From: Methanobrevibacter gottschalkii DSM 11977
GTDB taxonomy: Archaea; Methanobacteriota; Methanobacteria; Methanobacteriales; Methanobacteriaceae
Reading direction: 5' to 3'
DNA length: 64,000 nucleotides
NCBI RefSeq assembly: GCF_003814835.1
Contig: NZ_RKRG01000001.1
Coordinates: 558,001 to 622,000 of the forward strand
Shown: in pieces, positions 1 through 64,000 of the stretch
How the letters are laid out: every line of letters begins with the position of its first letter
How positions within the stretch are numbered: position 1 is the first letter of the stretch
Position numbers and translations under genes: made by a program
Notes under the pieces: model-generated
What the model was told of the DNA's origin: nothing
Database searches by the model: none
The model's input: only the letters and a program-made list of their open reading frames with translations

Positions 1-76
1 AAAAATACCTTCTAAAATTACTGTAAAAGCAGTTAAAGATGATGATGGTGTTGTAACAGCTACTTTAGCAGAATAG
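1..76 (+). CDS. rpl31e: 50S ribosomal protein L31e, C-terminal fragment
   Basis: The window opens inside a gene whose last 24 codons, read from base 2, give a tail containing KAVKDDDGVVTATLAE before a TAG stop at 74-76. This ending is typical of archaeal ribosomal protein L31e, a component of the large subunit near the exit tunnel. The identification is supported by the genes that follow (aIF6, L18Ae, prefoldin alpha), which accompany L31e in methanogen genomes. The 5' part lies outside the window, so length and start cannot be judged. Confidence 0.8.
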   Translation, partial: KIPSKITVKAVKDDDGVVTATLAE

Positions 77-118
77 CTTTGTTCACTACCATACTATTGA
101 GTAACGTGAGGTAACAAT

Positions 119-793
119 ATGTTAAAAAGAGTAGATATCGTTGGAAATCCAAATATTGGTGTATTTATTCTGGCAACTGATGAGTATGCTATTGTTCCTT
201 ATAATCTTTTAGATGAAAAAGCCGATATTATTAAGGAAACATTGGATGTTGATGTTGTTAAATCCTCAATTTCTGGATGTAGTCTTATCGGATCTTTAGC
301 TGTAGCTAATTCAAACGGAATGGTTGTTTCACCACATGTTTTAGATAGGGAAATTAAACAGTTTGAAGATTTAGGTATTAATGTAGCTACTGTTCCCGGT
401 CAATATACTGCATTAGGCAATATCATTGCAGCAAATGATAAGGGAGCTCTTGCAAGTCCATTTTTATCTGAAAAAGCAATTAACATTATCGAAGAAACTT
501 TGGATGTAAATGTTGAATCCACTTCTATGGTTGGAAGTGACATTATTGGATCCATGATTCAAGTTACAAATAAAGGATTTTTAATAAGTTCTAATGCTGT
601 TAAATCTGAAATTAGTTTTGCTCAAGAAGTATTTGGTGTAGAAGGGGATATTGGTACTGTTGGAAAAGGTATTTCTTTAGTGGGTGCTTGTTCCATTGCT
701 AATTCAAAAGGAGCAATTGTTGCTAAAGATAGTACTGGTCCTGAAATGGCTAGAGTTGAAGAAGCATTAGGCTTTTTAGATGATGATTTTTAA
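119..793 (+). CDS. eif6: Translation initiation factor 6 (aIF6)
   Basis: This is the archaeal homologue of eIF6, the anti-association factor that binds the large ribosomal subunit and keeps it from joining the small one. The 224-aa protein shows the family's pseudo-fivefold repeat: each roughly 44-residue unit carries a variant of 'N.G..(V/I)S' with flanking beta strands (for example NSNGMVVSPH near residue 65, ANDKGALASP near 108, VTNKGFLISS near 150, NSKGAIVAKD near 196). Length matches the usual 220-225 aa. The ATG at 119 follows a GTGAGGT ribosome site. It lies 42 bp after L31e and 24 bp before L18Ae, in an operon-like run of translation genes. Confidence 0.95.
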   Translation: MLKRVDIVGNPNIGVFILATDEYAIVPYNLLDEKADIIKETLDVDVVKSSISGCSLIGSLAVANSNGMVVSPHVLDREIKQFEDLGINVATVPGQYTALGNIIAANDKGALASPFLSEKAINIIEETLDVNVESTSMVGSDIIGSMIQVTNKGFLISSNAVKSEISFAQEVFGVEGDIGTVGKGISLVGACSIANSKGAIVAKDSTGPEMARVEEALGFLDDDF

Positions 794-817
794 TTAATAT
801 ATCTTGAGGGATTTTAT

Positions 818-1042
818 ATGATAACAAAAATTTACAGAGTTAAAGGTACTTTTGTAATGGGTGATGAATATCATAAATTTACTAAAGAATTCAAAGCTAC
901 TTGTGAAGCGGATATCGAAGAAAAAATATACGAACGTTTCGGAAGTAAACACAGAATTAACAGGAACCAAATTTCTATTTCAGAAATCGTAGAAATTGCT
1001 CCTGAAGATGTTGTTGACCCTATTGTAAAAGACATTTTATAG
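818..1042 (+). CDS. rpl18a: 50S ribosomal protein L18Ae (LX)
   Basis: A 74-aa basic/acidic mixed protein that matches archaeal L18Ae, also called LX or L20a, a small protein of the large subunit. The start MITKIYRVKG and the segment ending KHRINRNQISISEI are characteristic of the family. The ATG at 818 has a GAGGGATT ribosome site at good distance. It lies between aIF6 and prefoldin alpha, 24 and 19 bp away, which is the standard order in methanogens and supports cotranscription. Length is normal for an archaeal LX protein. Confidence 0.93.
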   Translation: MITKIYRVKGTFVMGDEYHKFTKEFKATCEADIEEKIYERFGSKHRINRNQISISEIVEIAPEDVVDPIVKDIL

Positions 1043-1061
1043 ACACTTTGAAGGTGTTAAT

Positions 1062-1496
1062 ATGGAAGATCAGCAAAAACTAAACAGTCTTCTTAACGAA
1101 ATTAATGTATACAGACAACAAGCTGATTTAATTCAACAACAAATTGAATTAATCAGAACTTCTATGGCTGAAGTGGATGCATTATTCTCTGCTTTGGATG
1201 ATATCGAAGGTAAAGAATCTGTCGAAGCTTTTGTACCTGTTGGTGCTGGTTCATTCGTTAAAGGAGAACTTAAAAGTACTGATGAAATTATTGTAAGTAT
1301 TGGAGCAGGACTTGCTGTTAAAAAAGATGCTGATGGCGCTCGTGAAATTTTAAACGGGCAAAAAAAAGACTTAACTGATAGCTTAGACAAAATGTTAGCT
1401 AACTTGCAGCAATGCACAGACATTGTAGGCAGTCTTCAGGCTCAAGCTGAACAAATTGCAGCAGCGGCTCAAGGAAAAATGACCCAAATGGGATAA
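1062..1496 (+). CDS. pfdA: Prefoldin subunit alpha
   Basis: Prefoldin alpha forms the central subunits of the archaeal prefoldin hexamer, which captures unfolded proteins and hands them to the thermosome. The 144-aa protein has the expected architecture: an N-terminal coiled coil (residues about 3-45, rich in Q, L, I), a central beta hairpin around VPVGAGSFVKG and IVSIGAGLAV, and a C-terminal coiled coil from about residue 95 ending in QIAAAAQGKMTQMG. A GAAGGTG ribosome site precedes the ATG. In related methanogens ftsY usually follows directly (from memory); here about 20 kb of accessory DNA separates them. Confidence 0.93.
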   Translation: MEDQQKLNSLLNEINVYRQQADLIQQQIELIRTSMAEVDALFSALDDIEGKESVEAFVPVGAGSFVKGELKSTDEIIVSIGAGLAVKKDADGAREILNGQKKDLTDSLDKMLANLQQCTDIVGSLQAQAEQIAAAAQGKMTQMG

Positions 1497-1579
1497 TTTT
1501 TCCACTTATTTTTTTTATTTATATTTAACAAATTTTAATTGCTTGTTTTTTTAATTTAACTTTTATTTTACATTACTAG
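1497..1579 (+). terminator. T-rich region downstream of prefoldin alpha
   Basis: Directly after the pfdA stop the + strand has TTTTTCC followed by TTATTTTTTTTATTTATATTT and another TTTTTTT run near 1546. Archaeal RNA polymerase terminates at U-tracts without needing a hairpin, so this is a likely end for the ribosomal operon transcript. It also marks the left edge of the accessory island. No gene was seen here. Confidence 0.45.
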
Positions 1580-2260
1580 AAACTTAAGATTTTTTGATGA
1601 AATTTTTTTATTGGGTGTTGATCTATTTAGAAAGCTTCATAAAATTCGTAAATCATTAAAAGAGAACATGGGCACTGAAATTTCACATCAAAGTATAGGA
1701 AACATCATTTTTAATGTCAGTATTAATGAAATAAAAAGCCATGAAAAGTTGGACATTTTTCATGATTATTATATTTGATAGTCTTTGGGTTAAAGAATGG
1801 AAAATTGGATCTGCCTTTTGGTTTTATTCGACTTAAAATTAAATACTATAGTAACCAAATTAGTTGATTCAGAGACAATAAACAACATATACAACTTTTT
1901 AAACCAATCACTACATAATCAAGAGAAAAAATAAATTGATAATTCCTGAATTCAAAAAACTTATATATTACATCACTGACTCAAAAATAGTATTAATGTT
2001 TAATAAAATCGAAATTGATTCTTAAAAAATTTCTAAAAATACATTAAACAATTATTCAAAACAAAAAATGAATTTTAAAAATATTTAACCCAAAGCTAAA
2101 ATATTAGGATAAAAAACACATTTTCCTAAAAACCACCTAAAGTTTTTGAAAGTACCAAAAACAGTAATATAAAATGTATTTTTAGGAGATCTTATCATAC
2201 ACAAGGATTTCACTCAAAAACCACCATACAACAAATATCAGAGAACTAAAAAATTCAAAT
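1580..2260 (+). pseudogene. Decayed DDE-type transposase remnant
   Basis: There is no intact ORF, but joining frames gives a protein-like reading. From about 1595 one frame reads RFFDEIFLLGVDLFRKLHK and later GTEISHQSIGNIIF. After a frameshift near 1776 comes DSLWVKEWKIG, where the first D looks like a catalytic-core aspartate. A further shift gives VLFDLKLNTIVTKLVDSE and NNIYNFLNQSLHNQEKK up to about 1930. Near 2133 a frame reads PKVFESTKNSNIKCIFRRSY. Together these resemble a long DDE transposase with at least three frameshifts and internal loss. Family assignment is from general resemblance only. It sits exactly at the left edge of the adhesin island, so it may mark how the island arrived. 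Confidence 0.6.
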
Positions 2261-2375
2261 GAATATTTATTTTTAATCAATTTATATTTAATTTAGTATA
2301 ATTTAATTTTTTTCCATTTTATTTAAATAGTAATTAAAATAGATATATATTCATTAGTGTTTGGGTGGTTATAAA

Positions 2376-5300
2376 TTGAAAAAAATATTGATATTTCTAT
2401 TAATATTGATTTTTGCATTATCAATTAATATAACATTTGCAAGTAATACTACTAATAGTTCAGATATTTACATAAGTAATGAGGGTAGTGATTTTTGTGG
2501 AGACGGGTCTATTGATAATCCCTATCAAACTCTTAACTACACAATTGGGAAAGTCTCAAACAATTCAAATATTTATTTAAAAAGCGGAACATATAATTCT
2601 ACAGGTTATGATATTGTAAATAAATCAATTTCTATTAATGGTATTGGTGATGTTACTATTGATGGATTAAATGGATTTATTTCACAAAGTATTTTTAAAA
2701 TTAACTCTAATGCATCATTATTTTTAAACAATATTAAATTTAAAAATGGATATTGTGATTTAGACAATGAAACTCCTTCTTGTATTATAAATCAAGGACG
2801 ATTGTTTATTACAAATTCCACATTTGATAATTTTAAAACAAGCGTTGGAGTAATTACTAATGAAAATTATTTATGCATCAGCAATGTCAAAACAAGTAAT
2901 TTGTCTAATTCTCAGTTATTTTCAGCTCCATATAAATATAACATTCCTATTCAATTTATTTACAATATATGGTGTTGTGATATTTATAATTCATCTATTG
3001 GCGCATCGTATAATAATAAAAACATGACTCTAACAAATTCATTTATAGAGCGATTTGTTTCAAATAAGGATTATTCAAATCAAACTTCTTATGCTTACTT
3101 TAATAATTCAAATGTTCATTTAATAACAGCTAATGATTGTGACATGTTAATTTTTAATAATACTTATATTAATTGTTATTTTGATGTTGATGATACAACT
3201 CATACAATTGAATATTCAAATTTAATTTGGGATAATGTAACACTCTCAAAATATAATGATTTATTTTATTTTTCTTTAAAAATTGGTTATTCTAATTTAA
3301 CAGCTATTTCATCATATTTTTTAACTTCTATTTTATTTTTATCTTCTAATGCAACAATTTCATATTCATGTATTTTATCTAATATTATTACTGCTGTCGT
3401 TTCTAATGTAAATGTTAATTATAATTGGTGGGGGGATAATAAAGGACCTAATGTAATGAATGGTGAGTTTTCAAAAATCACTTCAAATTATTGGGTAGTA
3501 ATGATGGCGGATTATGATGATTCTTTAGTTAAAATAGATTTAAGTAAATATACAAATGGCTTAGATGTATGGAATTTAAATAATCCCTCTAAATTAAGAA
3601 CTCGTTTAGTTAAATTAAGAACAGAAACTGGTAATTTAACAAAAACTTCAGGTTATTTGGAAAATGCTACTTTTTACTCTGAATTAAATGGAAATAACAT
3701 TAATACTATGCTTTATGCGATGGTTGATAATCAAGTTTTAAGAATTGTTGTTGGTGAGGGTAATTCTGATTATGATTTATATATTTCAGATACTGAAGGT
3801 AATGATTATTTTTGTGATGGATCTTTAGAGAATCCATATAAAACACTTAAAAAAGTTGTTTCAAAAGCCATTAGTGGAAATAAAATTTATATATTGCCGG
3901 GATATTATACTTTAAGTTGGAATGCCAATATTAAAATATTAAAAAATTTAACATTTATTGGTATTGGAAATGCAACATTATCAAGATCAAATGCTCGAAA
4001 TATTTTTATTGTTCAAGAAAAAGGTGTGTTGAATATCGAAAATCTCACATTTACACAAGCTACTTCTGGATATCACAACTACTATGATCCAATAATTCAT
4101 GTAATTGATGGTGATGTAAATCTTAAGAATTCTAACTTTTATAACATTACAACTTATGGGGTTGTTTTTTCAGATAAATCTGAACATGTGACTGTTAATA
4201 ACTTAACTCTTCTAAATGTTGAAGGTCCTGTTGTAGTGGGTAATTCTACTAAGGTTTCAATTTATAATTCTAAATTTTTCAATGGAAGTGAAGCATCCTT
4301 TTATGATTCATATTATTCATTTTTAATCCCAGTTTGTTCTAACTTGTCTGTTGTAAATTGTACTGTTGATGGATATAAAGGTGGTTTAATTAAACTAAAT
4401 CCTAGATATGAACAAATAGCTGCAAGGTCATATATTTATAATTCAACATTTTTAAGAAATTATCAGTATAATTATGTTTATGCTCCTATGGTTTCAACAT
4501 ATTCATATAATTACATGACAGGATTTTCAATAATTGAAAACTGCACGTTTTGTAATAACATTGGGAATTTAGTTTTTAGTAATATAATAAATAATTGTAC
4601 ATTTGTAAGCAATAAAAGGATTCGTTATGAGGAAACTAACATACATTACAATGTAAATTATCCAAAAGCTCTAATTTATGCAAAAATAATTATTAATTCT
4701 AATTTTAATAATAATTCTTTCATCTCTAAAAATTATGAAGACATGGTCATTCATGGCGATGAAGTTTATTATTCAACCTTTATAAATAATTCTGCAGCAT
4801 TTGGAGGTGCATTATCTGGTTCAAAAGAGATACATTATTCAATATTTATAAATAATTCTGCAGCATTTGGAGGTAATGATGTATTTGTTTATAATGGGGA
4901 TTTAAATTGTTCTAGCAACTGGTGGGGGTCAAATCAAAAGCCAGATTCATCTAGGGTTTTTGTTTTCATCGGAACATTGGTATTGGATGATTGGGTTATA
5001 TTGACTATGGATTATAAGAATGATAGGGTTATTGCATATCTGGATAATTTATTAGACAATAATGGAAACAGTTATCCTTTAAATCATGTTTTACCATCTA
5101 GGGCTGTTATTTTTTCAACTGAAGGTGGAGAATTAACTCCATCTAATACTTTTTTGGTTAATAATAAAGCTTCAACTTTTTTAATTAGATTAACTTCTAG
5201 CGATTTTAATGTATTTGCTCAAGTCGATAATCAAATTACAAGTTTGACTGTTTATAATAACACTACTCAAATATTAATGAGTAATGTTGTAATATATGGG

Positions 5301-8300
5301 AAAGATGTATTGTATAATTTGTCTTTGATAAATATTAATGGACATAAAATTTCAAATCAGGATTTAAATGTTATAATTACTCACAAAAATTCAATTATTG
5401 ATTCATTTATTGTCACCACAGATAAAAGTGGGGATGCATCATTTAGTGTAGATTACGCAATCGGTATTTATCAGGTTAATGTTGTATATTTAGGAAATGG
5501 TTATTTTGAAGAATGTAACTCTTCAGCTACTATAAATGTATCTTCTATTAAAACTAAACTTCAATCTTATAACCAAACATATTCAGGTAAAAATAATAAA
5601 TTTTATGCAATATTGGTCGATTATCATGGAAGATATTTGTTAAATAGGGATTTAATTTTAAGAATATTTGATTTAAATGATAATTTAGTTAACACAGTTG
5701 ATGTTAAAACAGGTGTTGGTGGAAGAGCAGACGTGTTATTATCTTTAGATGTGGGAAATTATAAAATGAAATGGGATTATCTGGGAAATGAATGGTATGA
5801 AAAGAGCACTTGTATATCATTTGTTACAATAAGACCTATTGAAACTAATATCATACTTCCAAACACAACATTATATGGAAAAGGAAATGATTATGAGTTC
5901 ACATTTAAAGATATGTATGGAAATTTAATTTCTAATGAAATGATTACCTTTAAAATATCAAAAGAAAATGAATCTAGTAAATTTAGTCTTATAACCAAGA
6001 AAGGAATTGCATCAATAAATATTAATCTACTTCCAGGAAAATATGATTTAGAAGCGGTGTATGCAGGTGATAAAGTCTATGGTTCTTCATTTGCTTCTGC
6101 AATTTTATATGTTGAACCAATTTTTGTAACAATGAATCACAATTCTTATCAATCCCTACCTAAAAATGGTGTTTTCACTGTTATTTTAAAAGATATGTAT
6201 GGAACTAAAGTAAGCGGTGAAAATCTATCTCTTGAATTAATTAACAAAGATATTCATAAAGTTTATGAGGCTGTAAGTGATGCTAGTGGTCAAGCAAATT
6301 TCAAATTAGATGCTCCTGAAGGAGTTTATTTTGCGTTAATTAATTATGGAGGTAATATTTGGTATGGTTCTTCAGTTAGTGCTGTGACTATTGAAATAAA
6401 TTCTAATGTGCCTATTAATCCAGTTTATATTAATGGTTCTAATTTAGTACAATATTACGGTGAAGATAAATATTATTTAATAAAGTTTAATGATACAAAT
6501 GCATATTCATTAGAAGGAAAACTTGTAAATGTTTTAATCAACTCTGAAGATTGGTCTAACTCATATACTCTTGAAAGCAATGTCTTTGGTGAAGCTAGAA
6601 TTCAAATAGCTTTGGAACCTGGAACTTATAATATTACTTATAATTATAAAAATGAATATTATGGTTTATTTGCTCAAAATTCAAGTACTATATTTGTTTA
6701 TAAAATGCCTACAAGCTTAATAGCATCAAACATGATTTTAAAGAAAGGCGATTCAAAAAATTTAGAAGTTAAACTTGTAAATAAAAATGGAGATCCAATT
6801 GCTAACCTCCCAGTAATTATTAAGATAGATGATAATGAGTATAATATAACTACTAATCAAAAAGGAATTGCTAAATTACTTCTTAATTTAGATTTGGGCA
6901 CACATAATGTTACATATTCATTTAATAATAAAAATTACATATCTTCAAAAGGTAATGTAACTATTTTAGTTGTTAATGACTCGAAAAAAACAACAACACT
7001 TGTAGGTAATGATGTTTATACTCGTGAAGATCAAACAATAAATTATACTGTTTTATTATCTGATTTATTGGATAATCCAATTTCATCTTCTGAAATTGTT
7101 TTAAAAATTATTAATTCAGATGATATTAATATAAAAACATATAAAGGATATACAGATGTAAATGGTGTTGCTACATTTAAGTTTAATTTAAAATTTGGTA
7201 ACTATTTTGTTAATGCTTATTATAATGGAAATAGTGTAAATTTACCTAGTTTCACTACTAATAATCTCTACATTAAAGTTTTAGAAAATTACACAGAGAC
7301 AATATTATTTGGAAATGATATTGAAATTCATAATGGTGGAGATGATTACTATTCAGTTGTTTTATCTACTGTTGATGGTGAATTTATTAAAAATCAAATA
7401 ATCGAATTTATAATTAAAAATAATTCTTATTTTACAAATACAGACGAAAATGGGATAGCATATTTAAAAATACCATTTTCTCCAGGTTCTTATGAAGTAT
7501 TAACTAAATTTCATGGTTGCGATAATTTAACCAGTTCATCAATTCACAATTATATTTCAATTTATGGAGATTTATTTAATTTTTACTCAAAAGATGTTGT
7601 TAAAGCATATAACAATGGTACACATTATTATGTTGCATTATATGATACAAACAATGAACCTTTGTCCAATAAAACAATTAATTTCTATGTAAATAATCAG
7701 ACATATCAGGATGTTACAAATGCTGATGGTTTTGTTTGTTTTGAAGTATGGTTAAATCCAGGAAAATATATCATTAATGCAACTTTTAAAGGCGAATATC
7801 CTGATGAATTTACAAGTGTTGTAAATAACATCACAGTCTTACCAACAATTATGGGGGAAAACTTAGATGTTTATTATAATGAAAATACAGTATTTTCACT
7901 ATTTTTATTAGATTATAATTGTAAACCATTAGAAAATACAGAAGTAGTAATAACAATTGGTGGAGCTAAATATTCTACGATATCTACTTTTGGTTCAGCA
8001 AGTTGGAAATTAAAATTAAATGCAGGGGTATATAATGTTATTTGTAAGAATCCTATAACAACAGAAAAAATAACTCGTAAAATTAATATTAAATCCACAA
8101 TAATATCTAAAAATTTGGTAAAATATTATAAAGGGTCTTCTAAATTTTCAGTAACATTTAAAGATCGCTTCGGTAATTTTTCTCGAAATTCTAAAGTTAA
8201 ATTTATTATTAATAAAAAAACGTATGTTAAAACCACAAATTCTAGAGGTATTGTGTCATTAAATATTAATTTAAAACCAGGAAAATACACAATTAAAACT

Positions 8301-8600
8301 TATAATTTAAAGACTGGTGAAATTAAAACAAATAAAATAACAATCAAAACATTAATAATTTCAAAAAATAAGAAAGTAAAAGCTGGTAAAAAAATTAATT
8401 ATAATGTTAAAGTATTCAATTCTAAAGGTAAGATTGCTAAAAAAGCAACAATTAAATTTAAAATCAAAGGAATAACTTACAAAATTAAAACAAATAAAAA
8501 AGGCATTGCAAAGTTAAATATAGTTCTTAAAAAAGGAAAATATACACTTAAAACATCTTATTTTGGGTTAAGTGTTAAAAATAAAATAACTGTTAAATGA
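2376..8600 (+). CDS. Giant adhesin-like surface protein, beta-helix plus about 12 Ig-like repeats
   Basis: Exported wall protein of about 2074 aa. I start it at the TTG at 2376 because GGTGGTT lies just upstream and the product then begins with a clean signal peptide (MKKILIFLLILIFALSINITFAS); the in-frame TTG at 2361 would swallow the ribosome site. Residues about 30-900 are Asn-rich right-handed beta-helix rungs in two blocks, each opened by a 'GDGS/CDGS..NPY.TL' signature (near 45 and 490) and containing NWWG motifs. Residues about 970-2070 hold roughly twelve 90-100-aa Ig-like repeats with 'D..G.A' and 'PG.Y.V...Y.GN' elements. The last two repeats are strongly lysine-rich, which could bind the anionic pseudomurein. 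Probable role: attachment to host, partner cells or substrates; the ligand is unknown. Confidence 0.85.
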   Translation: MKKILIFLLILIFALSINITFASNTTNSSDIYISNEGSDFCGDGSIDNPYQTLNYTIGKVSNNSNIYLKSGTYNSTGYDIVNKSISINGIGDVTIDGLNGFISQSIFKINSNASLFLNNIKFKNGYCDLDNETPSCIINQGRLFITNSTFDNFKTSVGVITNENYLCISNVKTSNLSNSQLFSAPYKYNIPIQFIYNIWCCDIYNSSIGASYNNKNMTLTNSFIERFVSNKDYSNQTSYAYFNNSNVHLITANDCDMLIFNNTYINCYFDVDDTTHTIEYSNLIWDNVTLSKYNDLFYFSLKIGYSNLTAISSYFLTSILFLSSNATISYSCILSNIITAVVSNVNVNYNWWGDNKGPNVMNGEFSKITSNYWVVMMADYDDSLVKIDLSKYTNGLDVWNLNNPSKLRTRLVKLRTETGNLTKTSGYLENATFYSELNGNNINTMLYAMVDNQVLRIVVGEGNSDYDLYISDTEGNDYFCDGSLENPYKTLKKVVSKAISGNKIYILPGYYTLSWNANIKILKNLTFIGIGNATLSRSNARNIFIVQEKGVLNIENLTFTQATSGYHNYYDPIIHVIDGDVNLKNSNFYNITTYGVVFSDKSEHVTVNNLTLLNVEGPVVVGNSTKVSIYNSKFFNGSEASFYDSYYSFLIPVCSNLSVVNCTVDGYKGGLIKLNPRYEQIAARSYIYNSTFLRNYQYNYVYAPMVSTYSYNYMTGFSIIENCTFCNNIGNLVFSNIINNCTFVSNKRIRYEETNIHYNVNYPKALIYAKIIINSNFNNNSFISKNYEDMVIHGDEVYYSTFINNSAAFGGALSGSKEIHYSIFINNSAAFGGNDVFVYNGDLNCSSNWWGSNQKPDSSRVFVFIGTLVLDDWVILTMDYKNDRVIAYLDNLLDNNGNSYPLNHVLPSRAVIFSTEGGELTPSNTFLVNNKASTFLIRLTSSDFNVFAQVDNQITSLTVYNNTTQILMSNVVIYGKDVLYNLSLININGHKISNQDLNVIITHKNSIIDSFIVTTDKSGDASFSVDYAIGIYQVNVVYLGNGYFEECNSSATINVSSIKTKLQSYNQTYSGKNNKFYAILVDYHGRYLLNRDLILRIFDLNDNLVNTVDVKTGVGGRADVLLSLDVGNYKMKWDYLGNEWYEKSTCISFVTIRPIETNIILPNTTLYGKGNDYEFTFKDMYGNLISNEMITFKISKENESSKFSLITKKGIASININLLPGKYDLEAVYAGDKVYGSSFASAILYVEPIFVTMNHNSYQSLPKNGVFTVILKDMYGTKVSGENLSLELINKDIHKVYEAVSDASGQANFKLDAPEGVYFALINYGGNIWYGSSVSAVTIEINSNVPINPVYINGSNLVQYYGEDKYYLIKFNDTNAYSLEGKLVNVLINSEDWSNSYTLESNVFGEARIQIALEPGTYNITYNYKNEYYGLFAQNSSTIFVYKMPTSLIASNMILKKGDSKNLEVKLVNKNGDPIANLPVIIKIDDNEYNITTNQKGIAKLLLNLDLGTHNVTYSFNNKNYISSKGNVTILVVNDSKKTTTLVGNDVYTREDQTINYTVLLSDLLDNPISSSEIVLKIINSDDINIKTYKGYTDVNGVATFKFNLKFGNYFVNAYYNGNSVNLPSFTTNNLYIKVLENYTETILFGNDIEIHNGGDDYYSVVLSTVDGEFIKNQIIEFIIKNNSYFTNTDENGIAYLKIPFSPGSYEVLTKFHGCDNLTSSSIHNYISIYGDLFNFYSKDVVKAYNNGTHYYVALYDTNNEPLSNKTINFYVNNQTYQDVTNADGFVCFEVWLNPGKYIINATFKGEYPDEFTSVVNNITVLPTIMGENLDVYYNENTVFSLFLLDYNCKPLENTEVVITIGGAKYSTISTFGSASWKLKLNAGVYNVICKNPITTEKITRKINIKSTIISKNLVKYYKGSSKFSVTFKDRFGNFSRNSKVKFIINKKTYVKTTNSRGIVSLNINLKPGKYTIKTYNLKTGEIKTNKITIKTLIISKNKKVKAGKKINYNVKVFNSKGKIAKKATIKFKIKGITYKIKTNKKGIAKLNIVLKKGKYTLKTSYFGLSVKNKITVK
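4779..4874 (+). repeat. Tandem 66-bp beta-helix rung duplication inside the first adhesin gene
   Basis: An identical 30-base stretch occurs at 4779-4808 and at 4845-4874, 66 bp apart and in frame. Each encodes FINNSAAFGG. The 22-aa spacing fits one turn of a right-handed beta-helix. Exact identity at the DNA level points to a recent duplication of one rung. Confidence 0.85.
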
Positions 8601-8611
8601 AGGTGTAGTTA

Positions 8612-11600
8612 ATGAAAAATAAAATATTTATCATTGGATTAATTATTTTGATTTTATTTATATCAATTTCATCAGTGTGTGCTAATAATGAAAATTCAAC
8701 ATTAAATACATCTATTAAGATCAACAATGATTTAAATCAAATAAATTTAGGCAACGAAATAAATTTAATTGATGAAGCTCCAAAAGAAGTTTTACAAGAT
8801 GAAAGTGAAATTTCAATCACTCCTCAAAACTATAATAAATATTTTAATGTCTATACTGGTAAATTTAAATCTGATATTGTCTCATCTAAAATAACTACTG
8901 TAAAAATAGGTAATGTTTCAAAATGTTTATTTGCATTTGAAAAACCTGTAAATTTAATGCCGATAGATTCTAGCTGTCAAATTACAAATGGGGTAATACA
9001 TTTATTGCCTGGAAGTGATGGATCTACAATTTCCGGTTTAAAAATTATCAATAATGATTCTGTTGGGGATATTAAGTATGGAGGTATTTTAATTTCTAGA
9101 GCACATGGAATATGGCTTACAAACTCAAGTAATAATCTTATTTATAATAATACAATTATCATAGGCAATCAAAAGGGTTGTTATGCCATGCCTATGGGTT
9201 ATTCGAATAATAATAGAATTTTAAATAACACTATAATTTCTGGTCTTACGTCTTGTATTGTAATGGGCAGATCTTGTTATAATAATATTTCTAATAATTA
9301 TATTGAAATTTGTGGCTATGAACTTTTCACTACATCTAATTTAATTTTCTTTAACCCTTGGGGACATGCAGATTATGATGATGGTGTAGCCGAGTGTAAT
9401 GGAAATTATATTGCAAATAACTATTTAAAAAATTATGGAACTGGAATTTGGGCTATAACTTTATCTCTTGGATATTACTCAGGAGATACACAAGTCATTA
9501 ATAATACAATTATTAAAGGTTCATCAGGTATTTCAACTAGTGATATGTTGTTCACACAACCAAAAAATATTTTGATAAAAGATAATACTTTTATTGATTG
9601 TCCAATATCTATACTTACATGTAGTAATAATGTCACAATAGAAAAAAATAAAATTTTTGGCAGTTCTGAAGATAATGCAATCTATATTCAAGCTAATGAT
9701 GCACAATTGTATAATCATAGTGTAACAATTTCGGATAATTATATAGAATTTGAAAATTTAGGTTGTGCGATATTAGTACATAGTGACAATGTAACAGTTG
9801 TTAATAATGAAATTCATTTATCAAGGTATGGTACTGGAATTGGTATTTCTCCAACCGATTTTCCTAAAGCATCATCTAATAATTGTAAAATAGAAAATAA
9901 TAAATTATATCTCAGTGGTGATATGGGAATTCGTATACTTGGACATAATACAACAATATGTAATAATTACATCTCTACAAAGGATAAAGGCATTGTAATT
10001 TCATCTTCGGGTTATAAAATATATAATAATACTATAATTGCTAATATAATTTTAAGTGATGATGTGCCAATCTATATTGAAGGACATGTGGTAAATTCAA
10101 CAGTAATGTATAATGAAATCGAAACTAATAATAGTGAAGGTATTCATTTCAATCCTTCTGGTGATTTAAGTGACTATTTTGGCAAGGTTTCTGAAAATAC
10201 AATCAATGGAATTATTGAAAATACTGAAACTATAATTGTTAATGATACAAACTTTTATGATTATTTTGATTTATCAGGATATTTAAATTATGAATTTAAA
10301 CCAAATTCAAAAAAAATTATATTTTTCACATTTTTAACTAATAAAAATATTTATTTCACAGATAAAATATTTTTAAGTAGTAATAAAATGTACAATTTAT
10401 TGCATAATGTTTCGATTAAATTTTTTGAAAATGCAAGCGGATCATTAATTCAAGATTTAAATTTTTATAATATTGGGAATAATAGTATCATTTTAGATGG
10501 GGTTAATGATGTATCAATTAATAACAATGATTTTACAATTCTTTCAAATAAGGGAAAGAATATTTCAACAATTTCCGTTATTGGTGGTGAAAATTGCATC
10601 ATATCTAATAATAATATTTTCATGAACTCTAAATCAAATTTCACTACAGCAATTTCTATTTCAAATCCTAATGGTGCCATAATTAAAAAACTTTCAAAAA
10701 ACTTTAAAATTTTTAATAATAATATTTTGATTAAAACAAATGGAATTGCAAGAGGAATTTATGCTGATTCACTTGTTGAGACAAATATATTAGAAAATAA
10801 GATCAATATTATATCTGATTCTTCGGCTTATGGTATATCAATAGAAAATACAAATGAAATAGTATATAACATAACTATTGACAATAATTTAGTTGTTATT
10901 AATTCTAAAGAAATGAGTTATTTAATCAAACTTCAAATGATTGGCACTTCTGATATAATAAACAATTATTTAGTTGGATCAAGTAATGGTATTTGCGGTA
11001 TTGGTGCTTATAATTCTTTGAATTTAAATATAAATAGAAATGAAATTTCTATTTCAGGCAAAAAACCAATTAATTTTCCTGTTTTTGATGAATTAGGTAG
11101 AAATAATGTGGCTATTTATTTAAAATCCACAGTAATAAATGGTTTTTCAAGAAATATTTTTGATATTGAAAATTCAACAATATTGATTAAAGATTCTTCA
11201 TCGATTATTAAAAATTTCAATGTTAATAGTTATGTTATTGCAGATTATAATCATGATTTTTATTTTGATTCTCAAAATAAATTAAAAAGTAATATTATTA
11301 ATGATAATAGTATAATTTTATTTAAAAACTTCACTTTTAAAAAAATAACCAATATTAATATTCCGGTAATTATAAAACCATATAAAAATCTTAATAATTT
11401 CACTGCTACATTAATTTTATCTGAAAATGCTAATAAATCATCAATTTATGGATTTAATTTTATTAATGCAAATATTAATTTAAATGGTGTAGATAATGTT
11501 AATATTTTTAATAATTCGTTCAAATGTAGTGAAATTACGGATAATAATGGTTTGAATAATATTATTTTTAATAATTCATTTGAATTTAAATTAAATAATG

Positions 11601-14323
11601 CAGATGGAATTATTTTTAATGGATGTGCAGGAGGTATTTTTACAAATAATTATATTCTAATTGATTCTAAAAAATCTAATTTTATTCTTATTAGAAAAGC
11701 TAATGGAACTAAGGTTAATAACAATTATATTAATGCTACTGGTGATAGTTTAGTATTAATTAAATCAGATTCGTCAGAAAATACTCAAATTTTAAAAAAT
11801 ATTATTAATGTTACATCTACTGGCGATTTTAATGTGTATAATGCTTTTAAAACTCATTTTGATAATATTTCAAACAATGAAATTAAATGTAGAGGTACAT
11901 CAAATAGTGCTGTAATTTATTATGATTCTTCATCTTCATGTAATAAAATTGAATTTAATGAAATTATTTCAAGTTCTAGTAATGGTAGAGAATATGCAGT
12001 TGTATTTGATACAAAACACGCTTTATCCAATACTATTGCAAATAACTATTTAATTACTTCTAATGGGTATAGGAGAGGTAATGATGCAGTATATGCAATA
12101 TTTGAATTGGTCTGTAATAATACTCCTGTAACTATATATGTATCTATTAATTCAACTGAAGATGGTAATGGTAGTTTTACAAATCCTTATTTAACAATCC
12201 ATCAAGCATTAGAGAACAGTTTAAGTGGAGCTATAATCTACATATTACCTGGTTATTATAAGGAATCTAATTTAATTGTTAATAAAAATATTACATTAAC
12301 CGCAATAAATAATGATGGAGCTGTTTATATTGATGCATTAAATAATCAGTTATTTACAATAACTGAAAAGGGTAGTTTGACTATAAATGCATTAAAGATT
12401 TTTAATGGATTTTCAGTTGAAGGTGGATCTTTGTTCTTCAATTTTGGTTCTTTAATTATCAATAATTCAGTTATTTATAATAGTTCTTCTTATTATGATA
12501 ATTCTAACCCAACATTTAAATTTACAAATATACAAACTCCAACTCTTTCATATAGTTATGATTGTGAAAATCTTGGTTTAGGAGGGGCTATTCTTAATTA
12601 TGGTAATTTATTAATAAATTCATCCACCCTATTTGATAATTTTGCACATAAGGGTGGCCTATTGGCTGATTTTGGAAAATCAACAATTAAAAATTCATTA
12701 ATATTTAATAATACTGCAGTTCATGGCGGGGCAATTTTTACAGATTCATCTCATGAATTTAACATTGAAAATAGTAGTTTCTTAGAAAATTTAGCTATTC
12801 AAACATTGGATTACTGTTATATTCAAAGAAAATCTTTAGATTCTGGTGGTTATGAGTATCGTAGTTTATGTGATATGCGGCCGGGATATGGTGGAGCAAT
12901 TTTCAGTAATTCTTCATTAATCATATCCAATTGTCTTTTTGAGAGGAATATTGCTAAATCTGGTGGCGCAATTGGTCACTACTCTAAAATAGAATTGAAT
13001 TCAAATAGACAGGGGCCTAATTATTATGCTGTTAATCAAAATGTTTATAGTCAATTTAGATATGTGCCTAAATTGAAGATTGAAAATTCGATATTTAGAT
13101 ATAATGAAGCAAAAGATACAAGTTGTGGTAACTTAAGTATGATTTCTGATAGGATGTATAATTATTATTATAGTATTAACTATAATGGTGGAGCTATTTT
13201 TGGTTCTTTAAGCCAATTAACAATCTTTAATTCATTATTTGAGCATAATGTAGCAAATACTGTTGGTGGTGCATTATGTGTTCAATGTGAAAATTCAGTA
13301 ATTGAGAGTTGTAAGTTTTATAATAATACTGCTGGGGAATATGGGGGTGCTATTGAGGCTTTTGGTACTTATAGGATATTTAATACTGAAATACTTAATA
13401 ACAATGCAAAAAATGGTGGTGCTATTAAATATACTTCATATAATTCTTATGGTCATTTACAAGAAATGATGAGTTTATTTAATGTCACAGTTACTGGAAA
13501 TAAAGCGTTATCTAGTGGAGGTGCATTTATTACACAAGTTGCTAATTTTGCAATCACTAATTCAAATATTTATGATAATAGTGCCCCATATGGTAATACT
13601 TTTTATGGAAAATATGGGTATGATAGTAGTTCCAATATTGATGCTCGTAATAATTGGTGGGGCTCTGTTGATGGACCTGATGATTCCGTTTGGAATAGTG
13701 CAAATAGTAAATTTAAAAATTGGTTGAATGAGAAAGTAAATTGGCATGTTCCTCATGTTAGTGGTGGAAGTTCTAATAATGATGAGTCTGGTATTGGAAA
13801 TCAAAATAATGGTGTAAATTCATATATTCCATCTAGTGTATCAACTGGTTCGGGGGTCCATACAGGTTCAACATTAACAAACAATGTTAAATCTTCTGGT
13901 GCTTCTTCAAAAGGGTTCTCATTCACTGGAAATTGGCCTTCAGGAACAGCAAATGGTTTTAATAATGGTGGGTCTGGTGAAGGTAATGCTGTCAATTCAA
14001 AAGATAATTCTGGAAATAGTAGAACTTCTATTGCAGGCAATGTTAAAAATTTGAATAGTGTTAGTAAAATCAATAGTTCTAATGTTAATAATCTTTTTTC
14101 AGTAGGTATGGATGCAAATGCTGCAGATTCATCAGCTAGTTCTGCTTCATCATCTCAAGGGGGGGCTGATGAGAGTTTTTCAAATGCATACGAAATAATT
14201 AATGAAGTTAAAAAAGAAAATAATCAAAAATTTTCAATATTTAATATATTGCTTATTATAGCTTGGATTTTCTTTGTTGTTGGATTTTATAGAAAATACA
14301 ACGATAATGAAAAAGAGATTTAA
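8612..14323 (+). CDS. Giant adhesin-like surface protein with beta-helix and C-terminal membrane anchor
   Basis: A 1903-aa exported protein whose ATG lies 12 bp after the previous gene with a GAAGGTGTAG ribosome site, so the two are probably cotranscribed. A signal peptide (KIFIIGLIILILFISISSVCA) is followed by an almost continuous parallel beta-helix region (residues about 60-1700) full of NNxI and GGAI rungs of the PbH1/NosD type. A 'DGNGSFTNPYLTIHQAL' module lies near 1180 and an NNWWG motif near 1680. Residues about 1710-1860 are a flexible Ser/Gly/Asn linker. A single hydrophobic helix (about 1875-1894) and a short charged tail end the protein. Unlike its two neighbours it has no Ig repeats and seems anchored in the membrane rather than held by a basic tail. 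Ligand unknown. Confidence 0.85.
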   Translation: MKNKIFIIGLIILILFISISSVCANNENSTLNTSIKINNDLNQINLGNEINLIDEAPKEVLQDESEISITPQNYNKYFNVYTGKFKSDIVSSKITTVKIGNVSKCLFAFEKPVNLMPIDSSCQITNGVIHLLPGSDGSTISGLKIINNDSVGDIKYGGILISRAHGIWLTNSSNNLIYNNTIIIGNQKGCYAMPMGYSNNNRILNNTIISGLTSCIVMGRSCYNNISNNYIEICGYELFTTSNLIFFNPWGHADYDDGVAECNGNYIANNYLKNYGTGIWAITLSLGYYSGDTQVINNTIIKGSSGISTSDMLFTQPKNILIKDNTFIDCPISILTCSNNVTIEKNKIFGSSEDNAIYIQANDAQLYNHSVTISDNYIEFENLGCAILVHSDNVTVVNNEIHLSRYGTGIGISPTDFPKASSNNCKIENNKLYLSGDMGIRILGHNTTICNNYISTKDKGIVISSSGYKIYNNTIIANIILSDDVPIYIEGHVVNSTVMYNEIETNNSEGIHFNPSGDLSDYFGKVSENTINGIIENTETIIVNDTNFYDYFDLSGYLNYEFKPNSKKIIFFTFLTNKNIYFTDKIFLSSNKMYNLLHNVSIKFFENASGSLIQDLNFYNIGNNSIILDGVNDVSINNNDFTILSNKGKNISTISVIGGENCIISNNNIFMNSKSNFTTAISISNPNGAIIKKLSKNFKIFNNNILIKTNGIARGIYADSLVETNILENKINIISDSSAYGISIENTNEIVYNITIDNNLVVINSKEMSYLIKLQMIGTSDIINNYLVGSSNGICGIGAYNSLNLNINRNEISISGKKPINFPVFDELGRNNVAIYLKSTVINGFSRNIFDIENSTILIKDSSSIIKNFNVNSYVIADYNHDFYFDSQNKLKSNIINDNSIILFKNFTFKKITNINIPVIIKPYKNLNNFTATLILSENANKSSIYGFNFINANINLNGVDNVNIFNNSFKCSEITDNNGLNNIIFNNSFEFKLNNADGIIFNGCAGGIFTNNYILIDSKKSNFILIRKANGTKVNNNYINATGDSLVLIKSDSSENTQILKNIINVTSTGDFNVYNAFKTHFDNISNNEIKCRGTSNSAVIYYDSSSSCNKIEFNEIISSSSNGREYAVVFDTKHALSNTIANNYLITSNGYRRGNDAVYAIFELVCNNTPVTIYVSINSTEDGNGSFTNPYLTIHQALENSLSGAIIYILPGYYKESNLIVNKNITLTAINNDGAVYIDALNNQLFTITEKGSLTINALKIFNGFSVEGGSLFFNFGSLIINNSVIYNSSSYYDNSNPTFKFTNIQTPTLSYSYDCENLGLGGAILNYGNLLINSSTLFDNFAHKGGLLADFGKSTIKNSLIFNNTAVHGGAIFTDSSHEFNIENSSFLENLAIQTLDYCYIQRKSLDSGGYEYRSLCDMRPGYGGAIFSNSSLIISNCLFERNIAKSGGAIGHYSKIELNSNRQGPNYYAVNQNVYSQFRYVPKLKIENSIFRYNEAKDTSCGNLSMISDRMYNYYYSINYNGGAIFGSLSQLTIFNSLFEHNVANTVGGALCVQCENSVIESCKFYNNTAGEYGGAIEAFGTYRIFNTEILNNNAKNGGAIKYTSYNSYGHLQEMMSLFNVTVTGNKALSSGGAFITQVANFAITNSNIYDNSAPYGNTFYGKYGYDSSSNIDARNNWWGSVDGPDDSVWNSANSKFKNWLNEKVNWHVPHVSGGSSNNDESGIGNQNNGVNSYIPSSVSTGSGVHTGSTLTNNVKSSGASSKGFSFTGNWPSGTANGFNNGGSGEGNAVNSKDNSGNSRTSIAGNVKNLNSVSKINSSNVNNLFSVGMDANAADSSASSASSSQGGADESFSNAYEIINEVKKENNQKFSIFNILLIIAWIFFVVGFYRKYNDNEKEI

Positions 14324-14490
14324 TTTTCATTTAATATTTCTTTTTTATTCAATTTAATTTTATTTTTATTATTATTTATTTTATTAAAATTTTCTTTAGA
14401 AAAAATTAAATATATATTAATTAATATTCATTATTATGTGTTAAATTAATAATTTAGTTTAATACAATAATTGTGGTGAGGTTAAATATC

Positions 14491-17400
14491 ATGAAATATT
14501 CTAAGTTATTTTTGATATCTTTTGTCTTATTGTTTTTCATTGTAAGTGCTGTTAATGCTTTAGATGCATCTGAAATTACTTTGAATGCAGATAATTCTAT
14601 TGATGAAATATCTAATGAAGATATGGGAATACTTAATGAAGTTTCACCCTCAAATGATATAAAACATATTTATGTAAACGATACTGGGGATGATTCAAAC
14701 ATAGGTTCAATTAATAGTCCTTATTCTTCAATAAGCAAAGCAATTGGTGATGTTAATTCGTCTACAAATACAACGATATATTTAAGTAAAGGAACTTTTG
14801 GAAAAAATAATGATACTAATTTTCAATTTACAAATGAAATAAATACTTATTTTGATAATTGTAATGTGACTTTTATTGGTGAGGGAACTGATAAAACATT
14901 TATAGATGGTAAATCAACATATAAATTCATGACTATACTGGAAATCACTCCTAATTTAGTTTTTAAAGATATTACATTTGTTAATTTTAGAGGACGGGGG
15001 AGTTCTGTTTTTGAACTTTTGGAAGCAGGAAATTTAACAATTGATAATTGTGTTTTTAAAGATTCATATTCTACTAGTAATGGTGATACAATTTCATCTT
15101 CAAATAGTGGTGATTTAAAAATTATTAATTCTCAATTTATTAATTCAAATGGTGGAATAATTAGTTTATTATATGAGGATGTATCTCCCGGAACTCTTTA
15201 TTTAGAAAATAATACTTTTGTAAATATTACTAATTCTGAAAATAATGGAATTGCAGTTACTAGTAATTATGCTAAAGCAGTGATTAAAAATAATAAATTT
15301 AATAATATCACTTGTATTAATCAAAATCAAGTTACCCTTTATTTAGAAGCTCCCGATGAAGGTACACTTGTTTTAACTGATAATAATTTTGTTAATTGTG
15401 AGTGTTTAAATGAATATTTTATGGCTCCAGTATATTTGTGGGCATATGAAGAATATGTAATATTTGAAAGAAATATATTCTTAAATTCTACTGGTGCTTC
15501 TGGATTCAATATATTGCTTAATGGTAGAATGGATAATTTAAATATTAGTATAGGTGCTGATGAGATTAATGTTCATAATAATGAAATTAATCATGGTGTA
15601 AATATTCCAATTAATATAACTGATGATGTAGGAAACTTAGTTTTAATTAATAGTGGAATTCAACTTAATCTTATAGGTGATAATAACAATTATACTCCAT
15701 ATTTAAGTTTAAAAAATAAAAAACTCACATTTGCTACTGTTCCTGAGAGTGGCATTTATAATGTAACTATCACATATAATGATGGGTTATCAACTACTGA
15801 AGTGTTAACTATTATAAAAATTAATATCTCTAGTAGTCCTGTTAATATTTGGGTATCTCCTAAAGGTTCAGATTCAAATAATGGTAGTGAAGAAAACCCA
15901 TTTAAGACAATTCAGCATGCAATAGATACGGGATTTGAAAAATCATTCAATGTCATAATATATTTAGATGAAGGAATTTATTATGGTGAAAGTAATGTTA
16001 ATTTAATAATTACGAATAAAGGTAGTCTTCAAATTATCGGAAAAAAATATAATAAAACTATTATTGATGGGGAACATTCAAATTGGTTTTTGAGTGTTGA
16101 TACTTGTGATGTTGAAGTTAAAAATTTAAAATTCATTAATGGTGCTGGAAATAAAAATTTAATTTCTGGTTCAAATTTACTTAATCTTAAAGATTGTATT
16201 GTAGATAGTAATATTGCTTCAAGAAATTGTTATGTTTTACATCAAACATTATTTGATAATTTAACTTATACAAACAATACTGGTACAATTTATTATAATT
16301 ATAATAGAAATATTACAAAATCAAATTTTATTAACAATAAAAATATTTATGATTCTACTGGTATTATTTATAGTTCTTGGGCTCCTATAATTATTCTTGA
16401 TTGTAAATTCATTAATAATACTGCATTATATGATTATGGTGTAATATACTCTAATAACAACATTATGAGTCTTAATAATTACTATTATGGAAATAAAGCT
16501 AAAAATTATGGAATATTCTATGCTTCGTCTTATTCTAGTAATAAAATGATTTTAATAAATGATACATATATTAATAATCACGTAGATGGATCATATGGAA
16601 TTGGAATTTCACCATATTCCTCTGTAGTAAATTGTAAATTTATTAATAACTCTGCTGGTACAGATGCGGGCATAGGTAGTATAACAATTACCTGTTCATT
16701 TAAAAATTGTTCATTCATAAATAACAGTGCTACTAAGGGCGGTGTTTTTGTATTAAATGCTGTTCAACATGCATTGGGCACTACTTATGAAGAACTTATT
16801 TCATTTGACAATGTAACTTTTGAAAATAATAAAGCTAGCATGGGTGCTGATATTTATCTGCCTCCAAGAAGTTCAAATTCCTATTACTCATATACATATC
16901 CTATTGAATTAACAATTACCTTTGATAATATTACTGTTACTTCCTTAACTGATAATTTAACTGCTAGTGTTTATGGAGTTAATGGAATAATTGTTGGAGG
17001 TGCAATTCTTGAATTTTATTTAAACGAGTTATATATTGGTTCTTCTCAAATTGTTAATAGTAATGCAATTTTAGAATATGATGGTTTTAGTAATGGAAAA
17101 GCTATTGTTAATGGAAATATTATTCATCCTTCTGTAAAAAATAATATAAATAATGCAACATTAGATATTAAATTAGATAATGTATTAAATCATATTGATT
17201 TCTGGGTTTCAAACATAGGTAGTGATGAAAATGGCGATGGTAGTAAAACTAAGCCATTTAAAACAATTCAATATGCTGTTAATAAAGCATTTGAAAATTG
17301 TCGTGATATTACTATCTATCTTGGAGAAGAAACATATTCTGGTGAGAATAACACTAATTTAACTATTTCAAGTGCAAGTAATATAACAATAATTGGTAAA

Positions 17401-19752
17401 GGAATTGGTAAAACAATTATAAATGGTGGTAATAGCAGTTATTTTGTAAAAATTCTCATAGGCATTAATAAAATTATTATTAGTGATTTGACTATTATTA
17501 ATATGACTCCAGATAATAGATTTGATCTTCCAATTGGTTCTACATCACCATCAGGTATACATAGTATTATTAAAAGTGGTTCCACATCACCAATCACTGT
17601 TGATAAGGGAGCAACATTATATTTAAATAATGTAAATATCACAGAATGTCGTGGAGGTAATGCTATAATTGATGGTGAAGGAAACATTTTCATTGATAAT
17701 TCCATATTATATAAAAATGGAGTTTCAAAGGGCATTATTAAATGTGAAAATTTAGTAATTAATAATTCAATAATTGATAAACATTTAGTTGGAGGTTATC
17801 CAATAATAGGAACGAACATTATAATAAATAATACTAAAATTACAGATGTATTTAATATTATTAGAAATGGATTTTATTTTATCTCCAATGCTAAAAATAC
17901 TACTATTGAAAATACATGTGTTTTAATTAATAATTGGGAAAATCCATTAAATATATTGGATATTATTGAATATTATGATACTCAAATATGTCCTGCAGCT
18001 TGTATTGCTTCAACTAATGCAATAATTAAAAATTCATCATTTAAAAATGAATTTGAATTAGTGTATTTATGGCAATCAACTACTGATTATTCATATCATA
18101 ATGTTTACTCAGGATCTAATATTGAAGCAGTTAATTCTTCATTCGAAGGTTATCAATTCATTATATATTCTAGAATGCTTCAAAATCCAATATATAAGTT
18201 CGATGGATGTACATTTAATAATATTGCTAATTTGATGATTATGATGCAATCTAGAAATTCTATAGTATCTTTTTCAAATTCTGTAATGTTCATATCAGGC
18301 AATAAAATTGCAAGTAATAATGCATTTAATAACTCTTTCCTGTTTAACAATAATTATTGGGGTAATAATTCAAAACCCGTAATTCCAAACTCTGTATCTA
18401 ATTTCCAAATACCTTCTCCAGATAATTGGATTATTTTAATTTCTGAAGGAGAAGAACCAGTATTTAAGCTTACAGATGGGAAAAATGTCACTGAGTATAT
18501 ATGTAATTTGCCAGCTAAAATATCTTATGTTGCCGATGAAAATGGTGAAATCATTCCTGTTTTAAATTTAAACGGTAATGGATATAAATTTAATGTGGAT
18601 GAAAACGGTAATGTTGTTCTTAATATCAGTGCTCCGATGAAAAATATTGTTCCTAAAGTTCCAGTTGATGAAACTGTATTCGCAAATGATATTGAAGTTA
18701 TTGTAAACTCTTCTTCTAACTTTAAGGCTAAATTCACTAATAAATGGGGCGATTCATTAAAAGGTATTAATGTTTCATTCATCATTGGTGAAAATATTAT
18801 CAATATAATTACTAATGAAAATGGTACTGCAATATTGCCTGTTGACTTTGATTTAGGAGTATATTTTGTTAAAATTGTTAATCCAGTTACTGGTCAATTT
18901 ATTTTCAAAACTATTGATGTGATACTTGAAAACACGGTTACTGCAAACGATATTATTGTAAAGTACAATGATAAATCTAAATTCTCTGTTATTTTTACTG
19001 ATAAATTTGGAAATCCGTTAATTAACACTAATGTCAAATTTAAAGTAGGAAAGTATATTATTAATAGAACTACTGATGAAAATGGTATTGCTTCATTTGT
19101 TATTAACTTCAATGTTGGTAATTATGCTGTAAATACTATTAATCCAGTTACTAATCAAAGTATTGATAAAATAATTACTGTTAATAAAATAGCTACTAAA
19201 TTAACTTCTCCTAAATTAACTGTAACTTATAATGCTGGTAAATATTTAACTTTAATTTTAAAAGATTTTAATGGAAAAGCATTGATTAATCAAAAAGTTT
19301 CTATTAAAATTAATGGTAAAGTTTACACTAAAATTACTAATTCTAAAGGACGATCTAGTTTAAAAATTAATCTCCCTGTTAAAACATACATTACAACATT
19401 AACCTATGCAGGAGATAGAAATCATATTAAATCCTCTGCAACTACTAAAGTTATAGTTAAAAAAGCAACTCCTAAAATGACTGCTAAAAAAGCAACTTTT
19501 AAATTAAAAACAAAAACTAAGAAATATTCAATTATTTTAAAAGATAACAGGTATAAAGTTATGAAAAAAGTTAAAGTATATCTTAAAGTAAAAGGTAAAA
19601 CTTATAGAGCAATAACTAATTCCAAAGGAAAAGCAACCTTTAAGATTACAAAATTAACTAAAAAAGGAAAATATTCGGCTAGAATAAAATATTCAGGTAA
19701 TAAATACTTTAATTCAATAACAAAATATGTAAAAATAACAATTAAAAGATAG
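14491..19752 (+). CDS. Giant adhesin-like surface protein, three beta-helix modules plus four Ig-like repeats
   Basis: About 1753 aa. The ATG at 14491 is preferred over the GTG at 14473 because GGTGAGGTT lies between them and the ATG begins a proper signal peptide (MKYSKLFLISFVLLFFIVSA). Three beta-helix modules each open with a 'GSD.N.GS...PFKTIQ.A' signature, near residues 65, 455 and 907. About four Ig-like repeats follow from residue 1397, and the last two are lysine-rich and end in IKR, like the first adhesin. A likely promoter TATA (ATATAT near 14410) and a 167-bp gap separate it from the upstream gene, so it may be a separate transcript. Probable wall-bound adhesin; target unknown. Confidence 0.85.
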   Translation: MKYSKLFLISFVLLFFIVSAVNALDASEITLNADNSIDEISNEDMGILNEVSPSNDIKHIYVNDTGDDSNIGSINSPYSSISKAIGDVNSSTNTTIYLSKGTFGKNNDTNFQFTNEINTYFDNCNVTFIGEGTDKTFIDGKSTYKFMTILEITPNLVFKDITFVNFRGRGSSVFELLEAGNLTIDNCVFKDSYSTSNGDTISSSNSGDLKIINSQFINSNGGIISLLYEDVSPGTLYLENNTFVNITNSENNGIAVTSNYAKAVIKNNKFNNITCINQNQVTLYLEAPDEGTLVLTDNNFVNCECLNEYFMAPVYLWAYEEYVIFERNIFLNSTGASGFNILLNGRMDNLNISIGADEINVHNNEINHGVNIPINITDDVGNLVLINSGIQLNLIGDNNNYTPYLSLKNKKLTFATVPESGIYNVTITYNDGLSTTEVLTIIKINISSSPVNIWVSPKGSDSNNGSEENPFKTIQHAIDTGFEKSFNVIIYLDEGIYYGESNVNLIITNKGSLQIIGKKYNKTIIDGEHSNWFLSVDTCDVEVKNLKFINGAGNKNLISGSNLLNLKDCIVDSNIASRNCYVLHQTLFDNLTYTNNTGTIYYNYNRNITKSNFINNKNIYDSTGIIYSSWAPIIILDCKFINNTALYDYGVIYSNNNIMSLNNYYYGNKAKNYGIFYASSYSSNKMILINDTYINNHVDGSYGIGISPYSSVVNCKFINNSAGTDAGIGSITITCSFKNCSFINNSATKGGVFVLNAVQHALGTTYEELISFDNVTFENNKASMGADIYLPPRSSNSYYSYTYPIELTITFDNITVTSLTDNLTASVYGVNGIIVGGAILEFYLNELYIGSSQIVNSNAILEYDGFSNGKAIVNGNIIHPSVKNNINNATLDIKLDNVLNHIDFWVSNIGSDENGDGSKTKPFKTIQYAVNKAFENCRDITIYLGEETYSGENNTNLTISSASNITIIGKGIGKTIINGGNSSYFVKILIGINKIIISDLTIINMTPDNRFDLPIGSTSPSGIHSIIKSGSTSPITVDKGATLYLNNVNITECRGGNAIIDGEGNIFIDNSILYKNGVSKGIIKCENLVINNSIIDKHLVGGYPIIGTNIIINNTKITDVFNIIRNGFYFISNAKNTTIENTCVLINNWENPLNILDIIEYYDTQICPAACIASTNAIIKNSSFKNEFELVYLWQSTTDYSYHNVYSGSNIEAVNSSFEGYQFIIYSRMLQNPIYKFDGCTFNNIANLMIMMQSRNSIVSFSNSVMFISGNKIASNNAFNNSFLFNNNYWGNNSKPVIPNSVSNFQIPSPDNWIILISEGEEPVFKLTDGKNVTEYICNLPAKISYVADENGEIIPVLNLNGNGYKFNVDENGNVVLNISAPMKNIVPKVPVDETVFANDIEVIVNSSSNFKAKFTNKWGDSLKGINVSFIIGENIINIITNENGTAILPVDFDLGVYFVKIVNPVTGQFIFKTIDVILENTVTANDIIVKYNDKSKFSVIFTDKFGNPLINTNVKFKVGKYIINRTTDENGIASFVINFNVGNYAVNTINPVTNQSIDKIITVNKIATKLTSPKLTVTYNAGKYLTLILKDFNGKALINQKVSIKINGKVYTKITNSKGRSSLKINLPVKTYITTLTYAGDRNHIKSSATTKVIVKKATPKMTAKKATFKLKTKTKKYSIILKDNRYKVMKKVKVYLKVKGKTYRAITNSKGKATFKITKLTKKGKYSARIKYSGNKYFNSITKYVKITIKR

Positions 19753-19795
19753 AGGTTCATCATAATCTCTATTCTATTTTTTTATTTTTCCTTGG
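19750..19795 (+). terminator. Probable terminator after the third adhesin
   Basis: A short inverted repeat, TAGAG at 19750-19754 and CTCTA at 19767-19771, is followed by a strong T-tract (TTCTATTTTTTTATTTTTCC). The stop codon lies in the left arm. The stem is weak, but the U-tract alone is a typical archaeal termination signal. Confidence 0.5.
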
Positions 19796-19900
19796 TTTTT
19801 TGTGTTTGTAAAATTTTATAGCTTATTTCAAGTTATTTTTCTTATAGTTGAAATCTCATTTCGATGAAAGTTTGTTATTATTTATATTTATATTTACTAA

Positions 19901-21239
19901 CCAAACTTTTATTATAAATGGGTGACAAATTATAAAATATGTCTGGAAAATCTAAGATTAATGTTTTTAACAAAATGACAAAAACTGCTTTGGATGAAGA
20001 AATTAGTGCTTATGTGGCTTATCATAGGTACTATCAAAGGCTAATTGCAGTTAAAATAGTTAGTGAAGGAAATACAATTCTTGATGCTGCAAAGATATTG
20101 GGAAAATCCTATCAAACTGTTCATAGATGGATAAAAACTTGTGAATCTGAAGGATTGGAAGGTTTAAAACCGTCTTTTGGTGGTGGAAGACCATCAAAAT
20201 TAACTTATGATCAACTGATGGAATTGGATAAAATTATTGAAAAAACACCAAACATGTCAATGAAAGACGTACATATTCTTGTTAATGAAAAATTCAATGT
20301 AAATTACAGTTTAAAACAAATAGGAAAAATTGTAAGAAAATTAGGTTACAATTATAGCAAAGCATGCCCAAAATTTTCAAAATCCCTTGAAGATGCAGAA
20401 GAACAGTTAAAAAAACTTAAAAGAACATAATGTAACATCAAACAATATTATAGTCTTATTTGATGAAGTATCATCTTAAAAGGAGCCTTGCACTTAAAAA
20501 TCATTATATGAAAAAAGAACAAAACACACAAACTGTAAATCCGTACAAATTCAAAATAAAATGCCACATGATCATTTAGCAATTAATGGAAATTCAACAA
20601 TCACAATTACAAATTCCTCAACAGCACCAGAAATAGTAATGGTCATTTTAGAATTAAGATGTGCTAATACAAAAAATAAAAATTCCACAAAATCATTAAA
20701 TAAAATAATTGAAGAAGTTAAACTAACAAATGAAGAAATATATAAAATTTTAATGGAAAATAATGAAAATAACATAGTTTTCAGAGAAAAATTATAAAAA
20801 TATTTGAAAAATATAAAAGACAATACAACATCAACAATAGCTAGAATAATTGGAAAAGACTGTAATAGGGAATCAATAAATAATATTAAAAAAAGAGAAA
20901 TAAGAAGAAAAATAACTTTAAATATACTATAAAAGAAAATATAATAACAAAAATGTAAACAGAACAAAGAATATGTTTGATTCTCGATAATTATAGTGCC
21001 CCAAATCAGAATTCATCAAAAAAATAGCACTACGCTTCAATATTACATTAATATGCCTTCCACATGCTCCCATCACTTAAATCCAATAGAAAAAATATGG
21101 AGACAAACGAAACGAGAAATAAAACATCATTATCTCAAAAGAATTTTTACATGAATTAATTATAAAAACATATAATAAATCGGTTTTGAAAACAAAAGTT
21201 CATGACAAATGGCTCGAAACATTTATAACAAAAGTTTTG
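19901..21239 (+). mobile_element. Decayed IS630-type insertion sequence with terminal inverted repeats
   Basis: The left end CCAAACTTTTATTATAAATG (19901-19920) and the reverse complement of the right end CAAAACTTTTGTTATAAATG (21220-21239) match at 18 of 20 positions. They bracket a frameshifted IS630-like transposase, giving an element of about 1.34 kb. The right repeat lies within the last codons of the transposase. TA dinucleotides lie next to both ends, as expected for IS630 insertion. The exact outer boundary is uncertain by one or two bases. Confidence 0.75.
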
Positions 21240-21242
21240 TAA
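19939..21242 (+). pseudogene. IS630-family transposase, frameshifted
   Basis: The first 163 codons (19939-20430) are open and encode a helix-turn-helix half with AKILGKSYQTVHRWIKTCE and a GGGRPSKLT linker, typical of IS630 transposases. The reading then breaks. IIVLFDEVSS follows at once and probably carries the first catalytic Asp. A middle part is open at 20561-20797 (LAINGNSTITIT onward). After more shifts come ILDNYSAPN (second Asp) and HLNPIEKIWRQTKREIKHHY (the catalytic Glu), ending with WLETFITKVL and TAA at 21240-21242. Several stops and shifts mean no active enzyme. GGGTGAC precedes the start codon. It forms the right edge of the adhesin island. Confidence 0.85.
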
Positions 21243-21564
21243 TTAACTATAAGTGTTATAAAATAGATAAAAATTAAATATATTGGATGTGTTTTGACTT
21301 TTTGTTATTAATTAACTGTTTATCTTATCATATAATTATAATTAACTATTTTTAAAAGGAATAATAATAAAATAAGACTTTTAAGTTGAATTCAAATAAA
21401 AAATAAAAAAATTAGAAAAAATTATTTATTTGACAGTCTTCTAATTATTTTTTTATTCATAGTTTTTCATATAAATATAACTAAAATTCTTATTTTTTAA
21501 ATATTATAATAAATATAAATATGAGTAATTAAATTTTTTAACTAACTAATAGGTTGGATTAATT
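21243..21564. other. Intergenic region upstream of ftsY
   Basis: About 320 bp of very A+T-rich sequence between the dead IS630 element and ftsY. It has several TATA-like stretches (for example near 21470 and 21500-21525) and must now provide the ftsY promoter, because the usual upstream ribosomal operon has been displaced. No ORF, RNA or strong repeat was seen. Confidence 0.5.
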
Positions 21565-22890
21565 TTGTTTGAATCATTGAAAAAGAAATTTTCACGTACA
21601 AGTGAAAAGCTAGAAGAAGAACTTATTGAAGAGGCTGAAAAAGAGGACAATCTTCAAGAAGAAGAGGGTAAAAAGTTTTCTTTCTTTTCATTTGGAAGTA
21701 AAAAAGAAAATATGGAAGAAGATGAGTCTAATTTACTTTCTGAAGCTGAAGGGACTGTAGGAAAAGAAACTGAAAATGAAATTCCCGGAGGAGACTCTAT
21801 TGAAGAGGATGTTGATGAAAAATCAGGTTTACTTTCCAGATTGAGAGGTTCATCTGCTAAAGAAAATATTGAAGAAACTTCTGATGAAGAAAAAATCATT
21901 GAGGAATCGCAAGATGAGGAAAAATCTCACTTCTGGAGCAGGAATAAAGACAATGAAGATAATTCTGTTGATGGTGAGGCTGGTGGTGGGATATTCTCTT
22001 TTGTTCGTGAAAAAACCATTCAGGAAAAACATGTGGAGGATATATTATTTGAACTGGAAATGGAGCTCTTACAAGGTGATGTTGCAATGGAAGTGGCTAA
22101 TGAAATTGTAGAAAGTGTAAAAGAAGACCTTGTAGGTAAAAAAATCAAAAGAAGTAATGATATTACTGAATACACATTTTTAGCTTTAAAAAATGCAGTA
22201 TCTGATATCATCAGTATTCCAAGTAAGTCTATGACTGAAATGATTGAAGATAAAAAAGCTGAAGGGGGGCCGTTAGTTGTAATGTTTGTTGGAATAAATG
22301 GTACTGGAAAAACAACAACTATTGGTAAACTGGCGAATTTCTATATGAAAAAAGGTTATACTCCCGTTATTGCTGCTTCAGATACTTTCAGAGCAGGGGC
22401 TATTGAACAAGTGACATATCATGCTGATAATGTTGGCGTTAAAATAATTAAGCATAAAAAAGGTTCAGATCCGGCGGCTGTTGCATATGATGCTGTTGAA
22501 CACGCCCGTGCACAAGGAAAAGAATTAGTCTTAATTGATACTGCTGGTAGGATGCAGACTAATACTAATCTTATGGATGAAATGAAAAAGATTAAGAGAG
22601 TTTCAAAACCAGATTTAGTAATATTTGTAGGTGATGCTTTAACAGGTAATGATGCAACCGAACAAGCTAAGAAATTCAATGAAGCTATTGATATTGATGG
22701 CGTAATATTGACCAAAGCCGATGCGGACAGTAAAGGAGGAGCCTCACTTTCAATCGGTTATGTAATTAAAAAACCAATTCTGTTCCTTGGTATGGGTCAG
22801 GGATATGATGATATCATGGAATATGATTCTGAATGGATGTTAAATCAGTTATTCAGTGATAATGATGAATCTGAAATCATAGAGGATTAA
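21565..22890 (+). CDS. ftsY: Signal recognition particle receptor FtsY
   Basis: SRP receptor GTPase that docks ribosome-SRP complexes at the membrane. The 441-aa protein has a long acidic, low-complexity N-terminal A domain (residues about 1-145) and then the N domain helices (about 150-225). The G domain carries GINGTGKTTTIGKLANF (P-loop, near 242), DTFRAGA, DTAGRMQTN (G3), TKADADSKGG (G4) and a final GMGQGYDD closing motif. The start is TTG at 21565 with GGTTGG upstream. The acidic domain is longer than in many methanogen FtsY proteins. The next gene starts immediately after the TAA. With three giant secreted proteins upstream and exported ones downstream, an SRP receptor fits the setting. 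Confidence 0.95.
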   Translation: MFESLKKKFSRTSEKLEEELIEEAEKEDNLQEEEGKKFSFFSFGSKKENMEEDESNLLSEAEGTVGKETENEIPGGDSIEEDVDEKSGLLSRLRGSSAKENIEETSDEEKIIEESQDEEKSHFWSRNKDNEDNSVDGEAGGGIFSFVREKTIQEKHVEDILFELEMELLQGDVAMEVANEIVESVKEDLVGKKIKRSNDITEYTFLALKNAVSDIISIPSKSMTEMIEDKKAEGGPLVVMFVGINGTGKTTTIGKLANFYMKKGYTPVIAASDTFRAGAIEQVTYHADNVGVKIIKHKKGSDPAAVAYDAVEHARAQGKELVLIDTAGRMQTNTNLMDEMKKIKRVSKPDLVIFVGDALTGNDATEQAKKFNEAIDIDGVILTKADADSKGGASLSIGYVIKKPILFLGMGQGYDDIMEYDSEWMLNQLFSDNDESEIIED

Positions 22891-23973
22891 ATGAAAATCA
22901 GTAAGATTAATTTAATCTTAAGCGTGGTTTTAGCTATTTTAATTACAATGGCTACAACTGCATCACTTTTATCAAATGCTAACGATTCATTTTCAAAAGC
23001 AGAGCCAAAAGGGAATGTTTCAATAGCTATCACAGGGGATGTTATGTTTGCTCGTAACATGCCGGGTGTTTTAAGTGCTGATTCATCTCCTTTTTCAGGT
23101 GTCAGTAATGTAACTTCCAATGTTGATTTATTACTGATTAATTTTGAAAATGCGGCCACTTCTTCTGAAAATGCAGTTAAGGGTGATGTTCCACTTAAAT
23201 GTGACCCGAGATATGTTCCACTTGCAAAGGGGAACAATAACACAATAGCTTCTCTTGCAAATAATCATGCATTTGATTATGGTATTGATGGAATGAAGGA
23301 TACAATTGAAAACCTTAAAAATGCAGGAATAACGCCCATCGGTGCTGGTGAAAATGAAAAAACAGCGCATAATGCAGTAACTCAGGAAATTAATGGTAGA
23401 AATATAACCATATTAAATTATATGGATTCGGACAACTTTGCAGAATATTCTTATGATGTAATGCCTTATGCAAATGGTTCTAATCCCGGTTACTCCGTAT
23501 TTGACCTAGCAGATGCACAAAAGCAGATTAAAGAAAATAATGGCTCTGATTTGATTGTAGTTTATATGCACTTTGGAAATGAATATTCAAACTCTCCAAA
23601 TGACAATCAAGTTAAAATTGCGCATGAATTAATAGATTCTGGTGCAGATGTGGTTTTAGGATCTCACCCTCATGTGACTCAGGGAATTGAGATGTATAAT
23701 GGAAAACCGATATTTTATAGTTTGGGAAACTTCATATTTGACCAATCAAACCCCGCAACGCACTCTGCTTACTTTGTTCAAATTGATCTTGTAAATAATA
23801 CTGGTGAATGCAGTGTTTATCCAATTGTAATTTCGGGATACCTGCCGCATTATATGGACTCAGATAGCGGTAATTCATTATTAAATGAATTGAATCCTAA
23901 TGCTGATGAATTAGAAGTTTCAAATGGTGTTGGTAAATTAAGATTTAATTTAACGGAAGGCGATTCAAATTAA
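22891..23973 (+). CDS. CapA/PgsA-type exported metallophosphoesterase
   Basis: A 360-aa protein of the CapA family, calcineurin-like phosphoesterases named for bacterial poly-gamma-glutamate capsule synthesis. An N-terminal signal anchor (residues about 6-30) puts the catalytic domain outside. Visible motifs are ITGDVMFARN (near 48), INFENAA (near 85), SLANNHAFDYG (near 115), GSHPHVTQG (near 256) and FYSLGNFIFDQ (near 275), which carry the His, Asp and Asn ligands of the two-metal site. The ATG abuts the ftsY stop (TAAATG) with GAGG upstream, so translation is coupled. Its true substrate here is unknown. Pseudomurein contains gamma-glutamyl bonds, so a wall role is possible but inferred. Confidence 0.85.
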   Translation: MKISKINLILSVVLAILITMATTASLLSNANDSFSKAEPKGNVSIAITGDVMFARNMPGVLSADSSPFSGVSNVTSNVDLLLINFENAATSSENAVKGDVPLKCDPRYVPLAKGNNNTIASLANNHAFDYGIDGMKDTIENLKNAGITPIGAGENEKTAHNAVTQEINGRNITILNYMDSDNFAEYSYDVMPYANGSNPGYSVFDLADAQKQIKENNGSDLIVVYMHFGNEYSNSPNDNQVKIAHELIDSGADVVLGSHPHVTQGIEMYNGKPIFYSLGNFIFDQSNPATHSAYFVQIDLVNNTGECSVYPIVISGYLPHYMDSDSGNSLLNELNPNADELEVSNGVGKLRFNLTEGDSN

Positions 23974-25756
23974 GTATAAATATTTGGGCATTCTCACTTT
24001 TATTTTATTGGCACTGATGATTTCTTGTGTTAGTGCAGGCGATAGTGAGATGCAACAAGTGAATAATGATAGTGTTGACTCAGCTAATCAGTATGTGGAA
24101 CCAGTGAAGAATGCTTCTTTTAGTAAGGTTAGTAATACTAATTATCTAAAGGATTCAAATTTCACTGTAAGTTTAAAAGATGAAAATAATGAAGTAATTG
24201 TAAATAAAACAGTTTATTTCACTATTGATGATGGATTAGTAATAAATACAACAACCGACGGGAAAGGCAGTGCAAAACTATTATTGAATATCTCAAAAGG
24301 AACACACACTGTCAAATACATATTTAATGAAACGGGATTTACTCCATTTAAATCTTCAACTAAAGTTCTTGTTATTACAACATCAAATTCTAAGATAAAA
24401 GCGTCAGCTTATAAATCTTACATCGGCTTTAAAAAACATTATTCCTATGCTAAACATATCAGCTTTAAAAATACATATAAGATTACATTGACTGCTGATG
24501 GAATTCCGTTATCAAATAGGATTGTTAAATTTACAATCAACGGAAAATCTTATAGTAAAAAAACAGATTCAAAAGGAGTGGCCAGCCTTCCTATTGGTTT
24601 AAAGGCAGGCAGATATCCTATTAAATTTTCATATGCTGGTGAAAAAAATATTAAAAAAGTCAGTGGAAGCTCTATTGTATATGTAATTAAGGGCATGCCT
24701 AAAAAGATAATTAAAGCAAATTCACTGACTTATAAAAATAAAGTTTCAGCCCCATTTAAAATAAAATTAGTTAATGGGCGAGGAAACATACTTAAAAATA
24801 AAAAAGTAACATTCACTCTTGATGGCAGAACATATACAAAATACACGGACAATAATGGTATTGCAACCATATACCTTAAATTAAGTTGGGGAACTCATAG
24901 TTTAAAAGTTTCATCAGCCAAGACTTCTTATTATAAATCTGTTTTAAAAAAATATTCTATCCATATAAAATCTAAGGCGGTTAATAACGGACTTTGGATG
25001 TTCAGTTCGGATATGAAAAAAGCAAACTTAGCATCACTTAAAAAGGTTGGAACAAAACATATTTTCCTTTATGCAAAAGCAATTGATGTATGGGGCAGAT
25101 CGGATGTTGAGAAATTTATCAAAACTGCATCTGGTTATGGTATTAAGGTTCATCTCTGGATGAAAGTGTTTAATGATGACAATGATAAATGGATTAATCC
25201 GGTTAAAAAGGGCAAAATCAACTATGGTCTGATAAAATCAAAAATTAATCTTGCTAAAGAATATGCGAAAGTAAAAGGGGTTGCTGGAATTCATTTTGAT
25301 TATTTGAGATATCCCGGCAATGCTTATAAATATTCAAATGGTGTAAATGCAATCAATTACTTTACAAAAGCTGCAACTAGTGCAATTCATGCAATTAATT
25401 CAAGATTCATTGTCTCAGCAGCAGTAATGCCGGAACCATCAGATATGAAATATTACTATGGTCAGGATATTTCAACAATGGGCAAGTGTTTGGATGTAAT
25501 CATTCCAATGATTTATAAAGGCAATTATAATGCGGGATCTTCCTGGATTCAAAAAACGACTCTAAAATTTGTTAAAAAATCAGGTCATGCTAAAATATGG
25601 TCTGGAATTCAGACTTACCATTCTGATAGGTCTCCGATAAAGCTGACTTCATCTGCTTTACTTAAAGATGCTGATGCGGCGGCTGCAGGTGGAGCAGATG
25701 GGGTAATTTTATTTAGGTATGGTCTAACTAATTTGATTAACTTTAATAAGTTATGA
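23969..25756 (+). CDS. Exported Ig-repeat protein with glycosidase-like TIM-barrel domain (copy 1)
   Basis: About 595 aa. A signal peptide is followed by three Ig-like repeats (residues about 40-335) of the type in the giant adhesins. The C-terminal domain of about 255 aa looks like a TIM-barrel glycosyl hydrolase, with TKHIFLYAKAID, YGIKVHLWM, AGIHFDYLRYPG (probable catalytic Asp region), SAAVMPEP and DVIIPMIYKGNY. I place the start at ATT 23969: GGAAGGCGAT sits four bases upstream, and only this start gives a complete signal peptide beginning MKYKYLGILTF. The alternative TTG at 23984 has no ribosome site and loses the charged N-region. The gene overlaps the capA end and continues into a paralogue. 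A cell-wall glycan substrate is likely but unproven. Confidence 0.75.
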   Translation: MKYKYLGILTFILLALMISCVSAGDSEMQQVNNDSVDSANQYVEPVKNASFSKVSNTNYLKDSNFTVSLKDENNEVIVNKTVYFTIDDGLVINTTTDGKGSAKLLLNISKGTHTVKYIFNETGFTPFKSSTKVLVITTSNSKIKASAYKSYIGFKKHYSYAKHISFKNTYKITLTADGIPLSNRIVKFTINGKSYSKKTDSKGVASLPIGLKAGRYPIKFSYAGEKNIKKVSGSSIVYVIKGMPKKIIKANSLTYKNKVSAPFKIKLVNGRGNILKNKKVTFTLDGRTYTKYTDNNGIATIYLKLSWGTHSLKVSSAKTSYYKSVLKKYSIHIKSKAVNNGLWMFSSDMKKANLASLKKVGTKHIFLYAKAIDVWGRSDVEKFIKTASGYGIKVHLWMKVFNDDNDKWINPVKKGKINYGLIKSKINLAKEYAKVKGVAGIHFDYLRYPGNAYKYSNGVNAINYFTKAATSAIHAINSRFIVSAAVMPEPSDMKYYYGQDISTMGKCLDVIIPMIYKGNYNAGSSWIQKTTLKFVKKSGHAKIWSGIQTYHSDRSPIKLTSSALLKDADAAAAGGADGVILFRYGLTNLINFNKL

Positions 25757-25767
25757 CAGGTAATCTT

Positions 25768-27309
25768 ATGATGAATAAATTAAGTGTATTTATTGTTATA
25801 ATTATCATAGCACTATCTATTTCTTCGGTATGCGCTGGTGATAGTGATCATAATAAGACGGACGATTCAATTCTTGGGGAAGCTGATACGTCAACTTCTT
25901 CAAATATTACTCGCATTGGTGTGAATTCAATATATGATGATGGGGTAAATGAAACAATAAAAACTAATTCCTCTTTTGTATCTTCTAACGTAGTAACTTA
26001 TGAAACCTTTTCAACCAAAATAACTGTCAGATTATTGTCGAATAACAATCCATTAAATGGAAAAAATATTATTATTTCTGTCGGTAATGTTTCATACAAT
26101 AAAACCACTGATGCTAATGGTAAAGTTGTTTTAAATGTTAAACTCGCAAAAGGAAAGTATAATGCAATGTTTTCTTATGGTGGGGATGAAAACATTAATC
26201 CTTGTCAAAAAACAACTACTGTAATTGTTAAAACTCCCATCAAAACAAAAATTTATTGTGCAGATAAAAATATTAATTATAGGCAAGATTTAAAGAATAC
26301 CTTCATTGTCCGTTTGATTGATGGGAATGGAAAAGCTCTTAAAAGTCAAACTGTAACTTTTAAAGTCAATGGTAAGATGTATATTGCAAAAACCGATAAA
26401 AAGGGTTATGCTGAAGTTTGTTTAAACTTAAAAAAAGGGTCTTTCACTGTCGGATTTTCATTTTATAAAAAATCACCGTATTCACATTCTCACGGATCTT
26501 ATAAAATAAAGGTAAAAGCTCCAATTGGAAAAGGTAACGGGTATTGGCTTTGGCCAGCTCATATGAAACATTTGAATCTCAAATCCCTTTCAAAACTTGG
26601 AACAAAACATATTTTCTTACATGTGCAGGCTATTTCAGTTTATGGAAAATCTTCTGTTATTTCTTTTGCTAAAAAAGCACACAGATATGGGATTAAAGTT
26701 CATCTGTGGATGCAAGTATGTTGTATTCGCGGGGATAAATGGGTTCGTCCTGTTAACAAAGATGGTTCATTTAAATATTCATTTATAAATAAAAAAGTCA
26801 AAGAAGCAATCAGTTATGCTAAAATACCCGGCATTGATGGGGTTCACTTGGATTATGTCCGTTTTGGCGGAACTGCTCATTTGTATAAAACATCTACACA
26901 ATCTATAAATTATATTGTTAAAAAAACAAGTTTGGGAATTCATAAAGTTAAACCTAATTGCATTGTTTCTGCTGCAGTCATGCCCGAAATTTCAAAGATG
27001 ATTTCTTGGTATGGTCAGGATATTCCTACAATGGGAAAATATTTGGATGTGATTGTTCCAATGGTTTATAAAGGTAATTTTAATCAAAAAACTGCTTGGA
27101 TTACAAAAATTGTAAGTAAATATAAATCACAATCAAAAAGTGCTGTAATCTGGGGCGGTCTTCAGACATACCACTCAGATAATAATGTTAAAAAATTGTC
27201 TTATTCCGCACTATTGAAAGATGCAAAATCCTCTAAAGCTGGCGGAGCTACTGGTTCTATACTGTTTAGAATTGGACTAACTCATTATTTGAACTTTAAA
27301 AAAGTTTAG
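25768..27309 (+). CDS. Exported Ig-repeat protein with glycosidase-like TIM-barrel domain (copy 2)
   Basis: Paralogue of the preceding gene, about 513 aa, in the same operon. The ATG at 25768 is chosen because AGG lies seven bases upstream and the product begins MMNKLSVFIVIIIIALSISSVCAG, a clear signal peptide; the ATG at 25753 overlaps the previous stop but has no ribosome site of its own. It has two Ig-like repeats (about 60-155 and 160-250) instead of three. The barrel domain is conserved: TKHIFLHVQAIS, GIKVHLWMQV, DGVHLDYVRFGG, SAAVMPEI, DVIVPMVYKGNF, WGGLQTYHSD. The Asp in the putative active-site strand is kept. Tandem duplication with changed repeat number suggests related roles at different reach from the membrane. 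Substrate unknown. Confidence 0.82.
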   Translation: MMNKLSVFIVIIIIALSISSVCAGDSDHNKTDDSILGEADTSTSSNITRIGVNSIYDDGVNETIKTNSSFVSSNVVTYETFSTKITVRLLSNNNPLNGKNIIISVGNVSYNKTTDANGKVVLNVKLAKGKYNAMFSYGGDENINPCQKTTTVIVKTPIKTKIYCADKNINYRQDLKNTFIVRLIDGNGKALKSQTVTFKVNGKMYIAKTDKKGYAEVCLNLKKGSFTVGFSFYKKSPYSHSHGSYKIKVKAPIGKGNGYWLWPAHMKHLNLKSLSKLGTKHIFLHVQAISVYGKSSVISFAKKAHRYGIKVHLWMQVCCIRGDKWVRPVNKDGSFKYSFINKKVKEAISYAKIPGIDGVHLDYVRFGGTAHLYKTSTQSINYIVKKTSLGIHKVKPNCIVSAAVMPEISKMISWYGQDIPTMGKYLDVIVPMVYKGNFNQKTAWITKIVSKYKSQSKSAVIWGGLQTYHSDNNVKKLSYSALLKDAKSSKAGGATGSILFRIGLTHYLNFKKV

Positions 27310-27329
27310 TGGCAAACAGCATTTACCGC

Positions 27330-27707
27330 TCACCATTTTCTTTTTGAAATTGCATTCAATCTCTTTTTTTCTATATTTTTATGTTTTTGGGACTGGTATT
27401 GTCTTTTCTGGCGCTCGGTTGTTGTTTCATTATTTCTCATTATCGTTACAAGGTCAATCGAGTTTCCACTAACAGCCATTAAAATTCGAATTTCTTTATA
27501 ATCCTTGTTCGATGGAGCGTCATATACTGCAGCATAAGTGCTGCTGTCAATATGTTCATATTTAATTGGTTCTTCGTTCATTAGACAATCAACAACATAC
27601 TGTCTGGAGATTCCATTATCTTGCAGCCTGTCCAGGAAATGGCGATTTTCAAAACACCAATTTATTGATGATGTGTCTCCTATTAAAAATTTATCGAATG
27701 CATTCAT
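27330..27707 (-). CDS. DUF4258-like small protein
   Basis: About 125 aa from an internal ATG at 27707. The longer frame to 27779 would overlap the next, divergent gene and adds an unconserved-looking segment. The core reads NWCFENRHFLDRLQDNGIS, then YVVDCL, YAAVYDAPSNKDYKEIRILMAV and SIDLVTIM. This resembles DUF4258 proteins ('H...R...RGIS...V'), some of which behave like RelE/BrnT-type toxins. A basic, glutamine-rich tail follows. No antitoxin-like partner is adjacent, so a toxin role is not supported. The ribosome site is poor, and the function is unknown. Confidence 0.6.
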   Translation of the reverse strand: MNAFDKFLIGDTSSINWCFENRHFLDRLQDNGISRQYVVDCLMNEEPIKYEHIDSSTYAAVYDAPSNKDYKEIRILMAVSGNSIDLVTIMRNNETTTERQKRQYQSQKHKNIEKKRLNAISKRKW

Positions 27708-27761
27708 TACAAATTTGTATGTGTAAAGTTTATTATATAGATTTTTACAAATGTAATATGT

Positions 27762-29216
27762 ATGTCTGAACAACCGCAATGGGATTCATCTATATCGTTT
27801 ATTTTTGCAATGATTGGAGCGGCAGTTGGTCTTGGTAATATCTGGCGTTTCAGTTATGTGCTTTATTCTAATGGTGGGGGATCATTTTTCATTCCTTATC
27901 TTATTGCAATAGCTATTATGGGGATTCCTTTTTTAATTTTAGAATATGGTGTGGGATTTTCATTTAAGGAATCTTTTTCAAGTATTATGAGAAAAATCAA
28001 GCCGGAGTTTGAAGTGATCGCCTGGATTTTGGTATTATTTGTATTTGTTGTTACAATTTATTATCTGGTAATTCTAAGTTGGGATCTGGTATATCTATTT
28101 AGTAGTTTCACATTTAATTGGGGAACAGATACTGCATCTTACTTTGTGAACACTGTTGGCGGAAGCTCTGATTTAACTAATGCGAACTTTTTATTAATTC
28201 CTACTACAGTCTGTGTGTTATTATTATGGATTTCAGTATGGTTTATATCACACAGGGATGTTGATAGTGGTATTGGTCGGGTATCTAAGATTCTTATTCC
28301 TGCTCTATTCGTTATTATGGGAATTATTATTGTTTATGCATTAACACTTCCCGGATCTGTGGTTGGGATAAATGCCCTTATACATCCTAACTGGAATGGT
28401 CTTTTAAATGTAAATATCTGGCTTGCGGCATTTGCGCAGATTATATTTTCATTAAGTATGGGACAGGCTATAGCAATTACATATGCCAGTTATTTGCCTA
28501 AAAACTCTAAATTAATTGATAATGTACTGATTGTTGTGTTTGCTAACTCTGCTTTTGAAGTCTGTACTGCATTCGGGGTATTTTCAATATTGGGTTATAT
28601 GTCTTTCATAAATGGAACGCCCATAACTGACTTAATTACTGAAGGCACTGGTTTAGTATTTATTGTTTTTCCAATGATTTTCAATATTATGGGGTCAGTT
28701 GGCCGTATTTTAGCTCCAATGTTATTTTTAGCAATATTATTTGCAGGTATTACTTCAGCTTTAGGATATTTTGAACCAATGTTGAGTTCAACTTCAGCAA
28801 AACTAGGATGGTCCCGTAAAAAAGCGGCTAGTGTACTGTCAATTATTGGTTGTGCATTTTCAGTTCTTCTAACAACTGGAATTAGTAGCTATGTAGTTGG
28901 TATTATTGATTCATTTGTAAATGAATTCGGCATTCTGCTTTTAATTGGTGTGCAATGTATAATATTTGCATGGGTCTATGGTGTTGAACACTTTTTGCCG
29001 CTTTTAAATGAATATTCATCTTTTACAGTTGGTAAAAAATGGATTTTTGTAATTAAATACTTGCTCCCATTTGTTTTAATAATTATGTGGGTTGTGGGTA
29101 TTGTGCAACTGTTTACAACTGCAGATGTCTTTGAGATAGCAATTGATTTGATAATTATCGCTTCAGTTTTGGTATCTGCTGTTTTCTTAACTAAACTCAA
29201 ACCAAGTGGGGAATGA
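27762..29216 (+). CDS. Neurotransmitter:sodium symporter (SNF) family transporter
   Basis: A 484-aa integral membrane protein of the NSS/SNF family (LeuT fold), which imports amino acids or related compounds with Na+. The first helix carries the family signature GAAVGLGNIWRFSYVLYSNGGGSFFIPY (given here in part: GLGNIWRF and NGGGSFFIPY), which lines the Na1/Na2 and substrate sites. About eleven to twelve hydrophobic helices follow, including SLSMGQAIAITYASYL and an unwound GISSYVVG segment. The substrate cannot be told; small archaeal and bacterial members transport amino acids such as Leu, Trp or Tyr. The gene is monocistronic, ending in a clear GC-rich hairpin terminator. Confidence 0.92.
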   Translation: MSEQPQWDSSISFIFAMIGAAVGLGNIWRFSYVLYSNGGGSFFIPYLIAIAIMGIPFLILEYGVGFSFKESFSSIMRKIKPEFEVIAWILVLFVFVVTIYYLVILSWDLVYLFSSFTFNWGTDTASYFVNTVGGSSDLTNANFLLIPTTVCVLLLWISVWFISHRDVDSGIGRVSKILIPALFVIMGIIIVYALTLPGSVVGINALIHPNWNGLLNVNIWLAAFAQIIFSLSMGQAIAITYASYLPKNSKLIDNVLIVVFANSAFEVCTAFGVFSILGYMSFINGTPITDLITEGTGLVFIVFPMIFNIMGSVGRILAPMLFLAILFAGITSALGYFEPMLSSTSAKLGWSRKKAASVLSIIGCAFSVLLTTGISSYVVGIIDSFVNEFGILLLIGVQCIIFAWVYGVEHFLPLLNEYSSFTVGKKWIFVIKYLLPFVLIIMWVVGIVQLFTTADVFEIAIDLIIIASVLVSAVFLTKLKPSGE

Positions 29217-29225
29217 TTTTCCCCA
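29207..29225 (+). terminator. Hairpin terminator of the SNF transporter
   Basis: TGGGGAA at 29207-29213 pairs perfectly with TTCCCCA at 29219-29225 around a five-base loop that contains the stop codon region. It is one of the few GC-rich hairpins in this A+T-rich window. Confidence 0.6.
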
Positions 29226-29347
29226 TTTGAATTCTTAATTTTAACTTTAATAATTTAATAGTTTAAGAACTTTAATCATAAATTATTGAAGCTATTTTCT
29301 ATTTAATTGATTTAATACTTTAATTTTAATAATCACTTTAATTTCAT

Positions 29348-29569
29348 CTACATTTCGCAGGTTTTGTATGCATCATAAGCAGAATATGCATGGTATAGTG
29401 TTGAAATCATGCTTCCCACTACATTATTTAAAGCATAATAAATCACTATATGGAGTACAACCATTCCGATAAGGAATTTTATTCCTCTTTTTTCATCACC
29501 ATTTAATATTTGACCTAATCCCGGAAGTATAAATGAAATTACTGCATTTAAACGTTTGTTTCTTACCAT
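29348..29569 (-). CDS. Small membrane protein with a TM2-like region
   Basis: About 73 aa. I start at the ATG at 29569 (MVRNKRLNAVISFILPGLGQ) because GTGATAAG sits just upstream; an earlier ATG at 29584 would add five residues and overlap the upstream gene end. Two hydrophobic segments flank a turn reading GLGQILNGDEKRG, the pattern seen in TM2/DUF5683-like small membrane proteins ('PGLGQ...G...G'). It directly follows a protease-like gene on the same strand, almost overlapping, so the two are probably cotranscribed. Function unknown. Confidence 0.7.
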   Translation of the reverse strand: MVRNKRLNAVISFILPGLGQILNGDEKRGIKFLIGMVVLHIVIYYALNNVVGSMISTLYHAYSAYDAYKTCEM

Positions 29570-29573
29570 CTTA

Positions 29574-30305
29574 TCACAATCCAAATAATATTAATATAAA
29601 AATCACGGCATCTGTTAGAAGATGACTTAAATAGGGTACAAATAAGTTTTTAGTTTTAATGTATCCATAAAGCTCAAATAATGATCCAAGTCCCTGAAGT
29701 AACAGCACTGAAATAATTGATGTTTCAAAATCATAGTGGAGAAGTCCAAAAAATATTAAAACGATAAATGTGGATGTTATAATTGATAATTTACGATTGC
29801 TGGTACTTTTATAAACTAATCTCATTATAAATACAAATGGTATGAATTTAATTAATTCTTCAGCCATCATTGAAAATACAAGCGAAATTAATGATTCTGC
29901 ATTAACTGTAAGTTCGCTGGTTGTTGTAGTAATGCTTAAAAGTGCTTCTATAACTCCCCCCAGTATTATTGCATAAATTAAATAACCAATAAAAAGAATT
30001 AATGCAAGTTTAATTTCACTTTTTGTCGGCCTGTGAAATATTAGGGAGAAATCCCAGTCGGAATAATACATTAAAGGAACGAGTAAAATAGCACAGAATA
30101 TAAAACTTGCAAAAAATTCAGATACATCTTCAAAAAGGGCATAGAATATGAATGATATTAATACACTGGAGAGTAACACAATCCAAGCGTGCTTTGTGAG
30201 TCTTGGATTATGATTATAATATGGAATGTCACGTTCTTTATTTTCAAAATTAAAATATTCAACCATCATATCACTTAAATTAAAATACTTACTAGTATTT
30301 TGCAT
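29574..30305 (-). CDS. CPBP/PrsW-like intramembrane metalloprotease
   Basis: A 243-aa membrane protein with about seven helices. Three motifs in order fit the CPBP (CAAX-protease-like, Abi) superfamily: MMAEELIKF with the paired catalytic Glu residues (near 142), FFGLLHYD giving FxxxH (near 182), and LSHLLTDA giving a third His plus Asp (near 229). The first motif has Lys where classical CPBP has Arg (EExxxR), closer to the PrsW variant. Possible roles are cleavage of membrane peptides or prenylated substrates; the substrate here is unknown. It is transcribed leftward with the small TM2-like gene and diverges from an exported small protein. Confidence 0.75.
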   Translation of the reverse strand: MQNTSKYFNLSDMMVEYFNFENKERDIPYYNHNPRLTKHAWIVLLSSVLISFIFYALFEDVSEFFASFIFCAILLVPLMYYSDWDFSLIFHRPTKSEIKLALILFIGYLIYAIILGGVIEALLSITTTTSELTVNAESLISLVFSMMAEELIKFIPFVFIMRLVYKSTSNRKLSIITSTFIVLIFFGLLHYDFETSIISVLLLQGLGSLFELYGYIKTKNLFVPYLSHLLTDAVIFILILFGL

Positions 30306-30402
30306 TGAAGTTATATTTTAATTTTACATTGTTCACGGATTTTCAATAACTTTATTTATCAAGATAACATAATATTAATCACTCTTAAATGGGGGTAGTA
30401 TT

Positions 30403-30837
30403 TTGAATAAAAAAATTATAGGTGTATTATTAGTTTTAATAGCTGCTGTTGCTTTTGGTTCAGTTGTTTATGCTGCTGAAACTGTAACTATTGGAGGATT
30501 TGATTTTAATGTTCCGGACGGTTTTACAGAAGATAAAAGTCATGAAATCGTAAACATGGAAAAAGAGCAAGGTGGAATCAAATACATTAACAATGGTAAA
30601 TTATTTGAAAATGACAAAGGGGATGTTGTAAATATTCTTGTTGCAAAATATGATGGTCATAAAGTAACCAATAAAATTGCAAAGGGTATTGCTGATGAAC
30701 CTAAAACAATTGGTGGTGTAGATGGTTACATAGTACATAATGGTACTTTTACATCATTTGATTATGCAAAAGAAGGTAAATTAGTAGTAATTACTACCAA
30801 TAATGAAGATGCAATTGAAGGATTTATTATAGAATAA
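30403..30837 (+). CDS. Small exported protein of unknown function
   Basis: A 144-aa protein with a signal peptide (KKIIGVLLVLIAAVAFGSVVYA) and a compact mixed domain: TVTIGGFDFNVPDGF, then IKYINNGKLF, VVNILVAKY, GGVDGYIVHNG and KLVVITTNNEDAIEGFI. The start is TTG at 30403 preceded by GGGGGTAG, a strong ribosome site. The fold resembles small archaeal exported domains that begin 'GF.F.IP.GF', found in several copies in Methanobrevibacter (from memory). It has its own promoter region and a hairpin terminator, so it is a single-gene unit. I do not recognise a function. Confidence 0.75.
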   Translation: MNKKIIGVLLVLIAAVAFGSVVYAAETVTIGGFDFNVPDGFTEDKSHEIVNMEKEQGGIKYINNGKLFENDKGDVVNILVAKYDGHKVTNKIAKGIADEPKTIGGVDGYIVHNGTFTSFDYAKEGKLVVITTNNEDAIEGFIIE

Positions 30838-30862
30838 TATTTTATTCTATTTTTCTTTTTTT
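30830..30862 (+). terminator. Hairpin terminator of the small exported protein gene
   Basis: TAGAATA at 30830-30836 pairs with TATTCTA at 30843-30849, followed by TTTTTCTTTTTTTT. Perfect 7-bp stem plus U-tract; the stop codon lies within it. Confidence 0.75.
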
Positions 30863-30905
30863 TAAAACTAATATGCATATTTTTATCAAATAGTGAGGTG
30901 ATTAT

Positions 30906-31532
30906 TTGAATAAAAAAATAATTATTGCAGCTATTATTGTTGTTATTATAGCTGTTGTGGCAGGTTTTATGCTTACATCATCAAATAGTCAGGACAATAG
31001 TAAAATAACCATTATGGGTAATGGATCCATTCATGAAAATGGCACTATTGGAATTAAATTGACAAATGGTGAAAACACAGCTTTAAAAAATAAAACTGTC
31101 CATGTTTGCGTTAAAGACTCAGAAGGTAAAATCGTAGTTGATAAAACTGCTAAAACATATGTTAATGGTGTTGTTGGAGTTAGATTGACAAATGTGAGTG
31201 CTGGAGAATATGATGTTAATGTAACATTTGAAGGTGATGAAAATTACACTTCAAGTAGTGTATCTCAAAAATTAAAAATCATTGCAGGAGAAAGTGATGA
31301 TGATCCAACATATCCTGTCGACGAGGATACGGTAACCACTACTGCTGATGCAAGTAGTACTCAGTCAAGTCAATCCTCATCTCAAAGCCAATCTTACACA
31401 CCAAGTAGAAGTAATGATTATGGTGGTAGTAGTAGCAGTGATGATGATGGTGGTTTGGATGCTGACTATGATGAAAATGGTAATGAAATGTTGCCTACAG
31501 TAGATGAAGAAGGAAATGAAGTTTCAAATTAA
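30906..31532 (+). CDS. Membrane-anchored single Ig-domain protein with acidic Ser-rich tail
   Basis: 208 aa. TTG start at 30906 with GAGGTGATT upstream. An N-terminal hydrophobic helix (KKIIIAAIIVVIIAVVAGFML) serves as uncleaved anchor or signal. Residues about 35-128 form one Ig-like domain of the adhesin type (SIHENGTIGIKLTNG, LKNKTVHVCV, VSAGEYDVNVTFEGDENY). The rest (about 130-208) is a disordered, Ser/Asp/Gly-rich acidic stretch, unusual next to the basic adhesin tails. It looks like a minimal relative of the giant adhesins. A perfect 11-bp hairpin ends the gene. Function unknown; surface location inferred. Confidence 0.72.
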   Translation: MNKKIIIAAIIVVIIAVVAGFMLTSSNSQDNSKITIMGNGSIHENGTIGIKLTNGENTALKNKTVHVCVKDSEGKIVVDKTAKTYVNGVVGVRLTNVSAGEYDVNVTFEGDENYTSSSVSQKLKIIAGESDDDPTYPVDEDTVTTTADASSTQSSQSSSQSQSYTPSRSNDYGGSSSSDDDGGLDADYDENGNEMLPTVDEEGNEVSN

Positions 31533-31556
31533 ACTTCATTTATTTTCTTTTTTAAA
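31514..31556 (+). terminator. Strong hairpin terminator
   Basis: AAATGAAGTTT at 31514-31524 and AAACTTCATTT at 31531-31541 form a perfect 11-bp stem with a six-base loop, then TATTTTCTTTTTT. The stem includes the last codons and stop of the Ig-domain gene. Confidence 0.85.
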
Positions 31557-31593
31557 CAATAATCTGTATCCATACTATTAAATGAGGGATATT

Positions 31594-32070
31594 ATGAGTT
31601 TCAATAAAAAAACAATAATAATATTTTTAATTTTAATTAGTGCTTTCTTAATCATTGGAAGCGTTTGTGCAGAAAATTTAAAGGATTTTAAAGCAACAAA
31701 AATGCTTAAAAAATTAACCAAACAAAAAACACTAACTGTTAAAATTTATAACTTTAAACCTGGTGTTTTATGGGCTCCAAAAGCAATAAAACTTAAAAAC
31801 GGCGACGCAATTGCAGGCTATGTTGAATATAAAGGAAACATGCAATTTGAAAAAGGTACTGGGATAACTTCCTGGTATATCGGATCTGGTCTTGATGGAG
31901 ACATAGAACCACACCACACAAAACTTATTAAAGCAAAATTCTTCTTTAAAAACAAAAAAGGAAAAGTAAAAACAAAAACAGTTAAAGGAAATGGTGGTGG
32001 ACATATTTCTACTTCACTAATAAAAGGGTATGTACCATATAAAGCTAAGGTTTCTTATAAAACATATTAA
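31594..32070 (+). CDS. Small basic exported protein of unknown function
   Basis: About 158 aa. The ATG at 31594 is chosen over 31582 since GAGGGATATT falls between them. A signal peptide (KKTIIIFLILISAFLIIGSVCA) precedes a strongly lysine-rich domain containing FKPGVLWAPKAIKLKNGDAI, GYVEYKGNMQFEKGTG and a late GNGGGHISTSLIKGYVPYKA. The charge suggests binding to acidic wall polymers, as inferred for the basic adhesin tails, but this is only inference. It is the third exported gene in a row with its own ribosome site and no coupling to the others. I do not recognise the family. Confidence 0.7.
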   Translation: MSFNKKTIIIFLILISAFLIIGSVCAENLKDFKATKMLKKLTKQKTLTVKIYNFKPGVLWAPKAIKLKNGDAIAGYVEYKGNMQFEKGTGITSWYIGSGLDGDIEPHHTKLIKAKFFFKNKKGKVKTKTVKGNGGGHISTSLIKGYVPYKAKVSYKTY

Positions 32071-32352
32071 AGTGATGAACTTTGCTGTATGGTGAATAAT
32101 ATTATAATTGCTTTCTGTTGGTGTGTTATAAGTGTATAATATTATACGTTATTCATATCTTATAGGGGGTTATAGAAAAAAATTAATAATATGTTCAATC
32201 TTAAGTAAAGAAGATTTTATTTTAATATCTTATATTTTAAGGTTATAGTTTGATTTTCTATTATTCATAATATAACTCTTATATTACTATTTTTCATTAT
32301 CTTTACAATTTAATTGGATTATCCAAATAATGTGTTATTTTATTCTGATTTT

Positions 32353-32424
32353 TCAGCGTCTAGCGAGGAATAACAATATTGCAATTACTAATAATAAAAT
32401 AAATAATATTGCTCTTAAATCCAT
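32353..32424 (-). CDS. Putative 23-aa single-helix membrane micropeptide
   Basis: On the minus strand an ATG at 32424 is preceded by AGTGATAAA, a good match to the GGTGAT ribosome site used across this window. It opens 23 codons reading MDLRAILFILLLVIAILLF followed by LARR and a TGA stop. The product would be one transmembrane helix with a basic end, in the size range of toxins such as type I TA toxins or of small regulatory membrane proteins. It lies alone in an 800-bp gap. Coding status rests on the ribosome site and the clean helix only. Confidence 0.45.
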   Translation of the reverse strand: MDLRAILFILLLVIAILLFLARR

Positions 32425-32848
32425 TTTATCACTTTATATGTCTCTTCTTAAATTTTATTATAAATGTATATTTAATTAGATTACTTTTCACTGATTTATT
32501 TATTTTTTGTTAAATTTAAAATAATGCTCTCTATTTATCAACAATTAATAGATTTCATGTTTGTTTACCAACTTTAACTGGTGGTAGTTTGGGGATAAGT
32601 TATTTGTTCACTTTTTAGAATTTGCTTGTGAAATTGAATACGGGAAATTTAAAGTAATGTTAATTGTATAAAAAGCACTATTTAAAATTAATCATATGCA
32701 AATATTATTTTAAATTTATTATTTATATCTATATTTATTGAAAAATTTTTTAATAATAAGAATATATTTCATTTTTTTTAAAATTTATATTATAGTTTAT
32801 TGTGAAAAATAATTATTATTCAATTTTTTATATTTATTTTAGATAATA

Positions 32849-32856
32849 TTTATATA
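32849..32856 (+). promoter_or_regulatory. TATA box of a probably leaderless histidine kinase mRNA
   Basis: TTTATATA is centred about 27 bp before the kinase ATG at 32880. Archaeal transcription starts about 25 bp after the TATA centre, so the first base of the mRNA would be at or next to the start codon. No ribosome site precedes the ATG, which fits a leaderless message. Confidence 0.5.
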
Positions 32857-32879
32857 CAGTTTATTCAAGATATTAATAC

Positions 32880-34565
32880 ATGAATTTTGAAAAGTCCATT
32901 GGTGCTCATGTCATATTCTTTGATGGGAACTATTGTGTTAAGGGGTATAATGATAGTTTTGCAAATTTTTTTGACATTGAAGAGGATTTGACAGGAAAAC
33001 ATATTGATGATTTAGAAATGCCTGCTGATTTTGCGGATTTCATTCTTTCTGGGGAAGAGGAAATTGAATTATCATTAAATGTTAAAAATCGCTGGATTGA
33101 TGTAAAGAAAGAGACAATTAATACTAATGGTGCTTTAATTGGTCATTTCTTTATTCTGGAAGATGTAACTGATCAAATAATTAATAATCAGGAATTAATT
33201 GCACTTAATTCTGTTATTGGGGATGTACAGGATGTCATGTCCATGTCAATTCATTTTAAAGATGCTGAAGGTAAATATCATTGGACTCCTGAGACTTATG
33301 CTTTAATTGACCGTGAACCTAGGCTTGGAGATGAAAATAATAATATTTTTGATTCTATAACTGTTCAAAATTTGGATAACATTGCAGATAATCGTCCCAA
33401 CATCGATGATGATGTTTATGTGGAAGATTTTACAATTATTACTGAATCAGGTAAAACTAAATATCTGAGAGGCACTGCCCACAATGTTTTTGATGATGAG
33501 GGTAATTTTCTCCGTCTTATCATGACTGCACAAGATCTTACAAAAGAACATTTGCAAGAGGCAAACCTAAAAATTTTAGATAGTTTAATGTCTGATAGTA
33601 ATTATCAACTTGGTGTTGGTAGTTATGTTCATGAGATAGGCAGTGATTATTTTTGTATTTCGAAGGAGGCAGTTGATATTGCTGAACTTAATGAAAATGA
33701 AGATTCACACATGCAGTTAAAAAGCCTTAGTGGAAATTTTGTTGATTCGGATGCCTTTAAAAAAGAAGTGGGCAAATTAATATCAGGTGAATTGGATAAA
33801 ATTGACAATGTGTGGGAATACAAATCACCAAAAACAGGCCAAATCAAAAAATTACATGTAATTAATTCTATAAAAGTCGTTGGTGGGCGAATATTTTCAT
33901 TTGGTGGAATAAAAGATGTTACAAGTGAAATGGAAAAACAAGAGAAACTGAAGCATCATAATATGGAACTGGAAATGCTCATACGTGAAAGCAACCATAG
34001 GATAAAAAATAATTTAAATCTGCTACTTAGATTCATATCTCTTGAAAAAAGGTTTAATAAGAATAATCCTGAGAAGATTATTGAAAATACTGTTGGAAGA
34101 ATCGAATCATTTTCCTTACTTCATGAAAAAATTTATAATGTGGACAATTTTAAGGATATTAATGTTGAAGAATACTTGAATTCTTTAATTAGCGGGTTGT
34201 ATTCTATATTTGGTGATGACGGCAGTATTAATTATAATTCAAACAATAATGAACTTATATTGAACAGTGAAATACTTGTTCCATTATCTTTGATAATCAC
34301 TGAACTTGTTATTAATTCAATCAAATATGGTTATGTTGATTATGAGTTGGATAATAAAGCAATTAATGTCTCTGTTGATAAATTTGATAATAAATTAATA
34401 TTGCATTACTCTGATAATGGTAAGGGATTGCCTAAAGACTTTAACCCTCATAAAAGTATTGGTCTTGGTTGGAGAATTATTAATTCTTTAATCAGTCAGT
34501 TAGAAGGGGAATATGAAGTATTTAATGATGATGGAATGCATTTTAAATTAACATTTAATATTTAA
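32880..34565 (+). CDS. PAS-domain sensor histidine kinase (HisKA_2 type)
   Basis: A 561-aa soluble kinase with no membrane helix. The N-terminal half holds probable PAS domains (about 1-100, 105-225 and 230-345), with FFDIEEDLTGKHIDDLEMP in the first and RLIMTAQDLTKEH and FGGIKDVTSEME closing the next ones. A short coiled coil leads to the H-box SNHRIKNNLNLLLRFISLEK (near 375), typical of HisKA_2/HWE-like kinases. The ATPase domain carries the N-box ELVINSIKYGYV (near 478), YSDNGKGLPKDF and IGLGWRIINSLISQLEG. No response regulator gene is adjacent. The signal is unknown; a PAS-bound ligand or redox cue is possible. The gene seems leaderless. Confidence 0.88.
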   Translation: MNFEKSIGAHVIFFDGNYCVKGYNDSFANFFDIEEDLTGKHIDDLEMPADFADFILSGEEEIELSLNVKNRWIDVKKETINTNGALIGHFFILEDVTDQIINNQELIALNSVIGDVQDVMSMSIHFKDAEGKYHWTPETYALIDREPRLGDENNNIFDSITVQNLDNIADNRPNIDDDVYVEDFTIITESGKTKYLRGTAHNVFDDEGNFLRLIMTAQDLTKEHLQEANLKILDSLMSDSNYQLGVGSYVHEIGSDYFCISKEAVDIAELNENEDSHMQLKSLSGNFVDSDAFKKEVGKLISGELDKIDNVWEYKSPKTGQIKKLHVINSIKVVGGRIFSFGGIKDVTSEMEKQEKLKHHNMELEMLIRESNHRIKNNLNLLLRFISLEKRFNKNNPEKIIENTVGRIESFSLLHEKIYNVDNFKDINVEEYLNSLISGLYSIFGDDGSINYNSNNNELILNSEILVPLSLIITELVINSIKYGYVDYELDNKAINVSVDKFDNKLILHYSDNGKGLPKDFNPHKSIGLGWRIINSLISQLEGEYEVFNDDGMHFKLTFNI

Positions 34566-34621
34566 ATTCCCAAAATAAATTTATAATGGATGCTGCTAAA
34601 TATAACATCGAGGAAAATGTT

Positions 34622-35014
34622 ATGAAAACATTAAATGTCGTTGCAGCAATTATTAAAAAAGATAATAAAATTTTAGCAACCAAAAGGGGTTATGGTGAAT
34701 TCACTGATATGTGGGAGTTTCCAGGTGGAAAAATAGAAAATAATGAAACAAAAGAGGAAGCTATTATAAGAGAAATCAAAGAAGAACTTGACTGTGTTAT
34801 TGAACCTACAAAATTTGCCTTGGACTTAGAATATCAATATCCTACTTTTTATCTTAAAATGAGTTGTTTTGAAGCTATAATTAAAGAAGGAACTCCAAAA
34901 CTCATAGAACACAATGATGCGAAATGGTTAACTAAACAAGAATTGGATTCAATTAACTGGATTCCAGCAGATATTCAGATAATTGACTATTTAAAAGAAA
35001 CAATGAGGGATTAA
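34622..35014 (+). CDS. NUDIX hydrolase, MutT/(deoxy)nucleoside triphosphate pyrophosphohydrolase type
   Basis: About 130 aa. The ATG at 34622 is preferred because GAGGAAAATGTT precedes it; the ATG at 34586 would add twelve residues containing that ribosome site. The NUDIX box is complete: GGKIENNETKEEAIIREIKEEL matches GX5EX7REUXEEXGU except that the last Gly is replaced (EELDCVI). WEFPGGK and the following strand match MutT-like 8-oxo-dGTP or non-canonical dNTP pyrophosphatases. It is followed 1 bp later by a tiny coiled-coil gene and then a PLD-helicase, a compact three-gene unit. Its partner role may be nucleotide sanitation or cleavage of a signalling nucleotide; not resolved. Confidence 0.88.
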   Translation: MKTLNVVAAIIKKDNKILATKRGYGEFTDMWEFPGGKIENNETKEEAIIREIKEELDCVIEPTKFALDLEYQYPTFYLKMSCFEAIIKEGTPKLIEHNDAKWLTKQELDSINWIPADIQIIDYLKETMRD

Positions 35015-35015
35015 T

Positions 35016-35165
35016 ATGATTGATAAAAGATTGGAACTTGCAAAAAATAAAAAAGTTGAATTAGAGCTTAAACTTAAAAAAGTTAAAGGAACTCCAAGAG
35101 AAGAAGATTTTAAACTCCAAATTGAAAAACTAGAACAGTTAATTGAACATCTTCAAAAAGAGTAG
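35016..35165 (+). CDS. Small charged coiled-coil protein in the NUDIX-helicase cassette
   Basis: A 49-codon ORF with ATG at 35016, one base after the NUDIX stop, and a GAGGGA ribosome site. The product is highly charged and heptad-like throughout (KRLELAKNKKVELELKLKKV, a PREED break, then QIEKLEQLIEHLQKE), so two antiparallel coiled-coil helices around a Gly-Thr-Pro turn are likely. It ends six bases before the helicase start. Position and spacing say it belongs to the operon. Possible roles are assembly adaptor or helicase regulator. I know no named family. Confidence 0.72.
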   Translation: MIDKRLELAKNKKVELELKLKKVKGTPREEDFKLQIEKLEQLIEHLQKE

Positions 35166-35171
35166 ATTTAA

Positions 35172-38129
35172 ATGAATATGGATGAAATCTTAAATGGTGC
35201 AAGAACTGCTTTTATTGATGAAAAACTGGATTCCAGCCTAGATTTCAGACCAAAACTATTGCATAATGGCAAAGAAACAAAAGTCATTAATTCAATTCGT
35301 GATGAACTTCAAAATTGTGATGAATTTATAATATCCTCAGCTTTCATCACATTAAGTGGTTTGACTCCCCTTTTAGAAGAGTTTAGGAACTTGGAGCAAA
35401 AAAATATCAAAGGTAAGATTCTCACAACTGATTATTTAAATTTTACAGAACCAAAAGCTTTAAGAAAACTTCAACAATTCGGTAATATTGAAGTTAAGAT
35501 TTACAGTCAGGAAAAAGAAGGTTTTCACACTAAAGGATATATTTTTAAGAAAGATGATGTTTATAAGGGTATTGTTGGAAGCTCTAATTTAACAATGAAT
35601 GCATTATCTGTAAATAAGGAGTGGAATGTTGAATTTACTTCTCTAAAAGAAGGTGAAATGTTATCTGAAATTAAAAGCGAATTTTTCGCATTATGGAGGG
35701 AAGCTGATGATTTAAACAATGTTCTTCCAGAATATGAAAAAATTTACAATGACAATAAACGTTTCACTGATTTAAGGAAAATTACAGCTGAAATTAAAAA
35801 GAAAAATATCACATTAACTCCAAATATTATGCAGGAACAGTTTATTGAAAACTTAAGAAAACTCATCAAACAAGGTGAAAAGAGAGCTATTTTGGTATCA
35901 GCAACAGGAACTGGTAAAACATATGCATCTGCTTTTGCAGTAAATGATTTTAATCCTAAAAAACTTTTATTTTTAGTTCACAGGGAACAAATTGCAAAAC
36001 AATCAATTAATGCTTATAAAAATGTCTTTAAAGATCATGAAAATTTCGGATTGTTGTCTGGAAATTCCAAAGATTATGATAAAAATTATCTTTTCTCAAC
36101 AATTCAGACAATGTCAAAAGATGATGTGTTTAGAAGATATGATAAAAATCATTTTGACTATATTATTATTGATGAGGTTCACAAAGCCGGTGCATTAAGT
36201 TATCAAAAGATTTTCCAATATTTTGAGCCTAAATTCTGGCTGGGGATGACTGCATCACCTGAGAGGACTGATGGATTTAACATCTATGATCTGTTTGATA
36301 ATAATATTGCCCATGAAATTAGACTTCAGGAAGCTCTAGAAGAGGATTTGTTATGTCCATTTCATTACTTTGGGATTGCTGATGTTGAGTTTTGTGATGG
36401 TGAAATTGATGATTCTTTTGAAGACTTTAATTTACTTGCATCTGATAAACGTGTTGATTATCTGATAGAAAAATCAGAGTTTTATGGATATTCTGGCGAT
36501 AGAAGAAAAGCATTGGTATTTTGTTCTAGAAAAAAAGAAGCAGAATTATTGTCAGATGAATTTAATAGGAGAGGTTATAACTCTACTGTATTAACAGGGG
36601 ATGATTCACAGGAGAAAAGGATTGAAGCTATTGATAGATTAACTAATGATGAAAATCCGGATAAGTTGGAATTTATTTTCACTGTGGATATTTTCAATGA
36701 AGGAGTTGATATTCCTGAAATTAATCAGGTATTGCTTGTTAGGCCAACTGAATCTCCAATTATTTTCATACAGCAACTTGGAAGAGGTCTTAGGAAATAT
36801 GAAAATAAGGAATATGTTGTTATAATTGATTTTATTGGTAATTATAAGAATAATTTCATGATTCCCATTGCACTTTCAGGAGATAGATCGTATGATAAGG
36901 ATAAAATTCGTAAATACTTAATGGAAGGAAATAAAATTATTCCCGGTGCTTCTTCAATTAATTTTGATGAAATTTCCAGAAAACGTATATATGAGTCAAT
37001 TAATAATTCTTCTTTTTCAAAAATTGGCGTATTTAAAGAAAAATACAATAATTTAAAATATAAGTTAGGTCGTATTCCTTCATTGCATGATTTTGCAATT
37101 AACGGCGAATTTAATCCTGAACTTATCTTAAATCACTCCAGATTTGATTCATATCATAATTTTTTAGATTATGTTGATAATGATTATAATTCAACACTAA
37201 GCGATGCAGAAGTTGCATCTCTTAAATTCATTTCCAAAAAGTTAATAAAAGGAATAAGGCCTCATGAACTTGTTATTTTAAGTTGTCTTAAATTTAATAA
37301 TTATTTCACTGTTAATCAAATTGAAAAGTATTTAAATGAGAAATATGGTCTTTCAAATCAATTTAAATCTATTAGGAATGCTATTAATTATTTAAGTATG
37401 AATTTTTACAGAAAAGAGACAAGTGATGATTATCAAGCCAATACTGTCACTAGTTTTGTTTCAAAAGAAAAAATCATTGATTATGAGGACATTTTCTTTA
37501 ACTTTGATGAAGAAATCTATAATGATTTAGAAAATAATAAAGATTTTAAATTTGAGATTTCACATTATTTCAAATCTTGTTTAATCAATCCAGTTTATTT
37601 AAATCATTTTGAAGATGCTGTAAAATATGCGATATTTAAATATGCTCAAGTTTACAAAAGCAATGATAAATTTAGATTATATGAGAAATACTCAAGAGAA
37701 GACGTTTTAAGACTTTTAAATTGGGAAAGATTCATGAATGCTCAAAATATTGGAGGATATAAAGTCAAATACAACACTTGTCCAATTTTTGTAACTTATG
37801 ATAAAAAAGATGATATTTCAGAAACTATTAATTATGAAGATCAATTTTTATCAAAACAACTCTTTAGCTGGATGAGTAGAAACAATAGAAAAATATCAAG
37901 TTCGGAACTAGAGCCAATTGTTAACTACACAGATTTGGATATTGAGTTATTTATCCAGAAAAGTAATGATGAAGGCATTGAATTTTATTATGTTGGTAAG
38001 CTAACACCATTAGAACATGATCAGCTTTATCGTGAAATTGAAGGTAAACAACATCCAATTGTTAATTTTAAATTTAAAATTAGTCCTGAAGTTAAAGATG
38101 AACTTTACAGTTATTTTATAAATGATTAA
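35172..38129 (+). CDS. PLD-nuclease / SF2 helicase / DUF3427 fusion protein
   Basis: 985 aa with three parts. Residues about 20-185 form a phospholipase-D-like nuclease domain with one HKD set: FHTKGYIFKKD and GSSNLTMNAL. Residues about 210-600 are an SF2 helicase: SATGTGKTYASAF (motif I), IIIDEVHKAGA (DEVH, II), GMTASPERTD (III), VFCSRKKEAE, TVDIFNEGVDIPE (V) and IQQLGRGLRKYE (VI). The remaining part resembles DUF3427, which is often joined to such helicases. The ATG at 35172 is six bases after the coiled-coil gene. Single HKD domains usually dimerise for catalysis. Related PLD-helicases occur in defence islands and near restriction genes; here antiviral or DNA-repair roles are inference. 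Confidence 0.85.
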   Translation: MNMDEILNGARTAFIDEKLDSSLDFRPKLLHNGKETKVINSIRDELQNCDEFIISSAFITLSGLTPLLEEFRNLEQKNIKGKILTTDYLNFTEPKALRKLQQFGNIEVKIYSQEKEGFHTKGYIFKKDDVYKGIVGSSNLTMNALSVNKEWNVEFTSLKEGEMLSEIKSEFFALWREADDLNNVLPEYEKIYNDNKRFTDLRKITAEIKKKNITLTPNIMQEQFIENLRKLIKQGEKRAILVSATGTGKTYASAFAVNDFNPKKLLFLVHREQIAKQSINAYKNVFKDHENFGLLSGNSKDYDKNYLFSTIQTMSKDDVFRRYDKNHFDYIIIDEVHKAGALSYQKIFQYFEPKFWLGMTASPERTDGFNIYDLFDNNIAHEIRLQEALEEDLLCPFHYFGIADVEFCDGEIDDSFEDFNLLASDKRVDYLIEKSEFYGYSGDRRKALVFCSRKKEAELLSDEFNRRGYNSTVLTGDDSQEKRIEAIDRLTNDENPDKLEFIFTVDIFNEGVDIPEINQVLLVRPTESPIIFIQQLGRGLRKYENKEYVVIIDFIGNYKNNFMIPIALSGDRSYDKDKIRKYLMEGNKIIPGASSINFDEISRKRIYESINNSSFSKIGVFKEKYNNLKYKLGRIPSLHDFAINGEFNPELILNHSRFDSYHNFLDYVDNDYNSTLSDAEVASLKFISKKLIKGIRPHELVILSCLKFNNYFTVNQIEKYLNEKYGLSNQFKSIRNAINYLSMNFYRKETSDDYQANTVTSFVSKEKIIDYEDIFFNFDEEIYNDLENNKDFKFEISHYFKSCLINPVYLNHFEDAVKYAIFKYAQVYKSNDKFRLYEKYSREDVLRLLNWERFMNAQNIGGYKVKYNTCPIFVTYDKKDDISETINYEDQFLSKQLFSWMSRNNRKISSSELEPIVNYTDLDIELFIQKSNDEGIEFYYVGKLTPLEHDQLYREIEGKQHPIVNFKFKISPEVKDELYSYFIND

Positions 38130-38400
38130 CAGTTTCTATTAATATTTTATATTCATTGTCAATGTTTAATTTCATTAAAATCTTTAATATTTCGTAATTC
38201 TACTTTTAAGTTATTCTATTTTGAAAATACATTGATTTGGCTATTTTTTCCAATTTTACTTTTTATAGTTTACTTTTCTTGAAGAGAATTTTTTTACAAT
38301 AACTTTATAAGCATTATTCAAATGTCAATTTACAATCAGATAAACATTATTTTTTAAATTTGATATTTCACTGTCAATGAAATAACTTATGGGTATTTTT

Positions 38401-39582
38401 TTAATATGGATAATTTCCTTTTTCTTCGTATTCCTTTTTTAGCCATGCTTTGAAAATAGAATCATATATCATATAACCATCTTTATCTAATTCTATTAAA
38501 GTTTTATTTTGCAATGATTTTAGGGAAGCACCAATGGCTCCACTTGTTACTCCTAATTTATTTGCTATTTCAATTCTTTTCAATGGTTTTTCAACAAGAG
38601 CAGTGATAATTCTTTGTTCTTGATTATTTAGTTTATACCATTCATTGGTCAAATGAATCAATAAATAAGGTAAGGCTTTTTTAAATTCAGAAATTATTTT
38701 TTTTTCATTTAATTCTTCATTAGGAGGTAATAATCTTGCAAAACTATTAACATAATATGGAATTCCATTTGTACATTTATAAAACCTTTCAATCCCATCA
38801 TCAGTAAATTTAAGATAGTTTGCTTTTTCTTTTAAATAATTTTCTGTTGTATTAAATGGGAATGTCTTAAGTTCATAATTTAATATTCTACCTCCAAAAG
38901 CTCCTTTTTGACCTGCAATATCTGCAATCAATTCATCTTTAACGCTCATGCTTCCGGAAAAAATATAACCAATATGTTTTTGTGATTGAATAACACTTCT
39001 GATGTACCATAAAAATCCGTTAACATCTTCATCAAGTTGTTTTAACATTTGAAATTCGTCCATAAATATTAAAACACCATCAATATGATCTTTGCAATCA
39101 TCATATATCTGTTGGGGCAAATCCATTACAAAAGTAGTGAATTTTGCATAATCCTCTTCTGATTTAAGAATAGGGATGGGAATTTTATCAACTGATTTTA
39201 GTTTATCTAATTTAAAATTGCGTGTTTTAAAATATTTTAAAATCTGTGTATCAATAGTTATGATATTTGAATGCCTTAATGCTTTGATAATAGACTCGTA
39301 AAATAATTTCATAAAGCTAAAACGGGTTAGTTCGTTTTTTTTAAATTTATCCATTGCTGATAAGTCCATATAAACAACTAAATAATCATTTTGAAAATCT
39401 TTTTTTAATTTTTTCATTAATGCAGTTTTACCTACTCCTCTAATGCCTGTAAGCAGTATTGTTGGAGTTGATCCTTTTTTAGTTAGTTCTAAATTATCAC
39501 ATATGAATGAAATCTCCTCTACTCTATTATAGAACTGTGTGTCATCTAAATCATTGTCATTTCCTAATGGTAAACTTGCCAT
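38401..39582 (-). CDS. Archaeal AAA ATPase of the ATPase_2 (PF01637-like) family
   Basis: 393-aa STAND-like archaeal ATPase. Walker A is LLTGIRGVGKTALMKKL (near 45) and Walker B is DGVLIFMDEFQML (near 170). A sensor region reads YIFSGSMSVKDEL and is followed by FGGRILNYELKTFPFN, which is typical of the family. The C-terminal 90 residues form a winged helix (RIIT.LVEKPLKRIEIANKLGV...IGASLKSLQNKTLIE). The ATG follows GGTGCTAAT. These ATPases often occur alone in archaeal genomes and their role is unclear; DNA-linked or mobile-element functions have been suggested. Two identical palindromes lie 45-105 bp upstream, which suggests specific regulation, possibly by its own winged helix. Confidence 0.82.
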   Translation of the reverse strand: MASLPLGNDNDLDDTQFYNRVEEISFICDNLELTKKGSTPTILLTGIRGVGKTALMKKLKKDFQNDYLVVYMDLSAMDKFKKNELTRFSFMKLFYESIIKALRHSNIITIDTQILKYFKTRNFKLDKLKSVDKIPIPILKSEEDYAKFTTFVMDLPQQIYDDCKDHIDGVLIFMDEFQMLKQLDEDVNGFLWYIRSVIQSQKHIGYIFSGSMSVKDELIADIAGQKGAFGGRILNYELKTFPFNTTENYLKEKANYLKFTDDGIERFYKCTNGIPYYVNSFARLLPPNEELNEKKIISEFKKALPYLLIHLTNEWYKLNNQEQRIITALVEKPLKRIEIANKLGVTSGAIGASLKSLQNKTLIELDKDGYMIYDSIFKAWLKKEYEEKGNYPY

Positions 39583-39626
39583 ATTAGCACCTTAGTTAAT
39601 ATTTTTAGAAACATTTTATATAAACA

Positions 39627-39704
39627 TAATGGAAATTCCATTATAATGCATAAAACACACATCACCTTATGTAATGGAAATTCCATTATAATGCAGAAAA
39701 CACA
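39627..39704 (-). promoter_or_regulatory. Two direct repeats carrying 17-bp palindromes upstream of the AAA ATPase
   Basis: TAATGGAAATTCCATTA occurs at 39627-39643 and again at 39672-39688. Each is a perfect palindrome around a central A, and each lies in a longer direct repeat continuing TAATGCA(T/G)AAAACACA, with a 45-bp period (about four helical turns). They lie 45-106 bp before the ATPase start and nowhere else that I noticed in the window, so they look like paired operator sites for a dimeric regulator. Confidence 0.65.
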
Positions 39705-39715
39705 TATAACATTAC

Positions 39716-39871
39716 CAATAAAACTGAAGGTTTTAACGGACTTCCAAAAATTTTATAATTTCTAGAAAATTCTTTATTTGAGTTTAATGATAAAAACCGT
39801 AAATATAAGGACTATTTGCACATTTTATCTGTCTATAATTCAGTAGGCATAACTCTTGTTAAGAAACTATA
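39716..39871 (+). pseudogene. Short decayed coding remnant
   Basis: Two frames joined at one shift read LKVLTDFQKFYNF and then FLENSLFEFNDKNRKYKDYL followed by HILSVYNSVGITLVKKL and a TAA near 39871. The composition is protein-like and unlike the surrounding A+T-rich noncoding DNA. No start codon or ribosome site is evident. It may be the remnant of a mobile-element gene; the family was not recognised. Confidence 0.35.
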
Positions 39872-40224
39872 AACTAAATTTTAAATATTAAAATAATTTA
39901 TATAATGGATGTAATATATTTTGATGAAAATTTCAAAAATCATCATATCCTTAAAAAACAGATTCCCATTAATTAATTTTTAATAAACTCCATAAATCAT
40001 AATAATTAACTAAAAAAATAAGGATTTTTCAAAAATTTTCAATTTTAAAGCAGTACATTGTATTTACAGTAAAAAGTTTCTCTGTGAGTAAGTCACGATT
40101 TTTCATGCGATTCGCGTTTTAAAAGTAAATTTCACAAATTTATCTAAAAACAATTATTTAATATTATTTGACATTAAAAAACAATATCTAATTAATTTTA
40201 CTAAAATATAGCACTAAAATCCAT
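39872..40224. other. A+T-rich noncoding stretch before the origin-like motifs
   Basis: About 350 bp with no ORF. It has long A/T runs and a small island of higher GC near 40085-40118 that contains an inverted repeat GCGA/TCGC around one base (40107-40115). Together with the motifs at 40225-40268 it could serve as an easily melted region, but nothing else was recognised. Confidence 0.4.
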
Positions 40225-40268
40225 TTACACTTGAAATTCACCTTTAAATAGGTTGTGTTTCAAGTATA
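40225..40268. promoter_or_regulatory. Inverted pair of origin-recognition-box-like motifs (cluster 1)
   Basis: TTACACTTGAAATTCACC at 40225-40242 faces GGTTGTGTTTCAAGTATA at 40251-40268; the latter reads TATACTTGAAACACAACC on the minus strand. The shared core (T(T/A)(A)CACTTGAAA) resembles the short Orc1/Cdc6 recognition boxes described for euryarchaeal origins, including Methanothermobacter (from memory). The pair flanks TTTAAATA. The second copy overlaps the upstream end of the 335-codon ORF, supporting its later ATG. Confidence 0.5.
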
Positions 40269-40323
40269 TTTTTTTCAACTGTTTTCCATAATTTTTATTA
40301 ATTTTAAAAGAAAATGTATTATT

Positions 40324-41262
40324 ATGGATAGGAAATATCTGCGGGAAAATAAAAATTCTTTTAATATAGTTAAAAATTCTAAAATTTATGCAAAAATAAC
40401 TGCATATGAAGATACTATTTTTATTAGGGATTTATTGATCAAATATGATTGGAATTTGGATAAAATGCCATCTATTATTAAAAACGAAGAAAAGTATTTG
40501 GTTTTAGCCGTAATTGATGAAAAATTACGGTTACTTGCGAAATACAATACTCGACCTGATTCTCAAGTAATAACAAAGCTTATTAGAAAATTCAAAAGAA
40601 ATCCAAATAATTCAGCATATGGTTTAAATATTACAAAAGTATTTGATACATATGTAATTAAAAAGCAGATTGCAGGTGATGAGTATATATTTGGATATTA
40701 TGATAATTTAGATGATGCTCAATTTGTTAGAAATATTCTGTTGGATAATAATTGGGATGTAAACATATTTAATGAAATAGAATTTGATGATGAAACACTT
40801 AATTACAGAGTTATTAGTGTAATTGATAGCAATGTTTATGTTTTAGGCAATTTTAAAGCTAAAGATGAAATCGATATTAAAAAGATTCGTGAGGAATTTT
40901 TAGCCAAAATATCAAAGCATAAATATGGTCTTGCAAGTTATCCTCACTTGGATCTTCTAAAAGATAAAATCTCTGAATTGGAAGAAAAATTCAATGTCAA
41001 AACAAAGGATGGGATATGGTCATTTGAGAATATCAGTGAAAATGAATCCGTTTTGAATCAAATTATTTTTAATTTAACTCCATTTCAACAAGCTGTTTTT
41101 GATGCAATAGATAAAAATACATCTTACGATCAAATTAAAAAATCATTAATCAGATATAATTCTAAAAATTTTGATAAAAAGATATTGAGAAATTTAGATG
41201 GTTTAATTGAATTAAAGCTCATAGAAAAAATAGATGATGGTTATTCTAAAACAAATTTATAA
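40324..41262 (+). CDS. Repeat protein of unknown function with C-terminal helical domain
   Basis: About 312 aa from the ATG at 40324 (MDRKYLRENKNSF); the GTG at 40255 would run through the origin-like motif and gives an unlikely leader. Residues about 20-190 hold two copies of a roughly 110-aa unit: 'Y..TIFIRDLLIKYDWNLDKMPSI' and 'YDNLDDAQFVRNILLDNNWDVNIF', each followed by 'YLVLAVID' or 'YRVISVID' and a strand. Between them lies KKQIAGDEYIFGYYD, reminiscent of small DNA-binding AP2-like folds common in Methanobrevibacter proteins (from memory). The C-terminal part (about 225-312) is helical and looks like a winged helix (FQQAVFDAI...ILRNLDGLIELKLIEK). DNA binding is likely but unproven. Confidence 0.7.
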   Translation: MDRKYLRENKNSFNIVKNSKIYAKITAYEDTIFIRDLLIKYDWNLDKMPSIIKNEEKYLVLAVIDEKLRLLAKYNTRPDSQVITKLIRKFKRNPNNSAYGLNITKVFDTYVIKKQIAGDEYIFGYYDNLDDAQFVRNILLDNNWDVNIFNEIEFDDETLNYRVISVIDSNVYVLGNFKAKDEIDIKKIREEFLAKISKHKYGLASYPHLDLLKDKISELEEKFNVKTKDGIWSFENISENESVLNQIIFNLTPFQQAVFDAIDKNTSYDQIKKSLIRYNSKNFDKKILRNLDGLIELKLIEKIDDGYSKTNL

Positions 41263-41332
41263 ATACAAAGCAAAACTAATAATCAATTGTATTTGAGAAA
41301 TTAAATACAAAGTTCTTTTTTGGTTTGAACTG

Positions 41333-41357
41333 AGGGGAGTTTTCGTCACTCTCCCCT
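41333..41357. terminator. GC-rich bidirectional hairpin between convergent genes
   Basis: AGGGGAG at 41333-41339 pairs with CTCCCCT at 41351-41357 around an 11-base loop. It lies between two convergent genes, with a T-tract upstream (41315-41321) and A/T-rich flanks, and can serve both. Confidence 0.6.
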
Positions 41358-41367
41358 ATTCAAATAC

Positions 41368-41556
41368 TTATTTTCTGTCACTTAACAATTCACCAGCAAC
41401 TCCAATATCATCAAAGTCATATTCTTGAATTAATACGGTTATTGCTTCTATTGGCAGACCATATGCTTCAGATACTACTTCAGATACTTTTTTGACCATT
41501 TCTCTTTTCTTTTCTATAGTTATTCCTTTATTTCCAGCTATTGTAATTACGGGCAT
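41368..41556 (-). CDS. 4-oxalocrotonate tautomerase family protein
   Basis: A 62-aa member of the 4-OT superfamily. Met1 is followed by Pro2 (MPVITIAGNKGITIEKKREM), the catalytic base after Met removal. The second half carries the beta-strand and helix arrangement AITVLIQEYDFDDIGVAGELL. Such enzymes form hexamers and tautomerise keto/enol acids; archaeal members without a catechol pathway have unknown substrates. A GGTGATAAA site precedes the ATG. It diverges from the dUTPase-family gene across about 65 bp. Length matches the family exactly. Confidence 0.9.
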   Translation of the reverse strand: MPVITIAGNKGITIEKKREMVKKVSEVVSEAYGLPIEAITVLIQEYDFDDIGVAGELLSDRK

Positions 41557-41620
41557 TTTATCACCATTTAAACTATATTAAGTATTGGATATAAATAAAT
41601 TATTAAAAGGTTTTGATATA

Positions 41621-42079
41621 ATGCTTGGTGAAAGAGAACTTGTTAAGTTATTTCCAGACTTCGCTGATTTAGTACAGCCTTCTGGAATTGATTTGGAATT
41701 AGATAAGATATATACACAAGAAAGCGGCGGGTCTTTAATTGATAATGAAAAAAACTTGCCCGAAATTAAAGAAATGGATGGAGGCATCTACACTTTAAAA
41801 CCACATACTGCATATCTTGCAAGTATTAAAAGGAAAATTAAAATTCCAAAAGGATATGCCATGCTTTATCTTCCAAGATCAACACTTCTTAGATCTTTTG
41901 TTTCTGTTCAAACAGCAGTAGGTGATCCCGGATTTTATGGGACTCTCATGTTCATGATTTACAATCATGGGGACTATGAATATAAAATCAAATCAGGGGA
42001 TAGAATCGCTCAGGCTGTTGTATTTCCTGTTGTTGGTTCTGGTGAATATAATGGATCTTATCAGGAGGTGGAAGAGTGA
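41621..42079 (+). CDS. dut: dUTP diphosphatase / dCTP deaminase family enzyme
   Basis: About 152 aa from the ATG at 41621 (MLGERELVKLFPDF), the usual start of archaeal family members; the TTG at 41585 overlaps the promoter. The DCD-DUT fold shows QPSGIDLELDKIY, a PRSTLLRSF motif and TAVGDPGFYGTLMFMI with the substrate-binding region, then GDRIAQAVVFPV. It removes dUTP, or deaminates dCTP and hydrolyses dUTP in the bifunctional forms, to keep uracil out of DNA. I cannot separate the two from the sequence alone. The last four bases overlap the GTG of the next gene, so they are translationally coupled. Confidence 0.85.
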   Translation: MLGERELVKLFPDFADLVQPSGIDLELDKIYTQESGGSLIDNEKNLPEIKEMDGGIYTLKPHTAYLASIKRKIKIPKGYAMLYLPRSTLLRSFVSVQTAVGDPGFYGTLMFMIYNHGDYEYKIKSGDRIAQAVVFPVVGSGEYNGSYQEVEE

Positions 42080-43611
42080 ATGTAGCAGATAATATTGTTA
42101 AAATTCTTGAAGAAGAAGGAATAGAAAATATCTTCGGGATACCTGGCGAGCAGATAATGCCAGTTTATAAAGCATTATCTGAATCTAACATTAATCACAT
42201 TTTAACAAGGCATGAACAGGCAGCAGCTCATGCAGCTGATGGATATTATAGGTCAAGTGGCAAGATTGGTGTCTGTATTGCAACTGCATCTCCCGGTGCT
42301 TTGAACTTTACAATGGCAGTTGCTACTGCGTTTAAAGATAATGTCCCATTACTTATATTGACGGGGGATAATGAATTAAAATACAGGGGGTCTGATCATT
42401 TTCAATCCACTCCTCAAGTAGATATTTTTAAAAACATAACTCGGGCATCTTACAATCCTTTAAATGGAACTGAGGCAATGTATGTTTTAAGGGCAGCTAT
42501 TTATGAGCTTAAAACCATTCCAAAAGGGCCAATTCATATTAACTTATCAAAAGATATATTGCTTCAGGAAGATTTCGATGATTTTGAGTTATGTTATTTA
42601 TGTGAGGAGGATTTGTCAAATATATCTAAAGCTCAAGAGTTAATAAATGCATCAGAAAAACCTTTGCTTATATTAGGTGCAGGTGCAATTTCACAAAAAG
42701 AAAACATTGAAATGCTTGCACATATGTATCAAATCCCAGTCACTACAACATTTCACGCAAAAGGAATTATCTCAGAAGAAGATGAGATAAATTTGGGTAT
42801 TATAGGGATACGTTCCACACCAAGGTCAAAATATGCAATTGAAAATGCAGATTGTGTTATTGCGTTAGGTATAAAAGCATCAGAAAGGACTTTACCCGAA
42901 ATCCCAAAGAATTTGATTCATGTAAATATTAATAAAGATGTTTTAATTGGTAATTGTCCAATTCAGGGAAAGGTTGAAGATTTTTTACTTAAAATTAGCT
43001 TTAAAAAAGCTGAATGGTTATGTGAAATTTTAGAGATTAATAATAAAATCGAAATCGAAGGTTTGGATGTAGATTTTAAACCTCAAGCATCTATTAAACG
43101 AATTTTAGACAAATTTAATGATAATATCATTGCAGCGGATGCAGGTTCACACACTACTTGGACAACACTTCTTAAAAAATCTTTAAAACCGGGCCAATTA
43201 TTGTTTTCAGGATCTATGGCTCCAATGGGGTATGGTCTTCCAGCAGCTATTGGTGCTGCAATTGCAACAGATGAAAAGATAATAGTAATCAATGGAGATG
43301 GGGATTTCCATATGAATCTTCAGGAATTGGCTACTATTCGCGAAAATAACTTGAATATAATTATATTCATTTTAAATAATTCAGAATATGGGATTATACG
43401 GCAATGGCAGGAATCCATATATGGCATGAAACCATACCAAGTTAAATTAAATAATCCTGACTTTACAAAATTAGCTTCAAGTTATGGAATTGATGCTATT
43501 AAGGTAGATAATTTAGCTGATTTGGAACTAATTCTAGAAAAAGAGTTAACAGGACCCCTTGTAGTTGAAGTAATTGTAGAAAGTGAGGACATTCCATTAC
43601 CTAAAAATTAA
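42076..43611 (+). CDS. Acetolactate synthase-like thiamine pyrophosphate enzyme
   Basis: A 511-aa ThDP enzyme of the IlvB/benzoylformate decarboxylase type. Visible parts: GIPGEQIMPVYKAL, RHEQAAAHAADGYYR with the cofactor-activating Glu (near 46), CIATASPGALNFTMAVATAF, a central FAD/DHS-like domain, and the ThDP-Mg motif NGDGDFHMNLQELATI...IFILNN (near 405). It is slightly short for a true acetolactate synthase large subunit (about 560 aa), no regulatory subunit gene is near, and the pairing with dut is odd. It may be a decarboxylase for another 2-oxoacid. GTG start at 42076 with an ideal AGGAGGTG site. Confidence 0.85.
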   Translation: MNVADNIVKILEEEGIENIFGIPGEQIMPVYKALSESNINHILTRHEQAAAHAADGYYRSSGKIGVCIATASPGALNFTMAVATAFKDNVPLLILTGDNELKYRGSDHFQSTPQVDIFKNITRASYNPLNGTEAMYVLRAAIYELKTIPKGPIHINLSKDILLQEDFDDFELCYLCEEDLSNISKAQELINASEKPLLILGAGAISQKENIEMLAHMYQIPVTTTFHAKGIISEEDEINLGIIGIRSTPRSKYAIENADCVIALGIKASERTLPEIPKNLIHVNINKDVLIGNCPIQGKVEDFLLKISFKKAEWLCEILEINNKIEIEGLDVDFKPQASIKRILDKFNDNIIAADAGSHTTWTTLLKKSLKPGQLLFSGSMAPMGYGLPAAIGAAIATDEKIIVINGDGDFHMNLQELATIRENNLNIIIFILNNSEYGIIRQWQESIYGMKPYQVKLNNPDFTKLASSYGIDAIKVDNLADLELILEKELTGPLVVEVIVESEDIPLPKN

Positions 43612-43767
43612 TTATGGGACATTGTAAAGATAAATAAATAGCATTCTATTCTTTTAAAATTTTTGTTTAATTTTTTTGTTTTATTTAAACTTGATTTTGG
43701 TTGTGTTTTTTAAGAAATCGTTTACGGATCTTGTTTTATAATATTTAATGTTATATATGGCTTTTAA

Positions 43768-44025
43768 TCAATTTTTAAATTTCAAATAATTTTTGACAAT
43801 GATGTCAACATTAACATCATTGGCTAACGGGGCAAAATAATATTCTTCATTTTCATAATAAATTATTCCAATAGGTGCAATGGTTGCAGAATTTATTTGA
43901 TTTTTTACTTTGAGAAATTCACTTTTAAACACGAATGTAAAACCGCAGGTTTCATAAAAATCATATTCAATAATTTCTTTAATGTTTGCAATATCTAGAA
44001 TGAAACTTTTGATATTTTCTTTCAT
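43768..44025 (-). CDS. Small protein of unknown function next to DUF2953 gene
   Basis: An 85-aa protein, MKENIKSFILDIANIKEIIE at the start, with IIYYENEEYYFAPLANDVN near residue 60. No signal peptide or membrane helix is evident. Its start overlaps the end of the DUF2953 gene by four bases (ATGA-type), which indicates cotranscription and translational coupling in the GerW-DUF2953 operon. I do not recognise a family. It could be a soluble partner of the pair. Confidence 0.65.
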   Translation of the reverse strand: MKENIKSFILDIANIKEIIEYDFYETCGFTFVFKSEFLKVKNQINSATIAPIGIIYYENEEYYFAPLANDVNVDIIVKNYLKFKN

Positions 44026-44597
44026 TTTTTAACCTCTTTGATTAATGTCCTTACTTCTTTTTTAGAAATTAATCTCAAAACTGGGGGGATTAATTTTAAG
44101 ATATTTATCTCAAGTTCATTAATGCCATTTACATCAAAAACAATTCCATTAAATGAAGGTTCAGCACTTAGTTTTGCATTTTTATGAGAAGAATTTATAA
44201 TTATGATGAAACTCCAAATGTATCCAATATATTTTGCCGTATCTGTGTATGAGTCCATGCCAAAAATGAGATGATTTTCAAGATTTTGAACTTTAATACA
44301 TTTCATAAATGATTTTAAAAATAGTTTAAAAGGTCCAAAACAAGGTTTAAGTAGTTTAAATAGTTGTTTTATATCGTTATTTGTTTTTTTTTCATTTTCA
44401 TCATTTTTTTTATCTTTGTTTAATGATGAGAGGTTTAATGTGTATATTTTAATTTTTCTTAAAATTGATATTTGTAAACATCCTTCAAGTTTACTGTCTG
44501 TTTTATCATAAATAAGTGATATTTTAACACCAAAATAGAGTAAAACAATAATGGAAAAGAAGATTATTAAAATAATCATCAATAGGATGTTTAACAT
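44022..44597 (-). CDS. DUF2953-type membrane-anchored protein
   Basis: 191 aa. An N-terminal hydrophobic helix (about 3-24) is followed by FGVKISLIYDKTDSKLEGCL and RKIKIYTLNL, then a Lys/Asp-rich loop, and a C-terminal part with FGMDSYTDTAKYIGYIWSFI and PSFNGIVFDVNG. This order matches DUF2953, the family of Bacillus YtfI. In spore formers ytfI sits next to ytfJ (GerW); here the GerW-like gene is immediately upstream, 2 bp away. Location is membrane with the bulk on one side; molecular role unknown in both domains of life. Confidence 0.78.
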   Translation of the reverse strand: MLNILLMIILIIFFSIIVLLYFGVKISLIYDKTDSKLEGCLQISILRKIKIYTLNLSSLNKDKKNDENEKKTNNDIKQLFKLLKPCFGPFKLFLKSFMKCIKVQNLENHLIFGMDSYTDTAKYIGYIWSFIIIINSSHKNAKLSAEPSFNGIVFDVNGINELEINILKLIPPVLRLISKKEVRTLIKEVKK

Positions 44598-44599
44598 GT

Positions 44600-45004
44600 T
44601 TATTCATCATCAGCAGTGGTAAATTCTGGTTCAATGTATTCTGATTCGTCAATTTTTTCATCATTATTAATATAATTTTTGACTAAATCACTTATTAATA
44701 AACCTAGATCGGATAATGCTTTGTTGGTTTGATTTCCTTTACTTAAGTTGAGCACACGAACTCCTTCAGAATCATTTCCTTTCTTAGGAATTACTACCAT
44801 GGAAATTGGTTCAACTCCAGCGCCAGCACCTGCGGCATCACCTTTGTCAGCACCTAAGATATTTTCCCCAACGCCAAATCCAACGCCCATTCTCATTACA
44901 GGTATTAGAAGTTTGTCTTCGGTTTCAATAGGTTGTCCAACAACATTTTCTACATTAATAAGTTTACGTAATTCTTCTACTGTTGTTTTTATATTTTCAG
45001 ACAT
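44600..45004 (-). CDS. GerW/YtfJ family protein
   Basis: 134 aa. The core reads VENVVGQPIETEDKLLIPV, then VGFGVGENILGADKGDAAGA, GAGVEPISMVVI and VRVLNLSKGN, the diagnostic GerW (YtfJ) pattern with a Gly/Ala-rich central turn. In Bacillus YtfJ is needed for spore germination responses, but homologues occur in methanogens that do not sporulate, so the ancestral role is something else. An acidic tail ends the protein. It leads a three-gene operon with DUF2953 and a small unknown protein. A TCCTAATTT ... GGATG-type site precedes the ATG on the minus strand. Confidence 0.85.
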   Translation of the reverse strand: MSENIKTTVEELRKLINVENVVGQPIETEDKLLIPVMRMGVGFGVGENILGADKGDAAGAGAGVEPISMVVIPKKGNDSEGVRVLNLSKGNQTNKALSDLGLLISDLVKNYINNDEKIDESEYIEPEFTTADDE

Positions 45005-45088
45005 ATTTTCACATCCTAATTTATTATTAACATCTTTTGTTGTTATTATTTAAAATATTTTTAGTTTTGTCTAGTTTTTAAATTACTT

Positions 45089-45400
45089 ATGGATAATCTT
45101 TTCATATTCTAATTCTAACAGCCTTGTAAGCACAGATTCTGTTAATTCATAATGTTATTTAACATTTCTTGGTTTTGATTTAGAATATTGTTGAAATGGC
45201 TTAAAAAAACAGTCCATTCCATTAGATGTCTATTTATTTTTGAGGTTCATTTAATAATGAAATGATTACATCCGTTTTCTTGAATTTAATCAGTACAACA
45301 TATTCAATTGAATTGATTAGTGATGTTGAATCTTAAAATTCTTTTAATGTCATTTCATATAAGTTTGATGTCTTGAGGTAATGATTTGTCAGGAAGTTAA
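45089..45400 (-). pseudogene. Frameshifted gene remnant of unknown family
   Basis: On the minus strand, three frames in order give protein-like segments: IEYVVLIKFKKTDVIISLLN and EPQK, then RHLMEWTVFLSHFNNILNQN, then ELTESVLTRLLELEYEKIIH ending near 45089. Each is interrupted by stops or shifts, so this is a dead gene. It lies beside the origin-like direct repeats. It may derive from a mobile element, but I do not recognise it. Confidence 0.45.
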
Positions 45401-45410
45401 TGTATTTCAA

Positions 45411-45524
45411 GAGGTATATTTCAAGTGTAACTTTTAACTTATAACTTAGTTCATGTTTATTTGTACTGGGTTTATAAATAAAATCTGAGAGGTGTATTTC
45501 AAGTGTAACTTTTAACTTATAACT
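45411..45524 (-). repeat. Direct repeats carrying origin-recognition-box-like motifs (cluster 2)
   Basis: A 36-bp unit, GAGGT(A/G)TATTTCAAGTGTAA continuing CTTTTAACTTATAACT, occurs at 45411-45446 and 45489-45524, 78 bp apart. On the minus strand each reads TTACACTTGAAATA(T/C)ACCTC, the same core as the motifs at 40225-40268. A half-site TGTATTTCAAG precedes the first copy at 45401-45411. Both face the same direction. This suggests Orc1/Cdc6 binding boxes; the orc1/cdc6 gene lies 3.5 kb away. Insertion-sequence ends are the alternative. Confidence 0.55.
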
Positions 45525-45577
45525 AATGTAAAAAATATATTACTAAAATTGAAATTTAAAAAAATAGAAAAACAGAA

Positions 45578-46720
45578 TCATAAATATGATTCTGCGATGG
45601 ATGCTACACCAGCACCAGCATCTTCAATTACACCTAAACCTTTTAAGGTCATACCGATAGCAGCAAACGCTTGAGTTAGTTCTTTGTAAGAAATGTTTCC
45701 CATGTGTCCGATTCTGAAGATGTTTCCTTTTAGATGATCCTGTCCACCGGCTAATTCTACACCATATTTATCACGGGTGGTTCCTCTGAATTGATCATCA
45801 CTGATTCCTTCAGGCATTTTTACGGCAGTTACAGTTGCAGATGATACTGCTTCATCAGCAAATAATTCTAAACCTAATGCTTTAACAGCTGCTACACTAG
45901 CTTCAGCAGCTTTATGATGACGTGCAACTCTAGCTTCAAGTCCTTCTTCCATAACCATATTCAATGCTTCGTTCATTGCATAGGTTAATGATACGGCAGG
46001 AGTGTATGGAGTTTGAGGTGGAACTTTGTTTCCACTTTTTCTTGCAGCTTTCATATCTAAGTAGAATGTAGGTGAGTCAATTTTATCTGCAGCAGCCCAG
46101 GCATCATCACTTAAAGTAATGGCGGCCATTCCAGGTGGTGCGGCAATACATTTTTGAGAACCAGTTACGCAGACATCGATTCCAAATTTGTCCACATCTA
46201 CATAATCTCCTCCAAGGGAAGATACAGTATCTACGATGTATAATGCATCGTAATTTTTCATTACTTTACCAATTTCCTCAATAGGTGCAGCTACTCCAGT
46301 AGAAGTTTCGTTGTGAATTACAGATACTGCTTTAATATCTTCATCTGCATCTAAAGCTTCTTTAATTGCTTCAGGAGTTACAGCAGTTCCCCATTCTACT
46401 GCTAATTCTTGCGCATCAATTCCATGGGTCTGAGCGATTTTCATGAAACGTTCACCGAATTTTCCTCCCACAATGTTGAGCATTTTTTCACCAGAAGCAA
46501 CGGTATTACTGATACCTGCTTCCATAGCTGCAGTTCCAGATCCTGTTAATAAATATGCATCATTAGAGGTTTGGAAAACATCAGCCATTAATTTATTAGT
46601 TTCTGATAAAATTTCTCCATATTTAGCTCCTCTATGGTTAACAACAGCTCTAGACATTGCAGCAAGCACTCTAGGATGTACTGTAGTTGGACCTGGAAGC
46701 ATTAATAAAGTTTCGTTCAT
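45578..46720 (-). CDS. Class V aminotransferase (alanine/serine-glyoxylate type)
   Basis: About 380 aa. The ATG at 46720 is chosen because GGAGG lies seven bases upstream; the ATG at 46735 includes that site. The fold-type I class V PLP enzyme shows LPGPTTVHPRVLAAM at the start, LLTGSGTAAMEAGI (phosphate-binding), SVIHNETSTGV, YIVDTVSSLGGDY and VTGSQKCIAAPPG with the Schiff-base Lys (near 192), then RIGHMGNIS near 345. In methanogens such enzymes have been linked to serine/glycine or alanine-glyoxylate exchange, or phosphoserine metabolism; the precise substrate is not visible. Monocistronic, with no coupled neighbour. Confidence 0.88.
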   Translation of the reverse strand: MNETLLMLPGPTTVHPRVLAAMSRAVVNHRGAKYGEILSETNKLMADVFQTSNDAYLLTGSGTAAMEAGISNTVASGEKMLNIVGGKFGERFMKIAQTHGIDAQELAVEWGTAVTPEAIKEALDADEDIKAVSVIHNETSTGVAAPIEEIGKVMKNYDALYIVDTVSSLGGDYVDVDKFGIDVCVTGSQKCIAAPPGMAAITLSDDAWAAADKIDSPTFYLDMKAARKSGNKVPPQTPYTPAVSLTYAMNEALNMVMEEGLEARVARHHKAAEASVAAVKALGLELFADEAVSSATVTAVKMPEGISDDQFRGTTRDKYGVELAGGQDHLKGNIFRIGHMGNISYKELTQAFAAIGMTLKGLGVIEDAGAGVASIAESYL

Positions 46721-46798
46721 TAAATTTTCCTCCATTATAAAAATAATTTGTACAATAGCTTATTAAAAGCTAATTAATTTTATAATTTTTATTGTTTT

Positions 46799-46808
46799 TA
46801 AATATATG
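46799..46808 (+). promoter_or_regulatory. TATA box for the YczE-like pair, probably leaderless
   Basis: TTAAATATAT is centred about 26 bp before the ATG at 46829, and no ribosome site lies between. Transcription would therefore begin at or very close to the start codon. Confidence 0.4.
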
Positions 46809-46828
46809 TATGTTCATATATTATATGT

Positions 46829-47503
46829 ATGAATTTTTTCAGTTGGGGTAAAATAAATTTCAAAAGAATGTTCAGATATGCTGTTGGTCTGTTTGTCATG
46901 AACATTGGAATTGCATTATCAATCAAATCCAATTTAGGTTCAACTCCTGTTGTGGCAGTGCCTTATGCTATTAGTTTAATAACTTCAGTTGATCTCGGTT
47001 ATTGCAACATGATATTTCAAGGTTTTTTAGTTTTAGTGGAGTTAATTCTTCTTGGAAGAGCATTTAAACCAAAACATTTCTTACAATTTTTCGTTGGAGT
47101 AATATTCGGAATATTTACTTCACTTTCAATGTTTATATTGAGTTTTTTGCCTCTTGCTAATAGTTTAACCTTTCAGATTATTTTCTTAATTTCAGGCATT
47201 GTTCTCTTGGCATTTGGTTTATTCTTATATGTTCCAATGAATGCTGTTCCAGTTTCCGTTGATGGTGTAACACAAGCATTAGCTATTTTAACTAATCAAT
47301 CATTTGCAAAAACCAAAATTATTTTTGATATATCTATGATAAGCATCTCATTGATTGTATTATTCACCTTCACCGGACATATTAATGGGAGTGTGGGTAT
47401 TGTAACTATAATTGCCGCAGTCTCAATTGGAGCAACTGTGAAATTAATTAATATTGTTTATGCTAAGATATCTGGAAATGAAGCTGATTTAAAGAAAATG
47501 TAG
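46829..47503 (+). CDS. YczE/YitT-like membrane protein (copy 1)
   Basis: A 224-aa protein with about six membrane helices. It matches the YczE/YyaS (DUF6198) family: FRYAVGLFVMNIGIALSIKS, LGSTPVVAVPYAISLI, GLFLYVPMNAVPVSVDGVTQ and a late SIGATVKLINIVYAK. In bacteria relatives are found near regulators and transporters with no settled function. The 'S.LG.TP' loop and the polar helix-breaking Pro residues are conserved in the neighbouring copy. It sits 7 bp from that copy, so the two proteins may pair as a hetero-oligomer. Ligand unknown. Confidence 0.78.
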   Translation: MNFFSWGKINFKRMFRYAVGLFVMNIGIALSIKSNLGSTPVVAVPYAISLITSVDLGYCNMIFQGFLVLVELILLGRAFKPKHFLQFFVGVIFGIFTSLSMFILSFLPLANSLTFQIIFLISGIVLLAFGLFLYVPMNAVPVSVDGVTQALAILTNQSFAKTKIIFDISMISISLIVLFTFTGHINGSVGIVTIIAAVSIGATVKLINIVYAKISGNEADLKKM

Positions 47504-47510
47504 TGGGATT

Positions 47511-48161
47511 ATGTGGGTTAAAAGAATATTGTCATTTGTTATTGGTTTATTAATAATGTCATTCGGTGTTGCATTTTCAATTGTGTCACTTCTTGGAACA
47601 ACTCCTATAAGTTCTATTTCTTATTCGCTGGCATTAATTACCAATATCGATATTGGAATTACAACATTCATATTCAATGCAGCATTAATTGTTATGCAAT
47701 TATTAATCTTAAGATCAAAATTCCATAAAAAAAGATTGCTTCAATTGATTAACTGTGTGTTATTCGGATACTTTACCGATGTAGCACTTTACTTTGTTGC
47801 ATTTATTCCATTTGACTCATCATTATGGATGTCTGTTTTATTCTTGCTCATAAGTATCTTTTTAACTGCATTTGGAATATTCATTTACATGCCGGCTAAT
47901 ATCGCACCACTTCCAGGTGAAGGATGTGTTGAGGCAATTGCAATTGTTACTGGATGGAGATTTTCAACTATAAAAATTGGTTTTGATGCTTCAATGGTTG
48001 TGATGTCATTAATAATGTGCGGATTATGGTATACAGATATGTTTGGTGCAGTTTACATTGGAACAATTATCTCAGCCATCATGGTTGGTTTTACTTTAAG
48101 ACAAATTAATAATATATATGCTCACATTACTGGAGCTCAAATTAATGTTGTAAATAAATAA
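47511..48161 (+). CDS. YczE/YitT-like membrane protein (copy 2)
   Basis: A 216-aa paralogue of the previous gene, in tandem. Matching landmarks: VIGLLIMSFGVAFSIVSLLG, TTPISSISYSLALI, FIYMPANIAPLPGEGCVEAI and GFTLRQINNIYAHITG. The replacement of the 'VSVDGVTQ' loop of copy 1 by 'LPGEGCVEAI' suggests divergent specificity. GGGATT precedes the ATG. Six helices are predicted. The tandem pair is followed after about 50 bp by mptE with its own ribosome site. Function unknown. Confidence 0.78.
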   Translation: MWVKRILSFVIGLLIMSFGVAFSIVSLLGTTPISSISYSLALITNIDIGITTFIFNAALIVMQLLILRSKFHKKRLLQLINCVLFGYFTDVALYFVAFIPFDSSLWMSVLFLLISIFLTAFGIFIYMPANIAPLPGEGCVEAIAIVTGWRFSTIKIGFDASMVVMSLIMCGLWYTDMFGAVYIGTIISAIMVGFTLRQINNIYAHITGAQINVVNK

Positions 48162-48214
48162 TAAATTATTTAATTAATTAAAAGTTAAAATTATTATTGT
48201 AGTGAGGTTTAAAA

Positions 48215-48934
48215 ATGGAATTCGGACTCTGGGAAAAATATTATAAAGACATAATTGAGGATTTTGGATTTTCAAGAAGTGGTGATGAGAAATCAGCAAA
48301 ATTACTCGATGAAATTTTATCAACAGAAGGCTGCCTTACATTAGATGATTTATCACAAATTGTAGGTTTTTCAGATAAATTCATTGTATTTGGAGCAGGA
48401 CCATCTCTAAAAAATCATGTTTTAATGTTAAAGGAAAATCATGATTTAAAAGATTATGTTTTGGTTGCAGCTGATGGTGCAACAACCGCTTTAATTGAAG
48501 AGAAAATCTCTCCAGATATTGTGTGCACGGATTTAGATGGAAATGTTGATGATATACTTCTTGCAAATCTTAGAGGGGCAAACATGGTAATCCATGCTCA
48601 TGGAGATAATATTGATAAAGTAGCTACACTGTCCTCACTTTTCAGCAATGTCCTTGGAACTACACAAGCACAGCCTATAGGGAATCTTTACAACTTTGGG
48701 GGATTTACTGATGGGGATAGAGCATTATTCCTTTCAGTTGCACTTGGGGCATCTGAAATTATACTTGCGGGAATGGATTTCGGAGATAAAGTAACTAAAT
48801 ATTCAAGACCGGACCTTGAAGTTAAAGTTGAGGGTGCTGATGAATTTAAACGTAAAAAATTATTGTATGCTGAAAAATTCACTAATTGGATAACTGAAAA
48901 TGAACCAGTTAATGTGATAAACTTATTAGAATAA
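48215..48934 (+). CDS. mptE: 6-hydroxymethyl-7,8-dihydropterin pyrophosphokinase MptE
   Basis: 239-aa archaeal DUF115 enzyme that transfers pyrophosphate from ATP to 6-hydroxymethyl-dihydropterin in methanopterin and folate-type cofactor synthesis. Typical segments are FIVFGAGPSLKNH (near 55), LVAADGATTALIE, PDIVCTDLDGN, MVIHAHGDN, NFGGFTDGDRALFLSVALG and ILAGMDFGDKV. The Asp/His/Asn positions fit metal and nucleotide binding. Length agrees with Methanocaldococcus MJ1634-type proteins. GTGAGGTTT lies upstream of the ATG. It precedes orc1/cdc6 by 33 bp on the same strand, so the two may share a transcript, although an own promoter is possible. Confidence 0.9.
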   Translation: MEFGLWEKYYKDIIEDFGFSRSGDEKSAKLLDEILSTEGCLTLDDLSQIVGFSDKFIVFGAGPSLKNHVLMLKENHDLKDYVLVAADGATTALIEEKISPDIVCTDLDGNVDDILLANLRGANMVIHAHGDNIDKVATLSSLFSNVLGTTQAQPIGNLYNFGGFTDGDRALFLSVALGASEIILAGMDFGDKVTKYSRPDLEVKVEGADEFKRKKLLYAEKFTNWITENEPVNVINLLE

Positions 48935-48967
48935 TAATAAATAATACTTAAAATAAAATTAGATAAT

Positions 48968-50077
48968 ATGGGAATCGAAGATATTTTAATGCATGATGAA
49001 AGTCTTTTTCAAAATATAAATGCTTTTGATCCAGATTATGTACCTCAAGACTACAATTTCAGAGATACACAAATGGAAGCAATGGCAATATCAATAAGGC
49101 CTGCAATGATTGGTGGTCAACCGTCAAATGCTATTGTTTTAGGTTCACCTGCAACCGGAAAAACAACAGCTATAAGAAAGGTATTTGAACTTGTCGAAAA
49201 AAGCACAGAAAAGGTTGTTTGTGTTTATATTAACTGCCAGCTTCACACAACTCGTTTTGGAATATTCTCACAAATTTATAAAAAGATATTTGGACATATT
49301 CCACCTGAAACTGGAGTTCCATTCTCAAGAATTTATGATCAAATCATGCAGAATCTTCAGAAGAATAATAAATCTCTTGTTATTGCCTTAGATGATGTCA
49401 ATTATTTATTCCAATCAAAAACAGCTAATAAAGTATTTTATGACATGCTTAGGGCATATGAAGAATATCCTGGAGTTAAAACAGCTATTTTTGCAATTTT
49501 GTCTGATTTGGAATTTAAATATGCATTTGATAAAAATGTAAACTCAGTTTTTATTCCGCAGGAAATTAATTTCCCCCTATATACTTACTCAGAAATTGAG
49601 GATATATTAAAAAATAGGGCAAAAGCAGGTTTTTTTCCAAATGTACTGCCTGAGGATATATTGGAGCAAATTGCAATGTATACTTATGAAAATGGAGATT
49701 TAAGAATTGGGATTAATCTTTTAAAATCTTGCGGTAATTTCGCAGAAGCAAGTGCTAGTCGTGAAGTAACACAAGAACATTTTGAACAGGCTATTGATTC
49801 ATTAGTTTCAATTAATATTCGTGAAACATTAAATTCACTAAACGATATGGAAAAAGATCTTCTAAAAGTAATTAGTGGTTGGGAAGGTGTTTGCAAAGCT
49901 GGTGAATTGGCTGAAATGTATAGGGAAAAAACAAATTCCAGTTATGCTTCTTTTAACCGTACATTGGATAAATTAGAATTTGTAAGATTAATTGATACGA
50001 AATTTACAGGAAAAGGGGTTAGAGGAAATTCTAGAGAAATTATATTGCGTTTTAACCCCGACGAATACCTTATTTAA
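48968..50077 (+). CDS. cdc6: Orc1/Cdc6-type replication initiator
   Basis: 369-aa AAA+ initiator that recognises origin boxes and loads the MCM helicase. Walker A is VLGSPATGKTTAIRKVF (near 57), Walker B is SLVIALDDVNYLF (near 137), and sensor 2 is YENGDLRIGINLLKSC (near 240). A C-terminal winged helix (about 285-369) includes EKDLLKVISGWEGVCKAGEL and SRE.ILRF. Compared with other Orc1/Cdc6 proteins the order and length are normal. Whether it is the Cdc6-1 (origin-binding) or Cdc6-2 paralogue cannot be decided here. Origin-box-like motifs lie 3.5 and 8.7 kb upstream. No clear ribosome site precedes the ATG. Confidence 0.92.
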   Translation: MGIEDILMHDESLFQNINAFDPDYVPQDYNFRDTQMEAMAISIRPAMIGGQPSNAIVLGSPATGKTTAIRKVFELVEKSTEKVVCVYINCQLHTTRFGIFSQIYKKIFGHIPPETGVPFSRIYDQIMQNLQKNNKSLVIALDDVNYLFQSKTANKVFYDMLRAYEEYPGVKTAIFAILSDLEFKYAFDKNVNSVFIPQEINFPLYTYSEIEDILKNRAKAGFFPNVLPEDILEQIAMYTYENGDLRIGINLLKSCGNFAEASASREVTQEHFEQAIDSLVSINIRETLNSLNDMEKDLLKVISGWEGVCKAGELAEMYREKTNSSYASFNRTLDKLEFVRLIDTKFTGKGVRGNSREIILRFNPDEYLI

Positions 50078-50106
50078 TTTTTTCCTGTATGAAATTAGTT
50101 CTGTTA

Positions 50107-50146
50107 ACATTAGATTATTGCATGGTAGGCTTGTAGAATCTAATGT
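50107..50146. other. Perfect 10-bp hairpin after orc1/cdc6
   Basis: ACATTAGATT at 50107-50116 pairs perfectly with AATCTAATGT at 50137-50146 around a 20-base loop that is relatively GC-rich (TGCATGGTAGGC). It is not followed by a T-tract, so it is an odd terminator. It may be part of a small RNA or a protein-binding inverted repeat between two convergent genes. Confidence 0.4.
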
Positions 50147-50186
50147 GCAGCTAAGGGTTTGGTATTTATAAAATTCGTAAAATCCA

Positions 50187-50366
50187 TTAGATAATGTATG
50201 GATTTTGGGCTGCTACAACAGAAATAACAGATAAAAGTAATGCTGCTATTACTACAAGCATTACCATGCAAGATTGAACATCGATATTTTTATACATGAT
50301 TTCTTCTTTTAAACTATTTTTTTTCCTTAAATCTACTTGAATTGTGGTGTCATTATTTTCGAACAT
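50187..50366 (-). CDS. Small tail-anchored membrane protein
   Basis: About 59 aa from an ATG at 50366 that follows TAGTGATTAAC, a good GTGAT-type site; the GTG at 50375 belongs to that site. The first 35 residues are polar (TTIQVDLRKKNSLKEEIMYK), and one strong hydrophobic helix follows (CMVMLVVIAALLLSVISVV) with a short AAQNPYII end. A 9-bp inverted repeat, AAAATCCAT at 50179-50187 and ATGGATTTT at 50198-50206, overlaps the 3' end and could act in termination. Unknown function. Coding status is supported by the ribosome site and clear helix. Confidence 0.55.
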   Translation of the reverse strand: MFENNDTTIQVDLRKKNSLKEEIMYKNIDVQSCMVMLVVIAALLLSVISVVAAQNPYII

Positions 50367-50453
50367 GTTAATCACTATATTTAAAATTGTTAAATGACTA
50401 ATATAAAAAAAGAGTAAGAGAGCATTTGAAAAGTAATATTTTTGAGGTAAATT

Positions 50454-50867
50454 ATGAAAAAATTTGAATATTTTGAAGTAACTGCGGATATTGGTTTTAA
50501 AGCTTATGGAAAAAACTTAAATGAAGCTTTTGAAAATGCAGGTTTAGCTATTTTTAATATAATTTCAGATACAAATTATATAAATCCGACAAAAGAAATA
50601 TCATTTGAAATAACCTCAGAAGATAATGTATCTATGTTGTATGATTATTTGGAAGAATTATTGTTCTATCATGAAGTGGAATTCATGTTATTTTCTGAAT
50701 TTAGTGTTGAAATTTCAGAAGGATTCTCATTAAAAGCAACAATAATGGGTGAAGAAATTGATTGGGATAAACACGAGAGGAAATCTGAAATTAAAGCGAT
50801 AACCTTCCATAAGATGGAAGTTTTAGAGACCAATCCCGTAAAACTCCAAGCTATTGTTGATTTATAA
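50454..50867 (+). CDS. Archease
   Basis: 137-aa archease, the cofactor that promotes guanylylation and turnover of the RtcB RNA ligase. It begins FEYFEVTADIGFKAYGKNLN, with the family's 'H/TADIG' region containing the conserved Asp, then LAIFNIISD, a MLYDYLEELLFYHE motif, and ends KAITFHKMEVLE. These acidic positions form the metal site. GAGGTAAATT precedes the ATG. RtcB lies two genes downstream on the same strand, which fits a functional partnership in tRNA intron ligation. Length is normal for archaeal archease. Confidence 0.9.
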   Translation: MKKFEYFEVTADIGFKAYGKNLNEAFENAGLAIFNIISDTNYINPTKEISFEITSEDNVSMLYDYLEELLFYHEVEFMLFSEFSVEISEGFSLKATIMGEEIDWDKHERKSEIKAITFHKMEVLETNPVKLQAIVDL

Positions 50868-50878
50868 CTATATATATT
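50868..50878 (+). promoter_or_regulatory. TATA box for a probably leaderless DUF4064 gene
   Basis: CTATATATATT, just after the archease stop, is centred about 27 bp before the ATG at 50900. No ribosome site lies before that ATG, so the transcript likely starts at the start codon. Confidence 0.45.
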
Positions 50879-50899
50879 GTTGGAAATATATTATTTATC

Positions 50900-51220
50900 A
50901 TGAAAAGAACTAGAATCGTATCAAGAAATTTTGAAATGGTACTTGGTATTATAGGATCAATTATTGGGTCATTCTCTGGTTCTATTTTATTATTTTTAGG
51001 AACCTTTTATAATGTCCCTACTCCTTTTTTAGGTTTTGTAGCTATAATTGCGTCCTTTTTAGGATTAGCTTCAAGTGTTTATGTCAAAAAGGATACTGAA
51101 ATTGCTGGTGTAGGATTCATAATCGCAACTATGTTTGTTATTGTCGGATCTGAATATATTAATATAATAAGTGCAATTTTTTTACTTGTTGCAGGTGTAT
51201 CCGCATTATTTAGGAAATAA
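50900..51220 (+). CDS. DUF4064-like four-helix membrane protein
   Basis: 106 aa with four hydrophobic helices: VLGIIGSIIGSFSGSILLFL, FLGFVAIIASFLGLASSVYV, AGVGFIIATMFVIVGSEYI and ISAIFLLVAGVSALFRK. The arrangement and the 'E.VLGIIG.I.G' opening resemble DUF4064. The N-terminus is basic (MKRTRIVSRN), so it likely faces the cytoplasm. It separates archease from RtcB but has its own promoter and seems leaderless. There is no sign of a role in RNA ligation. Function unknown. Confidence 0.75.
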   Translation: MKRTRIVSRNFEMVLGIIGSIIGSFSGSILLFLGTFYNVPTPFLGFVAIIASFLGLASSVYVKKDTEIAGVGFIIATMFVIVGSEYINIISAIFLLVAGVSALFRK

Positions 51221-51327
51221 ATTAATTATATTATAACATTCTTAAAATTTTAATTTTGTTTAGCTTACCAAAACTTTATTTATAATATTACGAATAAATA
51301 TTAGAACATAATGATTTTGTGATTTTT

Positions 51328-52776
51328 ATGAGTATTAAAGATGAAATTAAAAAAATTAAAGATAATGTTTATGAGATTCCGGGATCTTTTAATAAAAAAA
51401 TGAGGGCTTCTGGAAGGTTTTATATTGCTGATGAATATTTTGATGAACTTGAAGAGGGAGCTGTTGAACAAATTGTCAATGTAGCTTGCCTTCCGGGTGT
51501 TCAAAGATATTCCATTGGTCTTCCTGATATCCATTTTGGTTATGGATTTCCAATTGGTGGTGTTGCAGCATTTTCATTAAGAAATGGAATCGTATCACCT
51601 GGAGGAGTTGGATTTGATATTAACTGTGGAGTTAGATTAATTAAATCCAATTTAACTATTGATGATATTGATGGCAAATTAGATGAGCTTACAGAAAAAT
51701 TATTTAAAAACATTCCTTCTGGTGTTGGAAGTAAAGGTAAAATAAGATTGGAAGAGAATGAAATCAACGATGTACTTGACTATGGTGCTGAATGGGCTGT
51801 TAATAATGGATATGGATGGCCTGAAGATTTGGAAGTTCTGGAAGAAAATGGAAGAATGGTTGATGCTGATTCAAGTATCGTATCTGAAAAAGCTAAAAAA
51901 AGAGGAATTCCACAATTAGGTTCTCTTGGTTCAGGCAATCACTTCTTAGAAGTTCAAATTGTTGATGAGATTTACAATGAAGAGGTGGCTAAAGTATTCG
52001 GACTTGAAAAAGGAATGATTGTAGTCATGATTCACTCAGGTTCTAGAGGATGCGGTCACCAGGTATGTTCAGATTACTTAAGAGTAATGGATAAAGCTTA
52101 TAAAAAATACAAAGTTAACATTGATGATAGACAATTAGCCTGCGCACCACTTGATTCAAAAGAAGCACAAGAATATATCCAAGCAATGGCAGCGGCTGCT
52201 AATTATGCATGGGCAAATAGGCAAATGATGACTCATTGGGTTCGTGAAACCTTCGAAGAAGTACTTGGAAAATCTGCAAAAGAAATGGAAATGGATATTG
52301 TCTATGATGTAGCTCATAATATTGCAAAAATGGAAACTCACAAAATTTACAACCGTGAAGAAGAAGTATTAGTTCACAGAAAAGGTGCAACTCGCGCATT
52401 CGGACCTGGATGTGAAGAAGTGCCTGAAAAATACAGGGCGGTTGGTCAGCCAGTATTAATTCCCGGAACAATGGGTACTGCGTCATACATTTTACACGGA
52501 ACTGATGTTGCAATGGAAGAAACATTTGGTTCAACTGCTCATGGCGCTGGAAGAATACTTTCAAGATCTAAAGCTAAAAAAGATTACAATGCGGATGAAA
52601 TTACTGAAGATTTAGAATCAAAAGGTATTAAAATTAAAGCTACTAGTAAAAATGTAATTGCAGAAGAAGCGCCTGGAGCTTATAAAGACGTGGATAGTGT
52701 AGTTAGGGTGTCTGATGAAACAGGCATTGCTAAATTAGTAGCTAAAGTTAAACCGCTCTCAGTTTGCAAAGGATGA
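51328..52776 (+). CDS. rtcB: RNA-splicing ligase RtcB
   Basis: 482-aa GTP- and Mn-dependent RNA ligase that joins 2',3'-cyclic phosphate and 5'-OH ends, including tRNA halves after intron removal. The ATG at 51328 is used; the GTG at 51319 is part of a GTGAT ribosome site. Conserved parts: [31 protein letters not shown] with metal-binding Cys (near 95), [22 protein letters not shown], and the nucleotidyl-accepting His region [11 protein letters not shown] and ending [12 protein letters not shown]. Length is standard and no intein is present, although some archaeal rtcB genes carry one. Archease is just upstream; the next gene starts 4 bp later. Confidence 0.95.
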
Positions 52777-52780
52777 TTTC

Positions 52781-53539
52781 ATGATTGGAATTATTGGGGG
52801 TAGTGGAGTATATGAAATTACTCAAAAAGCTGATTCATGCTCAAAAAAAGTAGTAAAAACCGATTATGGTGAAGTTACAGTTTCAATTTTAGAAATTTTT
52901 TCCAAAAAAATTGCTTTTATTCCGCGTCATGCTCAAGGTCACTCAATTCCACCACATAAGATTAATTATAGGGCAAACATTGATGCATTAAGAAATGTGG
53001 GGGTTACTCAGATAATAGCTACCAACTCCGTTGGATCAATGAATATTGATATGGCTCCGGGTTCATTCGTTGTTCCAAATGATTTTTTAGATTTCACACA
53101 AAACAGAATTAAAACATTCTATGAGGATAAGGTTGTCCATGTTGATGTGACAGAACCATATTGTCCAAATTTAAGAGATATTTTGGACAGATCTGGTGAT
53201 GTAATTTTAGGTGGAACATATGTGTGCACTGAGGGGCCACGTTTTGAAACTCCTGCTGAGATTAAAATGTTTAAAATGCTTGGAGGGGATTTGGTTGGAA
53301 TGACTGGAGTTCCAGAAGTAACACTTGCACGTGAAAGGGGAATTTGTTATAATTCAATATGTATTGTATCTAATTATGCGGCGGGCATTTCATCAAATAC
53401 TTTAACGATTGATGAAGTCTTCGATATTGTTAGTGAAAAAGAACATGATTTGCTTGAATTAATTTATAATTTTATAAAAAATGCAGAAGATTCACCAAAC
53501 TGTGAATGTCATCATGCATTAAATGGTGCTGAAGTATAG
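52781..53539 (+). CDS. mtnP: S-methyl-5'-thioadenosine/thioinosine phosphorylase family
   Basis: 252-aa purine nucleoside phosphorylase of the MTA/MTI type, which cleaves methylthioadenosine (or methylthioinosine after deamination) for methionine and purine salvage. Signature segments are IGIIGGSGVYEI at the start, PRHAQGHSIPPHKINYRANI (near 48), ATNSVGSMN, VCTEGPRFETPAEI and GMTGVPEVTLARERGICYNS. The NYAAGIS loop near the base-binding Asp differs among MTAP and MTIP enzymes, so substrate choice is left open. The C-terminus has an extra CECHH segment that could bind metal. ATG at 52781, 4 bp after rtcB. Confidence 0.88.
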   Translation: MIGIIGGSGVYEITQKADSCSKKVVKTDYGEVTVSILEIFSKKIAFIPRHAQGHSIPPHKINYRANIDALRNVGVTQIIATNSVGSMNIDMAPGSFVVPNDFLDFTQNRIKTFYEDKVVHVDVTEPYCPNLRDILDRSGDVILGGTYVCTEGPRFETPAEIKMFKMLGGDLVGMTGVPEVTLARERGICYNSICIVSNYAAGISSNTLTIDEVFDIVSEKEHDLLELIYNFIKNAEDSPNCECHHALNGAEV

Positions 53540-53549
53540 GGGATAAAAA

Positions 53550-53873
53550 ATGAGATTAGCTGTAGTGTCTTCCGATGGTGAGAATGTTGATTTGCACCTT
53601 GGAAAAGGAAAATCTGTTTATATTTATGAATATGTGGAGAATAAATTAAATTTTATTGAACGCAGGGATATTGAAATATCTGATGATTCAAAACATCAGG
53701 GTGGTAAAGTTATTAAAACTTGTGAAGACTGTGATGTTTTAATTTCTCTTCAATACGGATTTAAATCTAAAATTAAAGCGGATGATGTGGATTTAAAGCT
53801 GGTTATTGATGAAGGTCCAATTGATGAAGTTCTACAAAGATATATTGATCATTATAACTTCATGCATAAATAA
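53550..53873 (+). CDS. NifX/NifB-C-terminal-like (dinitrogenase iron-molybdenum cofactor) domain protein
   Basis: 107 aa. It consists of a single Nitro_FeMo-Co-type domain (PF02579-like): MRLAVVSSDGENVDLHLGKG, YIYEYVENKL, then HQGGKVIKTCEDCDVLISLQ YG read in segments, and VIDEGPIDEVLQRYI. In nitrogen fixers such domains carry FeMo-cofactor precursors; in methanogens small stand-alone versions bind Fe-S or act as metal carriers. The CEDC pair is a plausible cluster or metal site. It follows the phosphorylase by 10 bp with a GGGGATA ribosome site. No nif genes are near, so a nitrogenase role is not supported. Confidence 0.82.
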   Translation: MRLAVVSSDGENVDLHLGKGKSVYIYEYVENKLNFIERRDIEISDDSKHQGGKVIKTCEDCDVLISLQYGFKSKIKADDVDLKLVIDEGPIDEVLQRYIDHYNFMHK

Positions 53874-53996
53874 TTTTTTATCAGAACAATTTTTATATTA
53901 TTATTTTAAACCTACGATTTTTTATTTTAAATAATTGTGTAAATTATGGAGTTCTACTTTATATTTTGTTAAATGAATTCCATATTTATATTAAAG

Positions 53997-54004
53997 TTTA
54001 TATA
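53997..54004 (+). promoter_or_regulatory. TATA box for a probably leaderless flavoprotein gene
   Basis: TTTATATA is centred about 27 bp before the ATG at 54028; no ribosome site is present. The message probably starts at the start codon. Confidence 0.5.
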
Positions 54005-54027
54005 TTTTGTTCACTTATATTTTAAAT

Positions 54028-54585
54028 ATGTCTAAATATATAATTGTTACCGGAAGCCCACGTGTGGGAGCAAATTCAGATGCTATTGCTGAATTCATCA
54101 AAGAGTCATTAGGAACTAATGATGTCGAAATTTGGAATATATATGAAAAAGATTACACTTACTGTCATGCAGACAATGCTTGTAAGGAATTAGGGCACTG
54201 TTCAATAGATGATGATGCTACAGATTTAGTGGCCGATTTAAAAGAAGCTGATGGTGCATTTTTAATCTCCCCCATCTACTTTGGACGTTTGCCGGGTCCT
54301 GTTTACACTATAATTGACAGATTTTATGGTGTTTTTAACCCTGCTAAAGGATTGGATGTGCCTTCTCCAGATAAAAAAATAGGTTTTGTTCTCACTATGG
54401 GTGGGGATGAAGAAGCAGTTAAAAATGCCGAACCTGTAGCTGCTCAAGCAGGTTTTGCATTTTCAGTTGTTGGTTTTGGAGCTTCTGATAGTGTTATTTT
54501 AGGTGGCAACAACGATCCTACTGCATTTGCAAATAGTGATGAGGAACAAGCAAAAGTTAAAACTTTGGTCGACTGGATGTTATAA
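54028..54585 (+). CDS. NADPH-dependent FMN reductase / flavodoxin-fold protein
   Basis: About 185 aa from the ATG at 54028 (MSKYIIVTGSPRVGANSDAI); the TTG at 54007 lies inside the promoter. The flavodoxin-like fold shows the phosphate loop GSPRVGANSDA, a CHADNACKELGHCSIDDDA segment with three Cys that is typical of iron-sulfur flavoproteins or related reductases, and FLISPIYFGRLPGPVYTIIDR for the isoalloxazine. The spacing C..C.....C could hold a cluster but is shorter than in classical Isf. Likely role: electron transfer or oxidant defence in an anaerobe. A perfect 7-bp hairpin terminator follows. Confidence 0.85.
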   Translation: MSKYIIVTGSPRVGANSDAIAEFIKESLGTNDVEIWNIYEKDYTYCHADNACKELGHCSIDDDATDLVADLKEADGAFLISPIYFGRLPGPVYTIIDRFYGVFNPAKGLDVPSPDKKIGFVLTMGGDEEAVKNAEPVAAQAGFAFSVVGFGASDSVILGGNNDPTAFANSDEEQAKVKTLVDWML

Positions 54586-54613
54586 GTGTAACATCTTTTT
54601 TTATTTTTTTTAA
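54576..54613 (+). terminator. Hairpin terminator of the flavoprotein gene
   Basis: GATGTTA at 54576-54582 and TAACATC at 54589-54595 form a perfect 7-bp stem, followed by TTTTTTTATTTTTTTT. The stop codon lies in the hairpin. Confidence 0.8.
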
Positions 54614-54620
54614 ATTTTGA

Positions 54621-54723
54621 GTGTTCGCCAAAAGTAATTTTTTTGATGCAAATTTTTCTTTGTTTTTGAATTGGAGTACTTTTAATTAGTTACAAAAATT
54701 AATTTTAGATTTTTGGCGGACAC
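54621..54723. mobile_element. Candidate MITE with 13-bp terminal inverted repeats
   Basis: GTGTTCGCCAAAA at 54621-54633 and the reverse complement of 54711-54723 (GTGTCCGCCAAAA) match at 12 of 13 positions. They enclose 77 bp of A+T-rich DNA without coding capacity, for a total of 103 bp. The ends stand out by their GC content. The size and structure fit a miniature inverted-repeat element mobilised by a transposase elsewhere in the genome. Confidence 0.5.
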
Positions 54724-55025
54724 CCTTTTAATAACTTTTTTACTATTTTTAAAATTTCAAAAATCTTTATATATTATGAATAGAATAACTAATAATAACC
54801 TTTATGGGCGGATTTTATAAATTAAAACTTAATTAAATTTATTCTCTTTAAACAACGTGAGAATAATTCATAATAGTCAAATCAACGATTGTAAACTTAT
54901 ACTTATTTAAAATCATTTTTACAATTTAGTTTAAGTACTATACTTAATTTAAAGACTATTTTATAAAATTTTAATGGCATAACGCTAAATTACTATATAA
55001 TATATAATTTTAAACGGTTGATATA
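54724..55025. promoter_or_regulatory. Upstream region and long leader of the S3Ae gene
   Basis: About 300 bp with several TATA-like stretches (TATATATTAT near 54769, ATATAATATATAAT near 54994-55008) and GGTTGAT before the S3Ae ATG. No ORF was found. There may be a transcribed leader, but no conserved RNA fold was recognised. Confidence 0.35.
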
Positions 55026-55607
55026 ATGGCAAAAGCAAAAGCAAGACGTAGAGTACGTGATACATGGAAAGAAAAATCCTGGTATACTATTAAAACCCCA
55101 GTGAACTTTGAAGATAAAGAAATTGGAGAAACTCCTGCAAAAGACCCTGAACTTCTTATAGGAAGAGGTGTAGAAGTTACTATGAGAGAATTAACTGGAG
55201 ACTTCTCAAAACAGTACATCAAACTCAGATTTGAAATTGATAATGTTGCAGGTGAAGTTGCAAACACTAAATTCACCGGACACAAAACTACTACTGATTA
55301 TGTAAGAAGCATGATTAGAAGAGGAACTTCTAGAATTGATGCTTCTACTATTGCAACTACTAAAGATGGTCGCAAAATCAAACTTCAAGTTCTTGCTGTA
55401 ACTGTAAGAAGAGCAAAATCTTCCCAACAAAAATACATGAGAAAAGTAATTGAAGATTTACTCAATGAGGCAGCAGCTGAAAAATCATTCGACGAATTAA
55501 TAAAAGTTGTTGTAAATGGTAAATTAGCATCTGAAATTTATCACAATGCTAAAAAAATATATCCACTTAAAAGAGTGGAAATTATCAAAAGTAAAGTAAT
55601 CAAATAG
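55026..55607 (+). CDS. rps3ae: 30S ribosomal protein S3Ae (S1e)
   Basis: 193-aa archaeal/eukaryotic small-subunit protein S3Ae. It begins with a very basic stretch (AKAKARRRVRDTWKEKSWY), followed by IGETPAKDPELLIGRGVEVT, LRFEIDNVAGEVANTKFTGH, DYVRSMIRRGTSRIDA and VTVRRAKSSQQKYMRKVIED, all characteristic of the family. Length is typical for archaea. It is a single-gene unit, with about 300 bp of upstream DNA and a perfect 8-bp hairpin terminator. The codon use (more GAA, AAC and ACC) is that of a highly expressed gene compared with the adhesins. Confidence 0.96.
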   Translation: MAKAKARRRVRDTWKEKSWYTIKTPVNFEDKEIGETPAKDPELLIGRGVEVTMRELTGDFSKQYIKLRFEIDNVAGEVANTKFTGHKTTTDYVRSMIRRGTSRIDASTIATTKDGRKIKLQVLAVTVRRAKSSQQKYMRKVIEDLLNEAAAEKSFDELIKVVVNGKLASEIYHNAKKIYPLKRVEIIKSKVIK

Positions 55608-55640
55608 GATTACTTATCACTTCTTTTTTTATTTTTCATC
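55594..55640 (+). terminator. Hairpin terminator of S3Ae
   Basis: AAGTAATC at 55594-55601 pairs perfectly with GATTACTT at 55608-55615 around a six-base loop holding the TAG stop, and a T-rich tract (TTCTTTTTTTATTTTTC) follows. Confidence 0.8.
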
Positions 55641-56073
55641 AATTTTGTTCGTATTTATACAAACATATTATTGTCCGCTACTTGATAATTATTTATTTTT
55701 GCTTGTTTCGCTTTATGGTCAATAGGGTTTAAATTCAAGGGGAATGATGTTACAGTAAATAATTTAAATGATGCTGCCAATCCAATATTTGCAATATTAA
55801 TGGTGTTAGTTGTTTTAGTTTCATATCTGGGTTGTAAAATTAAATTTTGGAAGATTTTTTTCATTTTCTTTTTTTTATTTTAATAAGTTTCATTGGTCTT
55901 TTCATCTGTAAATTTAGTTAATAATTGATATTATTGATTTATTGATGGGTTAAGTCCGTTATCTATCAATTTATTCAATATGTTCTTTAATTGTTTTAAT
56001 TCGATGTTGAAAATGTTTTTTTATTTAAGTAACATATTTATAGAATTCAAACAAATATATTATTGTGATTGAA
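55641..56073. other. Intergenic region between S3Ae and the DUF92 gene
   Basis: About 430 bp. A 69-codon open frame on the minus strand (55655-55864) has no ribosome site and no membrane or domain signal, and is not called. The remainder is A+T-rich with long T runs and a GTGATTGAA ribosome site at the right end for the next gene. No repeat or RNA was recognised. Confidence 0.4.
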
Positions 56074-56769
56074 ATGTATGGGATAATGATTAACTGGTTA
56101 TATGTAATTCTTTTATTTATTTTAGGATTTATCACTTATAGAAGACAATCCTTAGATTTATTCGGTTCTGCAGTAATGATTATTATGGGTATTGTGATTA
56201 TTTTTTCAGCTGGAACCAACTGGTTATTGTTAATTGTTTTATTCCTTGTTTTATCTTTAATTGCCACTAAATTTTCTAAAAAGTATAAACTATCTTTAGG
56301 TGAATTTGAAGGAAGAAGAACATCTAAAAATGTTATTTCAAATGGTGTTGTAGCTTGTTTTATGGCTGCATTTGGAGGGTATTACTCTCCATTTGTTGGA
56401 GGTTTCATTGGAGCAATTGCAACAGCAACAGCAGATACATTGGCTTCTGAGATTGGGGTTTTGGATCCTCATCCTCGTTTAATAACCACTCTTCAAAAAG
56501 TAGATCCGGGAACTAATGGTGCTGTTTCAGTGTTGGGAACTGTTTCAGGAATCGTTGGTTCAGCTATTATTGGTATTGCAGCATATTTCTTAGGAATAAT
56601 GCCAAATCCATTTTTAGCAATTTTAGTTTCAATTATATCTGGTACTATTGGCTGTTTTGGGGATAGCATTTTAGGAGCTTTATTTGAAAACAATGGGTGG
56701 CTTACTAATGAACATGTTAATTTACTTGCAACAATCTTCGGAGCACTTGTTGGAATTTTACTAATTTAA
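56074..56769 (+). CDS. DUF92 / TIGR00297 family membrane protein
   Basis: About 231 aa from the ATG at 56074; the GTG at 56065 is part of the GTGATTGAA ribosome site. Six to seven hydrophobic helices carry the DUF92 hallmarks: LSLGEFEGRRTSKNVISNG, AFGGYYSPFVGGFIGAIATA, TADTLASEIGVL, PGTNGAVSVLGTVSGIVG and GCFGDSILGALFE near the end. Plant and bacterial relatives (VTE6-like) phosphorylate phytyl phosphate with CTP, and the archaeal form may act on geranylgeranyl/isoprenoid phosphates for lipid or cofactor synthesis. Activity is inferred from the family only. Confidence 0.88.
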   Translation: MYGIMINWLYVILLFILGFITYRRQSLDLFGSAVMIIMGIVIIFSAGTNWLLLIVLFLVLSLIATKFSKKYKLSLGEFEGRRTSKNVISNGVVACFMAAFGGYYSPFVGGFIGAIATATADTLASEIGVLDPHPRLITTLQKVDPGTNGAVSVLGTVSGIVGSAIIGIAAYFLGIMPNPFLAILVSIISGTIGCFGDSILGALFENNGWLTNEHVNLLATIFGALVGILLI

Positions 56770-56856
56770 TTTTTTTACAATTTTAACTTTTATTTAAATA
56801 AATTATTTAACTAATTAAATAGAAATGATATTATTATAATTTATTAGGTGATATTT

Positions 56857-58095
56857 ATGAAAGGACTTATTTTAATTATGGATGGTATGGGTGATCGTCC
56901 TATTAAGGAGTTAGGTAATAAAACTCCTTTGGAAGCGGCTAATACTCCTAATATGGATAAAATGGCTGAAGAAGGAATTACTGGTATTATGGATTCAATA
57001 GCTCCAGGTATTATTCCTGGAAGTGATACTGCACACCTTTCCATCTTAGGTTATAATCCTTATGAGGTATATACTGGAAGAGGTCCGTTTGAAGCAAATG
57101 GGGTTGGAGTAGATGTTCTTCCAGGGGATATTGCATTCAGATGTAATTTTTCAACTGCAGATGAAAATTTAATTGTAACTGATAGGCGTGCAGGAAGAAT
57201 CAAAGAAGGTACTGAAGAAATAGTTGAAGAATTAAACAAAATGGTTTTGGAAGACTATCCTGAGATTAAAATAATCTTTAAAGAATCCACTGGTCACAGA
57301 GCGGTTTTAGTTTTAAGAGGTGAAGGGCTTTCCGGTAAAGTAAGCGATGCGGACCCTAAAGTTGAAGGCAATAAACCTAAAGAAGTTAAGGCTTTAGATG
57401 ATACTCAGGAAGCTAAAAAAACTGCAGATATTTTAAACAAATTAGTTTTTAAAACTTATGAAATGGTTAAGGATCATCCAGTTAACTTAAAAAGAATTGA
57501 GGAAGGAAAACCTCCGGCAAACATTGTCATCCCTCGTGGTGCAGGTGAAGTTCCTGTTGTCGATTCATTAAATGATAAATATGAAGTAAACTCAGCATGT
57601 ATTGCAGAAACAGGACTTATCATGGGAATTGGAAGATTTGCAGGAATGGATATCATCGAAATGGAGGATGTAACCGGTGGAATAGATACTAACTTAGAAA
57701 ATATTCGTGATACTATCATAGATCAAGTTAAGAACTCCGAACACGACTTTTTCTTAGTAAACATCGATGGGGCTGATGAAGCAGGGCATGATGGTCAAAC
57801 TAAAGAGAAAAAAGAGTTCATAGAAAAAGTCGATTGTGTTATTATGGGCGAATTAATGAAACTTGACAATGTTTATATTTATTTAACAGCCGATCATTCA
57901 ACTCCAATTTCAGTAATGAATCATTCAGGAGATCCTGTACCTGTGCTTATTAGAGGTCCTGAAGTAAGGGTGGATGATGTTAAAGAATTTTCTGAGAGAG
58001 CCTGTGCTAAAGGAGGCCTTAATAGGATTAGAGGATCAGATGTAATGAATATTATGATGGATTTAATGAATTATGCTCATAAATTCGGTGCATAG
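56857..58095 (+). CDS. apgM: 2,3-bisphosphoglycerate-independent phosphoglycerate mutase, archaeal type
   Basis: About 412 aa from the ATG at 56857; the GTG at 56848 is part of GGTGAT. This archaeal iPGM (alkaline-phosphatase superfamily) interconverts 3- and 2-phosphoglycerate in gluconeogenesis and glycolysis. Typical motifs: [20 protein letters not shown] at the start, [16 protein letters not shown] with the nucleophilic Ser (near 64), [51 protein letters not shown] and [20 protein letters not shown] with metal-binding His residues. Length fits. Followed 8 bp later by glmM, which links central carbon to wall precursor synthesis in one operon. Confidence 0.95.
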
Positions 58096-58103
58096 GTGGT
58101 ATT

Positions 58104-59441
58104 ATGGTAGCAAAAAAACTATTTGGAACATCAGGAATCAGAGGAAGAATAGGATCTGAAGTAACTTGTGAACTTGCATTAAATGTAGGTAAATCTTTAG
58201 CTTACTATTTAGGTAATTCTGGAACTGTAGTTTTAGGTTATGATACAAGAACAACTAATCAGATGTTGGATCAAGCAATTTGTGCAGGTTTGCTTGAAAG
58301 TGGTGTTGATGTTATAAAAATAGGTATGGTTCCAACTCCATTAGTCGGTTATGCTACTGAAAAACTTGATGCTGATGCAGGAATCATGTTAACCGCCTCC
58401 CATAATCCTTCACAGTATAACGGAATTAAATTATGGAATAAAAATGGAATGGCATACACTTCCAAACAAGAAACAGAAATTGAAAAAATTTATGCAAATA
58501 ATGATTATATTTCAGTTAACTGGGATAAAATAGGTAAGTTAAGTGTCAATGAAGAAATCAAAGGGCAGTATGTTGATGATTTAGTTAACCTGGTGGATAT
58601 CAAAGAAGGTTTAAAGGTAGTAATTGATTGCGCGTCTGGTGCAGGTAGTGAAATATCACCTTTAGTATTTAGAAAAGCAGGATGTGAAGTTACAACCCTT
58701 AACTCTCAAGTAGACGGATTTTTCCCAGGTAGGAATCCTGAACCTAATGAGGAAAACTTACAAACATTAATGAAAACTGTTGTAGCTATTGGAGCAGATT
58801 TAGGTATTGCTCATGATGGTGATGCAGATAGAATGATTACGGTTGATGAAAATGGTAATGTTTCCCCCTTTGATTCTCTTCTAGCATTAATATCAAAAGA
58901 ATTTGATGGAGATATTGTAACAACAGTTGATGCAGGATTATGTATGGATGAATCCGTCAAAGGTAAAGTAATAAGAACTCCAGTCGGTGATGTAAATGTT
59001 GCTGAGGCAATAATTGAAAAAGATGCTAGTTTTGGTGGAGAACCTTCTGGAACTTGGTTGCATCCAGACTTTTGCATGTGTCCGGACGGAATCCTTTCAG
59101 GTTTAAGAATAGCTTCAATTGTTTCACGAGATGGTAAATTATCTGATCTTTTGGATTCGATACCATCCTATCCAAATATCCGTGAAAAAATAGTATGTTC
59201 AAAAGAAGCTAAAATCAAAGTAATGGAAAACATGGAAAATTTACTTATTAATGCATTTGATGATGTTGCTGATGTAAATCCTCTCGATGGAGTTAGATTA
59301 ACATTTGAAGATGATAGCTGGGTACTTATAAGACCTTCTGGTACTGAAGATTATATTAGAATTACTTTAGAATCAAGAGATGCTAAAAGAGCTGAGGAAA
59401 TCAAAGAGGTTTGTGTGAAAATAATTAATGAAAATTTATGA
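58104..59441 (+). CDS. glmM: Phosphoglucosamine mutase
   Basis: 445-aa alpha-D-phosphohexomutase that converts glucosamine-6-P to glucosamine-1-P. Motifs: KLFGTSGIRGRIG at the start, TASHNPSQYNGIKLWNKNG with the phosphorylated Ser (near 94), the metal loop AHDGDADRMITVDENG (near 236), GGEPSGTWLHPDF for sugar binding (near 311) and RPSGTEDYIRITLES for phosphate binding near the end. Archaeal GlmM and phosphomannomutase are hard to separate; the GlmU-like gene 440 bp further on favours GlmM. GGTGGTATT precedes the ATG. A palindromic terminator spans the stop codon. Confidence 0.9.
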   Translation: MVAKKLFGTSGIRGRIGSEVTCELALNVGKSLAYYLGNSGTVVLGYDTRTTNQMLDQAICAGLLESGVDVIKIGMVPTPLVGYATEKLDADAGIMLTASHNPSQYNGIKLWNKNGMAYTSKQETEIEKIYANNDYISVNWDKIGKLSVNEEIKGQYVDDLVNLVDIKEGLKVVIDCASGAGSEISPLVFRKAGCEVTTLNSQVDGFFPGRNPEPNEENLQTLMKTVVAIGADLGIAHDGDADRMITVDENGNVSPFDSLLALISKEFDGDIVTTVDAGLCMDESVKGKVIRTPVGDVNVAEAIIEKDASFGGEPSGTWLHPDFCMCPDGILSGLRIASIVSRDGKLSDLLDSIPSYPNIREKIVCSKEAKIKVMENMENLLINAFDDVADVNPLDGVRLTFEDDSWVLIRPSGTEDYIRITLESRDAKRAEEIKEVCVKIINENL

Positions 59442-59470
59442 AGATATAATCTTCAAAATTCTTTTTTAAC
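59439..59470 (+). terminator. Palindromic terminator of glmM
   Basis: TGAAGAT at 59439-59445 and ATCTTCA at 59449-59455 form a perfect 7-bp stem with a three-base loop, followed by AAATTCTTTTTT. The left arm begins with the stop codon. Confidence 0.8.
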
Positions 59471-59545
59471 TCTGTTTTGGTGAGTATTTATCAAAATAAG
59501 CCAATTTTTAAATTTAAAATAAAAAAGTTTTTAAGAAGAAGAAAT

Positions 59546-59719
59546 TTATTCTTCCTCTTCTTCTGCGATAAATGCTTCAATACCTAATGCAGCACATTCT
59601 GGGCAAACCCAATCATCAGGCATATCTGCAGGAGTTGCTCCAGCTGGAATGTTGTAAGCAGGGTCTCCTTTTTCTGAATCAAATCTGTATTCACAGTGTA
59701 AACAAACGTATATTGTCAT
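59546..59719 (-). CDS. Rubredoxin
   Basis: A 57-aa minus-strand gene. The product begins MTIYVCLHCEYRFDSEKGDP, continues with AGATPADMPDDWVCPECAAL and ends in a run of glutamates. The two CxxC/CPxC pairs (YVCLHCEY and WVCPEC) bind one iron, and the PADMPDDWVCP segment is diagnostic. Rubredoxins shuttle electrons to oxidant-reducing enzymes such as rubrerythrin or flavodiiron proteins in anaerobes. A GGAGATTG ribosome site precedes the ATG. It is transcribed against glmM and diverges from the GlmU-like gene. Confidence 0.95.
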   Translation of the reverse strand: MTIYVCLHCEYRFDSEKGDPAYNIPAGATPADMPDDWVCPECAALGIEAFIAEEEEE

Positions 59720-59879
59720 TTTTCAATCTCCTTTTTTATTTTATGCATTAGCATGGCTAATATGTTTTGAGTTTATGTGAACTATTATTTAAAATTAATT
59801 ATTCGATTAGCAAAATTAATTAATAAGGAACAAGTTAACTATATATCATTAATATAAACTTTTAAAGGGGATAATAAAA

Positions 59880-61187
59880 GTGAAAGCAATTATTTTATGC
59901 GCTGGTGAAGGGTCTAGGATGAGACCATTAACACTTACCAAGCCTAAAACTATGTTGCCTGTTGCAGGGAAACCAATCATGCAATATAACATAGAATCAT
60001 TAAGAGAAAATGGTATTGAAGATATTTTACTTATTGTTCGTTATAAAGAGGAAATGGTTAGAAATTACTTTGGTGATGGTAGCGAATTTGGAGTTAATAT
60101 TATTTATCAGAGGCAAAAAGATTTCTTGGGAACTGCTGATGCAATTTCTTATGGAAAAAACTTCATCGATGATAGCTTGATAGTTTTAAACGGAGATATC
60201 ATTTTGGATGATGAGATTATTAGTGATTTCATTAATAAATATGATGAGTTAAAACCAGATACTTTAATGCTTTTAACAGAGGTAGAAAATCCTTCTGCAT
60301 TCGGTGTCGTTGAAATTGAAGATGGATATATTAAAAATATTGTTGAAAAGCCTAAAAGAGAAGAAGCGCCAAGCAATTTAGTTAATGCGGGAATTTATAT
60401 TTTCAATAAAGATATATTTGATAAAATTGATAAAACTGAAATTTCCCAAAGGGGGGAATATGAAATTACTGATTCTTTAACTATGCAAATTGAAGATGGA
60501 TTAAAAGTAATGGGTCATAAAACTGATAAAGACTGGATTGATGTAGGTCGTCCATGGGAATTGATTGAAGTTAATGAAGAACTAATTGGCAATCTTAAAA
60601 CTGAAATCAGAGGCAAAGTGGAAGATGGAGCCCATATTCATGGGGAAGTATTTTTGGATGAAGGAAGTGTAATTAGGGCGGGAGTTTACATTGTAGGTAA
60701 TGTGTATATTGGTAAAAATTGTGATATAGGTCCTAATTCTTATATTCGGGGTAATTCTTACTTCGGAGATAATGTTCATGTTGGAAATGCAGTTGAAATT
60801 AAAAATTCAATTATTATGGAAAATACTAATGTTAGTCATTTAAGTTATGTTGGAGATTCTGTAATTGGTTCTAATTGTAATATTGCAGCAGGAACTAACA
60901 TTGCTAATTTACGTTTTGACAATAAATCAGTTAAAACAAAAATCAAAGATCAAATGATTGATAGTGGAAGACGTAAATTCGGTTCTATCATTGGGGATTC
61001 TGTAAAAACAGGTATTAATTCAAGTTTCTCTCCAGGTGTAAAAGTGGGTCATAATTCCACTATTGGTTCTGGAGTTCTATTATATAATGATGTACCATCT
61101 GACACAAGGGTGTTAGTAAAACAAAATTATATTATTCAAGATAAAAATATAAAAAATGATATTCAAGATAAGAATATAAAAAAATAA
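59880..61187 (+). CDS. glmU: Bifunctional sugar-1-phosphate nucleotidylyltransferase/acetyltransferase, GlmU-like
   Basis: 435 aa. The N-terminal nucleotidylyltransferase domain (about 1-230) has LCAGEGSRMRPLTLTKPKTM, FLGTADAISYGK, VLNGDIILDD and VEKPKREEAPSNLVNAGIYI. The C-terminal half is a left-handed beta-helix of hexapeptide repeats (IHGEVFLDEGSVIRAGVYIV and following), ending with VGHNSTIGSGVLLYND. This matches the archaeal bifunctional enzyme that makes UDP-GlcNAc (or a related nucleotide sugar), fitting the glmM neighbour and pseudomurein synthesis. GTG start at 59880 with GGGGATAA. The last 18 codons are a tandem 27-bp duplication. The next gene follows after 12 bp. Confidence 0.9.
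   Translation: MKAIILCAGEGSRMRPLTLTKPKTMLPVAGKPIMQYNIESLRENGIEDILLIVRYKEEMVRNYFGDGSEFGVNIIYQRQKDFLGTADAISYGKNFIDDSLIVLNGDIILDDEIISDFINKYDELKPDTLMLLTEVENPSAFGVVEIEDGYIKNIVEKPKREEAPSNLVNAGIYIFNKDIFDKIDKTEISQRGEYEITDSLTMQIEDGLKVMGHKTDKDWIDVGRPWELIEVNEELIGNLKTEIRGKVEDGAHIHGEVFLDEGSVIRAGVYIVGNVYIGKNCDIGPNSYIRGNSYFGDNVHVGNAVEIKNSIIMENTNVSHLSYVGDSVIGSNCNIAAGTNIANLRFDNKSVKTKIKDQMIDSGRRKFGSIIGDSVKTGINSSFSPGVKVGHNSTIGSGVLLYNDVPSDTRVLVKQNYIIQDKNIKNDIQDKNIKK
61134..61187 (+). repeat. 27-bp tandem duplication at the 3' end of the GlmU-like gene
   Basis: ATTCAAGATAAAAATATAAA-type sequence at 61134-61160 recurs at 61161-61187 with few changes; the second copy ends in the stop codon. It encodes IQDKNIKND followed by IQDKNIKK, a charged tail extension beyond the beta-helix. 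Confidence 0.8.
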
Positions 61188-61199
61188 TGAGGCGATATT

Positions 61200-61682
61200 A
61201 TGGAAAATATTGAAGACTCTATTGTAATATGCCCTGGCGCACAAGTATTTGGTGATGTTGAATTAGGTGAAAATGTCTCTATATGGCATGGTGCTGTAAT
61301 AAGAGGAGATACTGACTCAATTACTATTGGAAATAATTCTAATGTTCAAGATAATTGTGTTATTCACTGTACTAAAGGATTTCCAGTTGAAATCGGGGAC
61401 AATGTATCTGTTGGTCATGGTGCAGTTGTCCATGGTTGCAAATTAGATGACAATGTTTTAATCGGAATGAATGCAACTGTTTTAGACGGTGCACACATCT
61501 CTAAAAATTCTATTGTTGGAGCAGGTGCTGTTGTAAGTGAAGGTAAAGAATTTCCTGAGAATAGTTTAATTTTAGGAATTCCTGCTAAAGCGGTTAAACA
61601 ATTATCTCCAGAACAAGTTGAATTGATTCAAAATAATGCGGATAATTATGTAAAACTTTCCAAACAATACATGGAAGATTAG
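61200..61682 (+). CDS. Gamma-carbonic anhydrase-like hexapeptide protein
   Basis: 160-aa left-handed beta-helix protein of the gamma-class carbonic anhydrase family. Repeats include [20 protein letters not shown], then [51 protein letters not shown] and [15 protein letters not shown]. The three metal-binding His positions appear as VIHC, VGHG and VVHG. Members need not be active as anhydrases; a trimer is expected. In a methanogen an active enzyme would hydrate CO2 near the methanogenesis enzymes. GAGGCGATATT precedes the ATG. It lies 1 bp from hisC. Confidence 0.9.
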
Positions 61683-61683
61683 A

Positions 61684-62784
61684 ATGAAAGCAAGAAAAAT
61701 TGTAGATGAAATGGATTCCTATGTTCCGGGCAAATCTCAAGATGAGATTGCTCAAGACTTTAACTTAAAAAAAGAAGATATTATTAAATTAGGTTCTAAT
61801 GAAAATCCATGGGGGCCCTCTCCTAAAGCTATGGACGCAATTAAACAGGAAATTAACACTATAAATAGATATCCGGAATCACAATTGGGGGAATTGGCAT
61901 CAGAAATTGCCAGATACTCCGGTGTAGACGATTCTCAAGTGATTATTGGTGGCGATGGTGCTGATGAAATAATTGATGTTTTAGCAAAAACATTCATAGA
62001 TGCTGGAGATGAATTCATTGTCCCTTTACCTTCCTATATGTATTATGAGTACTTATTAAAACAATATGGAGCCAGTCCAATTTACGCAAGATGGGATATT
62101 GAAAAAAATGAACTGGATGTTGATTCAATTTATAATGCTATAACTGACAAAACTAAAATGATTTTCTTGTGCAGTCCTAATAATCCTAATGGCGCTTTAA
62201 TTGATCAAGAAGTATTTATTGACATCGCTTCTAAAAACCCTAATATATTGATTGTTATTGATGAAGCGTACTTTGAATATTCAGAAGTTACTAATAAAGA
62301 TTTAATCAATGAATTTAATAATGTTTTTATTATTCGTACATTTTCAAAAGTTTTGGGGCTTGCTGGAATGAGAATTGGTTATGGTCTTGCATGTTCTGAA
62401 ATTATTGAATATATGCACAGAATTAAACCTGTATTCTCTATAACAAGATTATCTTTCATTGCGGCCCTTAATACTCTTAAGGATACTGAATATATTGAAA
62501 ATTCAATTAAAAAAGGTATTGAATCAAGACAGTATCTATATGATGAAATTTCAAAAATAGATGGTCTTTTTGTATTTCCATCTAAATCTAACTTCATGCT
62601 AATCAATATTAAAGAAACAGGTTTTACAGCCTCAGAATTAGCGTTAGAACTAATGAAACAAGGTATAATTGTAAGGGATTGTACTTCATTTAAAGGATTG
62701 GATGAGTATTGGATTAGAATAAGTATTTGCACTCTTGATGAAGATAAAAAATTCATTGAAATCCTAAAAGAGGTTCTAGGATAA
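61684..62784 (+). CDS. hisC: Histidinol-phosphate aminotransferase
   Basis: 366-aa class I/II PLP aminotransferase of histidine biosynthesis, which converts imidazole-acetol phosphate to histidinol phosphate. Motifs: [18 protein letters not shown] at the start, [49 protein letters not shown] and [19 protein letters not shown] with the PLP Lys (near 221), and late [17 protein letters not shown]. Length is standard. The stop shares one base with the next ATG, giving tight coupling to the radical-SAM gene. No other his genes are in the window. Confidence 0.93.
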
Positions 62785-63488
62785 TGTATATAGGTGGAAC
62801 TGTTATTTCTTCCGTTGAATTTCATGGAAATATGTCATTAGTCATTTTCATGTCTAAATGCCCTTTGGCTTGTAGATATTGTCATAATGTGGAACTTTTA
62901 GAAGACAATACGGAATGGCCTTTTGATAAGGTAAAACAAGAAATTGATTATTCTGCTGATTTTTTAGATGCTGTTGTCATTTCTGGTGGAGAACCCCTGG
63001 TACAAGTAGATGCAGTAATAGAAATTTTAACTTATGTTCGTCAAATTGGATTAAAAACAAAATTGGACACTAGCGGCATATATCCGGATAATCTTAAAAA
63101 GATATTGGATTTAAATTTACTTGATTATGTCTCCCTTGATGTTAAAACAACATTTTCTAAATATAAAAAAATCACTGGAGCTAATGTAGGTTTTCAAGTT
63201 AGAAAATCAATGAATTTAATAAATGATGCGGGAGTTCATTTAGAAGTAAGAACAACTTATGTCCCAACATTACATACAAAAAAAGACATTATTAATTTAG
63301 TGGATGACATCAAAGCGGATATTTACACTATCCAGCAATTTAGAAATAAAAATGTATTGGATCCAGCTTTAGAAAAGGTGGATGTCCCAAATCCGCATGA
63401 TTTGGTAATGCTGGCTCAGGAAATTAAACCATATTTTAATGGGATTGTTAAAGTTAAATCAGGAGAATTTGGAGAACAAGTAATCTAA
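62784..63488 (+). CDS. nrdG: Anaerobic ribonucleotide reductase activating protein-like radical SAM enzyme
   Basis: 234 aa. The cluster motif is SKCPLACRYCHN (CX3CX2C, near 28), followed by the SAM-binding VVISGGEPLVQ (near 70), KLDTSGIYPD and DYVSLDVKTT. It matches the family annotated as anaerobic ribonucleoside-triphosphate reductase activating protein in methanogens, which makes the glycyl radical on NrdD. It is longer than E. coli NrdG (154 aa) and closer to pyruvate formate-lyase activases, and no nrdD is adjacent, so the target is not certain. The ATG overlaps the hisC stop by one base. Confidence 0.85.
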   Translation: MYIGGTVISSVEFHGNMSLVIFMSKCPLACRYCHNVELLEDNTEWPFDKVKQEIDYSADFLDAVVISGGEPLVQVDAVIEILTYVRQIGLKTKLDTSGIYPDNLKKILDLNLLDYVSLDVKTTFSKYKKITGANVGFQVRKSMNLINDAGVHLEVRTTYVPTLHTKKDIINLVDDIKADIYTIQQFRNKNVLDPALEKVDVPNPHDLVMLAQEIKPYFNGIVKVKSGEFGEQVI

Positions 63489-63499
63489 TGAGGTATATC

Positions 63500-64000
63500 A
63501 TGCCGATTTTATCATTTTCAAGTAATGATATTGATGTTATTACAGGTAAAAAAACCAGAACAATTCGTAAAGCATGGAAAACTCCACTTAAAGTTGGAGA
63601 TAGGCTTTATTGTTATTGGAATTTAGTATCAAAAGAAAAAATGAAGATTTTTGAAGCGTTTGTTACAAAGATTGAAGACATTTCTTTTGATGAACTTAAA
63701 GGTAATGATGAATTGGCTCGTCAAGAAGGATTTAAAGATTCAAAAGACATGCTGAAGGAATTTAAAAAGATGTATGGTGGAAGAATTGATCCTTCTGATA
63801 AATTCCAAATAATCTATTTTGAAAAAATTCATATTGATGATTGGAAAGGCGATAAAATTGATGAAAAAGCAATGATTTCTAAAAGAGCAGATATTCTATT
63901 TGATAGTGGTAAATTTGACAAATCCACCATGTGTTATGATGCTGCTTTAAAATTAGATCCTCATGATGTTTATTTATTGAATAAACAAGGAGATAACTTA
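63500..64000 (+). CDS. ASCH-domain protein with TPR-like continuation, truncated by window end
   Basis: The ATG at 63500 has AATGAGG upstream and opens 167 codons to the end of the window. The first 110 residues form an ASCH-like domain (MPILSFSSNDIDVITGKKTR, TIRKAWKTPLKVGDRLYCYW, VTKIEDISFDELKGN), a fold that binds RNA or modified nucleosides. From about residue 128 it changes to KRADILFDSGKFDKSTMCYD, then AALKLDPHDVYLLNKQGD, a typical TPR helix pair. The fusion of ASCH with TPR suggests an RNA-binding adaptor. The rest is missing, so full domain content is unknown. It follows the radical-SAM gene by 11 bp. Confidence 0.78.
   Translation, partial: MPILSFSSNDIDVITGKKTRTIRKAWKTPLKVGDRLYCYWNLVSKEKMKIFEAFVTKIEDISFDELKGNDELARQEGFKDSKDMLKEFKKMYGGRIDPSDKFQIIYFEKIHIDDWKGDKIDEKAMISKRADILFDSGKFDKSTMCYDAALKLDPHDVYLLNKQGDNL

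Follow-up and report, generated by a model that had tools for sequence, protein, structure and literature searches.

Organization of the ftsY locus

In Methanobrevibacter gottschalkii DSM 11977, ftsY is followed by a CapA-type gene and by two genes for exported proteins with a C-terminal barrel, here called A and B; what do these two proteins act upon, and is CapA their partner? The window, to which all positions refer, is the whole stretch of 64,000 nucleotides that was analysed. The four genes are:

21565-22890, + strand: ftsY, signal recognition particle receptor, housekeeping (TIGR00064, E = 2.9e-102; PF00448, E = 1.3e-75)
22891-23973, + strand: CapA/PGA_cap-family exported metallophosphatase-like protein with an N-terminal hydrophobic anchor (PF09587, E = 3e-71, 240 bits)
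23984-25756, + strand: protein A, from a TTG start; signal peptide, three Ig domains and C-terminal barrel (590 aa from TTG, 595 from ATT)
25753-27309, + strand: protein B; signal peptide, two Ig domains and C-terminal barrel (518 aa; start perhaps at 25768 or 25771)

The presence of a CapA-type gene and of two exported Ig/barrel proteins had been proposed from the sequence alone (hereafter, the sequence-only reading) and is borne out by domain searches; ftsY, which that reading had counted within 22891-27309, ends one base upstream. The junctions, described there as of zero to four bases, are so in part: CapA begins on the base following the ftsY stop (0 bases), and the stop of A overlaps the first ATG of B by 4 bases, but CapA and A are 10 bases apart from the TTG, unless A starts at an ATT codon (see below). 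For B, the ATG-ATG around 25768-25773 is, as a start, the better fit to the preceding AGGTAAT. The four genes lie on one strand throughout, a description that concerns strand and spacing only, and ftsY serves here as the anchor of the locus and nothing more.

Domain architecture of proteins A and B

24146-24973, + strand: three Ig-like domains of A, approximate (PF02369, E = 2.5e-15; PF16640, E = 3e-15; three stretches each)
24980-25753, + strand: barrel of A, 258 aa, PF13200-like TIM barrel (PF13200, E = 8.9e-12)
25984-26517, + strand: two Ig-like domains of B, approximate (PF16640, E = 2.7e-9; PF02369, E = 2.4e-9)
26533-27306, + strand: barrel of B, 52-53% identical to that of A and keeping the Asp and Glu residues discussed below

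The stretches matched by PF02369 and PF16640 confirm the earlier count of three Ig repeats in A and two in B. The barrel belongs to PF13200 (DUF4015, 'Putative glycosyl hydrolase domain'): that of A scores 45.2 bits, over the curated cut-off of 27 bits, whereas that of B is borderline (E = 6.5e-6; 25.9 bits alone, 27.3 bits with its frame neighbours); a third paralogue in the same genome, L093 (see below), scores 39.1-41.5 bits. The archaeal branch of the family matches profile positions about 104-241 of 313 only and has an invariant MPE motif, from which a 926-aa homologue (L131) deviates. In the literature searched we found no PF13200 member with a known activity; one paper names the family, in the legend of a figure about YkyA fusions in bacteria (PMC12700454). 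A search of NCBIfam returned nothing useful for A or B, and in PHROGs the A barrel matched no named family, only one of unknown function (E = 0.0016). The Pfam search detected neither pseudomurein-binding repeats (PMBR) nor a peptidase domain in A or B; the Cys-His-Asp peptidase domain that accompanies PMBR in the Pei enzymes is likewise absent from both.

The barrel folds like a wall lytic transglycosylase and keeps two acidic residues

The A barrel was modelled with a pLDDT of 96.1 and a pTM of 0.92, and its nearest solved fold is that of Cwp19 (Z 23.6, rmsd 3.1, 249 residues aligned, 14% identity). This bears out the earlier description of glycosidase-like barrels, in that model and fold comparison place a GH-type TIM barrel near a wall lytic transglycosylase. 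However, PgaB, which acts on deacetylated poly-GlcNAc, also has a TIM barrel as its C-terminal glycoside hydrolase domain (PgaB/BpsB; Z 21.9), and since PgaB and GH18 proteins are nearly as near as Cwp19 (Z about 20-22), the fold does not fix the bond that is cut. A BFVD fold search returned general GH-like matches only.

25298-25300, + strand: codon for D107 in the A barrel; the residue ends strand 4 and is proposed to be catalytic or to stabilise an intermediate (invariant in 35/35 barrels)
25433-25435, + strand: codon for E152 in the A barrel; the residue lies in the loop that follows strand 5 and is proposed as the second carboxylate (invariant in 35/35; in at least 90% of 37)
26851-26853 and 26986-26988, + strand: codons of the Asp and Glu counterparts in the B barrel, from the alignment of barrels

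D107, E152, R110 and Y179 are invariant in 35 diverse barrels (alignment A6, in which the barrels of A and B are joined by 33 of 41 candidates, these from a list that omitted 17 loci of near-duplicate long proteins, L131, L160-L162, L164, L166 and L167), and D107 and E152 sit at the catalytic end of the modelled barrel. The lack of such a carboxylate pair, which the sequence-only reading had named as evidence against its proposal, was not the outcome, nor was any pseudo-enzyme signature seen in the 35 aligned barrels. GH18 chitinases carry a DxxDxDxE motif with a catalytic Glu; strand 4 of the archaeal barrel reads GxHxDYxR, and the position of that Glu is non-acidic in all 35 rows, which rules out a plain GH18 enzyme. 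PF02638 (GHL10), the family of Cwp19, did not match A or B at E 0.1, although it does match three of 28 distant barrels.

Cwp19 of Clostridioides difficile, an exported protein that acts on the wall, cleaves peptidoglycan as a lytic transglycosylase (PMC6016235). Its suggested active site includes a strand-4 Asp-Tyr pair and a strand-6 Tyr, with which D107-Y108 and Y179 of the archaeal barrel pair by motif and strand; in both, Gly takes the place of the strand-7 Glu that PgaB uses (PMC5765458, active-site passages). Those same passages describe Cwp19 as lacking a clear second carboxylate and give no counterpart of E152 (PMC5765458). Cwp19 further differs in its low identity to the barrel, its murein substrate and its attachment to the wall by CWB2.

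Relatives and viruses join the barrel to pseudomurein-binding and peptide-cutting domains

Because A and B have no PMBR and no peptidase domain, the case for pseudomurein as their target comes from relatives. In L093, of 1314 aa, the barrel is accompanied by PMBR (E = 1.4e-31), Transglut_core (E = 8.3e-24) and a weak Peptidase_C71 match (E = 5.9e-4). Among L093 and its relatives (set A3, hand-picked, and deliberately for long frames), PMBR is found in 23/25 proteins and Transglut_core in 22/25; in a set of barrel proteins from other genera (A4, also hand-picked) the figures are 17/28 and 9/28. The barrel is also encoded on eight distinct metagenomic viral contigs of IMG/VR, with PMBR alongside in six (a ninth match, at 23% identity, was set aside). 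One of these contigs carries terminase and portal genes (L118; E = 1.4e-104 and 1e-36), one an integrase (L114), and one a separate C39-type protein with PMBR just upstream (L119). When annotated phages were searched by tblastn, the A barrel had no match among them, and the viral copies come from IMG/VR only. Pseudomurein, one of two targets suggested by the sequence-only reading, is supported by these fusions.

The fusions to wall-binding and wall-peptide-cutting parts in relatives and viruses make the barrel a strong candidate for a glycan cutter, and most likely it cleaves the glycan of pseudomurein. Methanogens with this polymer are enclosed by a cross-linked wall during growth and division, and so need wall-cutting activity. 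On sequence and model grounds we think it fairly probable that A and B are exported autolysins that cut the pseudomurein glycan beside endoisopeptidases, with CapA and ftsY, as conserved neighbours, outside the mechanism. The signal peptide would export A and B, the Ig domains would serve as a spacer, and the C-terminal PF13200-type barrel, with D107 and E152 in putative catalytic roles in its active site, would break the backbone of N-acetyltalosaminuronic acid and N-acetylglucosamine by hydrolysis or lytic transglycosylation; transglutaminase-type endoisopeptidases would meanwhile cut the cross-linking peptides, and the long paralogues and methanogen-virus proteins would hold both activities on one chain with pseudomurein-binding repeats. 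The analysis itself shows the domains, the fold, the conserved residues, the fusions, the use of the barrel by viruses and its spread among genomes; from these we infer glycan cleavage, the bond, these catalytic roles and a purpose in wall growth or division.

In the literature searched, pseudomurein hydrolases are endoisopeptidases only, and no pseudomurein glycosidase was found in print. PeiW, PeiP and PeiR share with the barrel proteins the wall polymer, PMBR, phage or virus use and the domain partner seen in the fusions, but are cysteine peptidases that act on the peptide cross-link and have no TIM barrel (PMC2989375, in the part cited). Adhesin-like proteins (ALPs) of Methanobrevibacter smithii with PMBR and transglutaminase, one with a 'putative glycosyl hydrolase domain', were described by Gupta and Seedorf (2024); in the passages concerned, group III (transglutaminase-type) ALPs are treated as adhesins and the glycosyl hydrolase domain is given no wall-lytic role (PMC11532034). 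A glycan cutter, if our proposal is true, would supply a missing piece of archaeal cell biology and, in addition to Pei, a second activity with which methanogens of the rumen and gut could be lysed and their DNA extracted; the viral proteins that join both activities are ready test material.

A different target is unlikely, yet is the alternative that fares best: A and B could be active glycosidases on glycans at the surface of partner bacteria or of the gut, or on S-layer or adhesin glycans of the cell itself, the link to pseudomurein being confined to the PMBR-bearing paralogues. This would suit proteins without PMBR but with adhesin-type Ig spacers, whose groups have diverged (A and B barrels are 53% identical) and form one class among several by length; the A barrel shares, however, 51% identity from end to end with the barrel of L093, a paralogue of the PMBR/endoisopeptidase type, the invariant residues are kept in both A and B, and the start signal of gene A is common to wall-peptidase-like genes (see below). 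Less probable still is that the barrel binds glycan without catalysis and so holds surface proteins to pseudomurein. In favour of this, the fold matches include chitinase-like lectins, and no other wall anchor is obvious in A and B; against it speak the acidic and aromatic residues that are invariant at the catalytic end, the occurrence of the barrel in proteins that already have PMBR repeats and its retention by viruses.

A proposed unusual translation start is shared with endoisopeptidase-like genes

23959-23964, + strand: GGCGAT, likely ribosome-binding site of A, inside the end of capA, at the same place as GGTGAT/GGTGAA of relatives
23969-23971, + strand: ATT, proposed start codon of A, overlapping the capA stop (ATT follows GGTG/GGAGG in many relatives)

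Upstream of the signal-peptide core of A there is no ATG, GTG or TTG except the TTG, the use of which removes the basic N-terminus; from the sequence, protein A likely starts at the ATT. Throughout the class, barrel genes and endoisopeptidase-like genes alike carry the same ribosome-binding site and AUU start, whose occurrence on both kinds of gene suggests a common translational brake on wall-cutting enzymes; the sharing of this start signal by gene A lends support to a glycan-cutting role of A. The 46 start-region rows were picked for similar N-termini (two are without a pattern match), which biases their share of ATT; fairer counts are those from a set with a criterion fixed beforehand and from a scan for ribosome sites, in which truncated loci are in part duplicated. 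A broader proposal, which we put forward tentatively and hold rather less than probable, is that in the barrel we have the pseudomurein glycosidase or lytic transglycosylase so far missing, Methanobacteria-wide and acquired by viruses, that it forms an autolysin set with transglutaminase-type endoisopeptidases in which the start GGAGG(C/T)GGTAAA-AUU or GGTGAAAAA-AUU acts as a class-wide brake, and that A is a member. If true, the shared AUU start would be an unusual initiation-codon control in archaea.

CapA probably neighbours the barrels without being their partner

Of 151 Methanobacteriota genomes, 133 gave a barrel, and these represent all 20 genera (20/20). All 18 genomes in which it was not found, five of them among the 91 best genomes, should possess pseudomurein; the enzyme is therefore not indispensable everywhere. 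As to co-occurrence in relatives, which the sequence-only reading had put forward as a check on the trio, the barrels recur but CapA does not behave as their partner: it is present in 88 of 138 family genomes, as against 122 of 138 for the barrel, with no association between them (Fisher p = 0.58, from a hand-made table). In genera that we take to be ruminantium-like and Methanosphaera-like, CapA lies elsewhere in the genome, and in G041, presumably M. smithii, it overlaps an SNF transporter gene with no barrels between. (We likewise take G122 to be Methanosphaera stadtmanae, G138 Methanothermus fervidus and G148 Methanothermobacter thermautotrophicus.) On these grounds CapA as a partner is rejected, and a dedicated wall-modifying set that includes CapA is not supported. 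PDB relatives of CapA (8gq9 and others; E = 5.3e-16) are named poly-gamma-glutamate synthesis protein, yet of the CapABC/PgsBCA system the genome (99.98% complete) has the CapA/PGA_cap protein and no match to the PgsB/CapB ligase (TIGR04012) at E 0.001, and the gamma-linked polymer suggested earlier, a gamma-glutamyl polymer, is rejected as the target. The lack of correlation with the barrel and of PgsB in the genome makes CapA probably a conserved neighbour.

ftsY was found in 65 of 67 same-genus genomes; CapA lies immediately 3' of it in 42 of these 65, and one or two same-strand barrel genes follow in 38, 26 after CapA and 12 without it (hand counts; several of the remaining loci are cut by contig ends). 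Because CapA and the barrels recur beside ftsY in this way, the gene order is not due to chance. That ftsY, CapA, A and B form one unit that makes or trims a CapA-dependent (gamma-linked) surface polymer would account for this recurrence on one strand, but is very improbable in view of the independence of CapA and barrel, the absence of a PgsB match, the 12 loci with barrels and no CapA, and the other contexts of CapA in G041 and in other genera. At seven of the 65 loci, including that of G051, a gene for a barrel protein of about 930 aa is found directly upstream.

Gene layout at the ftsY locus

In the genome containing the window (1.88 Mb, 99.98% complete), ORF and domain calls place two exported proteins, A and B, behind ftsY and a CapA-type gene:

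21565–22890: ftsY
22891–23973: CapA/PGA_cap protein (PF09587) with an N-terminal anchor
23984–25756 (mechanical TTG start): protein A, three Ig stretches and a PF13200 barrel
25753–27309: protein B, two Ig domains and a PF13200 barrel

The genes and domains are those proposed by the sequence-only reading, including three Ig repeats in A and two in B. Of the zero- to four-base junctions that it described, ftsY/CapA (0) and A/B (4-base overlap) stand, but with the TTG start CapA and A lie 10 bases apart. A domain search found, 3′ of B, a small opposite-strand DUF4258-like ORF (weak, below the cut-off) and an SNF-family transporter. Positions 14473–19752 encode a 1759-aa adhesin-like protein with, by eye, beta-helix-like repeats and C-terminal Ig domains, and 19939–20430 a winged-helix protein of 163 aa that is similar to the N-terminal portion of an IS630-type transposase.

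Barrel matches were found in 122 of the 138 family genomes (17/17 genera), CapA in 88 (8/17 genera) and ftsY, at E 1e-60, in 125. For the 65 genomes of the same genus in which ftsY was located, synteny was counted by hand, with barrel matches listed to E ~3e-76. CapA lies directly 3′ of ftsY in 42 of these; same-strand barrel genes occur downstream of ftsY in at least 38, at least 26 of them after CapA and at least 12 without CapA among the matches listed, and a ~930-aa barrel gene lies directly 5′ of ftsY in at least seven, one of them known from the phylum-wide profile search. One genome (G041) keeps the order ftsY-CapA-SNF transporter with no barrels in between, which suggests that barrel genes have entered or left this locus. 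Outside the genus, CapA has another location in most of the cases parsed within the family.

The proposal that CapA and the barrels form one co-occurring set was not borne out: in a hand table of the 138 genomes, 79 have both, 43 the barrel only, nine CapA only and seven neither, and the two are independent (Fisher p = 0.58; blurred by incomplete genomes). ftsY and CapA as neighbours, and the Ig spacers, are ordinary parts of the locus. The solved relatives of CapA are entries named poly-gamma-glutamate synthesis protein, and its sole NCBIfam match, far under the cut-off, is the MslH lasso-peptide epimerase model. A search of this genome for the poly-gamma-glutamate ligase PgsB gave no match, so that poly-gamma-glutamate synthesis, and with it the suggested gamma-linked polymer target, is unsupported. 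A second, broken capA copy (several stops) lies at G060:C21:67851–68898, with an intact copy elsewhere in that genome.

Fold and conserved residues of the barrel

An alignment-profile search found the barrel in 133/151 genomes of the phylum, in 20/20 genera. A model built from 37 sequences (pLDDT 96.1) is glycosidase-like, as the sequence-only reading had supposed. Among solved structures, Foldseek placed PgaB best (E 3.7e-9) and Cwp19 lower (E 1.6e-8); VIA-align ranked Cwp19 first (Z 23.6, rmsd 3.1, 249 residues, 14% identity), followed by PgaB (Z 21.9) and GH18 chitinases (Z about 20–21). The best solved relatives by sequence profile were 4s1a (E 1.4e-9), GH18-like proteins and Cwp19 (E 4.7e-4).

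Invariant in 35 diverse barrels (numbering of the barrel of A) are W60, G103, D107, Y108, R110, E152, Y160, Q162, D172, M177, Y179, W189, Y213 and F245. By DSSP of the predicted model, D107 lies at the end of strand 4 and E152 in the loop after strand 5; the catalytic side of the barrel carries both. The account of Cwp19 in PMC5765458 gives Asp196-Tyr197 and Tyr297 as probable active-site residues and Gly328 in place of the strand-7 Glu. By motif these correspond to D107-Y108, Y179 and the Gly of WxGLQ, whereas E152 is additional in the barrel family and could be a partner residue that Cwp19 lacks.

In four barrels from other genera (L153, L154, L155, L156) the loop that follows strand 3 is extended by a Tyr/Lys-rich insertion of ~80–100 residues. 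In G138, two otherwise different barrel proteins (L151, L152), whose genes are separated by 28 kb, share a long identical stretch, which we read as probable recent gene conversion or duplication.

Fusions to wall-binding and peptidase domains

The third barrel paralogue of this genome (1314 aa) consists of a signal peptide, Ig domains, the barrel, pseudomurein-binding repeats (PMBR; E 1.4e-31) and Transglut_core (E 8.3e-24); its match to the pseudomurein endoisopeptidase family (Pei, C71) is weak. Together with its relatives, selected for length, PMBR occurs in 23/25 proteins and Transglut_core in 22/25; a sample from other genera, which we take to include Methanothermobacter and Methanothermus, has 17/28 and 9/28, respectively. 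One barrel protein (L150) has a block of near-identical PMBR copies, possibly a recent repeat expansion or an assembly effect.

Two scans of IMG/VR gave clear barrel copies on eight distinct contigs, six of them with PMBR. By eye, four copies (L114, L116, L117, L165) end in a Cys-His peptidase-like domain and L115 in a transglutaminase-like one; in L119 a separate C39 and PMBR protein lies upstream of the barrel gene. Viral hallmark genes are present in L118 (terminase and portal) and L114 (integrase).

Because the barrel is repeatedly fused to pseudomurein-binding and peptide-cutting parts, in cells and viruses, it is best read, from sequence, as the putative glycan-cutting partner of pseudomurein peptidases. 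These fusions also keep pseudomurein, one of the targets first suggested, as the candidate substrate. Bacterial autolysins and endolysins likewise join glycosidase and peptidase, a pairing that the fusions in methanogens and their viruses would mirror. The barrel would thus be a new candidate pseudomurein glycan-cutting enzyme, class-wide and shared with viruses. In the passages concerned, PMC2989375 and PMC12596118 name no pseudomurein hydrolases other than endoisopeptidases, and PMC12352652 gives only two peptidoglycan-hydrolase homologues for the pseudomurein classes; the main text of PMC11915815, on pseudomurein biosynthesis genes, lacks the word 'hydrolase'. For M. smithii, one adhesin-like protein is counted with a putative glycosyl hydrolase domain in the relevant part of PMC11532034.

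An apparent AUU start shared with putative wall-lytic genes

Of the codons ATG, GTG and TTG, only a TTG occurs upstream of the hydrophobic signal core of protein A, and a start there would remove the basic N-terminus; with ATT at 23969–23971, behind GGCGAT, as the proposed start, the signal peptide is a normal one, with KYKYLGILTFILL following the ATT. By a fixed criterion, in which a few cases are core-finder artefacts, a canonical start before the core is absent from 18/34 A-type, 4/5 ~930-aa, 7/44 B-type and 1/25 long genes.

A whole-genome search matched GGNGGNGGTAAAATT at 35 positions in 23 genomes and the reversed control at one. Of 30 matches fetched, 29 start an exported protein exactly at ATT: seven barrels, 18 transglutaminase-type proteins (11 assigned by motif, three by Pfam, four via a related or longer copy), two small proteins of other type and two cut by contig ends; the remaining match, apparently a chance one, falls by eye within a gene resembling a sugar-phosphate mutase. 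For GGTGRANRNATTTCRAWWA there are 18 matches in 20 genomes, and none for its control. Seventeen of the 18 mark the start of a barrel protein (7) or of an Ig-rich protein (10); complete copies of the latter, known from this genome and from two more, have by eye PMBR and transglutaminase-like sequence at their end. A ribosome-site scan, rough in that it includes spurious ORFs and truncated duplicates, gave AUU/AUC/AUA to canonical starts of 23:4 in A-size barrel genes against 72:279 in other ORFs. We read these counts as a conserved AUU start probably common to wall-lytic genes, a feature new for such candidates; by sharing it, protein A gains support for its place in the autolysin set.

This apparently conserved, non-canonical AUU start codon, behind GGAGG(C/T)GGTAAA or GGTGAAAAA, was noted at 23969–23971 of the window and in the loci L150, L153–L157, L169–L190 and L198–L215, across Methanobacteria, in genes encoding barrel and transglutaminase-type pseudomurein endoisopeptidase-like proteins. 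On contig C2 of the same genome (L216:2880–5795), a 972-aa exported protein with Ig repeats and an apparent AUU start is a second wall-hydrolase candidate; PMBR and a transglutaminase-like domain can be made out in it by eye. The same start signal precedes two small exported basic proteins with Cys/His-rich C-termini, L179 (179 aa; no match in Pfam) and L194 (163 aa).

What the first reader, a model, noticed from the sequence alone, without database searches (positions are those of the whole stretch)
34622..38129. NUDIX / coiled-coil / PLD-helicase-DUF3427 cassette
Three genes separated by 1 and 6 bp combine a nucleotide pyrophosphatase, a 49-aa charged coiled coil and a fused nuclease-helicase. 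PLD-helicase fusions occur in defence islands, but the small coiled-coil gene between is, to my knowledge, undescribed. The NUDIX could clear modified nucleotides or a signal nucleotide, which would make this a candidate antiviral or DNA-damage system.
Basis: partly seen in the sequence, partly recalled or inferred. Interest (0 to 1): 0.65.

Follow-up and report, generated by a model that had tools for sequence, protein, structure and literature searches.

The report
Methyl-DNA restriction enzyme with nucleotide-cleaning partner
A gut methanogen carries a known type of enzyme that shreds foreign DNA containing methylated cytosine, next to a small enzyme that very probably destroys the matching methylated DNA building block, so that such letters stay out of the cell's own DNA; a tiny helper protein of unknown role sits between them.

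Summary
The three genes are real and placed as stated. The 985-aa protein is a full-length relative of SauUSI, a characterised type IV restriction enzyme that shreds 5mC/5hmC DNA. Nuclease, ATPase and most 5mC-pocket residues are conserved. The NUDIX belongs to PADLOC candidate family PDC-S07. Its nearest functionally characterised homologue, B. fragilis 3GWY, cleaves 5-methyl- and 5-hydroxymethyl-dCTP: the triphosphates of the bases SauUSI attacks. In the genus, NUDIX and nuclease occur together or not at all (49 of 49 NUDIX genomes; none without). In a clostridial family 62 of 112 such NUDIX genes lie beside a SauUSI-type gene. Others lie beside HNH/SRA type IV enzymes or m5C methyltransferases, and one is fused to Vsr. 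The shared theme is 5-methylcytosine. Best explanation: type IV restriction plus nucleotide-pool cleaning that keeps modified dCTP out of DNA (self-protection, and possibly starvation of modified-DNA viruses). The 49-aa protein is a conserved helical hairpin confined to Methanobrevibacter and one related genus. It also occurs beside Sau3AI-type and McrBC-like systems; its role is unknown. Enzyme and NUDIX family were known; the pairing logic and the hairpin appear undescribed in the papers searched. No activity was tested.

The parts
34580..34613 (+). Possible promoter (TTTATAAT, 34580-34587) and ribosome-binding site (GAGG, 34610-34613) of the operon
   Evidence: Read from the sequence; archaeal consensus from general knowledge, not tested
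34622..35014 (+). NUDIX hydrolase, 130 aa, PDC-S07 family; proposed 5-methyl-/5-hydroxymethyl-dCTP pyrophosphohydrolase. Nudix box intact; cytidine-type Asp117 and His97 where MutT has Asn and Gly
35016..35165 (+). 49-aa helical hairpin (helices 2-23 and 28-48), lineage-specific accessory of unknown role; GAGGG ribosome-binding site at 35005-35009 inside the NUDIX end
35172..38129 (+). [quoted passage not shown]
35172..35741 (+). PLD nuclease domain (residues 1-190; catalytic H119, K121; GSSN)
   Evidence: boundaries from alignment to SauUSI (PMC7913695)
35814..36851 (+). SF2 ATPase/translocase (residues about 215-560; K249, D334, E335, R538, R541 invariant in 79 sequences)
37683..38126 (+). 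Target-recognition (SRA-like) end of DUF3427 (residues about 838-985); 5mC pocket Y863, F873, V874, D890, W900

Best explanation
[quoted passage not shown] SHOWN by sequence: the 985-aa protein has the full SauUSI architecture (PLD nuclease, SF2 motor, coupler, SRA-like 5mC reader), and the NUDIX has an intact active site, belongs to the family whose nearest functionally characterised PDB homologue hydrolyses 5-Me-dCTP and 5-hydroxymethyl-dCTP, and is tightly linked to this nuclease in two domains of life. INFERRED: the nuclease recognises 5mC/5hmC in incoming DNA, translocates and shreds it. The NUDIX converts 5-Me-dCTP/5-hm-dCTP to monophosphate, so that modified cytosine released from degraded DNA, or made by a virus, is not built into newly made DNA. 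This protects the host genome from becoming a target and may starve viruses that depend on modified dCTP. In m5C restriction-modification loci the same NUDIX would keep 5mC from entering DNA other than by the methyltransferase. The 49-aa hairpin is most likely an accessory or adaptor of restriction complexes; that step is a guess.
For: Helicase: PDB 7clg (953 aa, the length of SauUSI) E 2.9e-215 over residues 11-984; PADLOC mREase_IV 727.6 bits over the whole length; H119 and K121 invariant in 79 of 79; pocket Y863 (Y/F in 78 of 79), F873 (79 of 79), D890 (78 of 79), W900 (50 of 79). SauUSI biochemistry: PMC7913695, PMC3874153. NUDIX: PDC-S07 160.9 bits; the clostridial partner's best PDB match is 3GWY, 99 bits against 68 for MutT and 67 for NudG; 3GWY kcat/Km about 4-7e6 per M per s for 5-Me-CTP, 5-Me-dCTP and 5-MeOH-dCTP (PMC5158307); Asp117 in 64 of 65 and His97 in 65 of 65, as in 3GWY and NudG, not MutT. 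Linkage: 49 of 49 in the genus; 62 of 112 in a clostridial family, 59 downstream on the same strand, although in archaea it is upstream and in a few clostridia on the opposite strand; Bacteroidota and S. aureus plasmids; S. suis 23/23 co-localised (PMC12813430). Other partners: HNH/SRA-type proteins (7 of 9 genome-wide matches adjacent), m5C methyltransferases (5 within 5 kb, about 0.2 expected), HaeIII REase, Eco47II plus two m5C MTases, NUDIX-Vsr fusion.
Against: No activity was measured. The window NUDIX's own top PDB hit by score is 5x1x, annotated only as MutT protein; 3GWY is second. Many SauUSI-type enzymes, the original S. aureus enzyme included as far as known, seem to work without this NUDIX, and 32 of 112 clostridial NUDIX copies had no evident 5mC or defence partner. 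m5C methyltransferases are no rarer in genus genomes that carry the cassette (20 of 51) than in those without (6 of 16), and this genome has an Eco47II-type m5C system, so plain '5mC is toxic here' needs a sequence-context qualification. Pocket Met829 is Gly here, and the (x)4E part of the PLD motif is Lys.
Confidence: 0.62

Rival explanations
1. Offence rather than self-protection: the NUDIX mainly depletes modified dCTP made by viruses that replace cytosine, forcing them to make ordinary DNA, while the nuclease cuts any modified DNA that is made.
For: Same substrate evidence; PADLOC lists PDC-S07 as a stand-alone candidate defence gene; about 45% of clostridial copies are not beside the nuclease.
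Against: In the genus the NUDIX is never kept without the nuclease. I know of no Methanobrevibacter virus with 5mC- or 5hmC-substituted DNA. Association with m5C writers and a Vsr fusion points to managing 5mC in the host.
Confidence: 0.22
2. The NUDIX is an ordinary MutT-type housekeeping enzyme (8-oxo-dGTPase) that happens to travel with the restriction gene.
For: Weak similarity to MutT (TIGR00586 80.1 bits); window NUDIX top PDB hit is called MutT.
Against: Scores are below the curated MutT and NudG cut-offs (97.9 and 156); Asp instead of MutT Asn119, His instead of Gly; strict linkage with 5mC enzymes across archaea, Bacillota, Bacteroidota.
Confidence: 0.09
3. Signal-nucleotide system: the NUDIX hydrolyses an alarm nucleotide controlling the helicase-nuclease.
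For: Adjacency only; NUDIX proteins can cleave signalling nucleotides in general.
Against: No cyclase, synthetase or sensor was seen to recur near the cassette in the genus or in the clostridial loci examined; the nuclease already has its own trigger domain (SRA-like).
Confidence: 0.03
4. The 49-aa hairpin is a subunit or inhibitor of the NUDIX specifically, not of the nuclease.
For: It is encoded directly after the NUDIX; seven genomes lack it and instead carry a NUDIX with a helical C-terminal extension.
Against: It also occurs beside a Sau3AI-type R-M, a McrBC-like pair and a DISARM-like gene without any NUDIX there; the extension is not detectably homologous to it (hhalign probability 0.3%).
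Confidence: 0.2

Closest known systems
SauUSI (type IV restriction enzyme, S. aureus; PDB 7clg; PMC7913695)
   Same: Full-length colinear homology: PLD nuclease, SF2 ATPase, coupler, SRA-like target-recognition domain; catalytic and most 5mC-pocket residues kept
   Different: Archaeal; encoded in an operon with a NUDIX and a small hairpin gene; Met829 is Gly, E126 is Lys; cleavage and context untested
PADLOC PDC-S07 (phage defence candidate, single gene)
   Same: The window NUDIX matches the model over its full length, 160.9 bits
   Different: PADLOC gives no mechanism; here it is one of three genes and a substrate is proposed
Q5LBB1 of Bacteroides fragilis (PDB 3GWY), 5-methyl-dCTP pyrophosphohydrolase
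   Same: Closest functionally characterised homologue; shares YPxF...M, EH and Asp117 positions
   Different: Distant in sequence; its genomic neighbours were not examined; no restriction partner is reported for it in the papers read
E. coli NudG/Orf135 (PDB 2RRK)
   Same: Same activity class (5-methyl-dCTP, CTP); same Asp and His positions
   Different: Stand-alone housekeeping gene; lower similarity; below the NCBIfam cut-off
Type II R-M with m5C methyltransferase (HaeIII, Eco47II, Sau3AI/MutH families)
   Same: Members of the NUDIX or hairpin families occur inside such loci
   Different: The window locus has no methyltransferase in the operon

Membership tests
SauUSI-type type IV restriction enzyme | Single chain PLD nuclease + SF2 ATPase + DUF3427/SRA-like TRD, colinear | tested here: met
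   Pfam order and phmmer to 7clg over residues 11-984, E 2.9e-215
SauUSI-type type IV restriction enzyme | PLD catalytic HxK | tested here: met
   H119 and K121, 79 of 79 family members; the (x)4E of the SauUSI motif is Lys here
SauUSI-type type IV restriction enzyme | Walker A / DE / arginine-finger motifs | tested here: met
   K249, D334, E335, R538, R541 invariant
SauUSI-type type IV restriction enzyme | 5mC-flipping pocket (Y831, F841, I842, D858, W868, M829) | tested here: inconclusive
   Five of six kept or conservative; M829 is G861; fold of this domain not modelled here
SauUSI-type type IV restriction enzyme | No cognate methyltransferase in the operon | tested here: met
   None seen among the genes at 32880-42079
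SauUSI-type type IV restriction enzyme | ATP-dependent cleavage of 5mC/5hmC DNA | not testable with these tools
   Needs purified protein
PDC-S07 (PADLOC) | Match to the profile over its length | tested here: met
   160.9 bits, residues 1-127 of 130
5-methyl-dCTP pyrophosphohydrolase (3GWY/NudG type) | Intact Nudix box | tested here: met
   G36, E42, R50, E51, E54, E55 in 65 of 65
5-methyl-dCTP pyrophosphohydrolase (3GWY/NudG type) | Asp at the base-recognition position (MutT Asn119) | tested here: met
   D117 in 64 of 65; D in 3GWY and NudG, N in MutT
5-methyl-dCTP pyrophosphohydrolase (3GWY/NudG type) | Activity on 5-Me-dCTP / 5-hm-dCTP | not testable with these tools
   Inferred from 3GWY (PMC5158307)
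MutT 8-oxo-dGTPase | Curated equivalog score TIGR00586 (97.9 bits) | tested here: not met
   80.1 bits
EcoAI-type type I R subunit | Curated equivalog score NF046051 (550 bits) | tested here: not met
   117.1 bits, motor domain only

The most novel reading that the evidence does not exclude
A general principle: cells that read or write 5-methylcytosine for DNA restriction carry a dedicated NUDIX that removes 5-modified dCTP, so that modified cytosine can enter DNA only through a methyltransferase. It acts as a nucleotide-pool 'antidote', exchanged between SauUSI-type, HNH/SRA-type and m5C R-M systems. In Methanobrevibacter it has recruited a new 49-aa helical hairpin that also serves other restriction systems.
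Probability: 0.45. Interest if true: 0.78.

Novelty: new variant of a known kind. Interest (0 to 1): 0.62.

Why it matters
Type IV enzymes are thought of as lone nucleases. A partner that removes exactly the triphosphates of the bases they attack would explain how cells avoid self-restriction when modified DNA is degraded and its nucleotides are recycled. It would also give a mechanism to PDC-S07, a common but unexplained entry in defence surveys, and make it testable with standard nucleotide assays. The hairpin gives archaeal restriction a new small component to study.

Tried and rejected
Anti-correlation of the cassette with m5C methyltransferases in the genus: none (20 of 51 against 6 of 16, p = 1), so the simplest toxicity model is not supported at that level. 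Homology between hairpin and NUDIX C-terminal extension: not found. Structure of the fused NUDIX: model too poor to use (pLDDT 50). Fold search with the hairpin: only generic hairpins, no E below 0.001. Hairpin in viral contigs: none. Viral contigs for the helicase: mostly matches to the motor part only, one distant near-full-length match at 30% identity. RNA families: none. NUDIX tree: places 3GWY as the nearest PDB row, but long branches make it weak. Literature for a NUDIX-SauUSI or NUDIX-type IV mechanism: nothing in the held library. The original PDC-S07 description was not found in the held library and was not read.
Full report
OBSERVATION. The window lies in a genome whose nearest named relatives are Methanobrevibacter. 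A possible TATA box (34580-34587) and GAGG motif precede the NUDIX, and a GAGGG motif inside the NUDIX end precedes the small ORF (read; not tested). There is no RNA family or tRNA in the stretch.

THE LARGE PROTEIN. It is a full-length homologue of SauUSI. phmmer to PDB 7clg (953 aa, the size of SauUSI) gives E 2.9e-215 over residues 11-984, and PADLOC's mREase_IV model gives 727.6 bits. The SauUSI papers describe a dimeric PLD nuclease, an SF2 translocase, a coupler and an SRA-fold reader of 5mC and 5hmC that activates the ATPase and shreds DNA between sites (PMC7913695, PMC3874153). Mapping the published residues onto the window protein gives H119 and K121 (invariant in 79 relatives) and pocket residues Y863, F873, V874, D890 and W900 in place of Y831, F841, I842, D858 and W868; M829 becomes G861. 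In several relatives the motor is about 68-77% identical to the window while the last 190 residues are only about 46-53%, as expected of an enzyme that changes target specificity.

THE NUDIX. It matches PADLOC PDC-S07 and falls below the curated MutT and NudG cut-offs. Its relatives beside clostridial SauUSI-type genes have PDB 3GWY as best match (99 bits; MutT 68, NudG 67; one representative). For the window protein 3GWY is second (74 bits) after the functionally undescribed 5x1x (101 bits). 3GWY is Q5LBB1 of B. fragilis, one of eight NUDIX enzymes screened on 74 substrates: it prefers 5-Me-CTP, 5-Me-dCTP and 5-MeOH-dCTP (kcat/Km about 4-7e6 per M per s) and is about 50-fold weaker on 5-OH-dCTP (PMC5158307). 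MutT hydrolyses 5-Me-dCTP about a thousand times less well (2.8e3; PMC3744803), and NudG is a recognised 5-Me-dCTP pyrophosphatase (PMC5389931). In 65 family members beside the nuclease the Nudix box is intact; Asp117 and His97, shared with 3GWY and NudG but not MutT, are practically invariant. That Asp117 lies at the base-recognition position (MutT Asn119) is from general knowledge of MutT structures.

LINKAGE IN THE GENUS. Of 67 genomes, 49 have the NUDIX and all 49 have the nuclease. Two more have the nuclease on contigs cut off before a complete NUDIX, and 16 have neither orthologue. In many of these genomes the cassette follows directly after an AAA (McrB-like) gene and a DUF2357/PDDEXK_7 (McrC-like) gene, although not in the window, where a PAS-histidine kinase precedes it.

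LINKAGE BEYOND THE GENUS. In Clostridia the same NUDIX usually sits downstream of the nuclease, in a few loci on the opposite strand. In 250 genomes of the family of Mediterraneibacter catenae, 62 of 112 NUDIX places lie within 8 kb of a SauUSI-type gene (E at most 1e-80; this count includes some more distant members of that nuclease family), typically tens of bases away. It is also beside the nuclease on a Hymenobacter plasmid and an S. aureus plasmid record. A S. suis survey found PDC-S07 and type IV RM co-localised in 23 of 23 cases; the passages read propose no reason (PMC12813430).

THE COPIES THAT ARE NOT BESIDE THE NUCLEASE were the best control. Of the 50, seven adjoin a protein family that PADLOC calls mREase_IV in its HNH form, or that has a weak SAD_SRA match; only nine matches to that family exist in the 48 genomes, and seven of them are the adjacent ones. 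Five lie within 5 kb of an m5C methyltransferase, about 0.2 expected by my estimate, one of them with a HaeIII endonuclease. Four adjoin broken SauUSI-type genes. Three adjoin Schlafen-group-3 helicase proteins. One locus counts in two groups, so at least 18 have such a partner and 32 do not. On plasmids, one copy shares a locus with Eco47II and two m5C methyltransferases, and one is fused to Vsr, the endonuclease that repairs 5mC deamination. The common denominator is 5-methylcytosine, not oxidation or signalling.

THE SMALL PROTEIN. AlphaFold2 gives a confident helical hairpin (pLDDT 94.9, helices 2-23 and 28-48). It is selected as protein and conserved. A profile search finds it in 41 of 67 genus genomes and, in 152 genomes of the phylum, in only one outside the genus. 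Among cassette genomes of the main lineage, all 37 that could be assessed have it: 30 in the cassette and 7 elsewhere. The seven genomes with a NUDIX C-terminal extension and the six with divergent NUDIX lack it, and only 4 of 16 genomes without the cassette have it. Outside the cassette it is found directly beside m5C methyltransferase plus MutH/Sau3AI-type endonuclease genes (three genomes), after a McrBC-like pair (one), and near a DISARM-like gene (one). It is therefore a restriction-associated accessory, not a NUDIX-only partner. What it binds is unknown.

MECHANISM AND LIMITS. The parsimonious reading is that the NUDIX keeps 5-modified dCTP out of DNA. With a 5mC-dependent nuclease this prevents self-restriction after modified DNA has been shredded and recycled, and it may starve viruses using modified dCTP. 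With m5C R-M systems it prevents unprogrammed 5mC. Against the simplest version, m5C methyltransferases are as common in cassette genomes as in others, and this genome has an Eco47II-type R-M in what looks like a prophage, so recognition must be context-limited as it is for SauUSI. Nothing here was tested biochemically.

NOVELTY. The nuclease family is known and the NUDIX family is catalogued. The held library has no paper joining NUDIX and SauUSI beyond one incidental co-mention, and none joining NUDIX, type IV restriction and 5hmC. The mechanistic pairing, the partner exchange among 5mC systems and the hairpin appear undescribed there, with the caveat that the PDC-S07 source paper could not be read.

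Noticed in passing
window 41585-42079 +: A dCTP deaminase/dUTPase-family gene lies 3.5 kb downstream of the cassette (PF22769 E 2.4e-20), another dCTP-pool enzyme; in L259 and L264 the same gene is near an orphan copy of the hairpin gene.
   Followed up: partly
window 2361-19752 +: Three giant ORFs in a row (2079, 1903, 1759 aa), probably surface or adhesin-like proteins; not analysed.
   Followed up: no
window 38401-39582 -: Archaeal ATPase_2-family gene convergent to the nuclease, with a weak match to PADLOC PDC-S27 (43.6 bits).
   Followed up: no
G048, G082, G050, G021, G010: SauUSI-type motor domains about 68-77% identical to the window but target-recognition domains only about 46-53%: apparent swaps or fast divergence of specificity.
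   Followed up: partly
L065 and L066 (G071, G069): An extra gene of about 138 aa lies between NUDIX and hairpin and itself ends in a hairpin-like charged helical segment.
   Followed up: no
L285:3336-5080: The window's own genome carries an m5C methyltransferase with an Eco47II-type endonuclease next to capsid-like genes, so probably a prophage-borne R-M system.
   Followed up: partly
L234, L248, L250, L278: PDC-S07 NUDIX fused to other domains in bacteria: what looks like a SAM-dependent methyltransferase (L234, L248), an acetyltransferase-like region (L250), and Vsr (L278; only this one confirmed by Pfam).
   Followed up: partly
NZ_CP077890.1 (L282); OR845003.1: An S. aureus plasmid record and a Staphylococcus phage record carry this NUDIX; on the plasmid record it is directly upstream of a SauUSI-type gene.
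   Followed up: partly
L259, L263, L266: Orphan hairpin genes sit beside the same membrane-permease gene in three genomes, a fixed chromosomal site separate from the cassette.
   Followed up: partly
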